Source of the DNA: Selenomonadaceae bacterium
GTDB lineage: Bacteria; Bacillota; Negativicutes; Selenomonadales; Selenomonadaceae
Direction of reading: 5' to 3'
Assembly: GCA_017529935.1 (NCBI GenBank)
Contig: JAFXNB010000012.1
Coordinates: 1 to 43,121 of the forward strand
Length of the DNA: 43,121 nt
The notes under the pieces: generated by a model
Database searches by the model: none
What the model saw: the letters and a program-made list of their open reading frames with translations, nothing else
Told to the model about the DNA's origin: nothing
In this document: positions 1-43,121 of the stretch, in pieces
Layout of the letters: the number at the start of each line of letters is the position of its first letter
Position numbering within the stretch: position 1 is the first letter of the stretch
Program-made: the position numbers and the translations under genes

Positions 1-1
1 C

Positions 2-163
2 GACGAATTCACGATTGAGACGATTGGACACATTGCCTCCGTCCTGCTTGACCGCTGGGGCTTTATCGAAATTCTTCACGAGGGCGACGGCGGCGAAATT
101 CAGCGCGAAATGCTAAAGATATTTGAGGATTTCTACAAAGCCAAGTACAGGGAATTGATATAA
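2..163 (+). CDS. C-terminal fragment of an unidentified protein
   Basis: The window opens inside a reading frame that runs 53 codons to a TAA stop at 161-163; its start lies outside the window. The visible tail is mixed hydrophobic and charged (it includes GHIASVLLDRWGF and ends in YKAKYRELI) and looks like the amphipathic end of a soluble protein. I do not recognise the family. A hairpin terminator follows 15 nt after the stop, which supports this being the true 3' end of a plus-strand gene. The frame is certain over this stretch; the function is unknown. Confidence 0.6.
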   Translation, partial: DEFTIETIGHIASVLLDRWGFIEILHEGDGGEIQREMLKIFEDFYKAKYRELI

Positions 164-178
164 GAATTCAAATTTAAA

Positions 179-213
179 AGCGGCTCCGTTAATTGGAACC
201 GCTGAATTTTTTT
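179..213. terminator. Bidirectional intrinsic terminator
   Basis: A 9-bp stem (AGCGGCTCC at 179-187 with GGAACCGCT at 195-203, one C-A mismatch) is followed by a run of seven T on the plus strand (207-213). It ends the fragment gene at 163. On the minus strand the same stem is followed by CTTTT and lies just downstream of tRNA-Arg, so it probably also ends the malic enzyme-tRNA transcript. Confidence 0.75.
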
Positions 214-216
214 GAT

Positions 217-291
217 TGGCGTGCTCGGCGGGAGTCGAACCCACGCTTCAAGCTCCGGAGGCTTGCGTCCTATCCACTGGACTACGAGCAC
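217..291 (-). tRNA. tRNA-Arg, anticodon CCG
   Basis: Read on the minus strand, the 7-bp acceptor stem GTGCTCG pairs with CGAGCAC. The anticodon stem CAAGC/GCTTG encloses the 7-nt loop CTCCGGA, so the anticodon is CCG (reads CGG). The T arm carries GGTTCGACTCC. A discriminator G and an encoded CCA end (217-219) follow. The gene starts only 4 nt after the malic enzyme stop codon, so it is probably cut out of the same transcript. A bidirectional terminator lies just beyond its 3' end. Confidence 0.96.
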
Positions 292-295
292 AATT

Positions 296-1531
296 TTATA
301 ATTTCGCCAGAAGTTCAATCGTATGTTTAGCGACATCTTCGGGCTTGACATTTTTATTTAGCGCGACGCCCGAATCAATCGCCGCCTTAGCGACAGCCGC
401 CGCAACAGTCGGAGCAACGCGCTTGTCAAAAGGCGTCGTGATAACGTGTTCTTCGTTGAGTTCGTCGTCGCTGACGAGTGAGGCAATCGCATAAGCCGCC
501 GCGATTTTCATTTCCTCGTTGACATCGGTCGCGCGAACGTCAAGGGCACCGCGGAAAATTCCGGGGAACGCCAGCAAGTTGTTGACTTGGTTGGGGAAAT
601 CGCTGCGCCCCGTGCACACGACGCGAGCACCCGCCGCCTTAGCTTTGTCGGGCATAATTTCGGGCGTGGGATTAGCCATCGCCAAAATTATCGCGTCGTT
701 GTTCATGGACTGAATCATTTCGGGAGTCAGCAAGCCAGCCTTCGAGACGCCGATAAAAACGTCCGCGCCGTGAATAATATCGACGAGCTGCCCCGCTTCT
801 TTGTCAAAGTTCGTGACGGCGGCGATTTGGTCTTTGTAGGGGTTCATGCCCTTGCCGCGCCCTTCGTAAATCGCGCCGGTCGAATCGCACAGCATAACGT
901 TCTTTGCGCCCATTTTCTGAATCAGATAAGTTATCGCCATGCCCGCCGCGCCCGCGCCGTTGACGACGACTTTAATATCCTCAAACTTTTTGCCGACGAG
1001 CCGCAACGCATTAATCAGAGCCGCCGCAACGACAATCGCCGTGCCGTGTTGGTCGTCGTGGAAGACGGGAATATCGACGGAATCTTTCAGCGCGTGTTCA
1101 ATGTCGAAGCATTCGGGAGCTTTGATGTCTTCAAGATTTATGCCGCCGAAACTCGGAGCCATGAGCTGAATCGTCTTGACAATTTCAGGGACGCTTTTTG
1201 TATCGAGGCAAATGGGAATTGCGTCGACGCCCGCGAAACCTTTAAACAGAATCGCCTTGCCCTCCATGACGGGCAGACCTGCGCCCGCGCCAATATCGCC
1301 CAAACCGAGGACGGCGGTGCCGTTCGTGACGACCGCGACGAGATTGCCGCGATTTGTGTAGTCGTAAATTTTATCGAAGTCTTTTTTAATTTCAAGGCAG
1401 GGAGCCGCGACGCCCGGCGTATATGCAAGCGTCAAATCTTTGTTCGTCTTCAGGGGCACTTTGCTTTTAACTTCCAACTTGCCGTGATGTGTTTCGTGCA
1501 GAGCAAGTGCTTCTTTGTCGACGTTTGCCAC
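296..1531 (-). CDS. NAD(P)-dependent malic enzyme (malate to pyruvate, short bacterial form)
   Basis: The 411-residue protein is a short-form malic enzyme, which decarboxylates malate oxidatively to pyruvate and CO2 in the cytoplasm. Visible marks are the catalytic Tyr in [10 protein letters not shown] (residue 37), the catalytic Lys in MEGKAILFK (residue 92), the metal-site region FHDDQHGTA (158-166) and the dinucleotide-binding loop [11 protein letters not shown] (from residue 189). Length fits the family of about 400 residues. The start is a GTG at 1531 preceded by AAAGGA about 10 nt upstream. A good sigma-A type promoter lies at 1575-1603. tRNA-Arg follows after 4 nt, so the two are probably co-transcribed. 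NAD versus NADP preference cannot be read from the sequence. The long frame on the opposite strand is a shadow. Confidence 0.95.
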
Positions 1532-1574
1532 TTCAAATTCATCCTTTCAAGTCTTGCTTTGGTAACCGCGCCAT

Positions 1575-1603
1575 ATTATATTCGTCGCGCCAAATAAATT
1601 CAA
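1575..1603 (-). promoter_or_regulatory. Sigma-A type promoter of the malic enzyme gene
   Basis: On the minus strand, TTGAAT (1598-1603) and TATAAT (1575-1580) are separated by exactly 17 bp. The -10 box lies 44 bp ahead of the GTG start, with a ribosome binding site in between. Confidence 0.7.
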
Positions 1604-1662
1604 GACTGCGCTACCTTGAATACAATATTTTTTATCGCGCTGAAAAATTTTTGCCTTGTGGC

Positions 1663-1691
1663 TTGCAAAGGGAAATGTTTTCTGCTACAGT
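1663..1691 (+). promoter_or_regulatory. Candidate promoter for the riboswitch-ispG transcript
   Basis: TTGCAA (1663-1668) and TACAGT (1686-1691) are 17 bp apart and point towards the riboswitch. A second candidate is a perfect TATAAT at 1767-1772, which would start RNA almost exactly at the riboswitch but has no good -35 box. Either is possible. Apart from these and the malic enzyme promoter I see nothing in 1604-1770. Confidence 0.35.
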
Positions 1692-1772
1692 TAGGCAACG
1701 GGAGGAACGAGAATTTTTTCGCAGGAGAATTAATCTTGTTCTAATAATCCTCTAATCATCTTAAAATATAAT

Positions 1773-1951
1773 TCCCGTTAATCCCAATTAAAAACATAAC
1801 GCCACAGTGCCGAAGGGTTGTCCCCGCAACTTGGTCGGCGGCAAATTTCAGCGATGACCACCAAACATCGCGCGGAGAAGGTGAGATATGAATAATTGAC
1901 GCAGGACTCATACATAAGCCAAGACGGAGGCGCGAGCTTCCGCCTTTTTTG
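1773..1951 (+). promoter_or_regulatory. Cobalamin riboswitch with built-in terminator
   Basis: The leader carries the conserved blocks of the cobalamin riboswitch in order. First is a GTCCCCGCAACT core (1820-1831), matching the family's GCCCCCGCAACTGT. Then come GACCACC (1856-1862) and GGAGAAGG (1874-1881) in place of GCCACTG and GGGAAGG. Last is AGCCAAGACGGAGGC (1917-1931), a variant of the B12 box AGYCAGGAGACCTGCC. The last block overlaps a stem AGGCG/CGCCT (1928-1932, 1941-1945) followed by six T. This suggests that ligand binding to the B12 box decides whether the terminator forms, so cobalamin would turn expression down. The gene controlled starts at 1978. Identification is by eye; a covariance-model match would settle the class. 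Confidence 0.8.
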
Positions 1952-1977
1952 TTATAGAAATTTCGGAGGAGATAAAA

Positions 1978-3039
1978 ATGTTTGAGCGGAAAAATACGCG
2001 GCAAATCAGCGTTGGGAAAATAAAAATCGGCGGCGGTGCTCCGATAAGTATTCAATCGATGACGAACACCAAAACACACGACGCGGCGGCAACAGTTGAA
2101 CAAATTCAGCGGCTGGCGGCGGCGGGTTGCGATATTGTGCGCGTTGCCGTGCCCGACATGGCGGCGGCAAAAACTTTGGGCAAAATAATTTCGGCGGTGG
2201 CGGTGCCGATTATCGCGGATATTCATTTTGATTACAGACTCGCGCTTGAATCGATAGCCCAAGGCGTGGCGGCGTTGCGATTAAATCCGGGCAATATCGG
2301 CGGGGCGGCTCATGTTCGCGAAGTTGTAAAATCTGCGCGGGCGGCGAAAGTTCCGATAAGAATCGGCGTGAACGCTGGCTCGCTGAGCAGAAAACTTTTA
2401 CAGAAATACGGCGGCGCGACGCCCGAAGCTTTGGTCGAGTCGGCTTTGGAGCACGTGGAAATTTTGGAGGCGGAAGATTTTTTCGACATAAAAATTTCGC
2501 TAAAGGCGCACGACGTTCCGCTGACTTTGGCGGCGTATCGTTTGATGAGCGAGAAAAAAAATTACCCGCTCCATTTGGGCATAACGGAGGCGGGCACAGT
2601 CAACACGGGCGTGATAAAATCGGCGGTGGGAATCGGCGCGTTGTTGGCGGAGGGAATCGGCGACACAATCCGCGTTTCGCTGACGGGCGACCCCGTTGCC
2701 GAAGTTAAGGTTGCCAAAGAAATTTTAAAATCGCTGGGGCTTCGTGACGGCGGAGTAACTTTGATAGCCTGTCCTACTTGCGGGCGAACTAAAATTGATT
2801 TGCCCAAAATTGCCGCGCAGGTCGAGGAGAAAATTTCTTCCATAGAAACAAATTTGACGGTCGCGGTTATGGGCTGCGTCGTCAACGGACCTGGCGAGGC
2901 GCGAACTGCTGACGTTGGCATTGCGGGCGCGGACGGCGAGGGAATTATTTTCCGCAAAGGCGTAATCGTTCGCAAAGTTCCCGAATCCGAACTTGTCGCC
3001 GAACTTTTCAAGGAGATTGATAAAATCTTGGAAGCGTAA
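1978..3039 (+). CDS. ispG: 4-hydroxy-3-methylbut-2-enyl diphosphate synthase (IspG/GcpE)
   Basis: The 353-residue protein is IspG, the [4Fe-4S] enzyme that reductively converts MEcPP to HMBPP in the methylerythritol phosphate route to isoprenoids. A TIM-barrel N-terminal part (QSMTNTKTHD, about 26-35; RLNPGNIG, 101-108) is followed by the cluster-binding C-terminal part with Cys265 and Cys268 in CPTCGR, Cys300 in MGCVVNGPGEA and the cluster-ligand Glu307. Length matches the short bacterial form. GGAGG lies 8 nt before the ATG. It stands alone, not beside dxr and rseP as in many Firmicutes. Its leader is a cobalamin riboswitch, which is unusual because IspG itself uses no cobalamin. Confidence 0.96.
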   Translation: MFERKNTRQISVGKIKIGGGAPISIQSMTNTKTHDAAATVEQIQRLAAAGCDIVRVAVPDMAAAKTLGKIISAVAVPIIADIHFDYRLALESIAQGVAALRLNPGNIGGAAHVREVVKSARAAKVPIRIGVNAGSLSRKLLQKYGGATPEALVESALEHVEILEAEDFFDIKISLKAHDVPLTLAAYRLMSEKKNYPLHLGITEAGTVNTGVIKSAVGIGALLAEGIGDTIRVSLTGDPVAEVKVAKEILKSLGLRDGGVTLIACPTCGRTKIDLPKIAAQVEEKISSIETNLTVAVMGCVVNGPGEARTADVGIAGADGEGIIFRKGVIVRKVPESELVAELFKEIDKILEA

Positions 3040-3103
3040 CTAATTTCATAACGCGGAATAAAATTCATGACGTGGACGGAAAAATCAACTTGCCGCCAAA
3101 ATA

Positions 3104-4506
<1,403 letters not shown>

Positions 4507-4528
4507 TTTTACGCAAGCAAATTTAAAA

Positions 4529-4561
4529 CCCCGCTGACTTCAAATCGGCGGGGATTTTTTG
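4529..4561. terminator. Strong bidirectional terminator between GH4 and rpiR genes
   Basis: A 9-bp stem, CCCCGCTGA (4529-4537) with TCGGCGGGG (4545-4553), has a 7-nt loop. It is followed by ATTTTTT on the plus strand and by TTTT on the minus strand, so it serves the converging GH4 and rpiR genes. Confidence 0.9.
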
Positions 4562-4564
4562 CGT

Positions 4565-5341
4565 TCATGAAAATTCTTTTTCCTGTTGCTCAATGTAAAT
4601 TCGGCAATTCAAGTATAAAAACTCAACGAGCAAGAAAAATGGCATGAGATTTAAAAATTGCGTGTTGCCAGCGTCGTTAATAGTTGCGAAACTCGCAGGC
4701 AGAATGTACAGATTGACGGTCGAGAGGGAAGCAAGCGTATTGGCACTGAGGCGCGTTATTGAAATTGTCGGAACGCCTTTAACCTTCAAACGTTGGGCAA
4801 ATTCCACGACAACGGGCGATTCGCCGCTAAGCGACACGAGAATAAATATATCGTCTTCCGTCAAGGACTCAAGGATTGATTCTAATTCGCCGATGTTAAA
4901 AACTTCGATGATGAAAATTTTATTGACCAAGAAAAGCCGCTTCATTTCGTTTGCAACATTGCTTTGAACGTAGCCCGACGAAAAGATAAAAACATTCCGC
5001 GCATTGCAAATCAAACGGACGGCGTTGCCGTAATCAAGATTCGCCAGATAGTCGAGGGTTTTGTTGTGAAATTCTTTGATGTCTTTGATGACGTTGCCTT
5101 TGTAATCGGCGGGCAAGGGTTTTTCAAAATTAATCGCCGCTTTGAGTTCGCCAAAACCGCGAAAGCCTAATTTTTTTGCAAAGCGCACAACCGTAGCTCC
5201 CGACACCGCGCAACACTTCGCCAACTCATGAACGGACATTTGCGCAACGTTTTTTCTGTGATTCGAGATATATTTCCAAATCAACATATCGGTCGGATTG
5301 AGCAATTCTTTGTTGGCATTGATGAGTTTCTCAAGTTGCAT
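4565..5341 (-). CDS. RpiR/MurR family sugar-responsive transcriptional regulator
   Basis: The 258-residue protein has the RpiR layout: an N-terminal helix-turn-helix domain (about 1-78, with VSGATVVRFAKKLGFRGF around 46-63) and a C-terminal SIS sugar-phosphate-binding domain (about 105-240, with FIFSSGY near 118 and LVSLSGESP near 168). The ATG at 5341 follows GGGAGGGG at a good distance. It lies between the GH4 gene and the PTS gene and is probably their regulator, sensing a phosphorylated alpha-glucoside. The B. subtilis counterpart GlvR is an activator; whether this one activates or represses is inference. A terminator at 5366-5386 separates it from the PTS gene, so it may be only partly co-transcribed. 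Confidence 0.9.
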   Translation of the reverse strand: MQLEKLINANKELLNPTDMLIWKYISNHRKNVAQMSVHELAKCCAVSGATVVRFAKKLGFRGFGELKAAINFEKPLPADYKGNVIKDIKEFHNKTLDYLANLDYGNAVRLICNARNVFIFSSGYVQSNVANEMKRLFLVNKIFIIEVFNIGELESILESLTEDDIFILVSLSGESPVVVEFAQRLKVKGVPTISITRLSANTLASLSTVNLYILPASFATINDAGNTQFLNLMPFFLLVEFLYLNCRIYIEQQEKEFS

Positions 5342-5365
5342 TTCAAGCCCCTCCCAAAAATAAAA

Positions 5366-5386
5366 GCCACGAAAATTTCTCGTGAC
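5366..5386. terminator. Hairpin terminator between the PTS and rpiR genes
   Basis: GCCACGA (5366-5372) pairs with TCGTGAC (5380-5386), with T-rich tracts on both sides (CTTTTT on plus; CTTTTATTTTT on minus). It would end or attenuate the minus-strand PTS transcript just ahead of rpiR. Confidence 0.7.
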
Positions 5387-5427
5387 TTTTTCGATTTAAT
5401 TTTAAAGTTTCCTTTTCAAAGACGCGC

Positions 5428-7071
5428 TTAGTTTTTCGAGTCAGATTCTTCGTCGGGAGCATTGAGCAGAGCCTCAAAACGTTCGCGGACTTGTGGAACC
5501 GATAAACCTACGATAACTTGAATTGCTTTGCCGTTGTGAACGAGACCGTGAGCACCGTGCGCAGTAAAAGTTCCGACATCGGCAATTTTGCTGTCGTCTT
5601 TAACGGTTACTCGCAATCGCGTCGCGCAGTTTGTAACGTCAACAATATTATCTTTGCCGCCCAAATCAGCCAAGAACGCCGCCGCTTTTAAATCGCGCTC
5701 GTCGAGTTCTTTGCCGCCGCCCGTTTTACCATCACCTTGAGCTTTGCTGGCTTTATAATCGGCTTTCGTGAAGAGTTTATCGCCACCGGCCTCTTCGCCG
5801 CGTCCGGGCGTCTTGAAATCAAAGTGGAGTATTAAAAATCTAAACAGGAAGAAATAAATTGCCGTGAAACAGAAGCCGATTATAATTTGCGTTAAGTAAG
5901 TTCCCCAATGATTTGACCAGAGCGGAATCCAGTTTTGGAAAAGAGCAGTGTCTAAAATTCCGCCGCCGAAATTGCCCGTGACGCCAAAGAAGTACATTAC
6001 GGAAGACATTGTCGCCGCCAAAACCGCGTGAACGAAAAATAATACTGGTGCGACAAACAGGAAAGTAAATTCAAGTGGCTCTGTGATACCGCAGAAAACT
6101 GCAACTGCCGCCGCAGGAACGACCAATGACGCAATTCTTTTACGCCGCTCCGGTTTTGCCGTAAAGTACATTGCAAGAGCTATGCCGGGACAGCCGAAAA
6201 GTTTGCTCATGCCGTGCAGTGAAAAGCCGCCTTGAGGATATAATTCAATCAGCGGTTTTGTCGACTCAGCAAATTCGCGTATATGCTCCAACCAATAAGC
6301 TTGCAAGCCGTTATCGACAATCGCCGGTCCAAAAATGAATGGCAAGTATATGAAGTGGTGTAAACCGGTCGGAATCAAAAATCTTTCAAGGAATGTATAA
6401 AGCCACACGCCAAAGACGCCCGAACTTGTCAAGAAAACTTGCAAGGAGGCTATGCCCAACTGCACTTTCGGCCAAATCAGGCAGAAAAGAAACGCTGTAG
6501 GGAGCATTACAAGGAAACCTGCTGAAACGACCAGTGAGGAGCCTTTAAAAATTCCGAGATAATCCGGAACGTTTACGTCGAATAATCTGTCGTGCAACTG
6601 AACCGAAATTGTCGCTACGATAATTGCGCCGACGATACCTGTGTCAAGAGTTTTGATATTGGCAATCATTGCAAGACCGGAACCCGCACCCGCATTTTTA
6701 GAAAAATCTACGCCGAAATCAGAACCCCAGAGCGTCAGCATCGCTTGAATAAAATAGTTAAACAGCATGAAGATAACGAAACTCTCCATTGCGGCGCGGG
6801 CATTTTCTTTTTTAGCAAGACCAATCGGCAAGCCCACGCAGAATAAAATTGCCATCTGATTAAAAACTGTCCACGCGCCTTGCTCGACAATGTACCAGAA
6901 TTGCCACCAACCCGTGCCCTCTTGAGCCAATGAGCCTAAAATCATCGGATTCTTGCACAAGATTGAAATACCTACGATAATGCCGAAGACACCAAATAAA
7001 ATGACAGGCGTGAACATTGCGCCGCCGAAGCGTTGGACTTTCTGCATTATCAAATCTTTATTAAGCCCCAT
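5428..7071 (-). CDS. PTS alpha-glucoside transporter, fused EIIC-EIIB
   Basis: This 547-residue membrane protein imports and phosphorylates an alpha-glucoside such as maltose. The EIIC part (about 1-410, many membrane spans, with GITEPLEFTF) carries the sugar. A charged linker (about 420-455) leads to the EIIB part, with the phosphorylated Cys482 in NCATRLRV. There is no EIIA domain, so a general EIIA-Glc must come from elsewhere. A longer frame up to 7131 exists, but the ATG at 7071 has GGGGGAG just upstream, and the added residues would not look like a normal EIIC start. It is closest in layout to GlvC/MalB-type permeases. The GH4 enzyme at 3163 would cleave its product and RpiR at 4565 probably regulates it. 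Confidence 0.94.
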   Translation of the reverse strand: MGLNKDLIMQKVQRFGGAMFTPVILFGVFGIIVGISILCKNPMILGSLAQEGTGWWQFWYIVEQGAWTVFNQMAILFCVGLPIGLAKKENARAAMESFVIFMLFNYFIQAMLTLWGSDFGVDFSKNAGAGSGLAMIANIKTLDTGIVGAIIVATISVQLHDRLFDVNVPDYLGIFKGSSLVVSAGFLVMLPTAFLFCLIWPKVQLGIASLQVFLTSSGVFGVWLYTFLERFLIPTGLHHFIYLPFIFGPAIVDNGLQAYWLEHIREFAESTKPLIELYPQGGFSLHGMSKLFGCPGIALAMYFTAKPERRKRIASLVVPAAAVAVFCGITEPLEFTFLFVAPVLFFVHAVLAATMSSVMYFFGVTGNFGGGILDTALFQNWIPLWSNHWGTYLTQIIIGFCFTAIYFFLFRFLILHFDFKTPGRGEEAGGDKLFTKADYKASKAQGDGKTGGGKELDERDLKAAAFLADLGGKDNIVDVTNCATRLRVTVKDDSKIADVGTFTAHGAHGLVHNGKAIQVIVGLSVPQVRERFEALLNAPDEESDSKN

Positions 7072-7115
7072 ATTTTCCACTCCCCCAAAAAAAATTTTTA
7101 AAACTATTTTAATCA

Positions 7116-7144
7116 ATGATAATGACTGCACATTTCAAAATCAA
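7116..7144 (-). promoter_or_regulatory. Promoter of the PTS gene
   Basis: On the minus strand TTGATT (7139-7144) and TATCAT (7116-7121) are spaced by 17 bp, with the -10 box 45 bp before the ATG at 7071. Confidence 0.6.
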
Positions 7145-7151
7145 CAGCGCG

Positions 7152-7172
7152 AAGTCATCTTGAAGTTGACTT
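7152..7172. promoter_or_regulatory. Inverted repeat upstream of the PTS promoter, possible RpiR operator
   Basis: AAGTCA (7152-7157) and TGACTT (7167-7172) form a perfect 6-bp inverted repeat with a 9-nt spacer, placed 7 bp upstream of the PTS -35 box. That is where an activator would bind. I found no clear second copy ahead of the GH4 gene, so the link to RpiR is inference. Confidence 0.35.
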
Positions 7173-7233
7173 ACATTAACTGAATCAAGTTTCGCTTTGT
7201 GAAATTTTATTCAGCGAGCCGCGATAAAAAAAC

Positions 7234-7262
7234 TTGCCGCGAAATTTTTCGTATGATATAAT
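7234..7262 (+). promoter_or_regulatory. Promoter of rpsB-tsf
   Basis: TTGCCG (7234-7239) and a perfect TATAAT (7257-7262) are 17 bp apart. RNA would start near 7269, leaving a leader of about 95 nt before rpsB. Confidence 0.75.
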
Positions 7263-7284
7263 GCGCCGCGTTTAACAAATTCAC

Positions 7285-7339
7285 GCAGAATCGGAGCGTC
7301 GCCTGTTCCGAAAGGTTTATCGGCGCGAAAATGTTCTGC
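7285..7339 (+). promoter_or_regulatory. Structured rpsB leader, possible S2 autoregulatory element
   Basis: Three nested stems can form: GCAGAA/TTCTGC (7285-7290, 7334-7339), GCGTCG/CGGCGC (7296-7301, 7321-7326) and CCT/AGG (7302-7304, 7313-7315). The fold ends about 25 nt before the rpsB ATG and has no T-run, so it is not a terminator. Ribosomal protein S2 represses its own mRNA in E. coli; a similar role here is inference. Confidence 0.4.
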
Positions 7340-7364
7340 GGAAGAAAAACAGGAGGAAATTCAA

Positions 7365-8090
7365 ATGGCAGTTATCTCAATGAAACAGCTTTTGGAAGCG
7401 GGCGTGCACTTCGGGCACCAGACTCGTCGCTGGAATCCGAAAATGGCGCGCTACATCTTCACCGAACGCAACGGCATTTACATTATCGATTTGCAAAAGA
7501 CCGTTCGCAAAGTCGACGAGGCTTATAACTTCGTGCGCACCGTCGCTGAAGAGGGCAAAACGATTTTGTTCGTCGGCACCAAGAAACAGGCTCAAGAGGC
7601 AGTCAAGGAAGAAGCTGTCCGCGCAGGTCAATTCTTCGTTAACGAACGCTGGCTCGGCGGCATGCTCACCAACTTCCAAACCATTCAGAAGCGTATCAAT
7701 CGCCTGAAAGAACTTGAAGCTATGGAGCAGGACGGCACGTTTGAAGTCTTGACTAAAAAGGAAGTCATGCAGCTCCGCCACGAAATGGCGCGTCTTGAAA
7801 AATATTTGGGCGGTATCAAGGAAATGAACAAATTGCCGGGCGCGTTGTTCGTCGTTGACCCGCGCAAGGAACGCATTGCCGTCGCCGAAGCCCGCAAGCT
7901 CGGTATCCCGATTGTCGCGATTGTCGACACCAACTGCGACCCCGACGAAATTGATTACGTTATCCCCGGCAATGATGACGCGATTCGTGCCGTGAAACTT
8001 TTGACGGCGAAAATTGCTGACGCGATGCTCGAAGGCAATCAAGGCGCAGAAAGTGCCGAAGCTGCCGAAGAGAACGAAGAGTCGCTTTAA
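7365..8090 (+). CDS. rpsB: 30S ribosomal protein S2
   Basis: This 241-residue protein is ribosomal protein S2 of the small subunit. It has the family opening ([21 protein letters not shown], residues 5-25), IYIIDLQKT (about 39-47), [12 protein letters not shown] (about 89-100) and the C-terminal core [14 protein letters not shown] (about 182-195). The tail is acidic. AGGAGG lies a few nucleotides before the ATG. It is followed 29 nt later by tsf, the normal rpsB-tsf pair, and shares its promoter at 7234-7262. Confidence 0.98.
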
Positions 8091-8119
8091 ATTTGAAAAG
8101 ATTTTTTGAGGTGAAATAA

Positions 8120-8998
8120 ATGGCTATTAGTGCTAAGACTGTTAAGGAACTGCGCGAGAGAACTGGCGCGGGCATGATGGATTGCAAAAAGGCGTTGACG
8201 GCGACCGATGGCGACATGCAAAAGGCTATTGACTGGTTGCGCGAGAAAGGCATTGCCAAAGCCGCCAAAAAATCTGGACGCACCGCCGCCGACGGAGCTG
8301 TTGCGGCTTATGTTTCGGCTGACGGGAAAACCGGCGTCCTTTTGGAAGTCAACTGCGAAACCGACTTCACCGCCAACAACGAAAATTTCCGCGACCTTGA
8401 GAAAAAAATTATCGAATACATTGCCGAAGCTAAGCCCGCCGACCTCGACGCGCTCAACGACGGAGTTATCGACGGCAAAAAAGTTTCCGAACTTGTCATC
8501 GAGGCGACCGCCACTATCGGCGAAAAAATTTCTGTCCGCCGCTTTGTCACCTACGAGACGGAAGGCAAGCTGACGACGTACATTCACATGAGCGGCAAAA
8601 TCGGCGTAATCGTCGAAATGACGGGCGGCTCCGACGAATTGGGCAAAGATGTCGCAATGCAAATCGCGGCGGCTAATCCTTCCGCCGTTGACCGCGCTGG
8701 CGTCGACGCTTCCGAACTTGAACACGAAAAAGAAATTCTCCGCAAACAGGCTCTCGAAGAAGGCAAGCCCGAAAAAATCGTTGAGCGCATGGTTGAAGGG
8801 CGCATTAACAAATTCTACAAGGAAGTTTGCCTCGTCGAACAAGATTTCGTTAAGGCGGAACCCGGTAGCAAGCAGACCGTCAAAGATATTCTCGGCAAGG
8901 AAAAAGTTTTGAGATTCACGCGCTGGCAGCTCGGCGAAGGTATCGAGAAGAAAGAAACCGACTTCGCGGCGGAAGTTGCGGCTCAAGCCGGCATTTAA
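8120..8998 (+). CDS. tsf: Translation elongation factor Ts
   Basis: The 292-residue protein is EF-Ts, the guanine nucleotide exchange factor that recycles EF-Tu. Seen are the N-terminal UBA-like domain with [17 protein letters not shown] (10-26), the [12 protein letters not shown] motif of the core (about 79-90) and two dimerisation-type subdomains after it. GAGGTG lies 7 nt before the ATG. The gene forms an operon with rpsB and ends before a strong terminator at 9044. Confidence 0.98.
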
Positions 8999-9043
8999 AA
9001 ATTAATCGCGCTTAACGAAGTGACCGCAGATAACGAGAACAAT

Positions 9044-9077
9044 GCCCCCTCCGCAAAGGACGGGGCTAAATTTTTTA
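9044..9077 (+). terminator. Terminator of rpsB-tsf
   Basis: GCCCCCTCC (9044-9052) pairs with GGACGGGGC (9058-9066) apart from one C-C mismatch, with a 5-nt loop. TAAATTTTTT follows. Confidence 0.85.
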
Positions 9078-9230
9078 TCGCAAAGCCGCCAATTTTAAAG
9101 ATTCATGCTATCAAGTCGGTTAGTTGCGCGTCCATCAGCGGTAAGCCGTTCGATAATCTTTCAGACTGCAGGCTTAATAGTTTGGCGTAATCACGCGGAT
9201 TATTTCCTGTGCATTTTTAATTCTTCCCTA

Positions 9231-9259
9231 ATGACAAACACGGAAAAAGTTTGTAGAAT
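9231..9259 (+). promoter_or_regulatory. Promoter ahead of the 33-residue membrane peptide gene
   Basis: ATGACA (9231-9236) and TAGAAT (9254-9259) are 17 bp apart; each box differs from consensus at one position. The rest of 9078-9230 shows no gene or structure that I can support. Confidence 0.55.
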
Positions 9260-9293
9260 TACGGCGACAAAAGGTGTTGAGGGAGGGATTGAC

Positions 9294-9395
9294 ATGCCGC
9301 TGATATTAGCACTTATCGGAGTTGCTCTTAACGTCCCTCACGAGCTTGTCGGCGGCTTATTGGCAATCTTCTTGATAAGAGAGTTCGCCGGATAA
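9294..9395 (+). CDS. Small hydrophobic membrane peptide (33 residues), unknown
   Basis: A short frame of 33 codons begins at an ATG preceded by GGGAGGG at a suitable distance. It encodes one hydrophobic segment (MPLILALIGVALNV, then LVGGLLAIFLI) and ends in REFAG, so it is probably a single-span inner-membrane peptide. A well-formed promoter lies 35 bp upstream and a hairpin with a T-tract lies at 9428, making it a self-contained gene. A longer frame starting at 9105 is open but has no ribosome binding site. I know no family for it. Size and shape recall small membrane proteins, including type I toxins, but nothing here proves that role. Confidence 0.55.
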   Translation: MPLILALIGVALNVPHELVGGLLAIFLIREFAG

Positions 9396-9427
9396 GTTTC
9401 GGGGTGACAACAAAATATCGTAACAAT

Positions 9428-9459
9428 GGAAAGTCAGCCCGCGCTTGCTTTCCGTTTTT
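9428..9459 (+). terminator. Terminator after the small membrane peptide gene
   Basis: GGAAAG (9428-9433) pairs with CTTTCC (9448-9453) and is followed by GTTTTT. The loop is long (14 nt), so confidence is moderate. Confidence 0.5.
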
Positions 9460-9485
9460 CCTTGCATTAGAAGGAAGGCGCAAAG

Positions 9486-9758
9486 ATGAAATTTATTTTG
9501 GCGGCGTTCGCGATTGTGATTTTACTCTCAAGCTCGGTCGAAGCGGCGGATTTAGATTTCGTTGCGCAAAAACACGTTGCGCCACCGAGATTGCACCGTC
9601 CCTTCTTGCCGCCTATGAAAACTCCGCAAAAAGATTACGTACCGCGCCGCTTCTTCCGCCCGACGCCGCATTTTTCGCCGCACGTGCCGAAACCCTCTAA
9701 CGACAATCGCGGTGGCAAAAGGAAAAATTTTTCCCCGCCGCGTTCGCCACACCGATAA
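9486..9758 (+). CDS. Small secreted proline-rich basic protein, unknown
   Basis: The 90-residue product starts with a clear signal peptide (MKFILAAFAIVILLSSSVEAA, about 21 residues, with a VEA-A type cleavage site). The mature part is short, basic and rich in Pro, His and Arg with no globular look (for example RRFFRPTPHFSPHVPKP). AAGGAAGG precedes the ATG. It is followed 23 nt later by another small secreted protein with a Pro-rich tail, so the two are probably one transcript. Function unknown; an envelope-associated or cationic peptide is possible. Confidence 0.6.
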   Translation: MKFILAAFAIVILLSSSVEAADLDFVAQKHVAPPRLHRPFLPPMKTPQKDYVPRRFFRPTPHFSPHVPKPSNDNRGGKRKNFSPPRSPHR

Positions 9759-9781
9759 AATTTACCAAGGAATGAACCCGT

Positions 9782-10108
9782 ATGAGAAGGTTAACGAAAA
9801 ATTTAATATTGGCGACGGCAGTTGTCAGCGCAATATTTATCGTTGACCTCTCGTCCGCAGGAGCCGCAAGTCTCCACTACGAAAAACCTTGCCCGATAGA
9901 AAAAAGTTGCCCGCTCTTAACGGACAACTCGCTACAATATCTGGATTTCTGGTCTAAGTTCCGCGATACCGTCATGCCCGACGAACCGCAGAATAATAAT
10001 CCGCCAAAAGAAATGCCCAAACCAAAACCCGCTGAAAAACCGAAACCCGCCGAAAAACCAAAACCGGCAGCTCCACCGCGGGCAGTCAATCCTAAACCGG
10101 CAAATTAA
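9782..10108 (+). CDS. Small secreted protein with a Pro/Lys repeat tail, unknown
   Basis: The 108-residue product has a basic N-terminus and a hydrophobic signal segment (about 8-29, ending SSAGAAS). Next is a short middle part with two cysteines (PCPIEKSCP, about 36-44). The tail is a repeat of PKPAEKP units (about 80-95), a low-complexity linker of the kind that crosses or contacts the cell wall. AAGGAATG precedes the ATG. Its last 4 bp overlap the 3' end of the converging gene at 10105. Function unknown. Confidence 0.6.
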   Translation: MRRLTKNLILATAVVSAIFIVDLSSAGAASLHYEKPCPIEKSCPLLTDNSLQYLDFWSKFRDTVMPDEPQNNNPPKEMPKPKPAEKPKPAEKPKPAAPPRAVNPKPAN

Positions 10109-10641
10109 TTTTGAATCGTGTAGCCGCGCTGAACGCGACCAAATCCATTTTCAACACGCAGATAATAAAAAGCTTTCTTCCGGTAATCGGTGACGGGATC
10201 GTTGCCGGTTTTTTCTTTGTAGCGGAGCGTGTTTTCGGCGTGCGCAGACTTGAAGCCGAACAGAATTTTCAGCGGCAAAGTTTTTCCGTGGCGCGGGATA
10301 ATCGAATCGTCAGCAATGTTGAGCGGATAATAAACGCCGCCGACTTGAACGAAGAGCATGGGCGCAACTTTTCCGACGAAAGTACCTTCGGGCGGCATGG
10401 CGAGCGGATAATCGCCGTCGGGCAACGCGACAAGTTCGCCGTTCTTTATGTAACTTAGCGCGTCCGATGGGAAAATTTCTTCGTGCCAGCTCGGCGGAAT
10501 ATCTGACTTGGGATAGAGCACGACCGCAAATGCCAACGCCACGCACACAGCGGCGGCGATAAAATAAAACTTCCGCGAAAACTTTCGGAACTCCGCCCGC
10601 TCCGCGTCCAAAATTTTTTGCAGTTGTCTAAGCTCGTTCAT
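10105..10641 (-). CDS. Membrane-anchored protein of unknown function
   Basis: The 178-residue protein has a charged cytoplasmic N-terminus (about 1-24), one membrane span (about 25-43, FYFIAAAVCVALAFAVVLY) and an extracytoplasmic domain of about 130 residues. The outer part has alternating beta-like stretches (APMLFVQVGGVYYPLNIAD; FYYLRVENGFGRVQRGY). I do not recognise a family. Its start overlaps the stop of the upstream gene by an ATGA arrangement (10638-10641), so the pair is translationally coupled. It meets the plus-strand gene at 10108 tail to tail with a 4-bp overlap and no terminator between. Confidence 0.65.
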   Translation of the reverse strand: MNELRQLQKILDAERAEFRKFSRKFYFIAAAVCVALAFAVVLYPKSDIPPSWHEEIFPSDALSYIKNGELVALPDGDYPLAMPPEGTFVGKVAPMLFVQVGGVYYPLNIADDSIIPRHGKTLPLKILFGFKSAHAENTLRYKEKTGNDPVTDYRKKAFYYLRVENGFGRVQRGYTIQN

Positions 10642-10907
10642 TGCGGCGGAAAGAACGGGCGATTAGAATGTTCGGTGATGTCTTTGATGACGTCCTTGTC
10701 GGGCTTGCCCAGAACCCAGCCGAGCATTTTTATTTCGGAGTGAACGGCAATTTTCTGGTCGCGAACATCGCCCGACGTGAAGCAAATTTTTTTGTAATTC
10801 TCCAGCGAAAGTTTATAGCGGGCGTTAATCTCCTGCAACGAACGCAATTTGTTCGGCGGATTGTGATAGCTCGCGATTAATTTCATGATGTCTTCCTGTT
10901 CAGCCAT
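10638..10907 (-). CDS. Small soluble protein of unknown function
   Basis: The 89-residue product is hydrophilic and probably helical, with no signal or membrane segment. It contains a weak helix-turn-helix-like stretch (SLQEINARYKLSLENYKKI, about 23-41), which makes a small DNA-binding or adaptor protein conceivable; this is a guess from composition. GGGAGA precedes the ATG at 10907. It is coupled to the membrane protein gene by a 4-bp overlap, so the two products probably act together. Confidence 0.6.
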   Translation of the reverse strand: MAEQEDIMKLIASYHNPPNKLRSLQEINARYKLSLENYKKICFTSGDVRDQKIAVHSEIKMLGWVLGKPDKDVIKDITEHSNRPFFPPQ

Positions 10908-10933
10908 GGAAAAATCTCCCTTCGGTAGATTTT

Positions 10934-10984
10934 TAGCTGTTAGCTGTTAGCTTCTAGCTGTTAGAATTGCTAACCACTAACCAC
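10934..10984. repeat. Heptamer tandem repeat array (TAGCTGT / CTAACCA)
   Basis: Four 7-nt units (TAGCTGT, TAGCTGT, TAGCTTC, TAGCTGT) run from 10934 to 10961. After TAG AATTG come two CTAACCA units (10970-10983) of roughly inverted sense, so the two arms can fold back (GTTAG/CTAAC). The array lies between the unknown gene at 10907 and the lgt remnant. The same heptamer family recurs at 35557. Confidence 0.75.
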
Positions 10985-11107
10985 TTTTTTACTCCTCCAA
11001 CTTAACCAAATAAAAATTCCTGTAGCAATCGCAAAGGCAACAACGCTGGTGACCTGCGCGGTTACTTTTAAAAAGTAACCAAACAGTGTGCGCGATGAAA
11101 TAGCTTT
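10970..11107 (-). pseudogene. In-frame remnant of an lgt 3' end
   Basis: Directly after the lgt stop codon, and in the same reading frame, 45 sense codons run to a TAG at 10970-10972. They encode a second version of the Lgt C-terminus: FLKVTAQVTSVVAFAIATG here against FLKSAQVTSVIAFAIAAG in lgt. The DNA at 10994-11061 closely matches 11132-11199. It has no start codon or ribosome binding site of its own. It is best read as the leftover of a tandem partial duplication or allele exchange at the end of lgt. A perfect palindrome (GGTTACTTTT, one base, AAAAGTAACC; 11060-11080) lies inside it. Confidence 0.7.
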
Positions 11108-11893
11108 TTAAATTTTATCTCCGCGCCGGTGCCGCCACCTTAACCAGATAAAAATTCCTGCGGCAATCGCAAACGCAATGACGCTGGTGACCTGCGCGGA
11201 CTTCAAGAAGCCGATGACTTGACTTGTGTAATCGCCGCGCATGAACTCCAAAAAAAATCTGGCGGCGGCATAGAGCATGACGTACAGCGCGAAACATTGC
11301 CCCTTAACATAATTCGTGCAACGGAAAATTAAAAGCAGAGCAAAAATCACAACGTCGAGCTGACATTCCCAAACTTCGGCGGGGAAAAGCGGCTGTGCGC
11401 CGTAAGTGCGATAGGCAAGCGTCGTGTCAGGATAAATTATTCCATAGTTGCCGCCGGTCGGTGCGCCGAATGCGTCGCCGTTCAAAAGATTAGCGCAACG
11501 CCCCAGAGCTTGACCGAGCACAATCGCCGGAGCCATGAGGTCGGCAAGGTGAATCACGTCGAGATTTTTTGTCTTGGCATAAATTGCGCCCGCCGTCACG
11601 CCCAAAATTATTCCGCCTTGAACAGCCATGCCGCCCTGCCACACGTTTAAAATTTCGTCTAGATGATTTTGATAGTAGCTCCAATCGAAAAAGAACACGT
11701 CCCAAAGTCTGGCACCGAGTAAGCCGAAGAAGCCGCCGATTAAGCCGATGTCGACGATAAATTTTTCGTAGCCGCGCCCGTCAACTTTCGCCATGAAGTA
11801 GCCGACGCCCGTCGCCAAAAAAATTGACAGCGATAAAATTACTCCGTAGGAACGAATCGGGAAATCGCCGACGTAAAATAAAAATTGGTGCAC
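11108..11893 (-). CDS. lgt: Prolipoprotein diacylglyceryl transferase
   Basis: Lgt moves a diacylglyceryl group from phosphatidylglycerol to the lipobox Cys of preprolipoproteins at the inner membrane. The 261-residue protein has about seven membrane spans. It carries the N-terminal FPIRSYGV (11-18), VWQGGMAVQGGIILG (about 84-98) in place of the H-GG..IHGG motif, and the Lgt signature GRCANLLNGDAFG (about 131-143). The start is a GTG at 11893 with GGAGG 7 nt upstream. A possible promoter is at 11919-11947. Substrates in this window include the six SBP lipoproteins and the OmpH-like lipoprotein. A second, degenerate copy of its 3' end follows the stop codon. Confidence 0.95.
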   Translation of the reverse strand: MHQFLFYVGDFPIRSYGVILSLSIFLATGVGYFMAKVDGRGYEKFIVDIGLIGGFFGLLGARLWDVFFFDWSYYQNHLDEILNVWQGGMAVQGGIILGVTAGAIYAKTKNLDVIHLADLMAPAIVLGQALGRCANLLNGDAFGAPTGGNYGIIYPDTTLAYRTYGAQPLFPAEVWECQLDVVIFALLLIFRCTNYVKGQCFALYVMLYAAARFFLEFMRGDYTSQVIGFLKSAQVTSVIAFAIAAGIFIWLRWRHRRGDKI

Positions 11894-11918
11894 GAGAATC
11901 CTCCGAGTGTTTTTGATA

Positions 11919-11947
11919 ATTATAGCAGGCGTTGAAGATTTTTAAAA
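11919..11947 (-). promoter_or_regulatory. Promoter of lgt
   Basis: A perfect TATAAT (11919-11924, minus strand) lies 26 bp before the GTG start, with a weak TTTTAA 17 bp further upstream. Confidence 0.45.
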
Positions 11948-11960
11948 GGATTTTTAATGG

Positions 11961-13544
11961 ATGCGTCGAAAGTCAAAGGCGGCAAGCAAGCTGATTACAA
12001 AAAAATTTCGTGGAGGGATGAGGTTGGCGTTTTTTTTGATAGTGCCGAGCGTCATGATAATCAGTATCTTGCTGATACACGCGCTGGCGAATCGGCTTGG
12101 GTTGCGAATTTTTTACCCGACGCTAATCGCGGTGGCGGTGGTGTCGATTATGGTTGACTTCGTGGCGGCGACCGTCGCGCCCGCAATCGGTCGAGAATTT
12201 TTGTTGTGGTTGGGGCTTATGATTTTGGCGGCGTCGTTCCTGCTCACCTTGGCGAACAGATTTTTGTTGAAGAGGCAGCAAGCCGAGGAAAAAAAGTTCG
12301 ACGCGGAAGTCAAAGCGGCTTACGAGGCGTCGAAAGATGAAGCTTTTTTGAATCCGGCGGCGAAACCTGCTACGATTGACAAATTCGAGTGGGGCGACGA
12401 AAAAAATTTATTCGAGGTGCCGCCCGCTTACAACGAATCGACAACCGACGCCGATAAAAATTCCGACGCTGATAAAATTTCCGACGCCGATAAAAATTCC
12501 GACGCTGATAAAATTTCCGACGCCGATAAAAATTCTGCCGACGCTGATAAAAATTCTGCCGCTGATAAAATTTCTGTCGCCGATAAAAATTCCGACGCAG
12601 ATAAAAATTCTGTCGCCGATAAAAATTTTGTCGCCGATAAAAATTCCGACGCAGATAAAAATTCTGTCGCCGATAAAAATTCCGACGCAGATAAAAATTC
12701 TGTCGCCGATAAAAATTCCGACGCCGATAAAAATTCCGACGCCGATAAAAATTCCGACGCAGATAAAAATTCTGTCGCCGATAAAAATTCTGCTGTTGAG
12801 GAGGAGCTTAGCGGAAATCCCGCGTTACCCGAAAACTTCCCGCTGGAAAAAATTTTCAAGCCGCTACCCGAAGTAAAACCTAAAGAGGCGGACAAACCTA
12901 TCAAGTTGGAAGAAAAGCCCAAGGCAACAGAAGAATTCCCGCTCGAAGAAGTTTTCAAGCCGCTGTCCAAGGTGAAGCCCGAACCAGTCAAGCACTTCGA
13001 CGCGCCGAAAAAAATCGAACGCACGGAGCTTTTCCCGTTGCAGGAAGTTTTTCGCCCGCTGTCGACGATGGATTTGGACAAGCTGGAAGAAATCACGCAG
13101 GAAGAAAAATCTTTGCCGCACGAAGAGGAAACCAATCCCGAAGAAAAAATCGACACGCTCGACGATTTGCTGGACAAGGCATATGCCGAACGCGACAAAG
13201 GGCACGTGTGGCAGGCGATACAAACTTATAAAAAGGCGTTGGAACGCTACCGCAACGACGAATACGCGCCGTTCGTGGCGATTGACTTGGGCAATATCTA
13301 CAAGGAACAGGCACTTTACTCCGACGCGATAAAAATTTACGAGGAAGCTCTGACGTTGCCCGCCGTCAAGCGCAACGCCTCAACCAGAAAAGAATTCGCG
13401 GGCACGCTGGAATATCTGCGCGTCGTTCACAACGTCCTAATCAAAAATCGTGCGCTGTCGACGCCGTTCAGCCAGCTATCAAAGGAAATTCTGCAGGAGA
13501 TAGACACCGAATTAAAAAAAGTGCAACTTAGCTCCGCGCAGTAA
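11961..13544 (+). CDS. Membrane protein with hexapeptide repeats and C-terminal TPR domain
   Basis: The 527-residue protein has three parts. The N-terminus (about 20-110) has about three membrane spans. The middle (163-277) is a low-complexity tract of 19 units of DADKNS or variants. The C-terminal third has a TPR-like region ([18 protein letters not shown] and [18 protein letters not shown], about 410-465). Between repeat tract and TPR, a motif recurs three times: [20 protein letters not shown] and [10 protein letters not shown]. These look like short linear binding motifs. AAGGA lies 10 nt before the ATG at 11961; another ATG at 11957 opens a different, shorter frame. The PRC-barrel gene follows 35 nt later, so they probably form an operon. 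The function is unknown; a membrane scaffold is my inference. Confidence 0.8.
12447..12791 (+). repeat. 18-nt coding tandem repeat (19 units)
   Basis: Nineteen units of about GACGCCGATAAAAATTCC encode D/V-A-D-K-N/I-S; one extra codon breaks the period once. The unit is a multiple of three, so copy-number change would alter protein length without a frameshift. Nucleotide identity between units is high, with a GAC/GTC (Asp/Val) alternation, which suggests recent slippage or recombination. Confidence 0.9.
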
Positions 13545-13579
13545 ATAAATTCAATCGATAAAATTTTGGAGGTATCAGA

Positions 13580-14689
13580 ATGAAAAAAAGTGTTGAAATT
13601 CTGGGCTTGCCGATTATCAGCATAACCGAAGGGCGCGAGCTTGGCGTCAGTAAATCGCTTTTAATCGACGCCAAAAACGGCGTGGTCGCGGCGATAACGA
13701 TAGAGGACGACGATTGGTATCGCGGCGTCAAGCTCATTCCTTACGAGGCGATTATCGCAATCGGCGAGGACGCGGTGACAATCACGCACAGCGAAAACAT
13801 TTTGAACTTGGAAGAGGCGGGCGATTATGAACGACTGCTGGTTGAAAATATTCGCGTCATCGGCACCAAGGCGATAACCAAGACGGGGCGCATTCAAGGC
13901 AAGGTCACGGAAGTTTTTATCGGCGCGGGCGGCAGGATTGAGAAATGCGAAATCACGAAGCCCGACGGCATGATTGACGCGGTCAACGCCGAGCAAATTT
14001 CTATTTTCGGCAAGCAAGTCACGGTTATAGACGTCGACGAGGAAAAAAAAAATAGTTTGACGGAGCAACCCGCGTTCGAGCCGGCGTTCCAAGCTTATTC
14101 TGAAGAACCGGAGCCTGAAGTTTGGACGCCGCCCGTTCAAGTCGAGGAGCAAAAGGAAATCGAACCGCCGAGCGCAGACTTGCCGCAGCCGGAAGAAGTT
14201 CAGCCGATAACCGAATTGACGTTACCGCCGCAAGAAGAGCCGGTGACGACGCCAGAAACTCAAGCGGCACTGGAAGAAACCATGACGCCCGAACCCGTCA
14301 AGGAGACAGTCGAACAGCCCGTAGTTGAGGAGCCGATTGTAGAAGAGCCAGTTGTCGAGGAGCCGCCCGTCGTCGAGGAAAAAGTTTCGGAAGAAGATAA
14401 AAAAATCGCGACGATGACGCAACAGGCAGAAGATTTAAAAGCGGCGTTGCAGAAGGCGCGGGCAAATAAGCAGGCGGAACAAAAGCCGATGACTTCGCAG
14501 AAAAAGCAAGTGGAAAAGGCAGTCGACGAACGCCGCCGCAGAGTTTTGCTCGGCAAACACGCAACCAAAACAATCACGGCGGAAAGCGGCACGGTCGTCG
14601 TAGAAGCGGGCGCGGAAGTCACGGAAGAAGTCCTTCAACGCGCACGCCTCTCAAATAAATTTATCGAACTGTCAATGAACGTTCAATAA
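13580..14689 (+). CDS. PRC-barrel domain protein with acidic linker and C-terminal tail
   Basis: The 369-residue protein starts with two PRC-barrel-like units (about 1-80 and 85-155; for example LGLPIISITEGRELGVSKSLLID and GTKAITKTGRIQGKVTEVFI). Such beta-barrels occur in RimM, in photosynthetic reaction centre H subunits and in sporulation proteins. A long Pro/Glu-rich, probably disordered segment follows (about 165-275, with EEPVVEEPPVVEE), then a Lys/Arg-rich helix (about 280-330) and a small C-terminal block (KTITAESGTVVVEAGAEV). GGAGG lies 7 nt before the ATG. It sits behind the TPR membrane protein and before a shared terminator, so the two may interact. The role is unknown. Confidence 0.8.
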   Translation: MKKSVEILGLPIISITEGRELGVSKSLLIDAKNGVVAAITIEDDDWYRGVKLIPYEAIIAIGEDAVTITHSENILNLEEAGDYERLLVENIRVIGTKAITKTGRIQGKVTEVFIGAGGRIEKCEITKPDGMIDAVNAEQISIFGKQVTVIDVDEEKKNSLTEQPAFEPAFQAYSEEPEPEVWTPPVQVEEQKEIEPPSADLPQPEEVQPITELTLPPQEEPVTTPETQAALEETMTPEPVKETVEQPVVEEPIVEEPVVEEPPVVEEKVSEEDKKIATMTQQAEDLKAALQKARANKQAEQKPMTSQKKQVEKAVDERRRRVLLGKHATKTITAESGTVVVEAGAEVTEEVLQRARLSNKFIELSMNVQ

Positions 14690-14710
14690 AAGTTTCACGC
14701 AACAAAAAAT

Positions 14711-14738
14711 CCCGACAGCTTGTCGGGAAATTTTTTTT
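14711..14738. terminator. Bidirectional terminator between PRC-barrel gene and maf
   Basis: CCCGAC (14711-14716) pairs with GTCGGG (14722-14727) and is followed by AAATTTTTTTT on plus. On the minus strand A/T-rich sequence also follows, and maf ends at 14737 right against it. Confidence 0.85.
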
Positions 14739-15294
14739 ATAATGCAATGCCCGCCGCTTGCGCCAATTTCCGCAGCCTATAAACGGGCAAGCCGACGACG
14801 TTCGACCAGTCGCCGTGAATTTTTTCTATAAATTTCGTCGCGCCGCCCTGCAGTGCATACGAGCCAGATTTATCGAGCGGTTCGCCCGTGGCAACGTAGT
14901 CGTGAATTTCCTGCGCCGTCATGGAGCCGAAGTAAACTTCTGTGACCTCCGCCGCCGTGAAAATTTTGCCGCCCGCGCAGATTGCCAAGCCCGTTATGAC
15001 TTCGTGACATTTGCCCGAAAGCCGCGCCAACATTTTTTCAGCACCGTGCACGCCGTCGGGTTTACCGAAAATTTCGCCGTCGAGCACAACGATTGTATCC
15101 GCGCCAATGACGACCGCGTCGGGGTGTTTGGCGGCGATTGAACTTGCCTTGCGTTTTGCGTTTTCCACCGCCAAAGTTTTCGGGCTGTCGGAGAGCTGAA
15201 CTTCTTCAGCGTCGCTGACTTCCACGACAAAATTATCACACAGCTTGCGGAGGAGTTCATGCCTGCGCGGCGAGCCTGAAGCTAAAATTACCAT
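14737..15294 (-). CDS. maf: Maf-like nucleoside triphosphate pyrophosphatase
   Basis: Maf proteins hydrolyse non-canonical or pyrimidine NTPs to monophosphates and so clean the nucleotide pool; overexpression blocks septation in Bacillus. The 185-residue protein has the N-terminal ASGSPRR (5-11), Asp66 in GADTIVV and the late motif DKSGSYALQG of the dTTP/UTP-type group. GGAGG precedes the ATG. It is the last gene of the rtcB-brnT-antitoxin run, 15 nt after the second antitoxin-like gene. The region just before its start repeats the leader of that gene. Confidence 0.93.
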   Translation of the reverse strand: MVILASGSPRRHELLRKLCDNFVVEVSDAEEVQLSDSPKTLAVENAKRKASSIAAKHPDAVVIGADTIVVLDGEIFGKPDGVHGAEKMLARLSGKCHEVITGLAICAGGKIFTAAEVTEVYFGSMTAQEIHDYVATGEPLDKSGSYALQGGATKFIEKIHGDWSNVVGLPVYRLRKLAQAAGIAL

Positions 15295-15309
15295 TGATAA
15301 ACCTCCAAA

Positions 15310-15540
15310 TTAGCCGACATCGCGCTTCTTGAAGCGTTCGGGGAATTCTTTACGCCACATTTCATTTGTAATGTAGCCTGTTCTGTATTTGCGAATCAGG
15401 TAGCGAATTTCTTCGTGTTCCTTTTTGCTCATGGGCGGGCAGTCCTCATCATAGACAATCGGGCGACCTTTGAGCGCGGCGATTTCAGCTTTCTCCTCCG
15501 CCGTCAACGGTTCACCGACCCTCCTCGTGTAATACTCCAT
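15310..15540 (-). CDS. BrnA-like antitoxin, second tandem copy
   Basis: The 76-residue product is a close paralogue of the gene just upstream (15556-15795). They share VGEPL(T/S)AEEKAEIAALKGRPIV, DEDC and the ending F-x-x-RDVG. The N-terminal LTAEEKAEIAALKG resembles the start of BrnA-type antitoxins, but the C-terminus (RKEFPERFKKRDVG) lacks the usual ribbon-helix-helix pattern. Leader and coding DNA are both duplicated: GGCTAATTTGGAGG precedes this gene and maf alike. It probably arose by tandem duplication and may neutralise the BrnT toxin or an unlinked one. Family assignment is by resemblance only. Confidence 0.65.
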   Translation of the reverse strand: MEYYTRRVGEPLTAEEKAEIAALKGRPIVYDEDCPPMSKKEHEEIRYLIRKYRTGYITNEMWRKEFPERFKKRDVG

Positions 15541-15555
15541 TTATAAGCCTCCAAA

Positions 15556-15795
15556 TTAGCCGACGTCACGATTTTTGAAGTCTTCGGGGAATTCCTTCAG
15601 CCACAATTCTTTGGTCACGTGCCGCGTATTGTACTTGCGCATGATGTACAGATTTTTTTGATGGCACTCCTCGCTGAGCGGCATGCAGTCTTCGTCGAAA
15701 ACAATCGGGCGACCTTTGAGCGCGGCGATTTCAGCTTTCTCCTCCGCCGACAACGGTTCACCGACTCTCATCGTGTAATACTCCAAGTTTTCCAT
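15556..15795 (-). CDS. BrnA-like antitoxin, first copy, overlapping brnT
   Basis: The 79-residue product begins at an ATG (15795) with AAAGGAG about 9 nt upstream; a longer frame to 15828 has no such site. Its start overlaps the last 38 bp of brnT, the tight coupling seen in toxin-antitoxin pairs. It has YYTMRVGEPLSAEEK, the shared DEDC and a C-terminal LWLKEFPEDFKNRDVG. The protein is acidic in the middle and basic at the end. BrnA antitoxins normally repress the operon through a ribbon-helix-helix domain, which I cannot see here. The antitoxin role is therefore inferred mainly from position next to brnT. Confidence 0.7.
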   Translation of the reverse strand: MENLEYYTMRVGEPLSAEEKAEIAALKGRPIVFDEDCMPLSEECHQKNLYIMRKYNTRHVTKELWLKEFPEDFKNRDVG

Positions 15796-16069
15796 AATAC
15801 TTTCTCCTTTCCTCTTCTGTTGCTTCACGAGCGGAAATCAATCGAATTTTATCGCGTCGTTCAGTGTAAACTACAAACAAAACATTATCCGCCATTCCAA
15901 TAACTTGCCAACGTTCCTCGTCCCAAGAATGAAATGCGTCGAATTCCTCAAGGCGATTTGGGTCATTGAAAACCTTCGCCGCCGATTTGAAGCTGACGCC
16001 GTGCTTAATTTTGTTGAGCTTGGCTTTCTCCCTGTCCCATTCAAAGTTCAAGTAAGTTATCGTTTCCAC
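15758..16069 (-). CDS. brnT: BrnT family ribonuclease toxin
   Basis: The 103-residue protein is a BrnT (DUF497) toxin, a RelE-fold ribonuclease of type II toxin-antitoxin modules. Seen are FEWDREKAKLNKIKHGVSF (9-27) with the family's W-D-x-x-K-x-x-x-N-x-x-KHG-V-S-F pattern, VFNDPNRLE (about 33-41) and IRLISAREATEEERRKY near the C-terminus. It starts with GTG at 16069; its ribosome binding site GGAGGGG spans the end of rtcB, whose TGA lies 3 nt upstream. It is thus coupled to rtcB on one side and overlaps the antitoxin-like gene on the other. Confidence 0.9.
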   Translation of the reverse strand: METITYLNFEWDREKAKLNKIKHGVSFKSAAKVFNDPNRLEEFDAFHSWDEERWQVIGMADNVLFVVYTERRDKIRLISAREATEEERRKYYGKLGVLHDESR

Positions 16070-16072
16070 TTA

Positions 16073-17281
16073 TCACCCCTCCGCTTTGAAATTATAAACG
16101 GGCTTCATGACTTCGACAATTTCCACGGTGTCGCCGATAACGTCTAAAATATCGTCGAGGGATTTGTAAGCTTGCGGGCTTTCGTCGAGCGTGCCCTCGC
16201 TGATTGAGGTCGTGTAAATGCCCGCCATTGATTCTTTGTAGGCGTCCATGCTGAGCTGTTCCTTAGCCGTGCCGCGTGACATGATACGCCCTGCGCCGTG
16301 CGGAGCGGAAAAATTCCAATCGGCGTTGCCCTTGCCGACAGCCAAGACAGAGCCGTCGCGCATGTTTATCGGGATTAAGACTTTTTCGCCTTTGTGCGCG
16401 GCAATCGCACCCTTGCGGATAATCAGCTCCGAAATGTCAATATAGTTGTGGATTGTGTGGAACGCTTCGCTGTAGGAAATGCCCGCCTTGCCCAGCAAAA
16501 TTTTGGCGATAAGTTCACGGTTGCGCCGCGCGAAATTTTGACAAAGCTCCATGTCGTGCAAGTACTGATGAAAATATTTTCCGTAGACGTAGCACAAATC
16601 CTCCGGCATGGAAGTTTGCACGCCGCGATATTCTTTTTCCAGCTCTTTGAGTTTCGGCTGAATTTCTTTCTTGCGACCGAGCGACTTATACACGGCGATA
16701 ATCTCGTCGCGCTGTGCAAAGTATTTATCCTTGCCCTTAGCCAAATCAATCGCCAAGTGCTGATAAATTTCGGCGACCTGCTTGCCCAAGTTGCGGCTGC
16801 CCGTGTGAATCACAAGATAAAACGTCCCGTCCGAAGCCTTGTCAATTTCGATAAAGTGATTGCCGCCGCCGAGCGTGCCCAAACTTTTTTCTATGCGCCG
16901 AGTCTCCTTGAGCGAACGATAGCAATTTAGCTCCGTCAAGTCGAAGCGTTCCTGCCTGAAGTCCCAAACATTTCTGCGCGACGGAATATAGTGCGCCGCC
17001 TCGTCGATTTTTTCAAAGTCAAGCGAATCTGTCTCCAGCTTGACGGTGTACATGCCGCAACCGATGTCCACACCCACGATATTCGGCACCGCCTTATCGG
17101 TAACCGTCATCGTCGTGCCGATTGTGCAACCCTTGCCCGCGTGCACGTCCGGCATAATTCGGATTTTGCTGCCTTGCGTGAAGTCGTAATTGCACATGCG
17201 CCGTATCTGTTCGCGCGCCGTGTCCTCGATAACTTTCGCGAACGAAATTGCCGTGTTGAACTTGCCTTGAATCTCTTCCAT
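16073..17281 (-). CDS. rtcB: RtcB family RNA ligase (3'-phosphate RNA ligase)
   Basis: RtcB joins RNA 2',3'-cyclic phosphate or 3'-phosphate ends to 5'-OH ends with GTP and Mn2+, and repairs RNA broken by ribonucleases. The 402-residue protein has the metal-site motifs PDVHAGKG (44-51) and VDIGCGM (71-77, Cys75), LGGGNHFIE (137-145), HTGSRNLGK (159-167), FHTIHNYID (274-282) and the guanylated His328 in PHGAGRIMSRG. This is the short bacterial branch without archease in the window. It is the first gene of a run with brnT, two antitoxin-like genes and maf. The stop is only 3 nt before brnT, which places an RNA-repair enzyme with an RNase toxin. No convincing promoter was seen in 17282-17385. 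Confidence 0.93.
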   Translation of the reverse strand: MEEIQGKFNTAISFAKVIEDTAREQIRRMCNYDFTQGSKIRIMPDVHAGKGCTIGTTMTVTDKAVPNIVGVDIGCGMYTVKLETDSLDFEKIDEAAHYIPSRRNVWDFRQERFDLTELNCYRSLKETRRIEKSLGTLGGGNHFIEIDKASDGTFYLVIHTGSRNLGKQVAEIYQHLAIDLAKGKDKYFAQRDEIIAVYKSLGRKKEIQPKLKELEKEYRGVQTSMPEDLCYVYGKYFHQYLHDMELCQNFARRNRELIAKILLGKAGISYSEAFHTIHNYIDISELIIRKGAIAAHKGEKVLIPINMRDGSVLAVGKGNADWNFSAPHGAGRIMSRGTAKEQLSMDAYKESMAGIYTTSISEGTLDESPQAYKSLDDILDVIGDTVEIVEVMKPVYNFKAEG

Positions 17282-17385
17282 AATAATTCTCCTTATATAA
17301 TAATTTTACCTGCACTCTACAACTTAAATTCATGAGCTAATTTTATATGTCCACTGTTATGAAAATTAATGGACGACTAAGAGTT

Positions 17386-17415
17386 GAAAAAATTTCGGCG
17401 CGTGAATCCTCGCCG
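17386..17415 (-). terminator. Terminator of comEC
   Basis: On the minus strand CGGCG (17411-17415) pairs with CGCCG (17396-17400) around a 10-nt loop and is followed by AAATTTTTTC (17386-17395). Confidence 0.6.
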
Positions 17416-17429
17416 CAAAGAAAAATCTA

Positions 17430-19727
17430 TCAGTTCTTAACAAAAGTTTCGACGCGCAAAGTTTTTCCGTCGGTTTTAAATTTAATCAAGCCGTCGCGGT
17501 CGGTGCGGTAAATTTTCGTCGGGAGATTTTTTAGCCGCTCTAAAACTTCTGCGCGGGGATGCCCGAAATTATTTCCGTAGCCGACGCAGATAACGGAGCA
17601 TTTCGGCTTGACGGCTCGCAAAAATTCTTCGCTGGAGGAAGTCGCGCTGCCGTGGTGCCCGACTTTTAAAACCGTGGCAGAAACATCGACGCCCGCCCGC
17701 AAAATTTCCGCTTCAATCTCCTTGACTAAATCGCCCGTGATTAGAAAAGTCACGTCGCCATAACGGACGCGGTAGACGTTGGAAATTTCGTTGCCCGTGC
17801 CGACATTGGGCGCGAAGAGAATTTCAACTTGCACGCCGTCGACGGAAAAAATTTCTCCCGCGTGACCGGCTCTCAACGGCGGCAAATATTTTTCCGCGAT
17901 ACCGAACACCGCCGCATATTCCGATTTACTTTCGCCCGCAGTGATAATCTCGCTGACGGGCAATTTTTTTATCACCGCGCCCGCGCCGCCCGCGTGGTCT
18001 TCGTGCACGTGCGTTAAAAAAATTTTGTCGACCGCGCGAATATTTTCGTGCTTGAGATACGGAACGACGACGCGCCCGCCCACGTCAAACATATGCTCGC
18101 GAACACCGCCCGTGTCGAAGATTAAACATTTCCCGTGCGGAGTAATCACAACGGCGCAATCGCCCTGCCCCACGTCGACGAAACTAACTTCAACATCGCC
18201 CGCCTTGAAAAGATTTATCGCAAGCAAAATTATTATCATCAGCAAAATCGTCGGGCGGCGGAAAATCAGCGCGATATAGTAAAAAAATCCCGCCCACAAT
18301 CCGAGCGTCGGCACCTGCACCGCGCTAAACGGCAAATTCGCAAAAACGCGATTTAATTCCGCGCCCGCCCCGAAGATTAAAGCCTCGCCCGCGAAAAAAA
18401 TTCTCCCCGCTATCGGAATGACCGCCGCGATTATCCCGCCCAATAGCCCGCCGACGATGACGACTTCCAACAGCGGCATGACGAACACATTTGCTAAGAC
18501 CGAGCTAAGCGATATTTGATTGAAGTACCAGACGATAACGGGCAAGCTTGCGACCTGCGCGGCGATTGTCATTGACGCCGGCTCCGCAAAAAATTTCGGC
18601 AAACGTTCCATTGCGTTGCGCAAGTCTTCTGATAAATACATTAGCCCCGCCGTCGCCGAAAAACTTAGTTGGAAACTCACGTCGAACAAAAGCAGCGGCT
18701 GATTGATTAACATTGCCAACGCGGTCAACGTCAAGAGCCGTGCGCCTTCCGCCTCCGAGTCGAGCGTTTTGGCGAAGAAAATTAAAATTCCCATCGTCGC
18801 TGAACGCAAAACTTGCGGCAGAATCCCGCTCAATATCGCGTAGGTTCCGATTATGAAAAGTCCGACCGCGAAAGTCAGCCCGCGCGGAAATTTTAACAGC
18901 AAGCACAGCCACGCCGTCGCCATTGCCAACATTGACATGTGCGATCCACTCACCGACAGGATATGCACAATGCCCGTCGTTTGAAAATCTTCGACAAGTT
19001 CGGGATTCAATCCCGCGTAGCCGCCGAATAGCATTGCGAAAATCGCCGCCGCGTCTTCCTGCGACATGACGCCCGCCATTGATTCGCGATAGTGCTGACG
19101 AATTGCCGCGACGAGCCGTAAAAATTTTATCCAAAGCCCGCCGTCGACCGCTTCAACTTCAATTCCCTGCTTGCCCGCCGACATTCGCGCCGTAATTGAG
19201 TCCGCCTTCATGCGCGTCACGCCGTCGATTTGTCCGGGGTTGTTGTAATTGGTTAAAAGTTTCAAGTTGCCTCGCGCGGAAATTTTATCGCCGATACGAG
19301 CCGCAGGGAGTTCGTCGCCGTCTTTCGGATAGTAAGTCAAAATTAATCCGCCCGACATTTTCCCCTGCACGTCGACGACAAAGCGCATTTGCGTTAATCC
19401 GTTCGGCATGATTTTTATCTGCGGCTCTTGGCGCACGACGCCCGATATTTGAACCGATTGCCCTGCGAATTTGGAAACGTCATTGGGCGGCACAGTGTCG
19501 ACCGCTGAAAATCTCAAGCCGCCGAGCGCAAAAAAAATTATCGGGCAAATTATCCACGCCGTGAGATTTTTCCGCCGCCACGTCGCGATTAGCCCGATGA
19601 TTATCAACGCCGCGCAGGTTCCGATTAAAAATTTCGGTGTGCGCGGAAAATATTCCATAAAAAGAACGCCCGCCGCCAACGCCGCGAGCCAAACATTTAG
19701 CATTGAATTTGAAACTTTAATTTTCAT
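17430..19727 (-). CDS. comEC: ComEC/Rec2 family DNA uptake channel
   Basis: ComEC forms the inner-membrane channel that carries transforming single-stranded DNA into the cell. The protein has an N-terminal membrane part, an OB-like segment (ISGVVRQEPQIKI, about 100) and the central multi-span competence domain (IVHILSVSGSHMSMLA, about 256-271). A C-terminal metallo-beta-lactamase domain carries THVHEDHAGG (about 580). About 765 residues is full length for the ComEC type with all three domains. The frame is open up to a TTG at 19751, 7 nt from the upstream gene. I chose the ATG at 19727, but neither has a good ribosome binding site. No other competence gene is in the window. Confidence 0.9.
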   Translation of the reverse strand: MKIKVSNSMLNVWLAALAAGVLFMEYFPRTPKFLIGTCAALIIIGLIATWRRKNLTAWIICPIIFFALGGLRFSAVDTVPPNDVSKFAGQSVQISGVVRQEPQIKIMPNGLTQMRFVVDVQGKMSGGLILTYYPKDGDELPAARIGDKISARGNLKLLTNYNNPGQIDGVTRMKADSITARMSAGKQGIEVEAVDGGLWIKFLRLVAAIRQHYRESMAGVMSQEDAAAIFAMLFGGYAGLNPELVEDFQTTGIVHILSVSGSHMSMLAMATAWLCLLLKFPRGLTFAVGLFIIGTYAILSGILPQVLRSATMGILIFFAKTLDSEAEGARLLTLTALAMLINQPLLLFDVSFQLSFSATAGLMYLSEDLRNAMERLPKFFAEPASMTIAAQVASLPVIVWYFNQISLSSVLANVFVMPLLEVVIVGGLLGGIIAAVIPIAGRIFFAGEALIFGAGAELNRVFANLPFSAVQVPTLGLWAGFFYYIALIFRRPTILLMIIILLAINLFKAGDVEVSFVDVGQGDCAVVITPHGKCLIFDTGGVREHMFDVGGRVVVPYLKHENIRAVDKIFLTHVHEDHAGGAGAVIKKLPVSEIITAGESKSEYAAVFGIAEKYLPPLRAGHAGEIFSVDGVQVEILFAPNVGTGNEISNVYRVRYGDVTFLITGDLVKEIEAEILRAGVDVSATVLKVGHHGSATSSSEEFLRAVKPKCSVICVGYGNNFGHPRAEVLERLKNLPTKIYRTDRDGLIKFKTDGKTLRVETFVKN

Positions 19728-19758
19728 GGTGAAAAATTTTTCGTGCGTCAACTTGAAA

Positions 19759-22700
19759 TTACTTTGAAGGATATTTAGCTAACTCATTCTCCGCGCTGTC
19801 GACGAGAGTTATAAATTTGTCTACGCCGTTTTTGATGACGATTTGCCCGTCGCCGACCTTGAAAGTAACTTTCCCCGTGGTGGTATCCGCATTGTAGCTG
19901 CCAACTTTGGCGTTGAATATCATAATTTTATCAATCGATTCAAAGTCCGCGATAACGTCGTTGCCGTCGCCTTTTTTATAAACGAAAATATCCGCGCCGT
20001 CGCCGCCGTAGAGCGTATCGTCGCCCTTGTTGCCCCACAAGCTGTCGTTGCCGCCCTCGCCGTAGAGAATATCATTGCCCTTGCCGCCGTTGAGCGTGTC
20101 GACACCTTCGCCTCCGTAAATCGTATCGGCTGCGTCGTCGCCGTAAATGGAATCGTTCTCCGTGCTACCGATGATTTTATTTTTCCGCGTGTTGCCGTTA
20201 ATGTTGATGTCTTGCTGAACTGCCGAGGCGTCAATCGTCTGGAGTGCTTCGCCATAGTCCGCCACGTTGAAATTTTTGCTCAGGTAATCTTCCGTTAGAG
20301 TAATTTTCTTCCCGTCAATCACAACGTCATTATCTTTTGGATAAGTGTGGTCGCCGCTCGTGTCGGAATAAGCGATAACTTTACTCTTAGCACCTTTGGC
20401 AGTAATTTTTCCATTGCCGACCGTCAAGACGACGTTATCGCCGCTGGTCGTGACATCAGCCGCGCCCGAATCAATGCTGATTTTATCCTCCTCCGCGTAG
20501 TCGCTGATAATGTTCGCGCCATTCGATTTGTAGTAGAAAATATCCGCGCCCGCGCCGCCTTTAACTGTGCCCGTGCCGAGGATTTTAATTGTGTCGGCTC
20601 CTTTGCCGCCATTGACGGAAATTTTGTTGCCGCGCGTGGTTATTGTGTCGTCATTGCCGCTACCCGTTATCGTCGCGCTGGAATAATCCTTTGCGAAATC
20701 GAATTCGTAGCCGCTACCGCTGACGGTGACTTTTTTACTTAGCGCGGCGTTTTTCAGCGTGATTTTTTTGCCGCTAACGGAAAGTCCGCTCTTAGACTTC
20801 GCGCCCTTGACTGTGGCTAAATTTTTCGCCGCCGTCGCTTTGGAATATATGATTGATTTGCCGTTGCTAGCAAGTTTATAGCCCGCCGTCTTGTAGGAGC
20901 TTTTGTAAGTGGCGGTCGTCCCGCTTAAACTCCACGCGGCTTTTTTAGTCGTCGGAGCAGTCACGTCGGAGCCAAGTTTGAGCGTGTAGTCGCCAGAAAC
21001 TGAAACTTTACTTGTGCCGAGCGCGGCTTTGGAGACCGTGATAACTTTTCCACTGACGCTAAGTCCTTTAATCGCCTTGACGCCCTTGACCGTCGCCAAA
21101 TTTTTCGCCGCCGTCGCTTTAGAATATGTGATTGATTTGCCGTTGCTCGCAAGTTTATAGCCAGCCGTCTTGTAGGAGCTTTTATAAGTGGCAGTCGTGC
21201 CGCTTAAACTCCACGCGGCTTTTTTAGTTGTCGGAGTCGGTACATCATCAGCAAGCGCAAGCGTGTAGCCGTCGCTGATTGTAACTTTAGAATTTTTCAG
21301 CGAGGACTTAGCAACCGTGACCGTCGTGCCGTTCAAACTTAGCCCGTCCAAACTCTTAACGCCCTTAACCGTGACGAGATCGCCGTATTTAGCCGTGGTT
21401 CCGTCGAGAATCCACGTTGTCGCGGGAGTTTCTCCGCCGTAAGTTTTTGTCGAGCCGTCCGCGTCGATGTAAGTAATGACTTTGTCTGCCGCGTTCTTAA
21501 CGACGAGTTCGTTATTGTCGCCGAATGTGAACGTGACGTTGCTACCGTCGCTCGTTATCGATTTGATTGCGAGGTCGGGATTGTCAAATTGAATCGTGTC
21601 CTCTTCGGCGTATTCAGTGATGTAGTTTGTGCCATAGATGCTATCATTGTAGTAGTTGAAAATGAACAGATCCGCGCCGTCGCCGCCATTAAGTGTCACG
21701 TTACTGGAGTTGTAAACGTACAAAGTATCGTTACCGGATCCGCCGTCGATTAAGGCATAGTAGCCGTAGCTGTTGAGAATAAAATCATTGCCCGCGCCGC
21801 CGAGGAGTGTCACGTCGTCGCCGCTGTTGGAAATGGAATCATTACCCGTGCCGCCGAGGAGTGTCACGTCGTCGCCGCTGTTGGTAATGTCGTCATTGCC
21901 CTTGCCGCCGTCGATTGTGACATAGTAGCCGTAGCTGTTTGTAATTGAATCGTTGCCCGTGCCCGCGTTAATTGTCACGTTGGCACTATAATTATAAATG
22001 GAATCGTCACCTGCGCCTCCGTCGATTGAAACGTTTTCGAGACAGTTGTTGTAAATTGAATCGTTGCCCGCGCCAGCATTGATTGTGACGTCGTCGCCGT
22101 AGTTTTCAATGAAGTCGTTGCCCGCACCCGCGTCAATCGAGACCGAGTTATAGCCGTTGTAAATGTAATCGTTGCCGCCGAGAGCTTGAATCGTCGCGCC
22201 GTCGAGGGTATTAGAATAAATGTCGTCGCCTTCAGTCAGCGTGACGAGTAGAGAATTTTTATAAACGCCGTCGATGTTGACGCTTGACACGCTCGCCGCG
22301 CCGACCAGCGAAATTTTTCCGTCTCCAACCGTAACGATAATATCATCGCCGCTTTTTTTAGTGGAATAGGAGCCGCCGCCGATTGAAAGCGTCGACGTTT
22401 CGTTGAAGCCGACGATTTTATCGTTGCCGTCGCCGTTCGAGTAAGTGATTAAATTATTGGTGGCGTCTGAACCGAGAGAAATGGAATCGTTGCCGGCTCC
22501 TCCGTTAATTGTAACTTGAGCAGCGTCGTTGTAAATAGAATCGTTGCCCGCGCCCGCGTTAATTGTGACATACTTGCTGATGTTGTAAATGGAATCGTCA
22601 CCTTCGCCGCCGTCGATTGAAACGTTTTTGAGACAGTCGTTGTGTATGTAATCATTACCCGCGCCCGCGTTGATTGTGACGTCGTCGCCGTAGTTTACAA

Positions 22701-23637
22701 TGAAGTCGTTGCCGCCTAGAGCTTGAATCGTTGCGCCGTCGAGGGTATTAGAATAAATGTCGTCGCCTTCAGTCAGCGTAATTAATTTGGAATTGGACGA
22801 GCCGCCTTCCGTGCCCGTGATATTGACTGTGGACAATTTCGCAGCACCGATTAGCGAAATTTTGCCGTCTCCAACCGTAACAATGATATTGTCGCCGCTT
22901 TTTTTAGTGGAATAGGAGCCGCCGCCGATTGAAAGCGTCGACGTTTCGTTGAAGCCGACGATTTTATCGTTGCCGTCGCCGGAGTTGTAGACAAAAAGGA
23001 CGTTGTAAGCTTCATTTGTAATCGAATCGTTACCTTTTCCGCCTTCAACTGATACTCGATGTCCCATTGCGCCTGAATAAATAATTTTAATGTTATCATC
23101 GCCGTCTCCAGATTTAATTATGACGTCGTCGCCCCAATTTTCAATGGTATCGTTTCCTGCACCTGCATTAATTGTAACTTGACAAGCCGAGTTGTAAATA
23201 GAATCATTACCCGCGCCGCTGTTGATTGACGAATTTGGAGAAGAATATTCTACGTTGATAATATCATCACCGGTGCCGCCGATTATCGTGACTTTTTCAT
23301 CGTTATTTTCAATCGTGTCGTTACCTGCTCCACCGTTTATTGAAACATTTTCGCTATAACCATAATATCCGCTGCTAATGTAATCGTTGCCGGCTCCTCC
23401 GTTTATAGTTACGTTGGAACCGGCAAGGTGCCAAGAACCGTTAGCAAAATAATTGCCGTTTAGAATCGTATCGGAACCGTCACCTCCGTCGATTGAAACG
23501 TTGTTGCTGTCGGTGTAAATGGAATCGTCACCCGCGCCGCCGCTGATTGAAACGCCAGAGCGACTGTTTTCAAAGTAATCGTTGCCGTCGGTGCCTGTGA
23601 TAAGCGTTTCGGGAGTTGTATTGTTAATTGTCGCCAT
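19759..23637 (-). CDS. Very large RTX-type calcium-binding repeat protein, probably secreted
   Basis: The product of 1292 residues is built mostly of glycine/aspartate-rich repeats of the hemolysin type (GGAGNDSIYN, GGTGNDSISNS, GGDGADIFVYKKGDGNDVI), which bind calcium and form parallel beta-rolls. Two 93-residue units starting TTKKAAWSLSGTTATYKSS lie at about 803-950. A 179-codon unit recurs further upstream (TLTEGDDIYSNTLDGATIQ twice). There is no N-terminal signal peptide, and the C-terminal end is a typical RTX tail, so type I export would be expected; no type I secretion genes are in the window. GGAGGCGG lies 5 nt before the ATG at 23637. A good promoter lies at 23707-23735. comEC follows after a short gap. 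Function unknown, possibly surface adhesion. Confidence 0.88.
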   Translation of the reverse strand: MATINNTTPETLITGTDGNDYFENSRSGVSISGGAGDDSIYTDSNNVSIDGGDGSDTILNGNYFANGSWHLAGSNVTINGGAGNDYISSGYYGYSENVSINGGAGNDTIENNDEKVTIIGGTGDDIINVEYSSPNSSINSGAGNDSIYNSACQVTINAGAGNDTIENWGDDVIIKSGDGDDNIKIIYSGAMGHRVSVEGGKGNDSITNEAYNVLFVYNSGDGNDKIVGFNETSTLSIGGGSYSTKKSGDNIIVTVGDGKISLIGAAKLSTVNITGTEGGSSNSKLITLTEGDDIYSNTLDGATIQALGGNDFIVNYGDDVTINAGAGNDYIHNDCLKNVSIDGGEGDDSIYNISKYVTINAGAGNDSIYNDAAQVTINGGAGNDSISLGSDATNNLITYSNGDGNDKIVGFNETSTLSIGGGSYSTKKSGDDIIVTVGDGKISLVGAASVSSVNIDGVYKNSLLVTLTEGDDIYSNTLDGATIQALGGNDYIYNGYNSVSIDAGAGNDFIENYGDDVTINAGAGNDSIYNNCLENVSIDGGAGDDSIYNYSANVTINAGTGNDSITNSYGYYVTIDGGKGNDDITNSGDDVTLLGGTGNDSISNSGDDVTLLGGAGNDFILNSYGYYALIDGGSGNDTLYVYNSSNVTLNGGDGADLFIFNYYNDSIYGTNYITEYAEEDTIQFDNPDLAIKSITSDGSNVTFTFGDNNELVVKNAADKVITYIDADGSTKTYGGETPATTWILDGTTAKYGDLVTVKGVKSLDGLSLNGTTVTVAKSSLKNSKVTISDGYTLALADDVPTPTTKKAAWSLSGTTATYKSSYKTAGYKLASNGKSITYSKATAAKNLATVKGVKAIKGLSVSGKVITVSKAALGTSKVSVSGDYTLKLGSDVTAPTTKKAAWSLSGTTATYKSSYKTAGYKLASNGKSIIYSKATAAKNLATVKGAKSKSGLSVSGKKITLKNAALSKKVTVSGSGYEFDFAKDYSSATITGSGNDDTITTRGNKISVNGGKGADTIKILGTGTVKGGAGADIFYYKSNGANIISDYAEEDKISIDSGAADVTTSGDNVVLTVGNGKITAKGAKSKVIAYSDTSGDHTYPKDNDVVIDGKKITLTEDYLSKNFNVADYGEALQTIDASAVQQDININGNTRKNKIIGSTENDSIYGDDAADTIYGGEGVDTLNGGKGNDILYGEGGNDSLWGNKGDDTLYGGDGADIFVYKKGDGNDVIADFESIDKIMIFNAKVGSYNADTTTGKVTFKVGDGQIVIKNGVDKFITLVDSAENELAKYPSK
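20803..21231 (-). repeat. Tandem 279-bp coding repeat in the RTX gene
   Basis: The 93-codon unit that starts with TTKKAAWSLSG (first copy 20953-21231) is followed by a second copy that keeps about 50 codons nearly unchanged (20803-20952) and then diverges. Nucleotide identity is high, so the copies are recent or kept alike by conversion. Confidence 0.8.
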
Positions 23638-23706
23638 AAAAACCGCCTCCACTCGTAAAAAACCGTTGAAAACTTCTTTGACGGAGTAAAAACTTCATCT
23701 GCGCGG

Positions 23707-23735
23707 ATTTTATCAAAAATTTATCGCAATGTAAA
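23707..23735 (-). promoter_or_regulatory. Promoter of the RTX gene
   Basis: On the minus strand TTTACA (23730-23735) and TAAAAT (23707-23712) are 17 bp apart, about 70 bp before the ATG at 23637. Confidence 0.65.
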
Positions 23736-23908
23736 CGCAAAAGTTCTCTTAAACGGCTTGCGGGAGAAATTTTTTGCTTTGAACTGTAAAATCTTAATCA
23801 GAAGGCAAAAAAATTAGCCCGAAAGTGATTTTGGGGCGTTGAAAGTGATTTTGGACGTTTGAAACGGAATTTGAGCGTTGAAAATGGTTTTTGGCGTGAT
23901 TTTTGGGC

Positions 23909-24032
23909 GTGATTTACGTTTTCCATGTACATGGAATTTGTATCGCGTTGTGACGCGGCTTTTTCGATACCCCCTAAAATTTGGGCTGATTTTGAGCTGT
24001 GATTTACATTTTCCACGTACATGGAATTTGTA
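23909..24032. repeat. Pair of 34-nt direct repeats, each with a palindrome
   Basis: Two copies of a 34-nt sequence (23909-23942 and 23999-24032) differ at only two positions and start exactly 90 bp apart. Each contains a palindrome: a perfect TTCCATGTACATGGAA at 23921-23936 and a near copy with one change at 24011-24026. The stretch 23819-23918 beside them is made of degenerate units of about 20 nt around CGTTGAAA-TGATTTTGG. A 74-codon frame on the minus strand has no ribosome binding site and only mirrors the repeats. The block fills the gap between the permease operon and the RTX gene and may hold operator sites. Confidence 0.7.
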
Positions 24033-24048
24033 AAATGGGCAAAAAAAA

Positions 24049-24071
24049 ATCCCGCAATGTTAATTGGGGAT
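24049..24071 (-). terminator. Terminator of the SBP-permease operon
   Basis: On the minus strand ATCCC (24067-24071) pairs with GGGAT (24049-24053) and is followed by a run of T (complement of the A run at 24041-24049), just behind the permease stop codon. Confidence 0.6.
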
Positions 24072-24080
24072 AAAAGTTTC

Positions 24081-24737
24081 TTAGCGATTCTTTTCTGTCA
24101 AATGAAATATGCCGTAGACCAGATACGAGAGCGCGAGGTAGATAATCATGCCGCCGATAATCGTAATCATCGGTTGCATTGTGCGCGAGGCAATGTTGTT
24201 TATCACGCGCGTCAAGTCGGTTATCGTGACGTAGCCGACGACGCTCGTCCATTGAATCAGATTTACGACCGTCGATTGATAGACGGGCTTGGCGATACGC
24301 GCCAGTTGCGGGAGCGTGACGAGCTTAAACGCTTGCAACTTTGAAAAGCCCAACGTCCGCGCCGCTTCCAGTTGCCCCTTGTCGAGTGCCATTAACGCCG
24401 AACGCAAAAGTTCCGCCACGTGCGCCGCCGTGTGCATGGCGAACGTTACCACCGCCACAAATACGGGCGGCATTCCCGTGCGCGCCAACACGCCGTAAAA
24501 CAGCAACATCAACAGCATTAGCACCGGCGAGCCGCGAATTATCGAAATATAAACCTGCGCGGCGACTTTTAGCGGTTTGAACTTCCCGACGCGGAAAAAG
24601 CACAGCAACGAGCCGAAGATTGTGCCGAGCAGGAGTGCCAGCGCGGAAATTTGCACCGTCACCCACAGCCCGTTCAATATCGTCAGCCAGCTGCCGTCCT
24701 TTACAAAAATTTTATAGATTAAATCCGTGAATTCCAT
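24081..24737 (-). CDS. Polar amino acid type ABC transporter permease
   Basis: The 218-residue inner-membrane protein is a permease of the His/Glu/Gln type (BPD_transp_1). It has about five membrane spans, the N-terminal NGLWVTVQISALALLLG (22-38) and the cytoplasmic EAA loop EAARTLGFSKLQAF (124-137) that contacts the ATPase. Its start overlaps the stop of the preceding SBP gene by 1 nt, so it is co-translated with the sixth binding protein. It is the last gene before a terminator, and no ATPase gene follows. The ATP-binding subunit must be encoded elsewhere or be shared with another transporter. Although the family mainly moves amino acids, the unusual binding proteins in this operon leave the substrate open. 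Confidence 0.92.
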   Translation of the reverse strand: MEFTDLIYKIFVKDGSWLTILNGLWVTVQISALALLLGTIFGSLLCFFRVGKFKPLKVAAQVYISIIRGSPVLMLLMLLFYGVLARTGMPPVFVAVVTFAMHTAAHVAELLRSALMALDKGQLEAARTLGFSKLQAFKLVTLPQLARIAKPVYQSTVVNLIQWTSVVGYVTITDLTRVINNIASRTMQPMITIIGGMIIYLALSYLVYGIFHLTEKNR

Positions 24738-25591
24738 TACTTTTTCTCTTCGTCTTTAAAAACCATGTGAACGATTTTATCTTTAAAATAGGGCGCACTC
24801 AAAATTATGCCGCTGGGCTTGTCGCTGTCGGCGGGGATAACTTCGCTGACGGGGACAATCGCCCAAAATACAACGTCGACTTGCTTTGACGTTAAAGCCG
24901 CCGCGCGTGCGCCGCTTTCAATCTCAACCAGCTCAATATTTTTCAACATGCGATTGCTAATTTCGGCGAGCACTGCCGTATTAAAACCTGCGGGCATGCC
25001 GTTCGCGCTAACGAAATCCAAAGGCGGCAAGTCGCCCGTCACCGCAACTTTTATCGTCTCCGCGCTGTCAAAATGCGGAATCTCAACGGCGGGCGGGTCG
25101 TTTTTCGCGGCAATATCGGTGATATATTCTTTCGTCAAGCGGTCAAGCGTGCCGTCGTTTTGCATTTCATTTATAACCTTGTCCAGCGAATCTTTTAGCT
25201 CGGTTTCGTCATCGCGCAGGGCAAAGCAGAACGAATCAATAAACTCCAGCGAATGATCTTTCAGCACTTGATAGCGCGGGTCTTTGGCTATCATGTAGCG
25301 CGCCACGCTCCGATACGTGCTTATCTCGTCTATCTGCTTCGTCTGCAACGCCATTTGCATTGCGTTCAGGTTGTCAAAGAAAACGGGCTTGTGCGAAGAA
25401 ATTTTTACGTCGAGCGTGTCCTCAACTTTCTTCATGAATTCGCCGAAATTTTCTTCGCTGGCATTCAGGCGGGTTATCATACCGAGTTTAATTTTGCTGG
25501 CGTCGTCGGAAGCTTTTTTCTCCTCTCCGCCGCCGCAACCCGTCATTAATATCAGCGAACAAATCATCAGCAAGGCAAAAATTTTTTTCAT
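24737..25591 (-). CDS. Circularly permuted SBP_bac_3 lipoprotein, copy 6
   Basis: The 284-residue lipoprotein has a lipobox (ILMTGC, Cys19). The lobe with the usual C-terminal features comes first: KLGMITRLNASE, a D-E-I-S-T-Y-R-S-V region and NEMQNDGTLDRLTKEYI. After a PPAVEIP linker comes the lobe that normally opens the family: VAVTGDLPPLDFV, GFNTAVLAEI, GARAAALTSKQVDVVFW and SAPYFKD. Thus lobe 2 precedes lobe 1. The family Arg in the T-x-x-R segment ahead of the PY-F motif is missing, whereas GARAAAL has an invariant Arg. GGAG precedes the ATG. It is directly coupled to the permease gene, so it is the likeliest true partner of that permease. Confidence 0.88.
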   Translation of the reverse strand: MKKIFALLMICSLILMTGCGGGEEKKASDDASKIKLGMITRLNASEENFGEFMKKVEDTLDVKISSHKPVFFDNLNAMQMALQTKQIDEISTYRSVARYMIAKDPRYQVLKDHSLEFIDSFCFALRDDETELKDSLDKVINEMQNDGTLDRLTKEYITDIAAKNDPPAVEIPHFDSAETIKVAVTGDLPPLDFVSANGMPAGFNTAVLAEISNRMLKNIELVEIESGARAAALTSKQVDVVFWAIVPVSEVIPADSDKPSGIILSAPYFKDKIVHMVFKDEEKK

Positions 25592-25624
25592 TCAATCATC
25601 TCCTTAGAGCCGTCAGTCAATTTT

Positions 25625-26431
25625 TTACTCGCGCAATTTCAACAGAACTAATCTATCCACGAAGTAAGGTTTGGTCAGAATCGCGCCTTCGGGCTTGTCA
25701 AAATCGGGCGACGGAAAATCTGTGCCTTCAGGGGCAACAGACCAAAATATAACGTCGACTTTGCCGGAAGCCAGAGCTGCCGCCCGCGCCCCGCTGTCGA
25801 CTTGCACGAGAACGAAATTTTTCCCGGTTCGTTCGCTGATTTCGGAGAGCAAAGCGGCATTGAAACCTGCGGGCACTCCGTCGGGGCTAATGTAATCGAG
25901 TAAGGGCAAGTCGCCCGTCACGGCGATTTTAACCATGGTGCCGTTGTAGAATTCGGGCAGTTTGATGAGGGACGGCTCTTGCTGGAAATGAATTTCGGCA
26001 ATATATTTCTTCACGAGAGTAGCAAGCGTGCCGTCCACAGTCATTTCGGAAATCGCGTTGTCGAATTCATTTTTCAGCGCAACATCTTCCTCGCGCATGG
26101 CACAACAGAAAACGTCGTTCAGCGGCGGAGAAAGTACTTCGTACTCAAATTCGGGATTTTTGTCTACGAAATATTTCGCGACGGATTCGTAAGCACTCAC
26201 GCAATCGATTTGTCCCGATTGGAGAGCTGCAATTATTGAATTCACGTTCGAGAAGAAAATGCACTCGTAAGTTACACCTTCGTTGCGCCTTTTCAAGAAC
26301 TCATTGTAATATCGGTTAAATTCTTCCTCGCTGACGTTCGCGTATTGAATCACGCCGAGTCGCTTAACATTATCCGAGCCGCAACCTGCCAGCAAAATTG
26401 CCGCGCAGAGTAAAGCTAAAAACTTTTTCAT
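25625..26431 (-). CDS. Circularly permuted SBP_bac_3 lipoprotein, copy 5 (most diverged)
   Basis: The 268-residue lipoprotein (lipobox LLAGC, Cys17) shows the same swapped order: RLGVIQYANVSEEEF and AISEMTVDGTLATLVKKYI first, then VAVTGDLPLLDYISPDG and GARAAALASGKVDVIFW. It is the most diverged of the six, with a shorter linker after the lipid anchor and CCAMREEDVALK in place of CFAVRKDD. Its ATG overlaps the stop of copy 4 by ATGA (26428-26431), so it depends on translation of that gene. Divergence of the pocket region suggests a different ligand from copies 1 and 2; this is inference. Confidence 0.87.
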   Translation of the reverse strand: MKKFLALLCAAILLAGCGSDNVKRLGVIQYANVSEEEFNRYYNEFLKRRNEGVTYECIFFSNVNSIIAALQSGQIDCVSAYESVAKYFVDKNPEFEYEVLSPPLNDVFCCAMREEDVALKNEFDNAISEMTVDGTLATLVKKYIAEIHFQQEPSLIKLPEFYNGTMVKIAVTGDLPLLDYISPDGVPAGFNAALLSEISERTGKNFVLVQVDSGARAAALASGKVDVIFWSVAPEGTDFPSPDFDKPEGAILTKPYFVDRLVLLKLRE

Positions 26432-27309
26432 TTCTTAAGCTTGAGGTGTTCAACGTCATCTTTGAAGTAGGGCTCACTAAGTTCGACGCCTTCGGGCTTG
26501 TCAATGTCTCTGGGCATTTTGTCGCCGTTTGGCACGACAACCCAAAAGATAACGTCAATCTGTTTGGAAGTGAGAGCCGCAGCACGCGCGCCGCTGTCGA
26601 TGTCGACAATCTCAATATTTTTTCCGCTACGTTTTGCGATTTCGGCGAGGAGCGCGGTATTGAAGCCGGCGGCCTTTCCGTCAGCACTTACATAATCGAG
26701 CGGCGGCAAGTCGCCAGTGACGCCAACTTTAATAGTCTGTGCGCCGTCGGTCATGGGGATTTCAACTGCGGGCGGAGCTTGCCCGTTATCAACTTTGATG
26801 ATGTAATCTTCGGCGAGTTTTTCGAGTGAGCCGTCAGCTTGCATTTCGTTGATAGCCTTGTCGAGGTCGGCTTTGAGGGCGGTGTCTTCCTTGCGCACGG
26901 CGAAGCAGAAATTGTCGGGGAGATTTTTGAGCGTCAAGTCGCTGACGATTTCAAACTTGTCGTTTTGGGCGACGAGGTACTTGGCAACGCTCTTGTACAG
27001 GCTGATTTGGTCGACGCTACCCGATTCAATGCCCATCTGCAGGAGTTGCAAGTTGTCGTAATAAGTTGGCACGTAATGGGTAACCTTGACGCCGGAATCC
27101 TCTTGCACCTTCATAAGAATATCTTCCATCTTCTGTTCGGTGGCGTTAAGGTGGCTTATCATGCCGAGCTTAATATCACCGGCGGGAGCTTCAGCGGCAG
27201 GCTTATCCGCAGGTTTATCGGCAGGCTTATCGCCGCCGCCGCAACCCGTGAACAATGCGCCCGCCATTACGCAGGACAGGAGAACCGTAGCAATCTTTTT
27301 GAGTTTCAT
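26428..27309 (-). CDS. Circularly permuted SBP_bac_3 lipoprotein, copy 4
   Basis: This 293-residue lipoprotein (lipobox LFTGC, Cys23) has an Ala/Pro/Lys linker with a DKPADKPADKPA repeat between anchor and domain. Lobe 2 comes first (KLGMISHLNATEQKMEDI, QISLYKSVAKYL, NEMQADGSLEKLAEDYI) and lobe 1 last (VGVTGDLPPLDYVSADGKAA, GARAAALTSKQIDVIFW, EPYFKDDVEHL). GGAGG precedes the ATG. It ends in a 4-bp overlap with copy 5. The C-terminal 120 residues match copies 1 and 2 much more closely than the first lobe does, as if the halves evolve at different rates. Confidence 0.88.
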   Translation of the reverse strand: MKLKKIATVLLSCVMAGALFTGCGGGDKPADKPADKPAAEAPAGDIKLGMISHLNATEQKMEDILMKVQEDSGVKVTHYVPTYYDNLQLLQMGIESGSVDQISLYKSVAKYLVAQNDKFEIVSDLTLKNLPDNFCFAVRKEDTALKADLDKAINEMQADGSLEKLAEDYIIKVDNGQAPPAVEIPMTDGAQTIKVGVTGDLPPLDYVSADGKAAGFNTALLAEIAKRSGKNIEIVDIDSGARAAALTSKQIDVIFWVVVPNGDKMPRDIDKPEGVELSEPYFKDDVEHLKLKK

Positions 27310-27330
27310 TTTTGAAAACCTCCATTAAAA

Positions 27331-28203
27331 TTATTTGTTAGCTTTAAGTTTGATAACAGCAACGTTGTCTTTGAAGTAGGGCGTGCTCAGCTCCAAACCT
27401 TCGGGCTTGTCGAGGTCGGCGGGCATGTCGTTATTGCCGAAGGGCACGACAACCCAAAAGACCACGTCAATAAATTTGGAGTTCAAAGCCGAGGCACGCG
27501 CGCCGCCTTCTATCTGCACCGGCTCCACGTTCTTTCCGAGACGTTTAGCAATTTCGGCGAGCATGGCGGTATTAAATCCGGCTGGCGAATTATCGGGCAG
27601 AATCAAATCGAGCGGCGGCAAGTCACCCGTCACACCAACTTTAATAGTCTCCGCGCCGTCAATTTTGGGGATTTCGACTTTCGGCGGCGTTTCTCCTTTG
27701 TTGACGTTGGTCACGTAATCATTTATTAGCTTATCTAGTGAGCCGTCCGCCTTCATCTCGCCGATAACTTTGTCGAGGTCGTCTTTAAGCGCGGCATCGT
27801 CCTTCCTAACCGCGAAGCAGAAAGCGTCCGTGATTTTGTTAAGCGCGTCGTTCGGGACGATTTCAAACTTGTCATTTTGGGCGACGACGTAATTGGCGAC
27901 GCTGTTGTAAGTGCTAATCGCTTCGATTTGCCCCGATTCAAGCCCCATTTGCATTGCTTTGAAGCTGTCGTAGAATTTGGGCTGGTGCGTCTGCCCTGTG
28001 ACTCCGACATTTTCCGCGAACTTGTTGAGGGCTTCGCCGAAAGTTTTTTCATCGGTATTAAGGCGCGTTATTGTACCCAGCTTGAGTTCAGAAGCAGAAA
28101 AATTATTGTTCGGTTTATCGGCGGCAGATTTATCAGCAGTCCCGCCGCCGCAACCGGTCATAAGCAACACCGCCGCGCACATTCCCGCTAAAAATTTTTT
28201 CAT
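27331..28203 (-). CDS. Circularly permuted SBP_bac_3 lipoprotein, copy 3
   Basis: This 290-residue lipoprotein (lipobox LLMTGC, Cys18) keeps the swapped lobe order: KLGTITRLNTDEKTF, AISTYNSVANYVVAQND and GEMKADGSLDKLINDYV, then VGVTGDLPPLDLILPDN, GARASALNSKFIDVVFW and STPYFKD. Its lobe 1 differs from its neighbours at the usual ligand loop (LILPDNSPAG for YVSADGKAAG), which may change specificity. AAGGTG precedes the ATG and overlaps the stop codon of copy 2, giving translational coupling. Its leader is the same as that of copy 2, which marks tandem duplication. Confidence 0.88.
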   Translation of the reverse strand: MKKFLAGMCAAVLLMTGCGGGTADKSAADKPNNNFSASELKLGTITRLNTDEKTFGEALNKFAENVGVTGQTHQPKFYDSFKAMQMGLESGQIEAISTYNSVANYVVAQNDKFEIVPNDALNKITDAFCFAVRKDDAALKDDLDKVIGEMKADGSLDKLINDYVTNVNKGETPPKVEIPKIDGAETIKVGVTGDLPPLDLILPDNSPAGFNTAMLAEIAKRLGKNVEPVQIEGGARASALNSKFIDVVFWVVVPFGNNDMPADLDKPEGLELSTPYFKDNVAVIKLKANK

Positions 28204-28212
28204 TGTATCACC

Positions 28213-29061
28213 TTATTTCTTTAGTTCAAGATGAGAAATTTCGTCTTTGAAGTAGGGCGCGCTAAGTTCGACGCCTTCGGGCGTATCAATGTCCGCGGGT
28301 AAACTTTCGCCTATTGGAATAATCGCCCAAAAGATAACGTCAATCTGTTTGGAAGTGAGAGCCGTAGCACGCGCACCGCTGTCAATGTCGATGACTTCAA
28401 TATTTTTGCCGCTACGTTTAGCGACTTCAGCGAGCATGGCGGTATTGAAGCCGGCGGCTTTTCCGTCAGCACTTACATAATCGAGCGGCGGCAAGTCACC
28501 CGTCACGCCAACTTTAATAGTTTCCGCGCCGTCAGTCATGGGGATTTCAATCGCGGGCGGAGCTTCTCCCTTCTTAACGTCAGTGATGTACTCTTTAACG
28601 AGCTTATCAAGCGTGCCGTCCGATTTCATTTCGCCGATAACTTTATCCAAATCAGCTTTAAGCGCGGCGTCATCTTTGCGCACAGCCAAGCAGAACGAAT
28701 CCGCGAAAACTTTTATAGACTCGCCCGCCGCAACCTCGTATTTGTCGTTGTTGGCGAGCAGATAATTGGCGACGCTATCATAAAGGCTAATCTCGTCGAC
28801 GCCGCCCGATTCAACGCCCATCTGCATGAGTTGCAAGTTGTCGTAGTAAGTGATTGTATAATTCGCAAGATTGATTTTGGCTTTTTCGAGGAACTTTTTA
28901 TAAATTTCGTCCATCTTCTTTTCGGTGGCGTTAAGGTGAGTAATCATGCCGAGCTTGACTTCATTGGGCTGAGCGTCCTTTTTGGTTTCGGAACCGCTGT
29001 CGCCGCCGCAACCTGTCATAAGCAACACCGCCGCGCAGATTCCCGCCAAAAATTTTTTCAT
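28213..29061 (-). CDS. Circularly permuted SBP_bac_3 lipoprotein, copy 2
   Basis: This 282-residue lipoprotein shows the domain swap most clearly. Residues 1-18 are the signal with lipobox LLMTGC. Residues 35-160 match lobe 2 plus the last helices of a normal binding protein (YYDNLQLMQMGVESGGVDEI; AVRKDDAALKADLDKVIGEM; SDGTLDKLVKEY). Residues 161-180 form a linker. Residues 181-282 match lobe 1 (VGVTGDLPPLDYV; GFNTAMLAEVAKRSGKN; QIDVIFWAIIP; SAPYFKD). The chain ends where a normal protein would cross into lobe 2. The 3' 150 bp is almost identical to copy 1, a sign of recent duplication or gene conversion. AAGGTG overlaps the copy 1 stop codon. Confidence 0.9.
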   Translation of the reverse strand: MKKFLAGICAAVLLMTGCGGDSGSETKKDAQPNEVKLGMITHLNATEKKMDEIYKKFLEKAKINLANYTITYYDNLQLMQMGVESGGVDEISLYDSVANYLLANNDKYEVAAGESIKVFADSFCLAVRKDDAALKADLDKVIGEMKSDGTLDKLVKEYITDVKKGEAPPAIEIPMTDGAETIKVGVTGDLPPLDYVSADGKAAGFNTAMLAEVAKRSGKNIEVIDIDSGARATALTSKQIDVIFWAIIPIGESLPADIDTPEGVELSAPYFKDEISHLELKK

Positions 29062-29070
29062 TGTATCACC

Positions 29071-29931
29071 TTATTTCTTGAGTTCAAGATGAGAAATTTC
29101 GTCTTTGAAGTAGGGCGCGCTAAGTTCGACGCCTTCGGGCGTATCAATGTCCGCAGGTAAACTTTCGCCTATTGGAATAATCGCCCAAAAGATAACGTCA
29201 ATCTGTTTGGAAGTGAGAGCCACCGCACGTGCGCCGCTGTCTATGTTGACGATTTCGATATTTTTGCCGAGCCGTTTAGCGACTTCAGCGAGCATGGCGG
29301 TATTGAAGCCGGCGGCTTTTCCGTCAGCACTTACATAATCGAGCGGCGGTAAATCGCCCGTCACGCCGATTTTAATTGTCTCCGCGCCGTCGAATTTCGG
29401 AATGTCAATGGCGGGCGGAGATTCTCCCTTATCAACGTCGATAATGTACTTTTTAACGAGATTATCAAGCGTGCCGTCCGATTTCATTTCGCCGATAACC
29501 GCGTCCAAAGCAATTTTCAGCGCGGAGTCGTCCTTGCGCACGGCCAAGCAGAAGTTGTCTTCCAGTCCGCTAATCCAATCGACTTTTGCAACTTCATAGC
29601 GGTTGTTGTTGGCAAGCAGATAATTAGCGACGCAATTATAAACGCTGATTTGGTCGACGTTGCCCGCCTCAAGCCCCATTTGCATAAGGTTTAAGTTATC
29701 GTAGAAAACGGGCACATGATTAACAACTTTGGCGCGCGACTTCTCTTGAACTTTGAACAGATATTCTTCCATCTGTTTTTCGCTGGCGTTAAGGTGGCTA
29801 ATCATGCCGAGCTTAATTATCGTGCCCTGCGAATCGGGTTCTTTAGTATCGTTGCCGCCGGAACCGCCGCCGCAACCTGTCATTAAAAGTCCCGCCGCGC
29901 AGATTCCCGCCAAAAATTTTTTTAATCTCAA
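29071..29931 (-). CDS. Circularly permuted SBP_bac_3 lipoprotein, copy 1
   Basis: The first of the six paralogues (286 residues, lipobox LLMTGC, Cys20) begins with TTG at 29931. Its ribosome binding site AAGGAG touches the mbl stop codon, so it may be translated from the mbl transcript. Lobe 2 leads (KLGMISHLNASEKQM, FYDNLNLMQMGLEAG, GEMKSDGTLDNLVKKYI) and lobe 1 ends the chain (IGVTGDLPPLDYVSADG, GARAVALTSKQIDVIFW). Its C-terminal half is nearly identical to copy 2 in protein and DNA. No separate promoter is evident in the 14 bp between mbl and this gene. Confidence 0.88.
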   Translation of the reverse strand: MRLKKFLAGICAAGLLMTGCGGGSGGNDTKEPDSQGTIIKLGMISHLNASEKQMEEYLFKVQEKSRAKVVNHVPVFYDNLNLMQMGLEAGNVDQISVYNCVANYLLANNNRYEVAKVDWISGLEDNFCLAVRKDDSALKIALDAVIGEMKSDGTLDNLVKKYIIDVDKGESPPAIDIPKFDGAETIKIGVTGDLPPLDYVSADGKAAGFNTAMLAEVAKRLGKNIEIVNIDSGARAVALTSKQIDVIFWAIIPIGESLPADIDTPEGVELSAPYFKDEISHLELKK

Positions 29932-29945
29932 AAGAAAATCACTCC

Positions 29946-30935
29946 TTAAAGTTTTTTATTAAATTCAATCGCCTTGCCGGTGCCGATAGCCACGCAACTC
30001 AACGGGTCGTCGGCTAGCATGGCAGGGATATTTGTCTCCTTGCGAATCAAATCCGCCAAGCCGTAGAGCATAGCCCCGCCACCCGTCAAAACTATTCCGT
30101 GATCCATAATATCGGCGGCGAGTTCGGGCGGTGTTCGCTCCAAAACATTTTTAACGCACGTGACAATATTTTCAACGGAATCGTGCAGGGCTTCAGCAAT
30201 TTCGTCCGAGCTGACGTTTATATTTTTCGGCAAGCCGCTCACGACGTCGCGCCCACGCACGCTGATAGTTTCCTTTCTCGCGCCGGGATATGCCGCGCCG
30301 ACTTTGACTTTGATATTTTCGGCGGTGCGTTCGCCTATCATCAAGTTGTATTCTTTTTTTATGTAAAATTCTATATCGCTGTCGAATTTGTCGCCCGCCA
30401 CGCGCAAACTTTCTCCGCAGACAATGCCGCCCAAGGAGATAACTGCAACGTCGCAGGTGCCGCCGCCAATGTCTACAATCATTGAACCCATCGGCTCGGA
30501 AATATCTATGCCCGCGCCCAACGCCGCCGCTATCGGCTCCTCAATTAAATCTGTCCGCTTAGCTCCCGCCTGTTCAGCCGCCTCTTGAACCGCGCGTTTT
30601 TCCACGTCGTTGACACCCGTCGGCACGCATATCATCACTTTTGGGCGAAACAGAAACGACCGCCCGATAACTTTTTCTAGGAAATGGCGAATCATTGATT
30701 CTGTCATCTCAAAATCGGCAATGACGCCGTCGCGCAATGGTCGAATCGCAATTATATTTCCGGGCGTGCGTCCTATCATGTCGCGCGCCTCTTGCCCTAT
30801 CGCCAAAATTTTGTCGTTGTCTTTATCGATTGCGACGACCGACGGCTCACGCAGAACTATGCCCTTGCCCTTGACGTAAACCAAAATATTTGCCGTGCCC
30901 AAATCTATCCCGACGCTCATTGACATCCCAAACAA
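29946..30935 (-). CDS. mbl: Rod shape-determining protein, Mbl/MreB actin homologue
   Basis: This protein of about 330 residues is a bacterial actin of the MreB family, most like Mbl, which polymerises under the membrane and guides side-wall synthesis. Seen are the phosphate-1 loop GIDLGTANILVYVKGKGIVL, the phosphate-2 loop VDIGGGTCDVAVI and the adenosine motif LTGGGAMLYGL. The frame is open to 31034, but the family starts at MFG..; a TTG at 30935 (M-F-G-M-S-M-S) has AAAGGAG 9 nt upstream and fits homologues. A promoter lies at 30991-31019. The next gene is the first of six SBP lipoproteins, 14 bp downstream. mreC and mreD are not in the window. Confidence 0.93.
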   Translation of the reverse strand: MFGMSMSVGIDLGTANILVYVKGKGIVLREPSVVAIDKDNDKILAIGQEARDMIGRTPGNIIAIRPLRDGVIADFEMTESMIRHFLEKVIGRSFLFRPKVMICVPTGVNDVEKRAVQEAAEQAGAKRTDLIEEPIAAALGAGIDISEPMGSMIVDIGGGTCDVAVISLGGIVCGESLRVAGDKFDSDIEFYIKKEYNLMIGERTAENIKVKVGAAYPGARKETISVRGRDVVSGLPKNINVSSDEIAEALHDSVENIVTCVKNVLERTPPELAADIMDHGIVLTGGGAMLYGLADLIRKETNIPAMLADDPLSCVAIGTGKAIEFNKKL

Positions 30936-30963
30936 ATTGCAAAACTCCTTTCTGGCAATTCGC

Positions 30964-30990
30964 AAAAAAAATCCCCGCGAAACCGCGAAG
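30964..30990 (-). terminator. Terminator of the M23 peptidase transcript, overlapping the mbl start region
   Basis: On the minus strand CTTCGCG (30984-30990) pairs with CGCGGGG (30973-30979) around a 4-nt loop, followed by ATTTTTTTT. It directly follows the -10 box of the mbl promoter. Confidence 0.7.
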
Positions 30991-31019
30991 ATTTTATCAT
31001 GCTTTATTTTCATTGACAA
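30991..31019 (-). promoter_or_regulatory. Promoter of mbl
   Basis: On the minus strand TTGTCA (31014-31019) and TAAAAT (30991-30996) are 17 bp apart. RNA would start inside the terminator stem at 30973-30990, so mbl transcripts begin with part of that hairpin. Confidence 0.7.
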
Positions 31020-31038
31020 GCGCAGGGCGGGCAATTAA

Positions 31039-31515
31039 TCACTGCCACAAGCTTAGCGGGTCTGCATATTGATAGACGCCGTCGACGTTGATTATATATT
31101 CCAAATGGAGATGCGGTCCCGTCGAGTAGCCGCTGGAGCCGACTTGCGAAATAATTTGCCCCGCCGTAACCATTTGCCCCGCCGTGACGTAAAGCGTCGA
31201 GCAATGAGCGTAGCGCGTGTAAGCGTCAATGGCGGCGTGATAAATCAGAACTTGATTGCCGTAGCCGTCGCCGAGATTGTCCGCGATGATAACTTGCCCG
31301 TCGAAGAGCGAGCCGATATACGCGCCGTACTCGTAGCCGAGGTCAACGCCCGTGTGAAATTTCCATTCGCCCGAAATGGGATGAATCCTCCAGCCGAAAG
31401 GCGAAGTCACGGGGAATTCAACGGCTTGAACTTGCGCGGGCAGAATCATCAGGAAAAGCAATGCGCAATGCGTAATGCGTAATGCGTAATGTAATTTCAA
31501 TTTTTCATTCCTCAT
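31039..31515 (-). CDS. Secreted M23 family peptidase (LytM domain)
   Basis: The 158-residue protein has an N-terminal signal peptide (to about VQA, residue 31) and one LytM/M23 domain with the zinc ligands His54 and Asp58 (HTGVD), His135 and His137 (HLHLE). Such proteins cut peptidoglycan cross-bridges or, if inactive, activate amidases; here the ligands are intact. The region coding for the signal peptide (MRNEKLKLHYALRITHCALL) is a heptamer repeat array, so it was probably built from repeat DNA. Its start overlaps the end of the upstream acyltransferase gene by 11 bp. A terminator follows at 30964-30990. Confidence 0.9.
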   Translation of the reverse strand: MRNEKLKLHYALRITHCALLFLMILPAQVQAVEFPVTSPFGWRIHPISGEWKFHTGVDLGYEYGAYIGSLFDGQVIIADNLGDGYGNQVLIYHAAIDAYTRYAHCSTLYVTAGQMVTAGQIISQVGSSGYSTGPHLHLEYIINVDGVYQYADPLSLWQ

Positions 31516-31540
31516 TCCTAATTCCTAATTCCAAATTGAA
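31460..31540. repeat. Heptamer repeat array spanning a gene junction
   Basis: Five units of AATGCGT type (31460-31494) and, after an A/T-rich centre, five units of CATTCCT or AATTCCT type (31506-31540) lie across the acyltransferase-M23 junction. The period is 7 nt, so three units span seven codons in any frame. The array encodes the last residues of the acyltransferase and the signal peptide of the M23 peptidase. Confidence 0.85.
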
Positions 31541-32407
31541 TTTTTCAACCTCCTCCGGTTCAAATTCCACGCGCATAGATTTCCAGCGGTCGTGAAGCCA
31601 AAACCATTCGTCGGGATATTTTCTTACGTGCTCTTCAATCAGCGTCGCCAGCCGTTGCGTCATCAATTTTATATCGGCGTGTTTGTCCGAAGTCCTTTCG
31701 ACTTGCAACGGCGGAAAAATTTCCAGCGTGTGCGTCCCGTCCGAATTTTTATGCATGAACGCGGGGAAGATTGGAATTTTCCTAAAGCGCGACATTGACG
31801 CCGCGCCCGTCACAAAATTTGTCGCTTGATTAAAAAATTTCACGACGACGCCGTCATCGCGCCCGACGTCCTGATCCATTATCAGCCCGATAAAATGCCC
31901 CTCGTCGAGCATTTTGTACATTTCGCGGACGCCGCTGCGATAAGTTATGTGCATGCCAATCAGCGTGCGGAATTCGTTGATAAATTTATCCGCGCCCGCA
32001 GATTTCTGTTTCTTCGCCACGCCGACGAGCGGGATACCGTTTTGCGCGAAGGCTCCGCCCATAAGTTCCCAATTATCGCTGTGGCAAGTCATAATCACCG
32101 CGCCGCGTTCCGAAGAATTTTTGTAGCGCGTCAAATGCTCCAGCCCGACAACTTTAACGTGGCTCGCCATAGTTTTTTTTAGCTTCGGGAAGGATAAAAC
32201 CTCCATGAACATTGAGCCGAACTGAACGGTACTTTCGCGGGCAATGCGGTCAGCTTCTTCTTTTGAAACGTTCAGACAGCGGCGAATATTTTCCGTCGCG
32301 ATTTTTTTTCGTTTAGCGGGCAGAAATATCCAAATTAAACTCGCCAAGCCGCGCCCGAATTTTAAACAAAAATGTAGCGGCAACAGACAAATCACCGCGC
32401 TCAACAA
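31505..32407 (-). CDS. LpxL/HtrB-type lipid A acyltransferase
   Basis: This 300-residue protein belongs to the lysophospholipid acyltransferase group that adds secondary acyl chains to Kdo-lipid A. Seen are the N-terminal hydrophobic anchor (LSAVICLLPLHF), the catalytic HX4E box as HSDNWE (about 108-113), GLIMDQDVG (about 174-182) and PDEWFWLHDRWK near the C-terminus. The first available start is a TTG at 32407 without a ribosome binding site. In-frame codons just upstream (EYRFLK) still look like the family before a TGA is met, so the start is uncertain. The last residues come from a heptamer repeat. The gene follows a terminator at 32462-32481. Confidence 0.9.
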   Translation of the reverse strand: MLSAVICLLPLHFCLKFGRGLASLIWIFLPAKRKKIATENIRRCLNVSKEEADRIARESTVQFGSMFMEVLSFPKLKKTMASHVKVVGLEHLTRYKNSSERGAVIMTCHSDNWELMGGAFAQNGIPLVGVAKKQKSAGADKFINEFRTLIGMHITYRSGVREMYKMLDEGHFIGLIMDQDVGRDDGVVVKFFNQATNFVTGAASMSRFRKIPIFPAFMHKNSDGTHTLEIFPPLQVERTSDKHADIKLMTQRLATLIEEHVRKYPDEWFWLHDRWKSMRVEFEPEEVEKFNLELGIRNEE

Positions 32408-32461
32408 TTTTAAAAATCTGTATTCGATTTGATGTCACCGTCCTTGCAACATTGAAAAAAG

Positions 32462-32481
32462 CCCCTCGCCGTGACGAAGGG
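32462..32481 (-). terminator. Terminator of the His/Pro-rich protein gene
   Basis: On the minus strand CCCTTCG (32475-32481) pairs with CGAGGGG (32462-32468) around a 6-nt loop, followed by CTTTTTTC. It separates this gene from the acyltransferase. Confidence 0.75.
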
Positions 32482-32499
32482 ATTTTTTTATCAAATTTC

Positions 32500-32877
32500 T
32501 TAACGATAGCGGGGCGGCGGAGGTGGCGGGTAGCCACGATGCCCGTCTCCATGACGTGGCGGAGGAGGCGGCGGGTAGCCACGATGACCGTCCCGATAAC
32601 GTGGCGGAGGAGGTGATGGCGGCGGATAGTAGTCACGACGATGACCGTCTCGATAATGATGCGGCGGCGGGTCGTATCTGTGCCGACGTTCCCACTCTTT
32701 ACGGTCGCGGCGTTCGTTTTCGGTCTCGCGGTCGAGAATGTATTTATCTCTGAAGTGCGCCCACTTGCCGACTTCTTGAGTTTCTATTTGCGCGTTCAAA
32801 TCGTCGACGGGAGCGGCCTTGGCTTGTCCGCCAAAAATAATCAAACCTGCCGCAACGGCAATTAAAAGTTTCTTCAT
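32500..32877 (-). CDS. Secreted His/Pro-rich repeat protein, unknown
   Basis: The 125-residue product has a clear signal peptide (about 21 residues, GQAKAA cleavage region). A charged helix follows (about 35-66, with RETENERRDRKEWERRHRY). The C-terminal half is an unordered tail of repeats of RDGHRGYPPPPPPR type. The His, Arg and Tyr content could allow metal or surface binding, but no family is recognised. AAAGGAGG precedes the ATG. The DNA repeat at about 32505-32640 (unit near GGTAGCCACGATGCCC on plus) underlies the protein repeats. The gene stands alone between lpxD and a terminator. Confidence 0.7.
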   Translation of the reverse strand: MKKLLIAVAAGLIIFGGQAKAAPVDDLNAQIETQEVGKWAHFRDKYILDRETENERRDRKEWERRHRYDPPPHHYRDGHRRDYYPPPSPPPPRYRDGHRGYPPPPPPRHGDGHRGYPPPPPPRYR

Positions 32878-32988
32878 GTCGTTTACCTCCTTTGCTAAAA
32901 ATTTTCTTACAGTTTAAGCGAACAAAATTATTTTCCCGTTAAGATTTCCTTAAATCTGCTTTAAATCTTCGACGCGCCGAAAAATTTT

Positions 32989-34014
32989 TTACATGTAGCC
33001 TTCCTTAATCATTTCCAATTCGTACTCAATGTGACGAATCTTTTCGATAAGTTCGGGCACTCTCTTTAGCGATGCTTGATGACGGAGCCAATCGTCGTGG
33101 CTTTGAATCGGGAAGCCCGCGCCGAAAAATCCCTCCGGCATATTTTTTGAAATGCCCGAACGCGCCGCGTAAACTGAATTGCCGCCGATATGAATGTGCC
33201 CGACCGTGCCGACTTGCCCGCCGAAAGTTACGTTGTCGCCGACCGTCGTCGAACCGCTGATTCCCGTCTGCGCCACGATTAAACAATTCGCGCCGATTTT
33301 GCAATTATGCGCAATGTGGACGAGGTTATCAATTTTCGTGCCGTGCCCGATAATCGTCGAACCCATAGCCGCGCGGTCAATGCCGACGTGCGCGCCGATT
33401 TCTACGTCGTCTTCGATAATCACGTTGCCGACCTGCGGAACTTTTGTGTGGACGCCCTTTGAAGTCGTGAAGCCGAAGCCGTCCGAGCCGATGACCGCCG
33501 AGCTATGAATCACGCAACGCTTGCCGATTTTGCAAAACTCGCGAACAGTCGCGCTGGAATAAACAATCGTATCCTCGCCAATCGTCGCGTGTTGCCCAAT
33601 GTAGACGTGCGGATAAATAATCGCGCCGCTTTTAATTTCCGCGCCGTCGTCGACAACCGCAAAGGGCATAATCGCCGCGCCGTCAGAAATTTTTGCGTCC
33701 TTGCCGATATGCGCCTTGGGACTTATGCCGACGGGAATTTTTATTTTCGGCGTGAACATCTCCAACAACTTTGCGAACGCCGCCCGTGGGTCTTGAACTT
33801 TTATCGCGGGCTTTGGAAAATTTTCCGTATCGAGCGGGATTAAGACAGCCGACGCCGCGCAGGTTTTAGCCGCGTCAAGGTGGGGCGGTACCGCAAAAAT
33901 TAAATCGCCCGCCCGCGCCATTTTTATATTCGAAAGCCCGCTGATTTTTTCGGAGCCGTCGCCCGCAAGAGTGCCGCCAACCAGCTCAGCCAGCTCCCGT
34001 AAAGTTTTTTCCAT
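32989..34014 (-). CDS. lpxD: UDP-3-O-acylglucosamine N-acyltransferase
   Basis: LpxD adds the N-linked hydroxyacyl chain from acyl-ACP in the third step of lipid A synthesis. The 341-residue protein has the N-terminal uridine-binding domain (RELAELVGGTLAGD, ISGLSNIKMARAGDLIFA) and a left-handed beta-helix of hexapeptide repeats (about 95-310). The catalytic His is His236 in NLVHIAHNCKIG, close to His239 of E. coli. The C-terminal helix (IRHIEYELEMI) is present. It follows an OmpH-like lipoprotein gene by 12 bp, a common arrangement in diderm Firmicutes. This gene is among the clearest signs that the organism makes lipopolysaccharide. Confidence 0.97.
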   Translation of the reverse strand: MEKTLRELAELVGGTLAGDGSEKISGLSNIKMARAGDLIFAVPPHLDAAKTCAASAVLIPLDTENFPKPAIKVQDPRAAFAKLLEMFTPKIKIPVGISPKAHIGKDAKISDGAAIMPFAVVDDGAEIKSGAIIYPHVYIGQHATIGEDTIVYSSATVREFCKIGKRCVIHSSAVIGSDGFGFTTSKGVHTKVPQVGNVIIEDDVEIGAHVGIDRAAMGSTIIGHGTKIDNLVHIAHNCKIGANCLIVAQTGISGSTTVGDNVTFGGQVGTVGHIHIGGNSVYAARSGISKNMPEGFFGAGFPIQSHDDWLRHQASLKRVPELIEKIRHIEYELEMIKEGYM

Positions 34015-34026
34015 ATTATCGCCTGC

Positions 34027-34455
34027 TCACTGCATTTTGTTGATAACGTCTTGAGTTATGTCAATCGTGCCGTGGAAAATTAATTTCTGATTTTTGGAGT
34101 TGTTGATAACCACGTCGATATTTTTCTCCCGCGAAATTTCGCTGACTACCACGTCTATGCGGCTTTTAATTTGCGAGGCGTAGCCTTGATTTATGTTCTC
34201 CAGTTTGCGCTGAAAATCCATTTGCGCCTTGAGAGCTTCCTCGTCGGTCATTTGCTTATTGGCGTTCTCCTGCTCAAATTTCTGCTGTTCGGCGGTGATT
34301 TTGCCTTGCGCTTCTTCCATTAAAGTTTTAACGCGCGGAGCTTCTTCCATGACTTTTTCCACGTCGACGGAGCCGACTTGCCCTTCGCCGCAACCCGCTA
34401 TCAGCATTGACGACGCCAGCAACGCCACCGCCGCCATTTTTTTTGCAATGTTCAT
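34027..34455 (-). CDS. OmpH/Skp-like lipoprotein
   Basis: The 142-residue protein has a lipobox (LIAGC, Cys22) followed by a Skp-like domain: VGSVDVEKVMEEAPRVK, a coiled-coil region (EEAQGKITAEQQKFEQEN) and a C-terminal beta part (IDVVINNSKNQ). Skp/OmpH proteins hold unfolded outer membrane proteins in the periplasm. Being a lipoprotein is unusual for Skp and would tether it to a membrane. The frame is the third of three OmpH-type genes in a row and is followed by lpxD. GGGAGTGG is upstream of the ATG. Confidence 0.85.
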   Translation of the reverse strand: MNIAKKMAAVALLASSMLIAGCGEGQVGSVDVEKVMEEAPRVKTLMEEAQGKITAEQQKFEQENANKQMTDEEALKAQMDFQRKLENINQGYASQIKSRIDVVVSEISREKNIDVVINNSKNQKLIFHGTIDITQDVINKMQ

Positions 34456-34471
34456 TCATAAACCACTCCCA

Positions 34472-35536
34472 TCAAAGTCGATTCATTTCCTTAATCAAAT
34501 CGTCCGTCAAGTCGCGAGCCTTTTTCCCCGTGAAAATTACAGCTCCAACTTTTTCCGGCGGCTTCAGCTCAAAATTCCACTCGATACGCGGCGGCAAAAT
34601 TTTATCGTAATTGTCCGGATTGCGCTTGATGAAAACCATCTCCAGCCGATAGACCGCCGCCAGCATCGTCGCCTTGTCCGTTATCGAATTCAAAATTTTT
34701 TTCTCAAGCTCGGAGCGTTCCCTGCCGACTTCGTTCAGTTCGGTTAAAAGTTCGCGCCGCCGGATTTGCCGCTCTTCCATTTCGCGCAGTGCCTCTTCCA
34801 TTACCTGCTGATTTCGCGCCGTAACGTCCGATTCTTTTTGCCGCGCTTGCGCTTCCATTTCCGCCCGCAATCTGTCCGATTCAGCTTTGAGCCGCGCCTC
34901 GTCCTCCGCCACAGAATCATTTGCGTATTTTTCAATTTCCGCCATCCACTTATCCAGCAATTTCTTCTGCGCGGCGATCCGTTCAAATTCTACCTCGTCC
35001 AAACGCTTAAGCAACTCGTTGATTTTTTCCTGCGGCAACTGCAAATTGTCGGCGTTCTGCAACTTGAGCTTAAGGTTTAAATTCTCGTTTAAAAATTCGT
35101 CGTTGATTTTGTTGCGCTCTTCAATGTAATGCGGCTCAGATTTTTTGCGATACTCTTCCGCCGCCAATTTCCGCCGGCTTTCCAATTCGGCGAGCTGACT
35201 TATCACGAGCTGCGCGTTTTTCTGCCAGGCCGCCTCGTCAAAAACTTGCGTGTTGGTTTCGGGCGGAGGAATTTTGGGAAGTTCGACAACTTTCATTGCC
35301 TCGTTTAGTTCAAGGCGCAAGCGCAATTCCCGCGCCCGCAAGCTGGTAAGAGTTTCGCCGTCGGGGTGCGCCGCCTGAATTTTTTCTATATCGATAACGC
35401 CGATTCCCTGCGCCTCACTTTTGGGCTTTTCGATTTTTGTTTCGACGGGCGCGGCAGGTTCTTCAGGCGTTGCGTAAAAGTAGAGACCGCCGCCGATTAA
35501 CGCCAACATAGCCGCCGCTACAACCCTGTAATCCAC
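34472..35536 (-). CDS. Membrane-anchored coiled-coil OmpH-like protein
   Basis: The protein of about 354 residues has an N-terminal membrane span (about 5-22), a short Pro/Glu linker and the OmpH-like opening IGVIDIEKIQAAHPDG. It then has about 230 residues of charged coiled coil (ESRRKLAAEEYRKKSEPH, EARLKAESDRLRAEMEAQ) and a C-terminal beta/alpha part (DNYDKILPPRIEWNFEL). The HPD motif matches GAHPDSQN of the neighbouring OmpH gene, so they are paralogues; this one is about twice the usual size. The frame is open to a TTG at 35554; a GTG at 35536 has AGGGGGCGG nearby and is preferred. The heptamer array at 35557 abuts the start. Confidence 0.75.
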   Translation of the reverse strand: MDYRVVAAAMLALIGGGLYFYATPEEPAAPVETKIEKPKSEAQGIGVIDIEKIQAAHPDGETLTSLRARELRLRLELNEAMKVVELPKIPPPETNTQVFDEAAWQKNAQLVISQLAELESRRKLAAEEYRKKSEPHYIEERNKINDEFLNENLNLKLKLQNADNLQLPQEKINELLKRLDEVEFERIAAQKKLLDKWMAEIEKYANDSVAEDEARLKAESDRLRAEMEAQARQKESDVTARNQQVMEEALREMEERQIRRRELLTELNEVGRERSELEKKILNSITDKATMLAAVYRLEMVFIKRNPDNYDKILPPRIEWNFELKPPEKVGAVIFTGKKARDLTDDLIKEMNRL

Positions 35537-35556
35537 CGTGCCGCCCCCTAACAAAA

Positions 35557-35622
35557 TAGCTGTTAGCTTCCAGCTATTAGCTTTTAGAATTTTGCTAACA
35601 GCTAGCAGCTAACAGCTAACAG
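35557..35622. repeat. Heptamer repeat array with inverted arms
   Basis: Units TAGCTGT, TAGCTTC, CAGCTAT, TAGCTTT (35557-35584) are followed by TAG AATTTTG and then by CTAACAG, CTAGCAG, CTAACAG, CTAACAG (35595-35622), which are the reverse complement of CTGTTAG. The two arms can form one long imperfect hairpin. It fills the space between two OmpH-type genes. The array at 10934 shares the TAGCTGT unit. Confidence 0.85.
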
Positions 35623-35626
35623 CTAA

Positions 35627-36094
35627 TTATTTCTTTCCGAGTTCCGCGATAACTTCCGCCGTTATTTCCTGCCCGCCGTAAATGACCGCCGCTTTGTCGA
35701 TGACAACTGCCAAACCTTTTTTATCTGCGACTTTCTTTATGGCTGCCTGAACCGCCTGTTCAATCGGCGAAATTAATTCCTGTTGTTTCTGCGCGAGCCG
35801 CTGTTGGCACTGCATGTAGTAATCGGCTTTTTCCTGGTCGTTCATGCCCGCAGATTTTTCATCGAATTCTTTTTTTATTTCAGCGACGGCGGCTTCCATT
35901 TGCCCCGGCACATTCTGTGAATCCGGATGAGCACCCAGCACTTGTTGATAGTCTATAATTCCTACGCTTGACGAACTTGCCGCCGACGCGATATTTCCTG
36001 TCTGCGTCAAAGCGATTGCGACTACCGAGCCGATAAAAATCACTGCGACTAAGATGCTGACGATTCGTACATGTTTCTTTTCTAACTTCATCAT
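35627..36094 (-). CDS. OmpH/Skp family periplasmic chaperone
   Basis: The protein of about 155 residues has an N-terminal membrane or signal segment (about 8-28, VSILVAVIFIGSVVAIAL) and an OmpH domain (SVGIIDYQQVLGAHPDSQN, then the coiled coil EKADYYMQCQQRLAQKQQEL and the closing IYGGQEITAEVIAEL). It carries outer-membrane protein precursors across the periplasm. The first possible start is a TTG at 36103, too close to AAGGAGAG; the ATG at 36094 is better spaced. It heads the ompH-ompH-ompH-lpxD run with a strong promoter at 36129-36157. Confidence 0.9.
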   Translation of the reverse strand: MMKLEKKHVRIVSILVAVIFIGSVVAIALTQTGNIASAASSSSVGIIDYQQVLGAHPDSQNVPGQMEAAVAEIKKEFDEKSAGMNDQEKADYYMQCQQRLAQKQQELISPIEQAVQAAIKKVADKKGLAVVIDKAAVIYGGQEITAEVIAELGKK

Positions 36095-36128
36095 ATTACA
36101 CAACTCTCCTTAAAATTTGACGCCGCTG

Positions 36129-36157
36129 ATTATATCAAACGGTTTTGTCCTTTGCAA
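36129..36157 (-). promoter_or_regulatory. Promoter of the ompH-lpxD operon
   Basis: On the minus strand TTGCAA (36152-36157) and TATAAT (36129-36134) are 17 bp apart, about 35 bp before the ompH ATG. Confidence 0.75.
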
Positions 36158-36289
36158 ATTTAAATTTCCTTGCGCGTGGACGGTGCCCGCGCCCAAATCC
36201 TTATCATAAGTTTTCCCCTCCGCTATCCGAAATCTTTTGCGTGTATATTACCAGATTAATTTCAGACTTTCAAGCCGCTAAAAAAATTT

Positions 36290-36318
36290 TTGCACGCGGA
36301 AAATATTTTTGCTATCAT
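36290..36318 (+). promoter_or_regulatory. Promoter of the M48-TPR-DUF512-der-cobQ run
   Basis: TTGCAC (36290-36295) and TATCAT (36313-36318) are 17 bp apart, about 30 bp before the ATG at 36350. It diverges from the ompH promoter. Between them (36158-36289) no further feature is evident. Confidence 0.7.
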
Positions 36319-36349
36319 GAAGAAAATTTTTTAAGGGAGGAAAATTATC

Positions 36350-37468
36350 ATGAGCTTAAAGAAAAGATTTTTGGCGACATTGACGGCGGCGGCGGTAAGT
36401 TTCTCGCTGACGTTCGGTGCGCCCGCCGCAGTCGAGGCGGCAAGTGCGGGAAGTCTTATCGGGGCGGGCATAGCTATCGGAATGCAAGCCGCCCAGCTTA
36501 ACGCGCAGATTAATCAAAAAATTAAGCACTACGACGAGACGGAAGAAGGACGGCAAGAACTTTACGACAGCTTCCGCCAAAAATACGGCGTCAGCGAAGA
36601 CCCCGAATACAACGCCCTGCTCGATAGGGTTATGGCGAATTTAACTAAGGGCGTCGCCGCCGTTGACCCGACAATTAATAAAAAGCCGTATCTTTATTTT
36701 GTCTCCAAGCAAAATTCCATAAACGCTGCCTGTTCCATGGGGCACGTCATGATGGTTAATGCCGGCACGTTCAAGAAAATTACAAACGAAGACGAAATTG
36801 CCGCTATCGTCGGGCACGAGATGGGGCACGGGCAGAAAAATCACGTCGCCAAGAGCAACAAGAAACGTTTGCAGAAAGAAGTAACTGCCGCCATTGCCGG
36901 CACTGCCGTCGGCGCGACAATCGGCGGCGGGCAACTCACTTCCATAATCACTCAAGTTGCGCTGAATCACTCGGTTGCGCACGGCGACAGAAAACACGAA
37001 ACCGAAGCCGACCTTTTGGGCTTCGAGTACATGACGCACACGAAATACAATCCCGGAGCCTGCGCGGCTGTCATGCAGAAATTTGTTGAGATGGAAATCG
37101 GGAGCAAGCAATCGGGCGCGGCGGCATTTTTCAATCCCTCCGACCACCCCGACAGCGCGAAACGCCGCGATACTTACGTCAAGAAACTTTACGAGTTCAG
37201 CAAAAATCACGTCACGGCAAAGAACGGAGTTATCACCGTCAACAACAAAACTTTGATAAAAGTTGCGGCGGCGGACGGCATGTCGAGCGCGGAGCGTTCG
37301 TATTTCGTGTTGGGGAATTTGGCGTCGGCTTATCACCATGGACAAAATAAACACGCGGCGACCGTCGAAAATGGAACTGTCATGTTGGGCAATCAGCCGA
37401 TTATCCAGCCCGCTGAAGGCGACGAATCCGCGCAGGTTATCGCTGACAGATTGAACGCTATCAAATAA
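36350..37468 (+). CDS. Periplasmic M48 family metalloprotease
   Basis: The 372-residue protein has a signal peptide (about 31 residues, VEAAS) and an M48 peptidase domain. The zinc motif HEMGH is at 156-160 and the third ligand is in ETEAD (217-221). BepA and LoiP, which degrade or help fold misassembled outer membrane proteins, have the same single-domain soluble plan. A C-terminal part without clear homology follows (about 280-372). AGGGAGG precedes the ATG. A divergent ompH operon next door supports an envelope quality-control role, which is inference. A TPR protein gene follows after 27 bp. Confidence 0.92.
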   Translation: MSLKKRFLATLTAAAVSFSLTFGAPAAVEAASAGSLIGAGIAIGMQAAQLNAQINQKIKHYDETEEGRQELYDSFRQKYGVSEDPEYNALLDRVMANLTKGVAAVDPTINKKPYLYFVSKQNSINAACSMGHVMMVNAGTFKKITNEDEIAAIVGHEMGHGQKNHVAKSNKKRLQKEVTAAIAGTAVGATIGGGQLTSIITQVALNHSVAHGDRKHETEADLLGFEYMTHTKYNPGACAAVMQKFVEMEIGSKQSGAAAFFNPSDHPDSAKRRDTYVKKLYEFSKNHVTAKNGVITVNNKTLIKVAAADGMSSAERSYFVLGNLASAYHHGQNKHAATVENGTVMLGNQPIIQPAEGDESAQVIADRLNAIK

Positions 37469-37495
37469 TTTTCCAGTGTCGTCGAGGTGGAAGCC

Positions 37496-38677
37496 GTGAA
37501 ACGAAAAATTTTTACAACAATCCTTGCGGCGATTGCGGCGGGCAATTTGTTTTTTGTCAGCCCCGCCCATGCCGAGGTTAAAAATTATGACGGAGTCGGC
37601 GAATACATTATGAGCGACTTTGAAACGCCCGACGTCGCTAAACAACGCGCCAAACTCTACGCCGAACGCAACGCGCAGGAGCAAGCCGGCGTTTACGTTA
37701 AAAGTTATTCTAAGATGTCCAACTTTGAGCTTGTCGCTGACGAGATTGAATCCATGACGAGCGGCATTTTAAAAATTATCAGCGTCAACTACAAAATGAT
37801 TCCGATGGAAGAATACGGCGGCATTATGTATCGCGCGCTGATTGTGGCGAGCATTGACAGCGATAACGTCGACGAATGGATTTCCAGAAGTCTTTCGGAG
37901 CGCGAATCGCTCGTTGAAAAAAATCTTGCGCTCCAAAAACAGCTTGAAGAGCAGGAACGCTTGATTGCAAAGCTTAAATCGGAGGCGCAACGAAATAATT
38001 CGCCCGAAAATCGCGAAAAACTTCAGCAAGAATTTTCTGCGGCGGATAAAATTTTTATGTCAAACGTTCAGCTTGAGGAGGGCAATCGTCTTGTCCTGAT
38101 TAATTCGGATTGGGCTTACGAAAAGGCTTTGAATTGCTGGACGGAGGCTATCGAACTTAATCCGCAAAATGCGTTGGCTTACGAGGCGCGCGGCTACTAT
38201 TTCCTTTACTACACGCGGAGCTATTCCGAAAGTCTCAACGACTACATGCGGGCGATAAAACTGCGTCCCGATAATGCCGAAAATTATTTTTATCGCGGCA
38301 CGTGCTATTTGAATTTGAACGATTTGGACAGCGCGAAGACCGATTTTGAACGCGCGATAAGTTTGAATCCGCAAATGTCGGCTCCTTATGGCGAGCTGGC
38401 TTTTATTTACGTTCCGATTGACCCGCTTAAGGCGATTGAATTTGCTGACCGTGCGCTTGAGTTTGACAATCGGAATTGGCGGGCGTATTACAGTCGCGGG
38501 CTGGCACTTTTCACCATGCACAATTACGAGGCGGCTCTTGAGGACGCGAAAGAAGCTTTGAGGTGGGGTTGCGGCGATGCTTATCAATTAATCGGCGATT
38601 GCTACGGCATGATGGGCAACCGCGAAGAGGCGGAAAAATATTGGGAGCTTGCCAAAGACCCGCCGGCGTTCGGTTAA
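37496..38677 (+). CDS. Secreted TPR-repeat protein
   Basis: The protein of about 393 residues starts with a signal peptide (to about AHAEV, residue 27). An N-terminal domain of about 120 residues follows (YIMSDFETPDVAKQRAKLYA, a lipoprotein-like fold seen in LPP20/FlgT-type proteins), then a short coiled coil (LALQKQLEEQERLIAKL). The rest is at least five tetratricopeptide repeats (AIELNPQNALAYEARGYYF, DYMRAIKLRPDNAENYFYRG, DFERAISLNPQMSAPYGEL). The GTG at 37496 has GAGGTGG 7 nt upstream; an earlier GTG at 37487 overlaps that site. It lies between the M48 peptidase and the DUF512 gene and may work with the protease as an adaptor, as BepA's own TPR does. Confidence 0.82.
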   Translation: MKRKIFTTILAAIAAGNLFFVSPAHAEVKNYDGVGEYIMSDFETPDVAKQRAKLYAERNAQEQAGVYVKSYSKMSNFELVADEIESMTSGILKIISVNYKMIPMEEYGGIMYRALIVASIDSDNVDEWISRSLSERESLVEKNLALQKQLEEQERLIAKLKSEAQRNNSPENREKLQQEFSAADKIFMSNVQLEEGNRLVLINSDWAYEKALNCWTEAIELNPQNALAYEARGYYFLYYTRSYSESLNDYMRAIKLRPDNAENYFYRGTCYLNLNDLDSAKTDFERAISLNPQMSAPYGELAFIYVPIDPLKAIEFADRALEFDNRNWRAYYSRGLALFTMHNYEAALEDAKEALRWGCGDAYQLIGDCYGMMGNREEAEKYWELAKDPPAFG

Positions 38678-38690
38678 GAGGAGGATATTT

Positions 38691-39971
38691 TTGGAGGGAA
38701 AAATCAGCAGAATAGAAGCCGGAAGCCTAGCCGAGGAGCTGGAGCTTGAAGTCGGCGACAAAATTTTAAAAGTCAACGGGAAGACGCCGCTCGACATCAT
38801 AGACTTGAGTTTTTTGCTGGCGGAAGAGGAGATTGAACTTTTAATCGAACACGCGGACGGCGAACGCGAGCTTATCGAATTTGAAAAGGACGTGGACGAG
38901 GAGCTGGGCGCGGAATTTGAATCGGCGGTCTTCGATAAAATCCGGCGTTGCAAAAATAATTGCGTGTTTTGTTTCGTGAATATGATTGCGCCGAACATGC
39001 GCAAAACTTTATCAATCAAGGACGACGATTATCGCCTGTCCTTTTTGTTCGGGAATTTTATCACGCTGACGAATTTGACGGCAAAAGATTTCCGCCGAAT
39101 CAAAAGTTATCATTTATCGCCGCTGTTCGTGTCGGTGCACACGATGAATCCCGCCCTTCGCGCGAAAATGTTGCGGACGCCGCTCGGCGCGAATATAAAT
39201 CAGCAACTCGACGAACTGGAAAAATCCGGCGTCGAATATCACACGCAAGTTGTTTTGTGCAAGGATTTGAACGACGGCGCGGAATTGGACTTCACAATCG
39301 CGGAAATTTTAAAGCGACGCCCGCACGCGCTGAGCTTGGCGATTGTGCCCGTCGGCGTAACAAAATATCGGCGCGACAAATTTTTACTCAAGCAATTCGA
39401 CAAAAAATCGGCGTTAAAAGTTATCGCGCAAGTTGAAGCCTTCCAAAAAAAAATTCGGGCGGAGACGGGTCGGACGTTCGTTTATTTGGGCGACGAATTT
39501 TATTTGTTGGCGGAAAAAGAATTGCCGCCCGCTGAGTTTTATGACGACTTCCCGCAGATTGAAAACGGAATCGGCATGACGCGCAATTTTATCGAGGAAT
39601 TCGGCGCGAAAAAAATTTCCGTTGCAAAAGATTTTTTCGTCGATGTGGTGAGTGGCACGTCCTTTGCGAAAGTTTTAAAGCGGCTCGTCGACGCGCCGAA
39701 CGTGAGGATTTTGCCGGTCGAGAATAAATTTTTCGGCGAGCGCGTGAACGTGTCGGGACTTTTAACGGGCGGCGACATAATCGCGGCGTTGGAGGGCGGA
39801 GAGCGCGATTTAATTTTGATACCGGCGACGGCACTCAAAGCGGGCGAGGAAATTTTTTTGGACGACGTGACGTTAAAGGAGCTTGAAAATAAATTTTTGC
39901 CCGCGAAAGTAATTCCGATACGCGACGGCGAAGAATTCAGGAGAATTTTGGAGGAAAAAGTTAATGAGTAA
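38691..39971 (+). CDS. DUF512 family PDZ / radical-SAM-like iron-sulfur protein
   Basis: This 426-residue protein starts with a PDZ-like domain (EAGSLAEELELEVGDKILKVNG, about 9-30). It then has a radical SAM type cluster motif CKNNCVFC (Cys87, Cys91, Cys94) and a C-terminal DUF512 region (LLTGGDIIAAL). The reaction of the family is not known to me. The longest frame starts at 38649 inside the TPR gene, but a TTG at 38691 with GAGGAGG just upstream matches the usual start (EGKISRIEAGSLAEE). It overlaps der by 8 bp; the pairing of DUF512 with der is common in Firmicutes and suggests a link to ribosome or envelope biogenesis. Confidence 0.88.
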   Translation: MEGKISRIEAGSLAEELELEVGDKILKVNGKTPLDIIDLSFLLAEEEIELLIEHADGERELIEFEKDVDEELGAEFESAVFDKIRRCKNNCVFCFVNMIAPNMRKTLSIKDDDYRLSFLFGNFITLTNLTAKDFRRIKSYHLSPLFVSVHTMNPALRAKMLRTPLGANINQQLDELEKSGVEYHTQVVLCKDLNDGAELDFTIAEILKRRPHALSLAIVPVGVTKYRRDKFLLKQFDKKSALKVIAQVEAFQKKIRAETGRTFVYLGDEFYLLAEKELPPAEFYDDFPQIENGIGMTRNFIEEFGAKKISVAKDFFVDVVSGTSFAKVLKRLVDAPNVRILPVENKFFGERVNVSGLLTGGDIIAALEGGERDLILIPATALKAGEEIFLDDVTLKELENKFLPAKVIPIRDGEEFRRILEEKVNE

Positions 39972-41298
39972 ACCGATAGTAGCGATAGTTGGGCGACCAA
40001 ACGTCGGCAAATCGACGCTTTTCAATCAAATAGGCAAAAAAAAAGTTTCAATCGTGGACGATATGGCGGGCGTGACGCGCGACAGAATATATTTAGACGC
40101 AGCTTGGCTTAATTATGAGTTCACATTGATAGATACGGGCGGAATTGAGCTGAAAAGCGCGGATAAAATGTTGAATTCGATAAAAATACAGGCGAAAATT
40201 GCAGTGGAAGAGGCAGACGCGATAATTTTTGTAGTCGACGGGCGCGCAGGATTGACTTCAGCGGACGAAGATATAGGAAAAATGCTTCGCGGGACGGAAA
40301 AGCCGATAATTTTAGCGGTAAATAAAGTCGATAACGTGAATTTAGAGGGCGAACTTTACGAATTTTATAATTTGGGCTTGGGCGAGCCGATTGGAATTTC
40401 CGCCAGCAACGCGCTGAATTTGGGCGATTTACTCGACGCGGTTGTAAAAACTTTTCCGGAAAATAATTCTGAAGAGCGCGACGAGGACGAGATAAGAATT
40501 GCGGTTATCGGGCGACCGAACGTCGGCAAATCGTCGCTTGTGAATAAATTGCTGGGCGAAGAGCGCGTGATTGTCAGCGACGTGCCGGGGACGACGCGCG
40601 ACGCTATCGACACGCATTTTTTTATGGACGGCACGAAATTTACGCTGATTGATACGGCGGGCATGCGCAAGAAATCCAAAATTGATGAGCCGGTCGAACG
40701 TTACAGCGTGATTCGTTCGTTGCGGGCGATTGACCGCGCGGACGTTGTGCTGATGTTGATTGAGGCTCCCGCCGGCGTGACTGAACAGGATAAAAAAATC
40801 GCGGGCTACGCGCACGATTCGGGCAAAGGTTGCGTTATCGTCGTGAATAAATGGGATATTTTTCCGAATAAACACGACCGCTCGACGAACAGATTTACTG
40901 ACGAATTGCGCGAACGACTGGGCTTTTTGCAGTACGCGCCGGTAGTTTACACGAGTGCTTTAACGGGGCAAAGAGTGGACAGAGTGATTGAGTTAGTCAA
41001 ATTTGTCGCCGAACAGCAATCGATGCGGATACAAACGAGCATTTTGAACGAATTAATCCGCGATTCAGTGGCGATAAATCCGCCGCCGAGCAAAAAAGGA
41101 AAGTCCGCGAAAATATTTTTCGTCACACAAGCGGATATTTGCCCGCCGAAATTTATAATCTTCGTCAACGAGCCGGAGCTTTTGCACTTTTCCTATCTGC
41201 GCTTCATAGAAAATCGGTTGCGCGAAAGTTTCGGCTTTGAAGGGACTCCGCTAAAATTTTTTCTGCGCAAACACAATCAAAAGGACGACGAACAATGA
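39964..41298 (+). CDS. der: Ribosome biogenesis GTPase Der (EngA)
   Basis: Der is an essential GTPase with two tandem G domains that helps assemble the 50S subunit. The 444-residue protein has two P-loops (GRPNVGKST near 11-19 and GRPNVGKSS near 185), two switch motifs (DTGGIE and DTAGMRKKS), base-recognition motifs NKVD and NKWD, and a C-terminal KH-like domain (ADICPPKFIIFVNEPELLHFSYLRF region). Its ATG sits 8 bp inside the DUF512 gene, and its last 4 bp overlap cobQ, so the three are translationally coupled. Confidence 0.98.
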   Translation: MSKPIVAIVGRPNVGKSTLFNQIGKKKVSIVDDMAGVTRDRIYLDAAWLNYEFTLIDTGGIELKSADKMLNSIKIQAKIAVEEADAIIFVVDGRAGLTSADEDIGKMLRGTEKPIILAVNKVDNVNLEGELYEFYNLGLGEPIGISASNALNLGDLLDAVVKTFPENNSEERDEDEIRIAVIGRPNVGKSSLVNKLLGEERVIVSDVPGTTRDAIDTHFFMDGTKFTLIDTAGMRKKSKIDEPVERYSVIRSLRAIDRADVVLMLIEAPAGVTEQDKKIAGYAHDSGKGCVIVVNKWDIFPNKHDRSTNRFTDELRERLGFLQYAPVVYTSALTGQRVDRVIELVKFVAEQQSMRIQTSILNELIRDSVAINPPPSKKGKSAKIFFVTQADICPPKFIIFVNEPELLHFSYLRFIENRLRESFGFEGTPLKFFLRKHNQKDDEQ

Positions 41299-42746
41299 CA
41301 AAATTTTTGATGTTTCAAGGGACGAGTTCGCATGTTGGCAAAAGCATATTGACAACCGCGCTGTGCAGAATTTTTTATCGTGACGGGCGGCGCGTGGCAC
41401 CGTTCAAGGCACAAAATATGGCGTTGAATTCGTTCGTGACGGCGGACGGCTTGGAAATGGGACGTGCGCAAGTGGCGCAAGCGGAAGCGGCAGGTCTTGC
41501 ACCGCGCGTGGAAATGAATCCCGTTTTACTAAAGCCCACGGGCAACCAAACTTCGCAAGTCATAATCAACGGGCGTGCGGTCGGCGTCATGAGCGCGGCG
41601 GCTTATCATCAAGGTTACTCGCTTAAAGCTTTCGACGCGGTCAAGGCGGCTCTGCAAAAACTTTCCGCCGAATTCGATACGATTATAATCGAGGGCGCCG
41701 GCTCCCCCGCCGAAGTCAACTTGAAGGCGAACGATATTGTCAACATGCGCGTCGCGAAATATTTAAATGCGCCGGTGATTTTGGTCGCGGATATTGACCG
41801 CGGCGGCGCGTTGGCGTCTTTGGTCGGAACTTTGGAGCTTTTGGACGACGACGAGCGCGATTTGGTTAAGGGGCTTGTGATAAATAAATTTCGCGGCGAC
41901 GTGAATTTACTTTTGCCCGCCGTCGATTTTTTGGAGCGCAAAACTTTAAAGCCCGTGCTGGGAATCGTCCCGTTTATCGAAAAGCTCGGCATTGACGACG
42001 AAGACAGCGTTTCACTTGACGACAAAATTTCTTCGGGCGGCGAAATTTCAATCGCAGTGATTCGGCTCGGCAAGCTCTCGAACTTCACGGACTTTGACAG
42101 CTTGGCGGGCGAGGCGGACGTTAATCTTTTCTACGCGACGGCTCCCGCCGAACTTGACGGAGCAGACGTGATTATTTTGCCGGGCAGTAAGAACACTTCG
42201 GAAGATTTGCTCGGCTTGCGTGCGAATCATTTTGCCGAAAAAATTTTGCAACGTGCGGCGGCGGGCGCGGCTATTGTCGGGATATGCGGCGGCTTCCAAA
42301 TGCTCGGCGAAAAAATTTTTGACCCACTAAAGACTGAATCGAATCACATTGAGCTTGACGGGCTGAAACTTTTGCCGATTGAAACGACTTTCTCCGCCGA
42401 AAAATTTACGCGGCAAGTCACGCTCCCCGAAATCGATTTTAATTTTTTTTGCAGTCGAATCGTCAGCGAAAATCTTTCCGGCTATGAAATTCACGCGGGC
42501 GCAAGCAATTTGGGCGACAAAAAATTTATCGTCAACAAAAATGTTTTTGGCACCTACGTTCACGGCATTTTTGACAACGACGATTTCCGCCGAAAATTTT
42601 TAAACGCCGTCCGTCGCAAAAAAAATCTGCCGCCACTCGAAGCAACGCGCAACGTTCAAGCGGAGAAACAAAAAAATTACGACCGACTTGCTAACGTCGT
42701 CCGCGAAAGTTTGAACATGAACTTGCTGGAAAAAATCATGGCGTAA
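41295..42746 (+). CDS. cobQ: Cobyric acid synthase (CobQ/CbiP)
   Basis: CobQ amidates four side chains of adenosylcobyrinate a,c-diamide with glutamine and ATP, a late step of cobalamin synthesis. The 483-residue protein has an N-terminal dethiobiotin-synthetase-like ATPase domain (QGTSSHVGKS, residues 8-17; APFKAQNMALNS; IIEGAGSPAE) and a C-terminal glutamine amidotransferase domain with Cys331 in GICGGFQMLG and His423 in GTYVHGIFD. It starts within the last 4 bp of der. No cobalamin riboswitch precedes it; other cob genes are not in the window. A terminator follows. Confidence 0.97.
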   Translation: MTKFLMFQGTSSHVGKSILTTALCRIFYRDGRRVAPFKAQNMALNSFVTADGLEMGRAQVAQAEAAGLAPRVEMNPVLLKPTGNQTSQVIINGRAVGVMSAAAYHQGYSLKAFDAVKAALQKLSAEFDTIIIEGAGSPAEVNLKANDIVNMRVAKYLNAPVILVADIDRGGALASLVGTLELLDDDERDLVKGLVINKFRGDVNLLLPAVDFLERKTLKPVLGIVPFIEKLGIDDEDSVSLDDKISSGGEISIAVIRLGKLSNFTDFDSLAGEADVNLFYATAPAELDGADVIILPGSKNTSEDLLGLRANHFAEKILQRAAAGAAIVGICGGFQMLGEKIFDPLKTESNHIELDGLKLLPIETTFSAEKFTRQVTLPEIDFNFFCSRIVSENLSGYEIHAGASNLGDKKFIVNKNVFGTYVHGIFDNDDFRRKFLNAVRRKKNLPPLEATRNVQAEKQKNYDRLANVVRESLNMNLLEKIMA

Positions 42747-42751
42747 AAAAA

Positions 42752-42783
42752 ATCCTCCACTCAAGCGGGCGGAGGATTTTTAA
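42752..42783. terminator. Bidirectional terminator between cobQ and the RNase J gene
   Basis: ATCCTCC (42752-42758) pairs with GGAGGAT (42771-42777), followed by TTTT on plus and by a T-run (complement of 42745-42752) on minus. It serves both converging genes. Confidence 0.85.
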
Positions 42784-42785
42784 TT

Positions 42786-43121
42786 TCAAACTTCAACGAT
42801 AATGGGAAGAATCATTGGGCGGCGGCGCGTCTGTTCAAAGAGAAATTGCGCCAGCGCGTCGCGAATATTGAGCTTGATAGTCATCCAATCGAGAACTTGC
42901 TCGTCCCTGCAGCGTCGGAGAACGTGGAAAACGCGACTGCGGGCGTCGTCCATGAGTTGTTCGGATTCGCGGACGTAGACAAAGCCGCGCGAGACAATAT
43001 CGGGACCGGAAACGATTCTGCCCGAAGCGCGATTCATTGTGACGACGACGATTAAAATTCCGTCTTGAGAAAGTTGGCGGCGGTCGCGCAGAACGATATT
43101 GCCCACGTCGCCGACGCCCAG
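42786..43121 (-). CDS. Ribonuclease J, C-terminal end (partial)
   Basis: The visible 111 residues are the C-terminal part of an RNase J, an RNA exo/endonuclease of the metallo-beta-lactamase group that leads mRNA decay and rRNA maturation in Firmicutes. Marks are GVGDVGNIVLRDRRQLSQDG, ILIVVVTMNR, GPDIVSRGFVYVRES and a C-terminal helix with a short tail (RRRPMILPIIVEV). The catalytic domain lies beyond the window edge. Whether it is RNase J1 or J2 cannot be told from this end. It is convergent with cobQ with a terminator between. Confidence 0.9.
   Translation of the reverse strand: MGVGDVGNIVLRDRRQLSQDGILIVVVTMNRASGRIVSGPDIVSRGFVYVRESEQLMDDARSRVFHVLRRCRDEQVLDWMTIKLNIRDALAQFLFEQTRRRPMILPIIVEV

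Follow-up and report, generated by a model that had tools for sequence, protein, structure and literature searches.

The locus studied here raises the question of what six binding-protein genes and one permease gene do together when no ATPase gene lies beside them. The locus lies in a window of 43,121 nucleotides (the whole stretch of DNA that was analysed) from a Selenomonadaceae genome; the source organism is a rumen bacterium. At 24081–29931, on the minus strand, we found six genes of the SBP_bac_3 family (PF00497) and then one BPD_transp_1 permease gene, so the run of six receptors and a closing permease is as originally described. The receptors score 62–72 bits against PF00497, all above the curated cut-off of 26.4, and each has a lipobox (TGC or AGC, then G) and hence a lipoprotein signal. 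In the order of transcription, the junctions are +9, +9, +21, -4 (ATGA), +33, and -1 (TAATG) bp. The tight spacing is thus real, with gaps of 9–33 bp and one 4-bp overlap, but the last junction overlaps by 1 bp and not by 4 bp.

The run does not start at 29931. An MreB-like gene (29946–31034, minus strand; PF06723, 483 bits) ends just 14 bp upstream of receptor 1, and because it precedes the receptors on the same strand, the transcript may extend further upstream. Closely spaced genes on this strand continue beyond the MreB-like gene to about 36.1 kb. Close to the operon, we found no match to Rfam, riboswitches included, and the sole Rfam match in the window is a tRNA. Around the permease, a scan for terminators found none on the minus strand immediately downstream of the gene, and the number of hits did not exceed that in shuffled sequences.

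In all six receptors, PF00497 matches in inverted order: profile positions 1–64 match near the C terminus and positions 75–131 match near the N terminus. Receptor 1 (29071–29931, TTG start, lipobox LMTGCGG) shows the two inverted stretches, as do receptors 3 (27331–28203), 4 (26428–27309), 5 (25625–26431), and 6 (24737–25591), all on the minus strand. In receptor 2 (28213–29061, minus strand), which we chose for modelling, profile positions 1–64 match residues 182–245 and the C-terminal part of the fold is at residues 66–159. Solved amino-acid-binding proteins in the PDB also match the receptors half by half with the order swapped: for instance, residues 139–230 of 4zv1 (a canonical amino-acid receptor) match residues 66–158 of receptor 2, and residues 11–86 match residues 181–257. 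If the two halves are put back into canonical order, a single unbroken match to PF00497 (1–131) results, and whole PDB chains match as well.

An AlphaFold2 model of receptor 2 (pLDDT 90.8, pTM 0.85, from 103 aligned sequences) has its elements in the same swapped order: lobe 2, the C-terminal helices, and then the start of lobe 1. In terms of a canonical binding protein, the N-terminal half (amino acids 35–178; 28528–28959, minus strand) comprises lobe 2 and the C-terminal helices of lobe 1, and the C-terminal half (amino acids 179–282; 28216–28527, minus strand) comprises the N-terminal part of lobe 1. None of the six receptors has the chain order lobe 1 - lobe 2 - lobe 1 that is typical of type II receptors of this family. 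Because the profile and PDB matches are inverted, the rejoined halves match over their full length, and the model has this order of elements, all six receptors are predicted to be circular permutants of a type II binding protein, cut near the hinge. Foldseek and VIA-align, which both align in sequence order, scored the receptor 2 model at only about 11 (Z) and about 0.4 (TM); the two lobes are alike, and the aligners probably matched lobe 2 to lobe 1. Such low values are what permutation predicts, and they are not a direct topological superposition.

The swapped order is not confined to this operon. Using an HMM built from the four canonical receptors of the operon on contig C44 of the same genome, we found the inverted order in 230 of 230 relatives with two matched halves (229 directly and one after a signal-peptide match was removed); these relatives are from Selenomonadaceae, Synergistales, and Clostridia. 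An initial count included 45 cases of "canonical" order, which we rejected as signal-peptide matches: masking removed all but one, and that one was also a signal-peptide artefact. The original prediction did not mention the permutation of the receptors.

We also considered that the halves might pair between neighbouring receptors, so that the binding units are domain-swapped heterodimers and the permutation is only apparent. If the genes are read through their stop codons, the C-terminal half of one and the N-terminal half of the next do match the whole of PF00497. However, each chain alone has both halves, and the confident two-lobed model comes from a single chain. Furthermore, single genes for permuted receptors exist as well, both elsewhere in the same genome (C74, C115, and C193) and at two other loci (L105 and L106). 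So we find heterodimers barely credible.

In the literature that we searched on circular permutation in substrate-, solute-, or periplasmic-binding proteins, with most subscription journals outside our coverage, the only natural permuted receptor of an ABC transporter that we found is Tp0684 (TpMglB-2) from Treponema, for which the term "type Ic" was proposed (PMC4990184). Like the receptors in the window, Tp0684 is a permuted lipoprotein that serves an ABC importer, and its authors consider a link between permutation and lipid anchoring (PMC4990184). But Tp0684 is a type I sugar-binding protein, permuted at a point within the N lobe that requires a fourth crossover, whereas the receptors in the window are type II (SBP_bac_3) and are cut near the hinge. 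By sequence, their halves match amino-acid receptors of type II and do not have the type I sugar-receptor fold. A permuted receptor of type II looks new, as we found no earlier record of it in the literature searched.

Conservation in related genomes, a point that the original prediction had raised, is clear. Comparable arrays of one to nine receptors and a permease are found at 40 loci (including the window's), with mreB directly before the receptors in 21 of them; the receptor-permease arrangement is far beyond chance. The typical order in relatives is mreB, receptors (mostly two to six), permease, and ATPase; in the DNA covered, we did not see the ATPase at 8 of the 40 loci (including the window's). 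From genome to genome, the receptors at corresponding positions are mostly orthologues; receptor 6 is the best conserved and receptor 5 the most divergent. Because of this orthology, the paralogous receptors appear to be old and not redundant copies.

The permease gene (24081–24737, minus strand) encodes a protein of the polar-amino-acid type, with 56 bits for PF00528 and 72.3 bits for TIGR01726 (HEQRo_perm_3TM; cut-off 42.2), and its EAA loop, EAARTLGFSKLQAFKLVTLPQ, is intact. This places it in the PAAT class. As there is only one permease gene, the simplest reading is that the permease is likely a homodimer. Homodimeric permeases are established for some importers of the polar-amino-acid class.

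We saw no ABC ATPase gene among the window's listed open reading frames, nor on C93 among the genome's ATPase matches. The absence of an ATPase thus holds for the operon and the window, but not for the genome: an orthologue of the transporter's ATPase stands alone on a separate contig (G000:C25:9974–11086). Its motifs are intact (Walker A GGSGCGKS, signature LSGGQQQR, Walker B ILFDEP, and the His loop), and it is of the GlnQ/HisP type; its best models are TcyN, EhuA, and GlnQ, with scores below the equivalog cut-offs. For the ATPase core of a relative, the best fold match is 4yms (56% identity). The C25 protein is 94% identical to an equally displaced copy in the sister genome G086, and 83–88% identical to most of the copies that adjoin the permease.

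The permease is present in 46 of 60 genomes of the same genus. In these 46, the distance from the permease to the ATPase orthologue is up to 200 bp in 27 and 1–1.6 kb in 3; the two are unlinked in 11 (which include the window's genome), and the orthologue was not found in 5. As the ATPase gene directly follows the permease in those 27 genomes, it appears to have moved out of the operon in the window's lineage. Displacement probably happened more than once, since the neighbours of the ATPase gene differ between G000/G086, G125, and G140. We rejected a binning error in this metagenome-assembled genome as the cause of the missing ATPase, because G086 has the same orphan position, and in G125 the ATPase and the operon are on one contig, 143 kb apart. 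The window's genome is 83% complete, and a second ATPase could be missing from it.

From these comparisons, we think it very probable that the outer parts of a single PAAT-class ABC importer, six permuted, lipid-anchored receptors and one permease, come from this operon, and that the ATPase is supplied in trans from C25. Six receptors from largely separate and ancient orthologous lines would serve one permease, presumably a homodimer. Each receptor chain would begin with lobe 2, pass back into lobe 1 by its C-terminal helices, and end with the N-terminal part of lobe 1. Because the permuted chain begins with lobe 2, the lipid anchor would be joined to this lobe and not to lobe 1. The receptors would capture different ligands by their variable lobe and dock on the permease by their common lobe, and import would be driven by the C25 ATPase.

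Two other readings would sever the operon from this ATPase. The receptors might be scavengers or sensors without transport, as the original prediction had also suggested, and the lone permease would then be a relic. No ATPase adjoins the permease in the window or at two other array loci (L008 and L012), and the contacts for binding amino acids have been replaced (see below). However, the permease is 85–95% identical to those of closer relatives in the genus and keeps its EAA loop, and the complete set of genes is found side by side in relatives. Because the transporter's own ATPase, with all of its motifs, is retained in the same genome even though it moved, loss of transport is less likely, and we consider it highly improbable. 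Conserved gene order, largely orthologous positions, and the intact EAA loop instead support six receptors feeding one channel. Alternatively, the importer might be driven by a shared ATPase instead of the C25 protein. Shared ATPases of the MsmX type are established (PMC11466899), and contig C149 of the same genome encodes a plain, GlnQ-like ATPase of the amino-acid type (248 amino acids) that stands alone. But in most relatives, it is the orthologue of the C25 protein that is encoded beside this permease. The C149 protein, which is 50% identical to the ATPase of another transporter in the genome (on C84), is more likely the partner of the canonical operon on C44, where four receptor genes are likewise found without an ATPase gene. 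So we think it very unlikely that a shared ATPase drives the importer, and we prefer the orthologue on C25.

The proposed importer is related to PAAT systems such as HisJ/ArgT-HisQMP, ArtPQ, and GlnHPQ, which combine PF00497, HEQRo_perm_3TM, and a GlnQ-like ATPase: the receptor halves, the permease subfamily, and the ATPase core are homologous. It differs in that its receptors are permuted, number six, and have replaced ligand contacts, and in that its ATPase, of about 370 amino acids, has an extra C-terminal domain and is encoded elsewhere. The use of several receptors is less unusual than the original prediction had claimed. In Pseudomonas aeruginosa, several paralogous receptors (DppA1-A5) feed one importer (DppBCDF) and broaden its range (PMC4206461), though these are dipeptide receptors from another family, with no permutation reported, and they do not form one permuted array. 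GlnPQ of Lactococcus lactis has tandem substrate-binding domains (PMC8025302), so it too is an amino-acid importer with two or more domains of the SBP_bac_3 type; but these are canonical domains, joined to the permease in one chain, and the window's receptors are separate lipoproteins. The window's genome also has a permuted form of the GlnPQ-like arrangement: on C84, a fused chain with its halves in the order 2-1-2-1 is joined to a permease. Several receptors per importer are also attributed to Thomas 2010, as cited in PMC7170509.

The two halves of the receptors differ in conservation. Between pairs of receptors in the window, the lobe-2 half is 33–64% identical (about 45%) and the lobe-1 half is 51–94% identical (about 65%), with the lobe-1 half better conserved in 15 of 15 pairs. 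In the other arrays, the direction is the same in all pairs but one, and on average in every array; the canonical control for this asymmetry is one operon. The stronger conservation of the lobe-1 half among paralogues was computed directly, as were the domain order, the conserved array, and the orthology and intact motifs of the ATPase. This asymmetry is expected if specificity varies around a common dock, and would be explained if the common lobe docks on the one permease and the variable lobe sets the ligand. Trees of the halves also suggest local gene conversion between the C-terminal halves of receptors 1 and 2.

Receptor 2 has other residues at the positions of the canonical Arg and Asp that contact the ligand in SBP_bac_3 receptors, so binding of the ligands as standard alpha-amino acids is improbable. 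A threonine aligns to the carboxylate-binding arginine of TxxR, and Tyr100 aligns to the pocket aspartate that binds the amino group. Tyr100 is at least 90% conserved over 103 relatives. Six residues in the C-terminal half of receptor 2 (D189, D194, N220, R231, F244, and W245) are invariant over the 103 sequences.

The ATPases of this group have about 130 amino acids beyond the ABC domain. This tail matches HATPase_c_2 (PF13581) in 23 of 29 members, with E values up to 0.05 (the best is 6.6e-7), and the single matches shown are below the gathering score. A single RsbW protein, used as the query, also finds the tail, and the HATPase_c_2 HMM also finds stand-alone RsbW genes. In a structural model (pLDDT mostly around 90), the tail runs strand-helix-helix-strand-strand-helix-strand-strand, which is the order of strands and helices in the anti-sigma kinases RsbW and SpoIIAB. 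The family matches and the model together give the tail the HATPase_c_2 fold; a Foldseek search with the whole ATPase had only ABC domains among the matches listed. Unlike RsbW and SpoIIAB, the tail is without most of the kinase's ATP-binding signature: in the alignment, the glutamate is kept, the N-box asparagine is replaced by tyrosine or isoleucine, and DxGxG (the G1 box) is absent. Because the N-box asparagine and DxGxG are missing, the tail is probably a degenerate RsbW-like domain and not a kinase. The regulatory tails known from the ATPases of ABC importers are TOBE, NIL, and CBS domains (PMC11466899). An RsbW-like tail looks new, with no record of it in the literature that we searched.

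The ATPases with this tail are rare in the phylum (a match in 8 of 398 genomes). In the Synergistales family that includes locus L073, 27 of 61 genomes have a match, at a threshold that also admits plain RsbW domains. In Synergistales with a strong match to the tail, a SpoIIE phosphatase gene lies within 10 kb in 12 of 22 genomes, while 0.46 would be expected by random placement. In a million random draws, never more than 6 of the 22 genomes had a SpoIIE gene nearby; as these genomes share ancestry, the independent evidence is weaker than the figures suggest. At L073, genes for SpoIIE, RsbW, and STAS proteins are followed by five receptor genes, the permease gene, and the ATPase gene, in this order. 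This linkage of the ATPase gene to SpoIIE in Synergistales hints at signalling. In the window's genome, a gene for a STAS-domain protein comes after the lone receptor gene on C115, and a SpoIIE gene comes after the transporter on C84. We tentatively suggest, as a possibility that we rate well below even, that the importer could be a transceptor: the receptors would report the occupancy of six ligands via the importer to the cytoplasm, and the pseudo-RsbW tail would bind or release STAS (anti-anti-sigma) or SpoIIE-type partners and so couple uptake to partner-switching. For the window's operon, such coupling is a hypothesis, because the operon has no SpoIIE, RsbW, or STAS neighbour.

Importers with several receptors were known already; the permuted type II receptor and the RsbW-like tail of the ATPase are the parts that look new. 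Profile-based annotation captures these permuted receptors as half matches only. Studies of hinge motion in proteins, and the design of biosensors, use type II binding proteins as a standard model. With a large family of natural permutants, and with canonical homologues in the same genome, the role of lobe order and of the anchored lobe in docking and transport becomes testable. Similarly, whether import is tied to partner-switching can be tested directly, given a degenerate anti-sigma-kinase domain on the ATPase and the linkage of the ATPase gene to SpoIIE, RsbW, and STAS genes.

The MreB-like gene at 29946-31034 of the window directly precedes the receptor array, and the same adjacency is found at 21 of the 40 loci with comparable receptor-plus-permease arrays. 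Downstream of the window's permease, two 53-nt repeats lie around the palindrome TTCCATGTACATGGAA (23890-24032). An exact-copy search found six exact copies of the 24-nt repeat core in the genome, versus none in the reversed control. Elsewhere in the window, the gene at 11961-13544 has a low-complexity stretch made of repeated units. In one relative (L014), a 508-amino-acid gene is inserted between the permease and the ATPase (13828-15354); this insertion is possibly a step towards displacement of the ATPase.

The window's operon is not the only multi-receptor operon in this genome to lack an ATPase of its own. Another, on contig C44 (L001, 853-5015), is a tandem of four canonical, non-permuted SBP_bac_3 receptors followed by one permease, with no adjoining ATPase gene. 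A lone GlnQ-like ATPase is encoded on contig C149 (L103, 2639-3385).

On contig C115 of the window's genome (L003, 6165-8200), a permuted receptor gene is followed by one whose product joins a phosphatidylglycerol-lysyltransferase-like domain to a STAS domain, and two other loci (L061 and L064) have a similar receptor-STAS pair. In another genome (G426, contig C20; L110), a 916-amino-acid protein ends with a tailed ATPase (8609-11359), and a gene for a SpoIIE phosphatase (1921-4098) lies a few genes beyond.

Contig C84 of the window's genome (L006) encodes a fused transporter of 739 amino acids (3263-5482), in which the receptor halves are arranged 2-1-2-1 and a permease domain comes after them. 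The next gene encodes an ATPase of the tailed type, followed by a convergent gene for a Cache-HAMP-SpoIIE protein. The 2-1-2-1 fusion may represent an intermediate stage in a permutation that proceeds through duplication.
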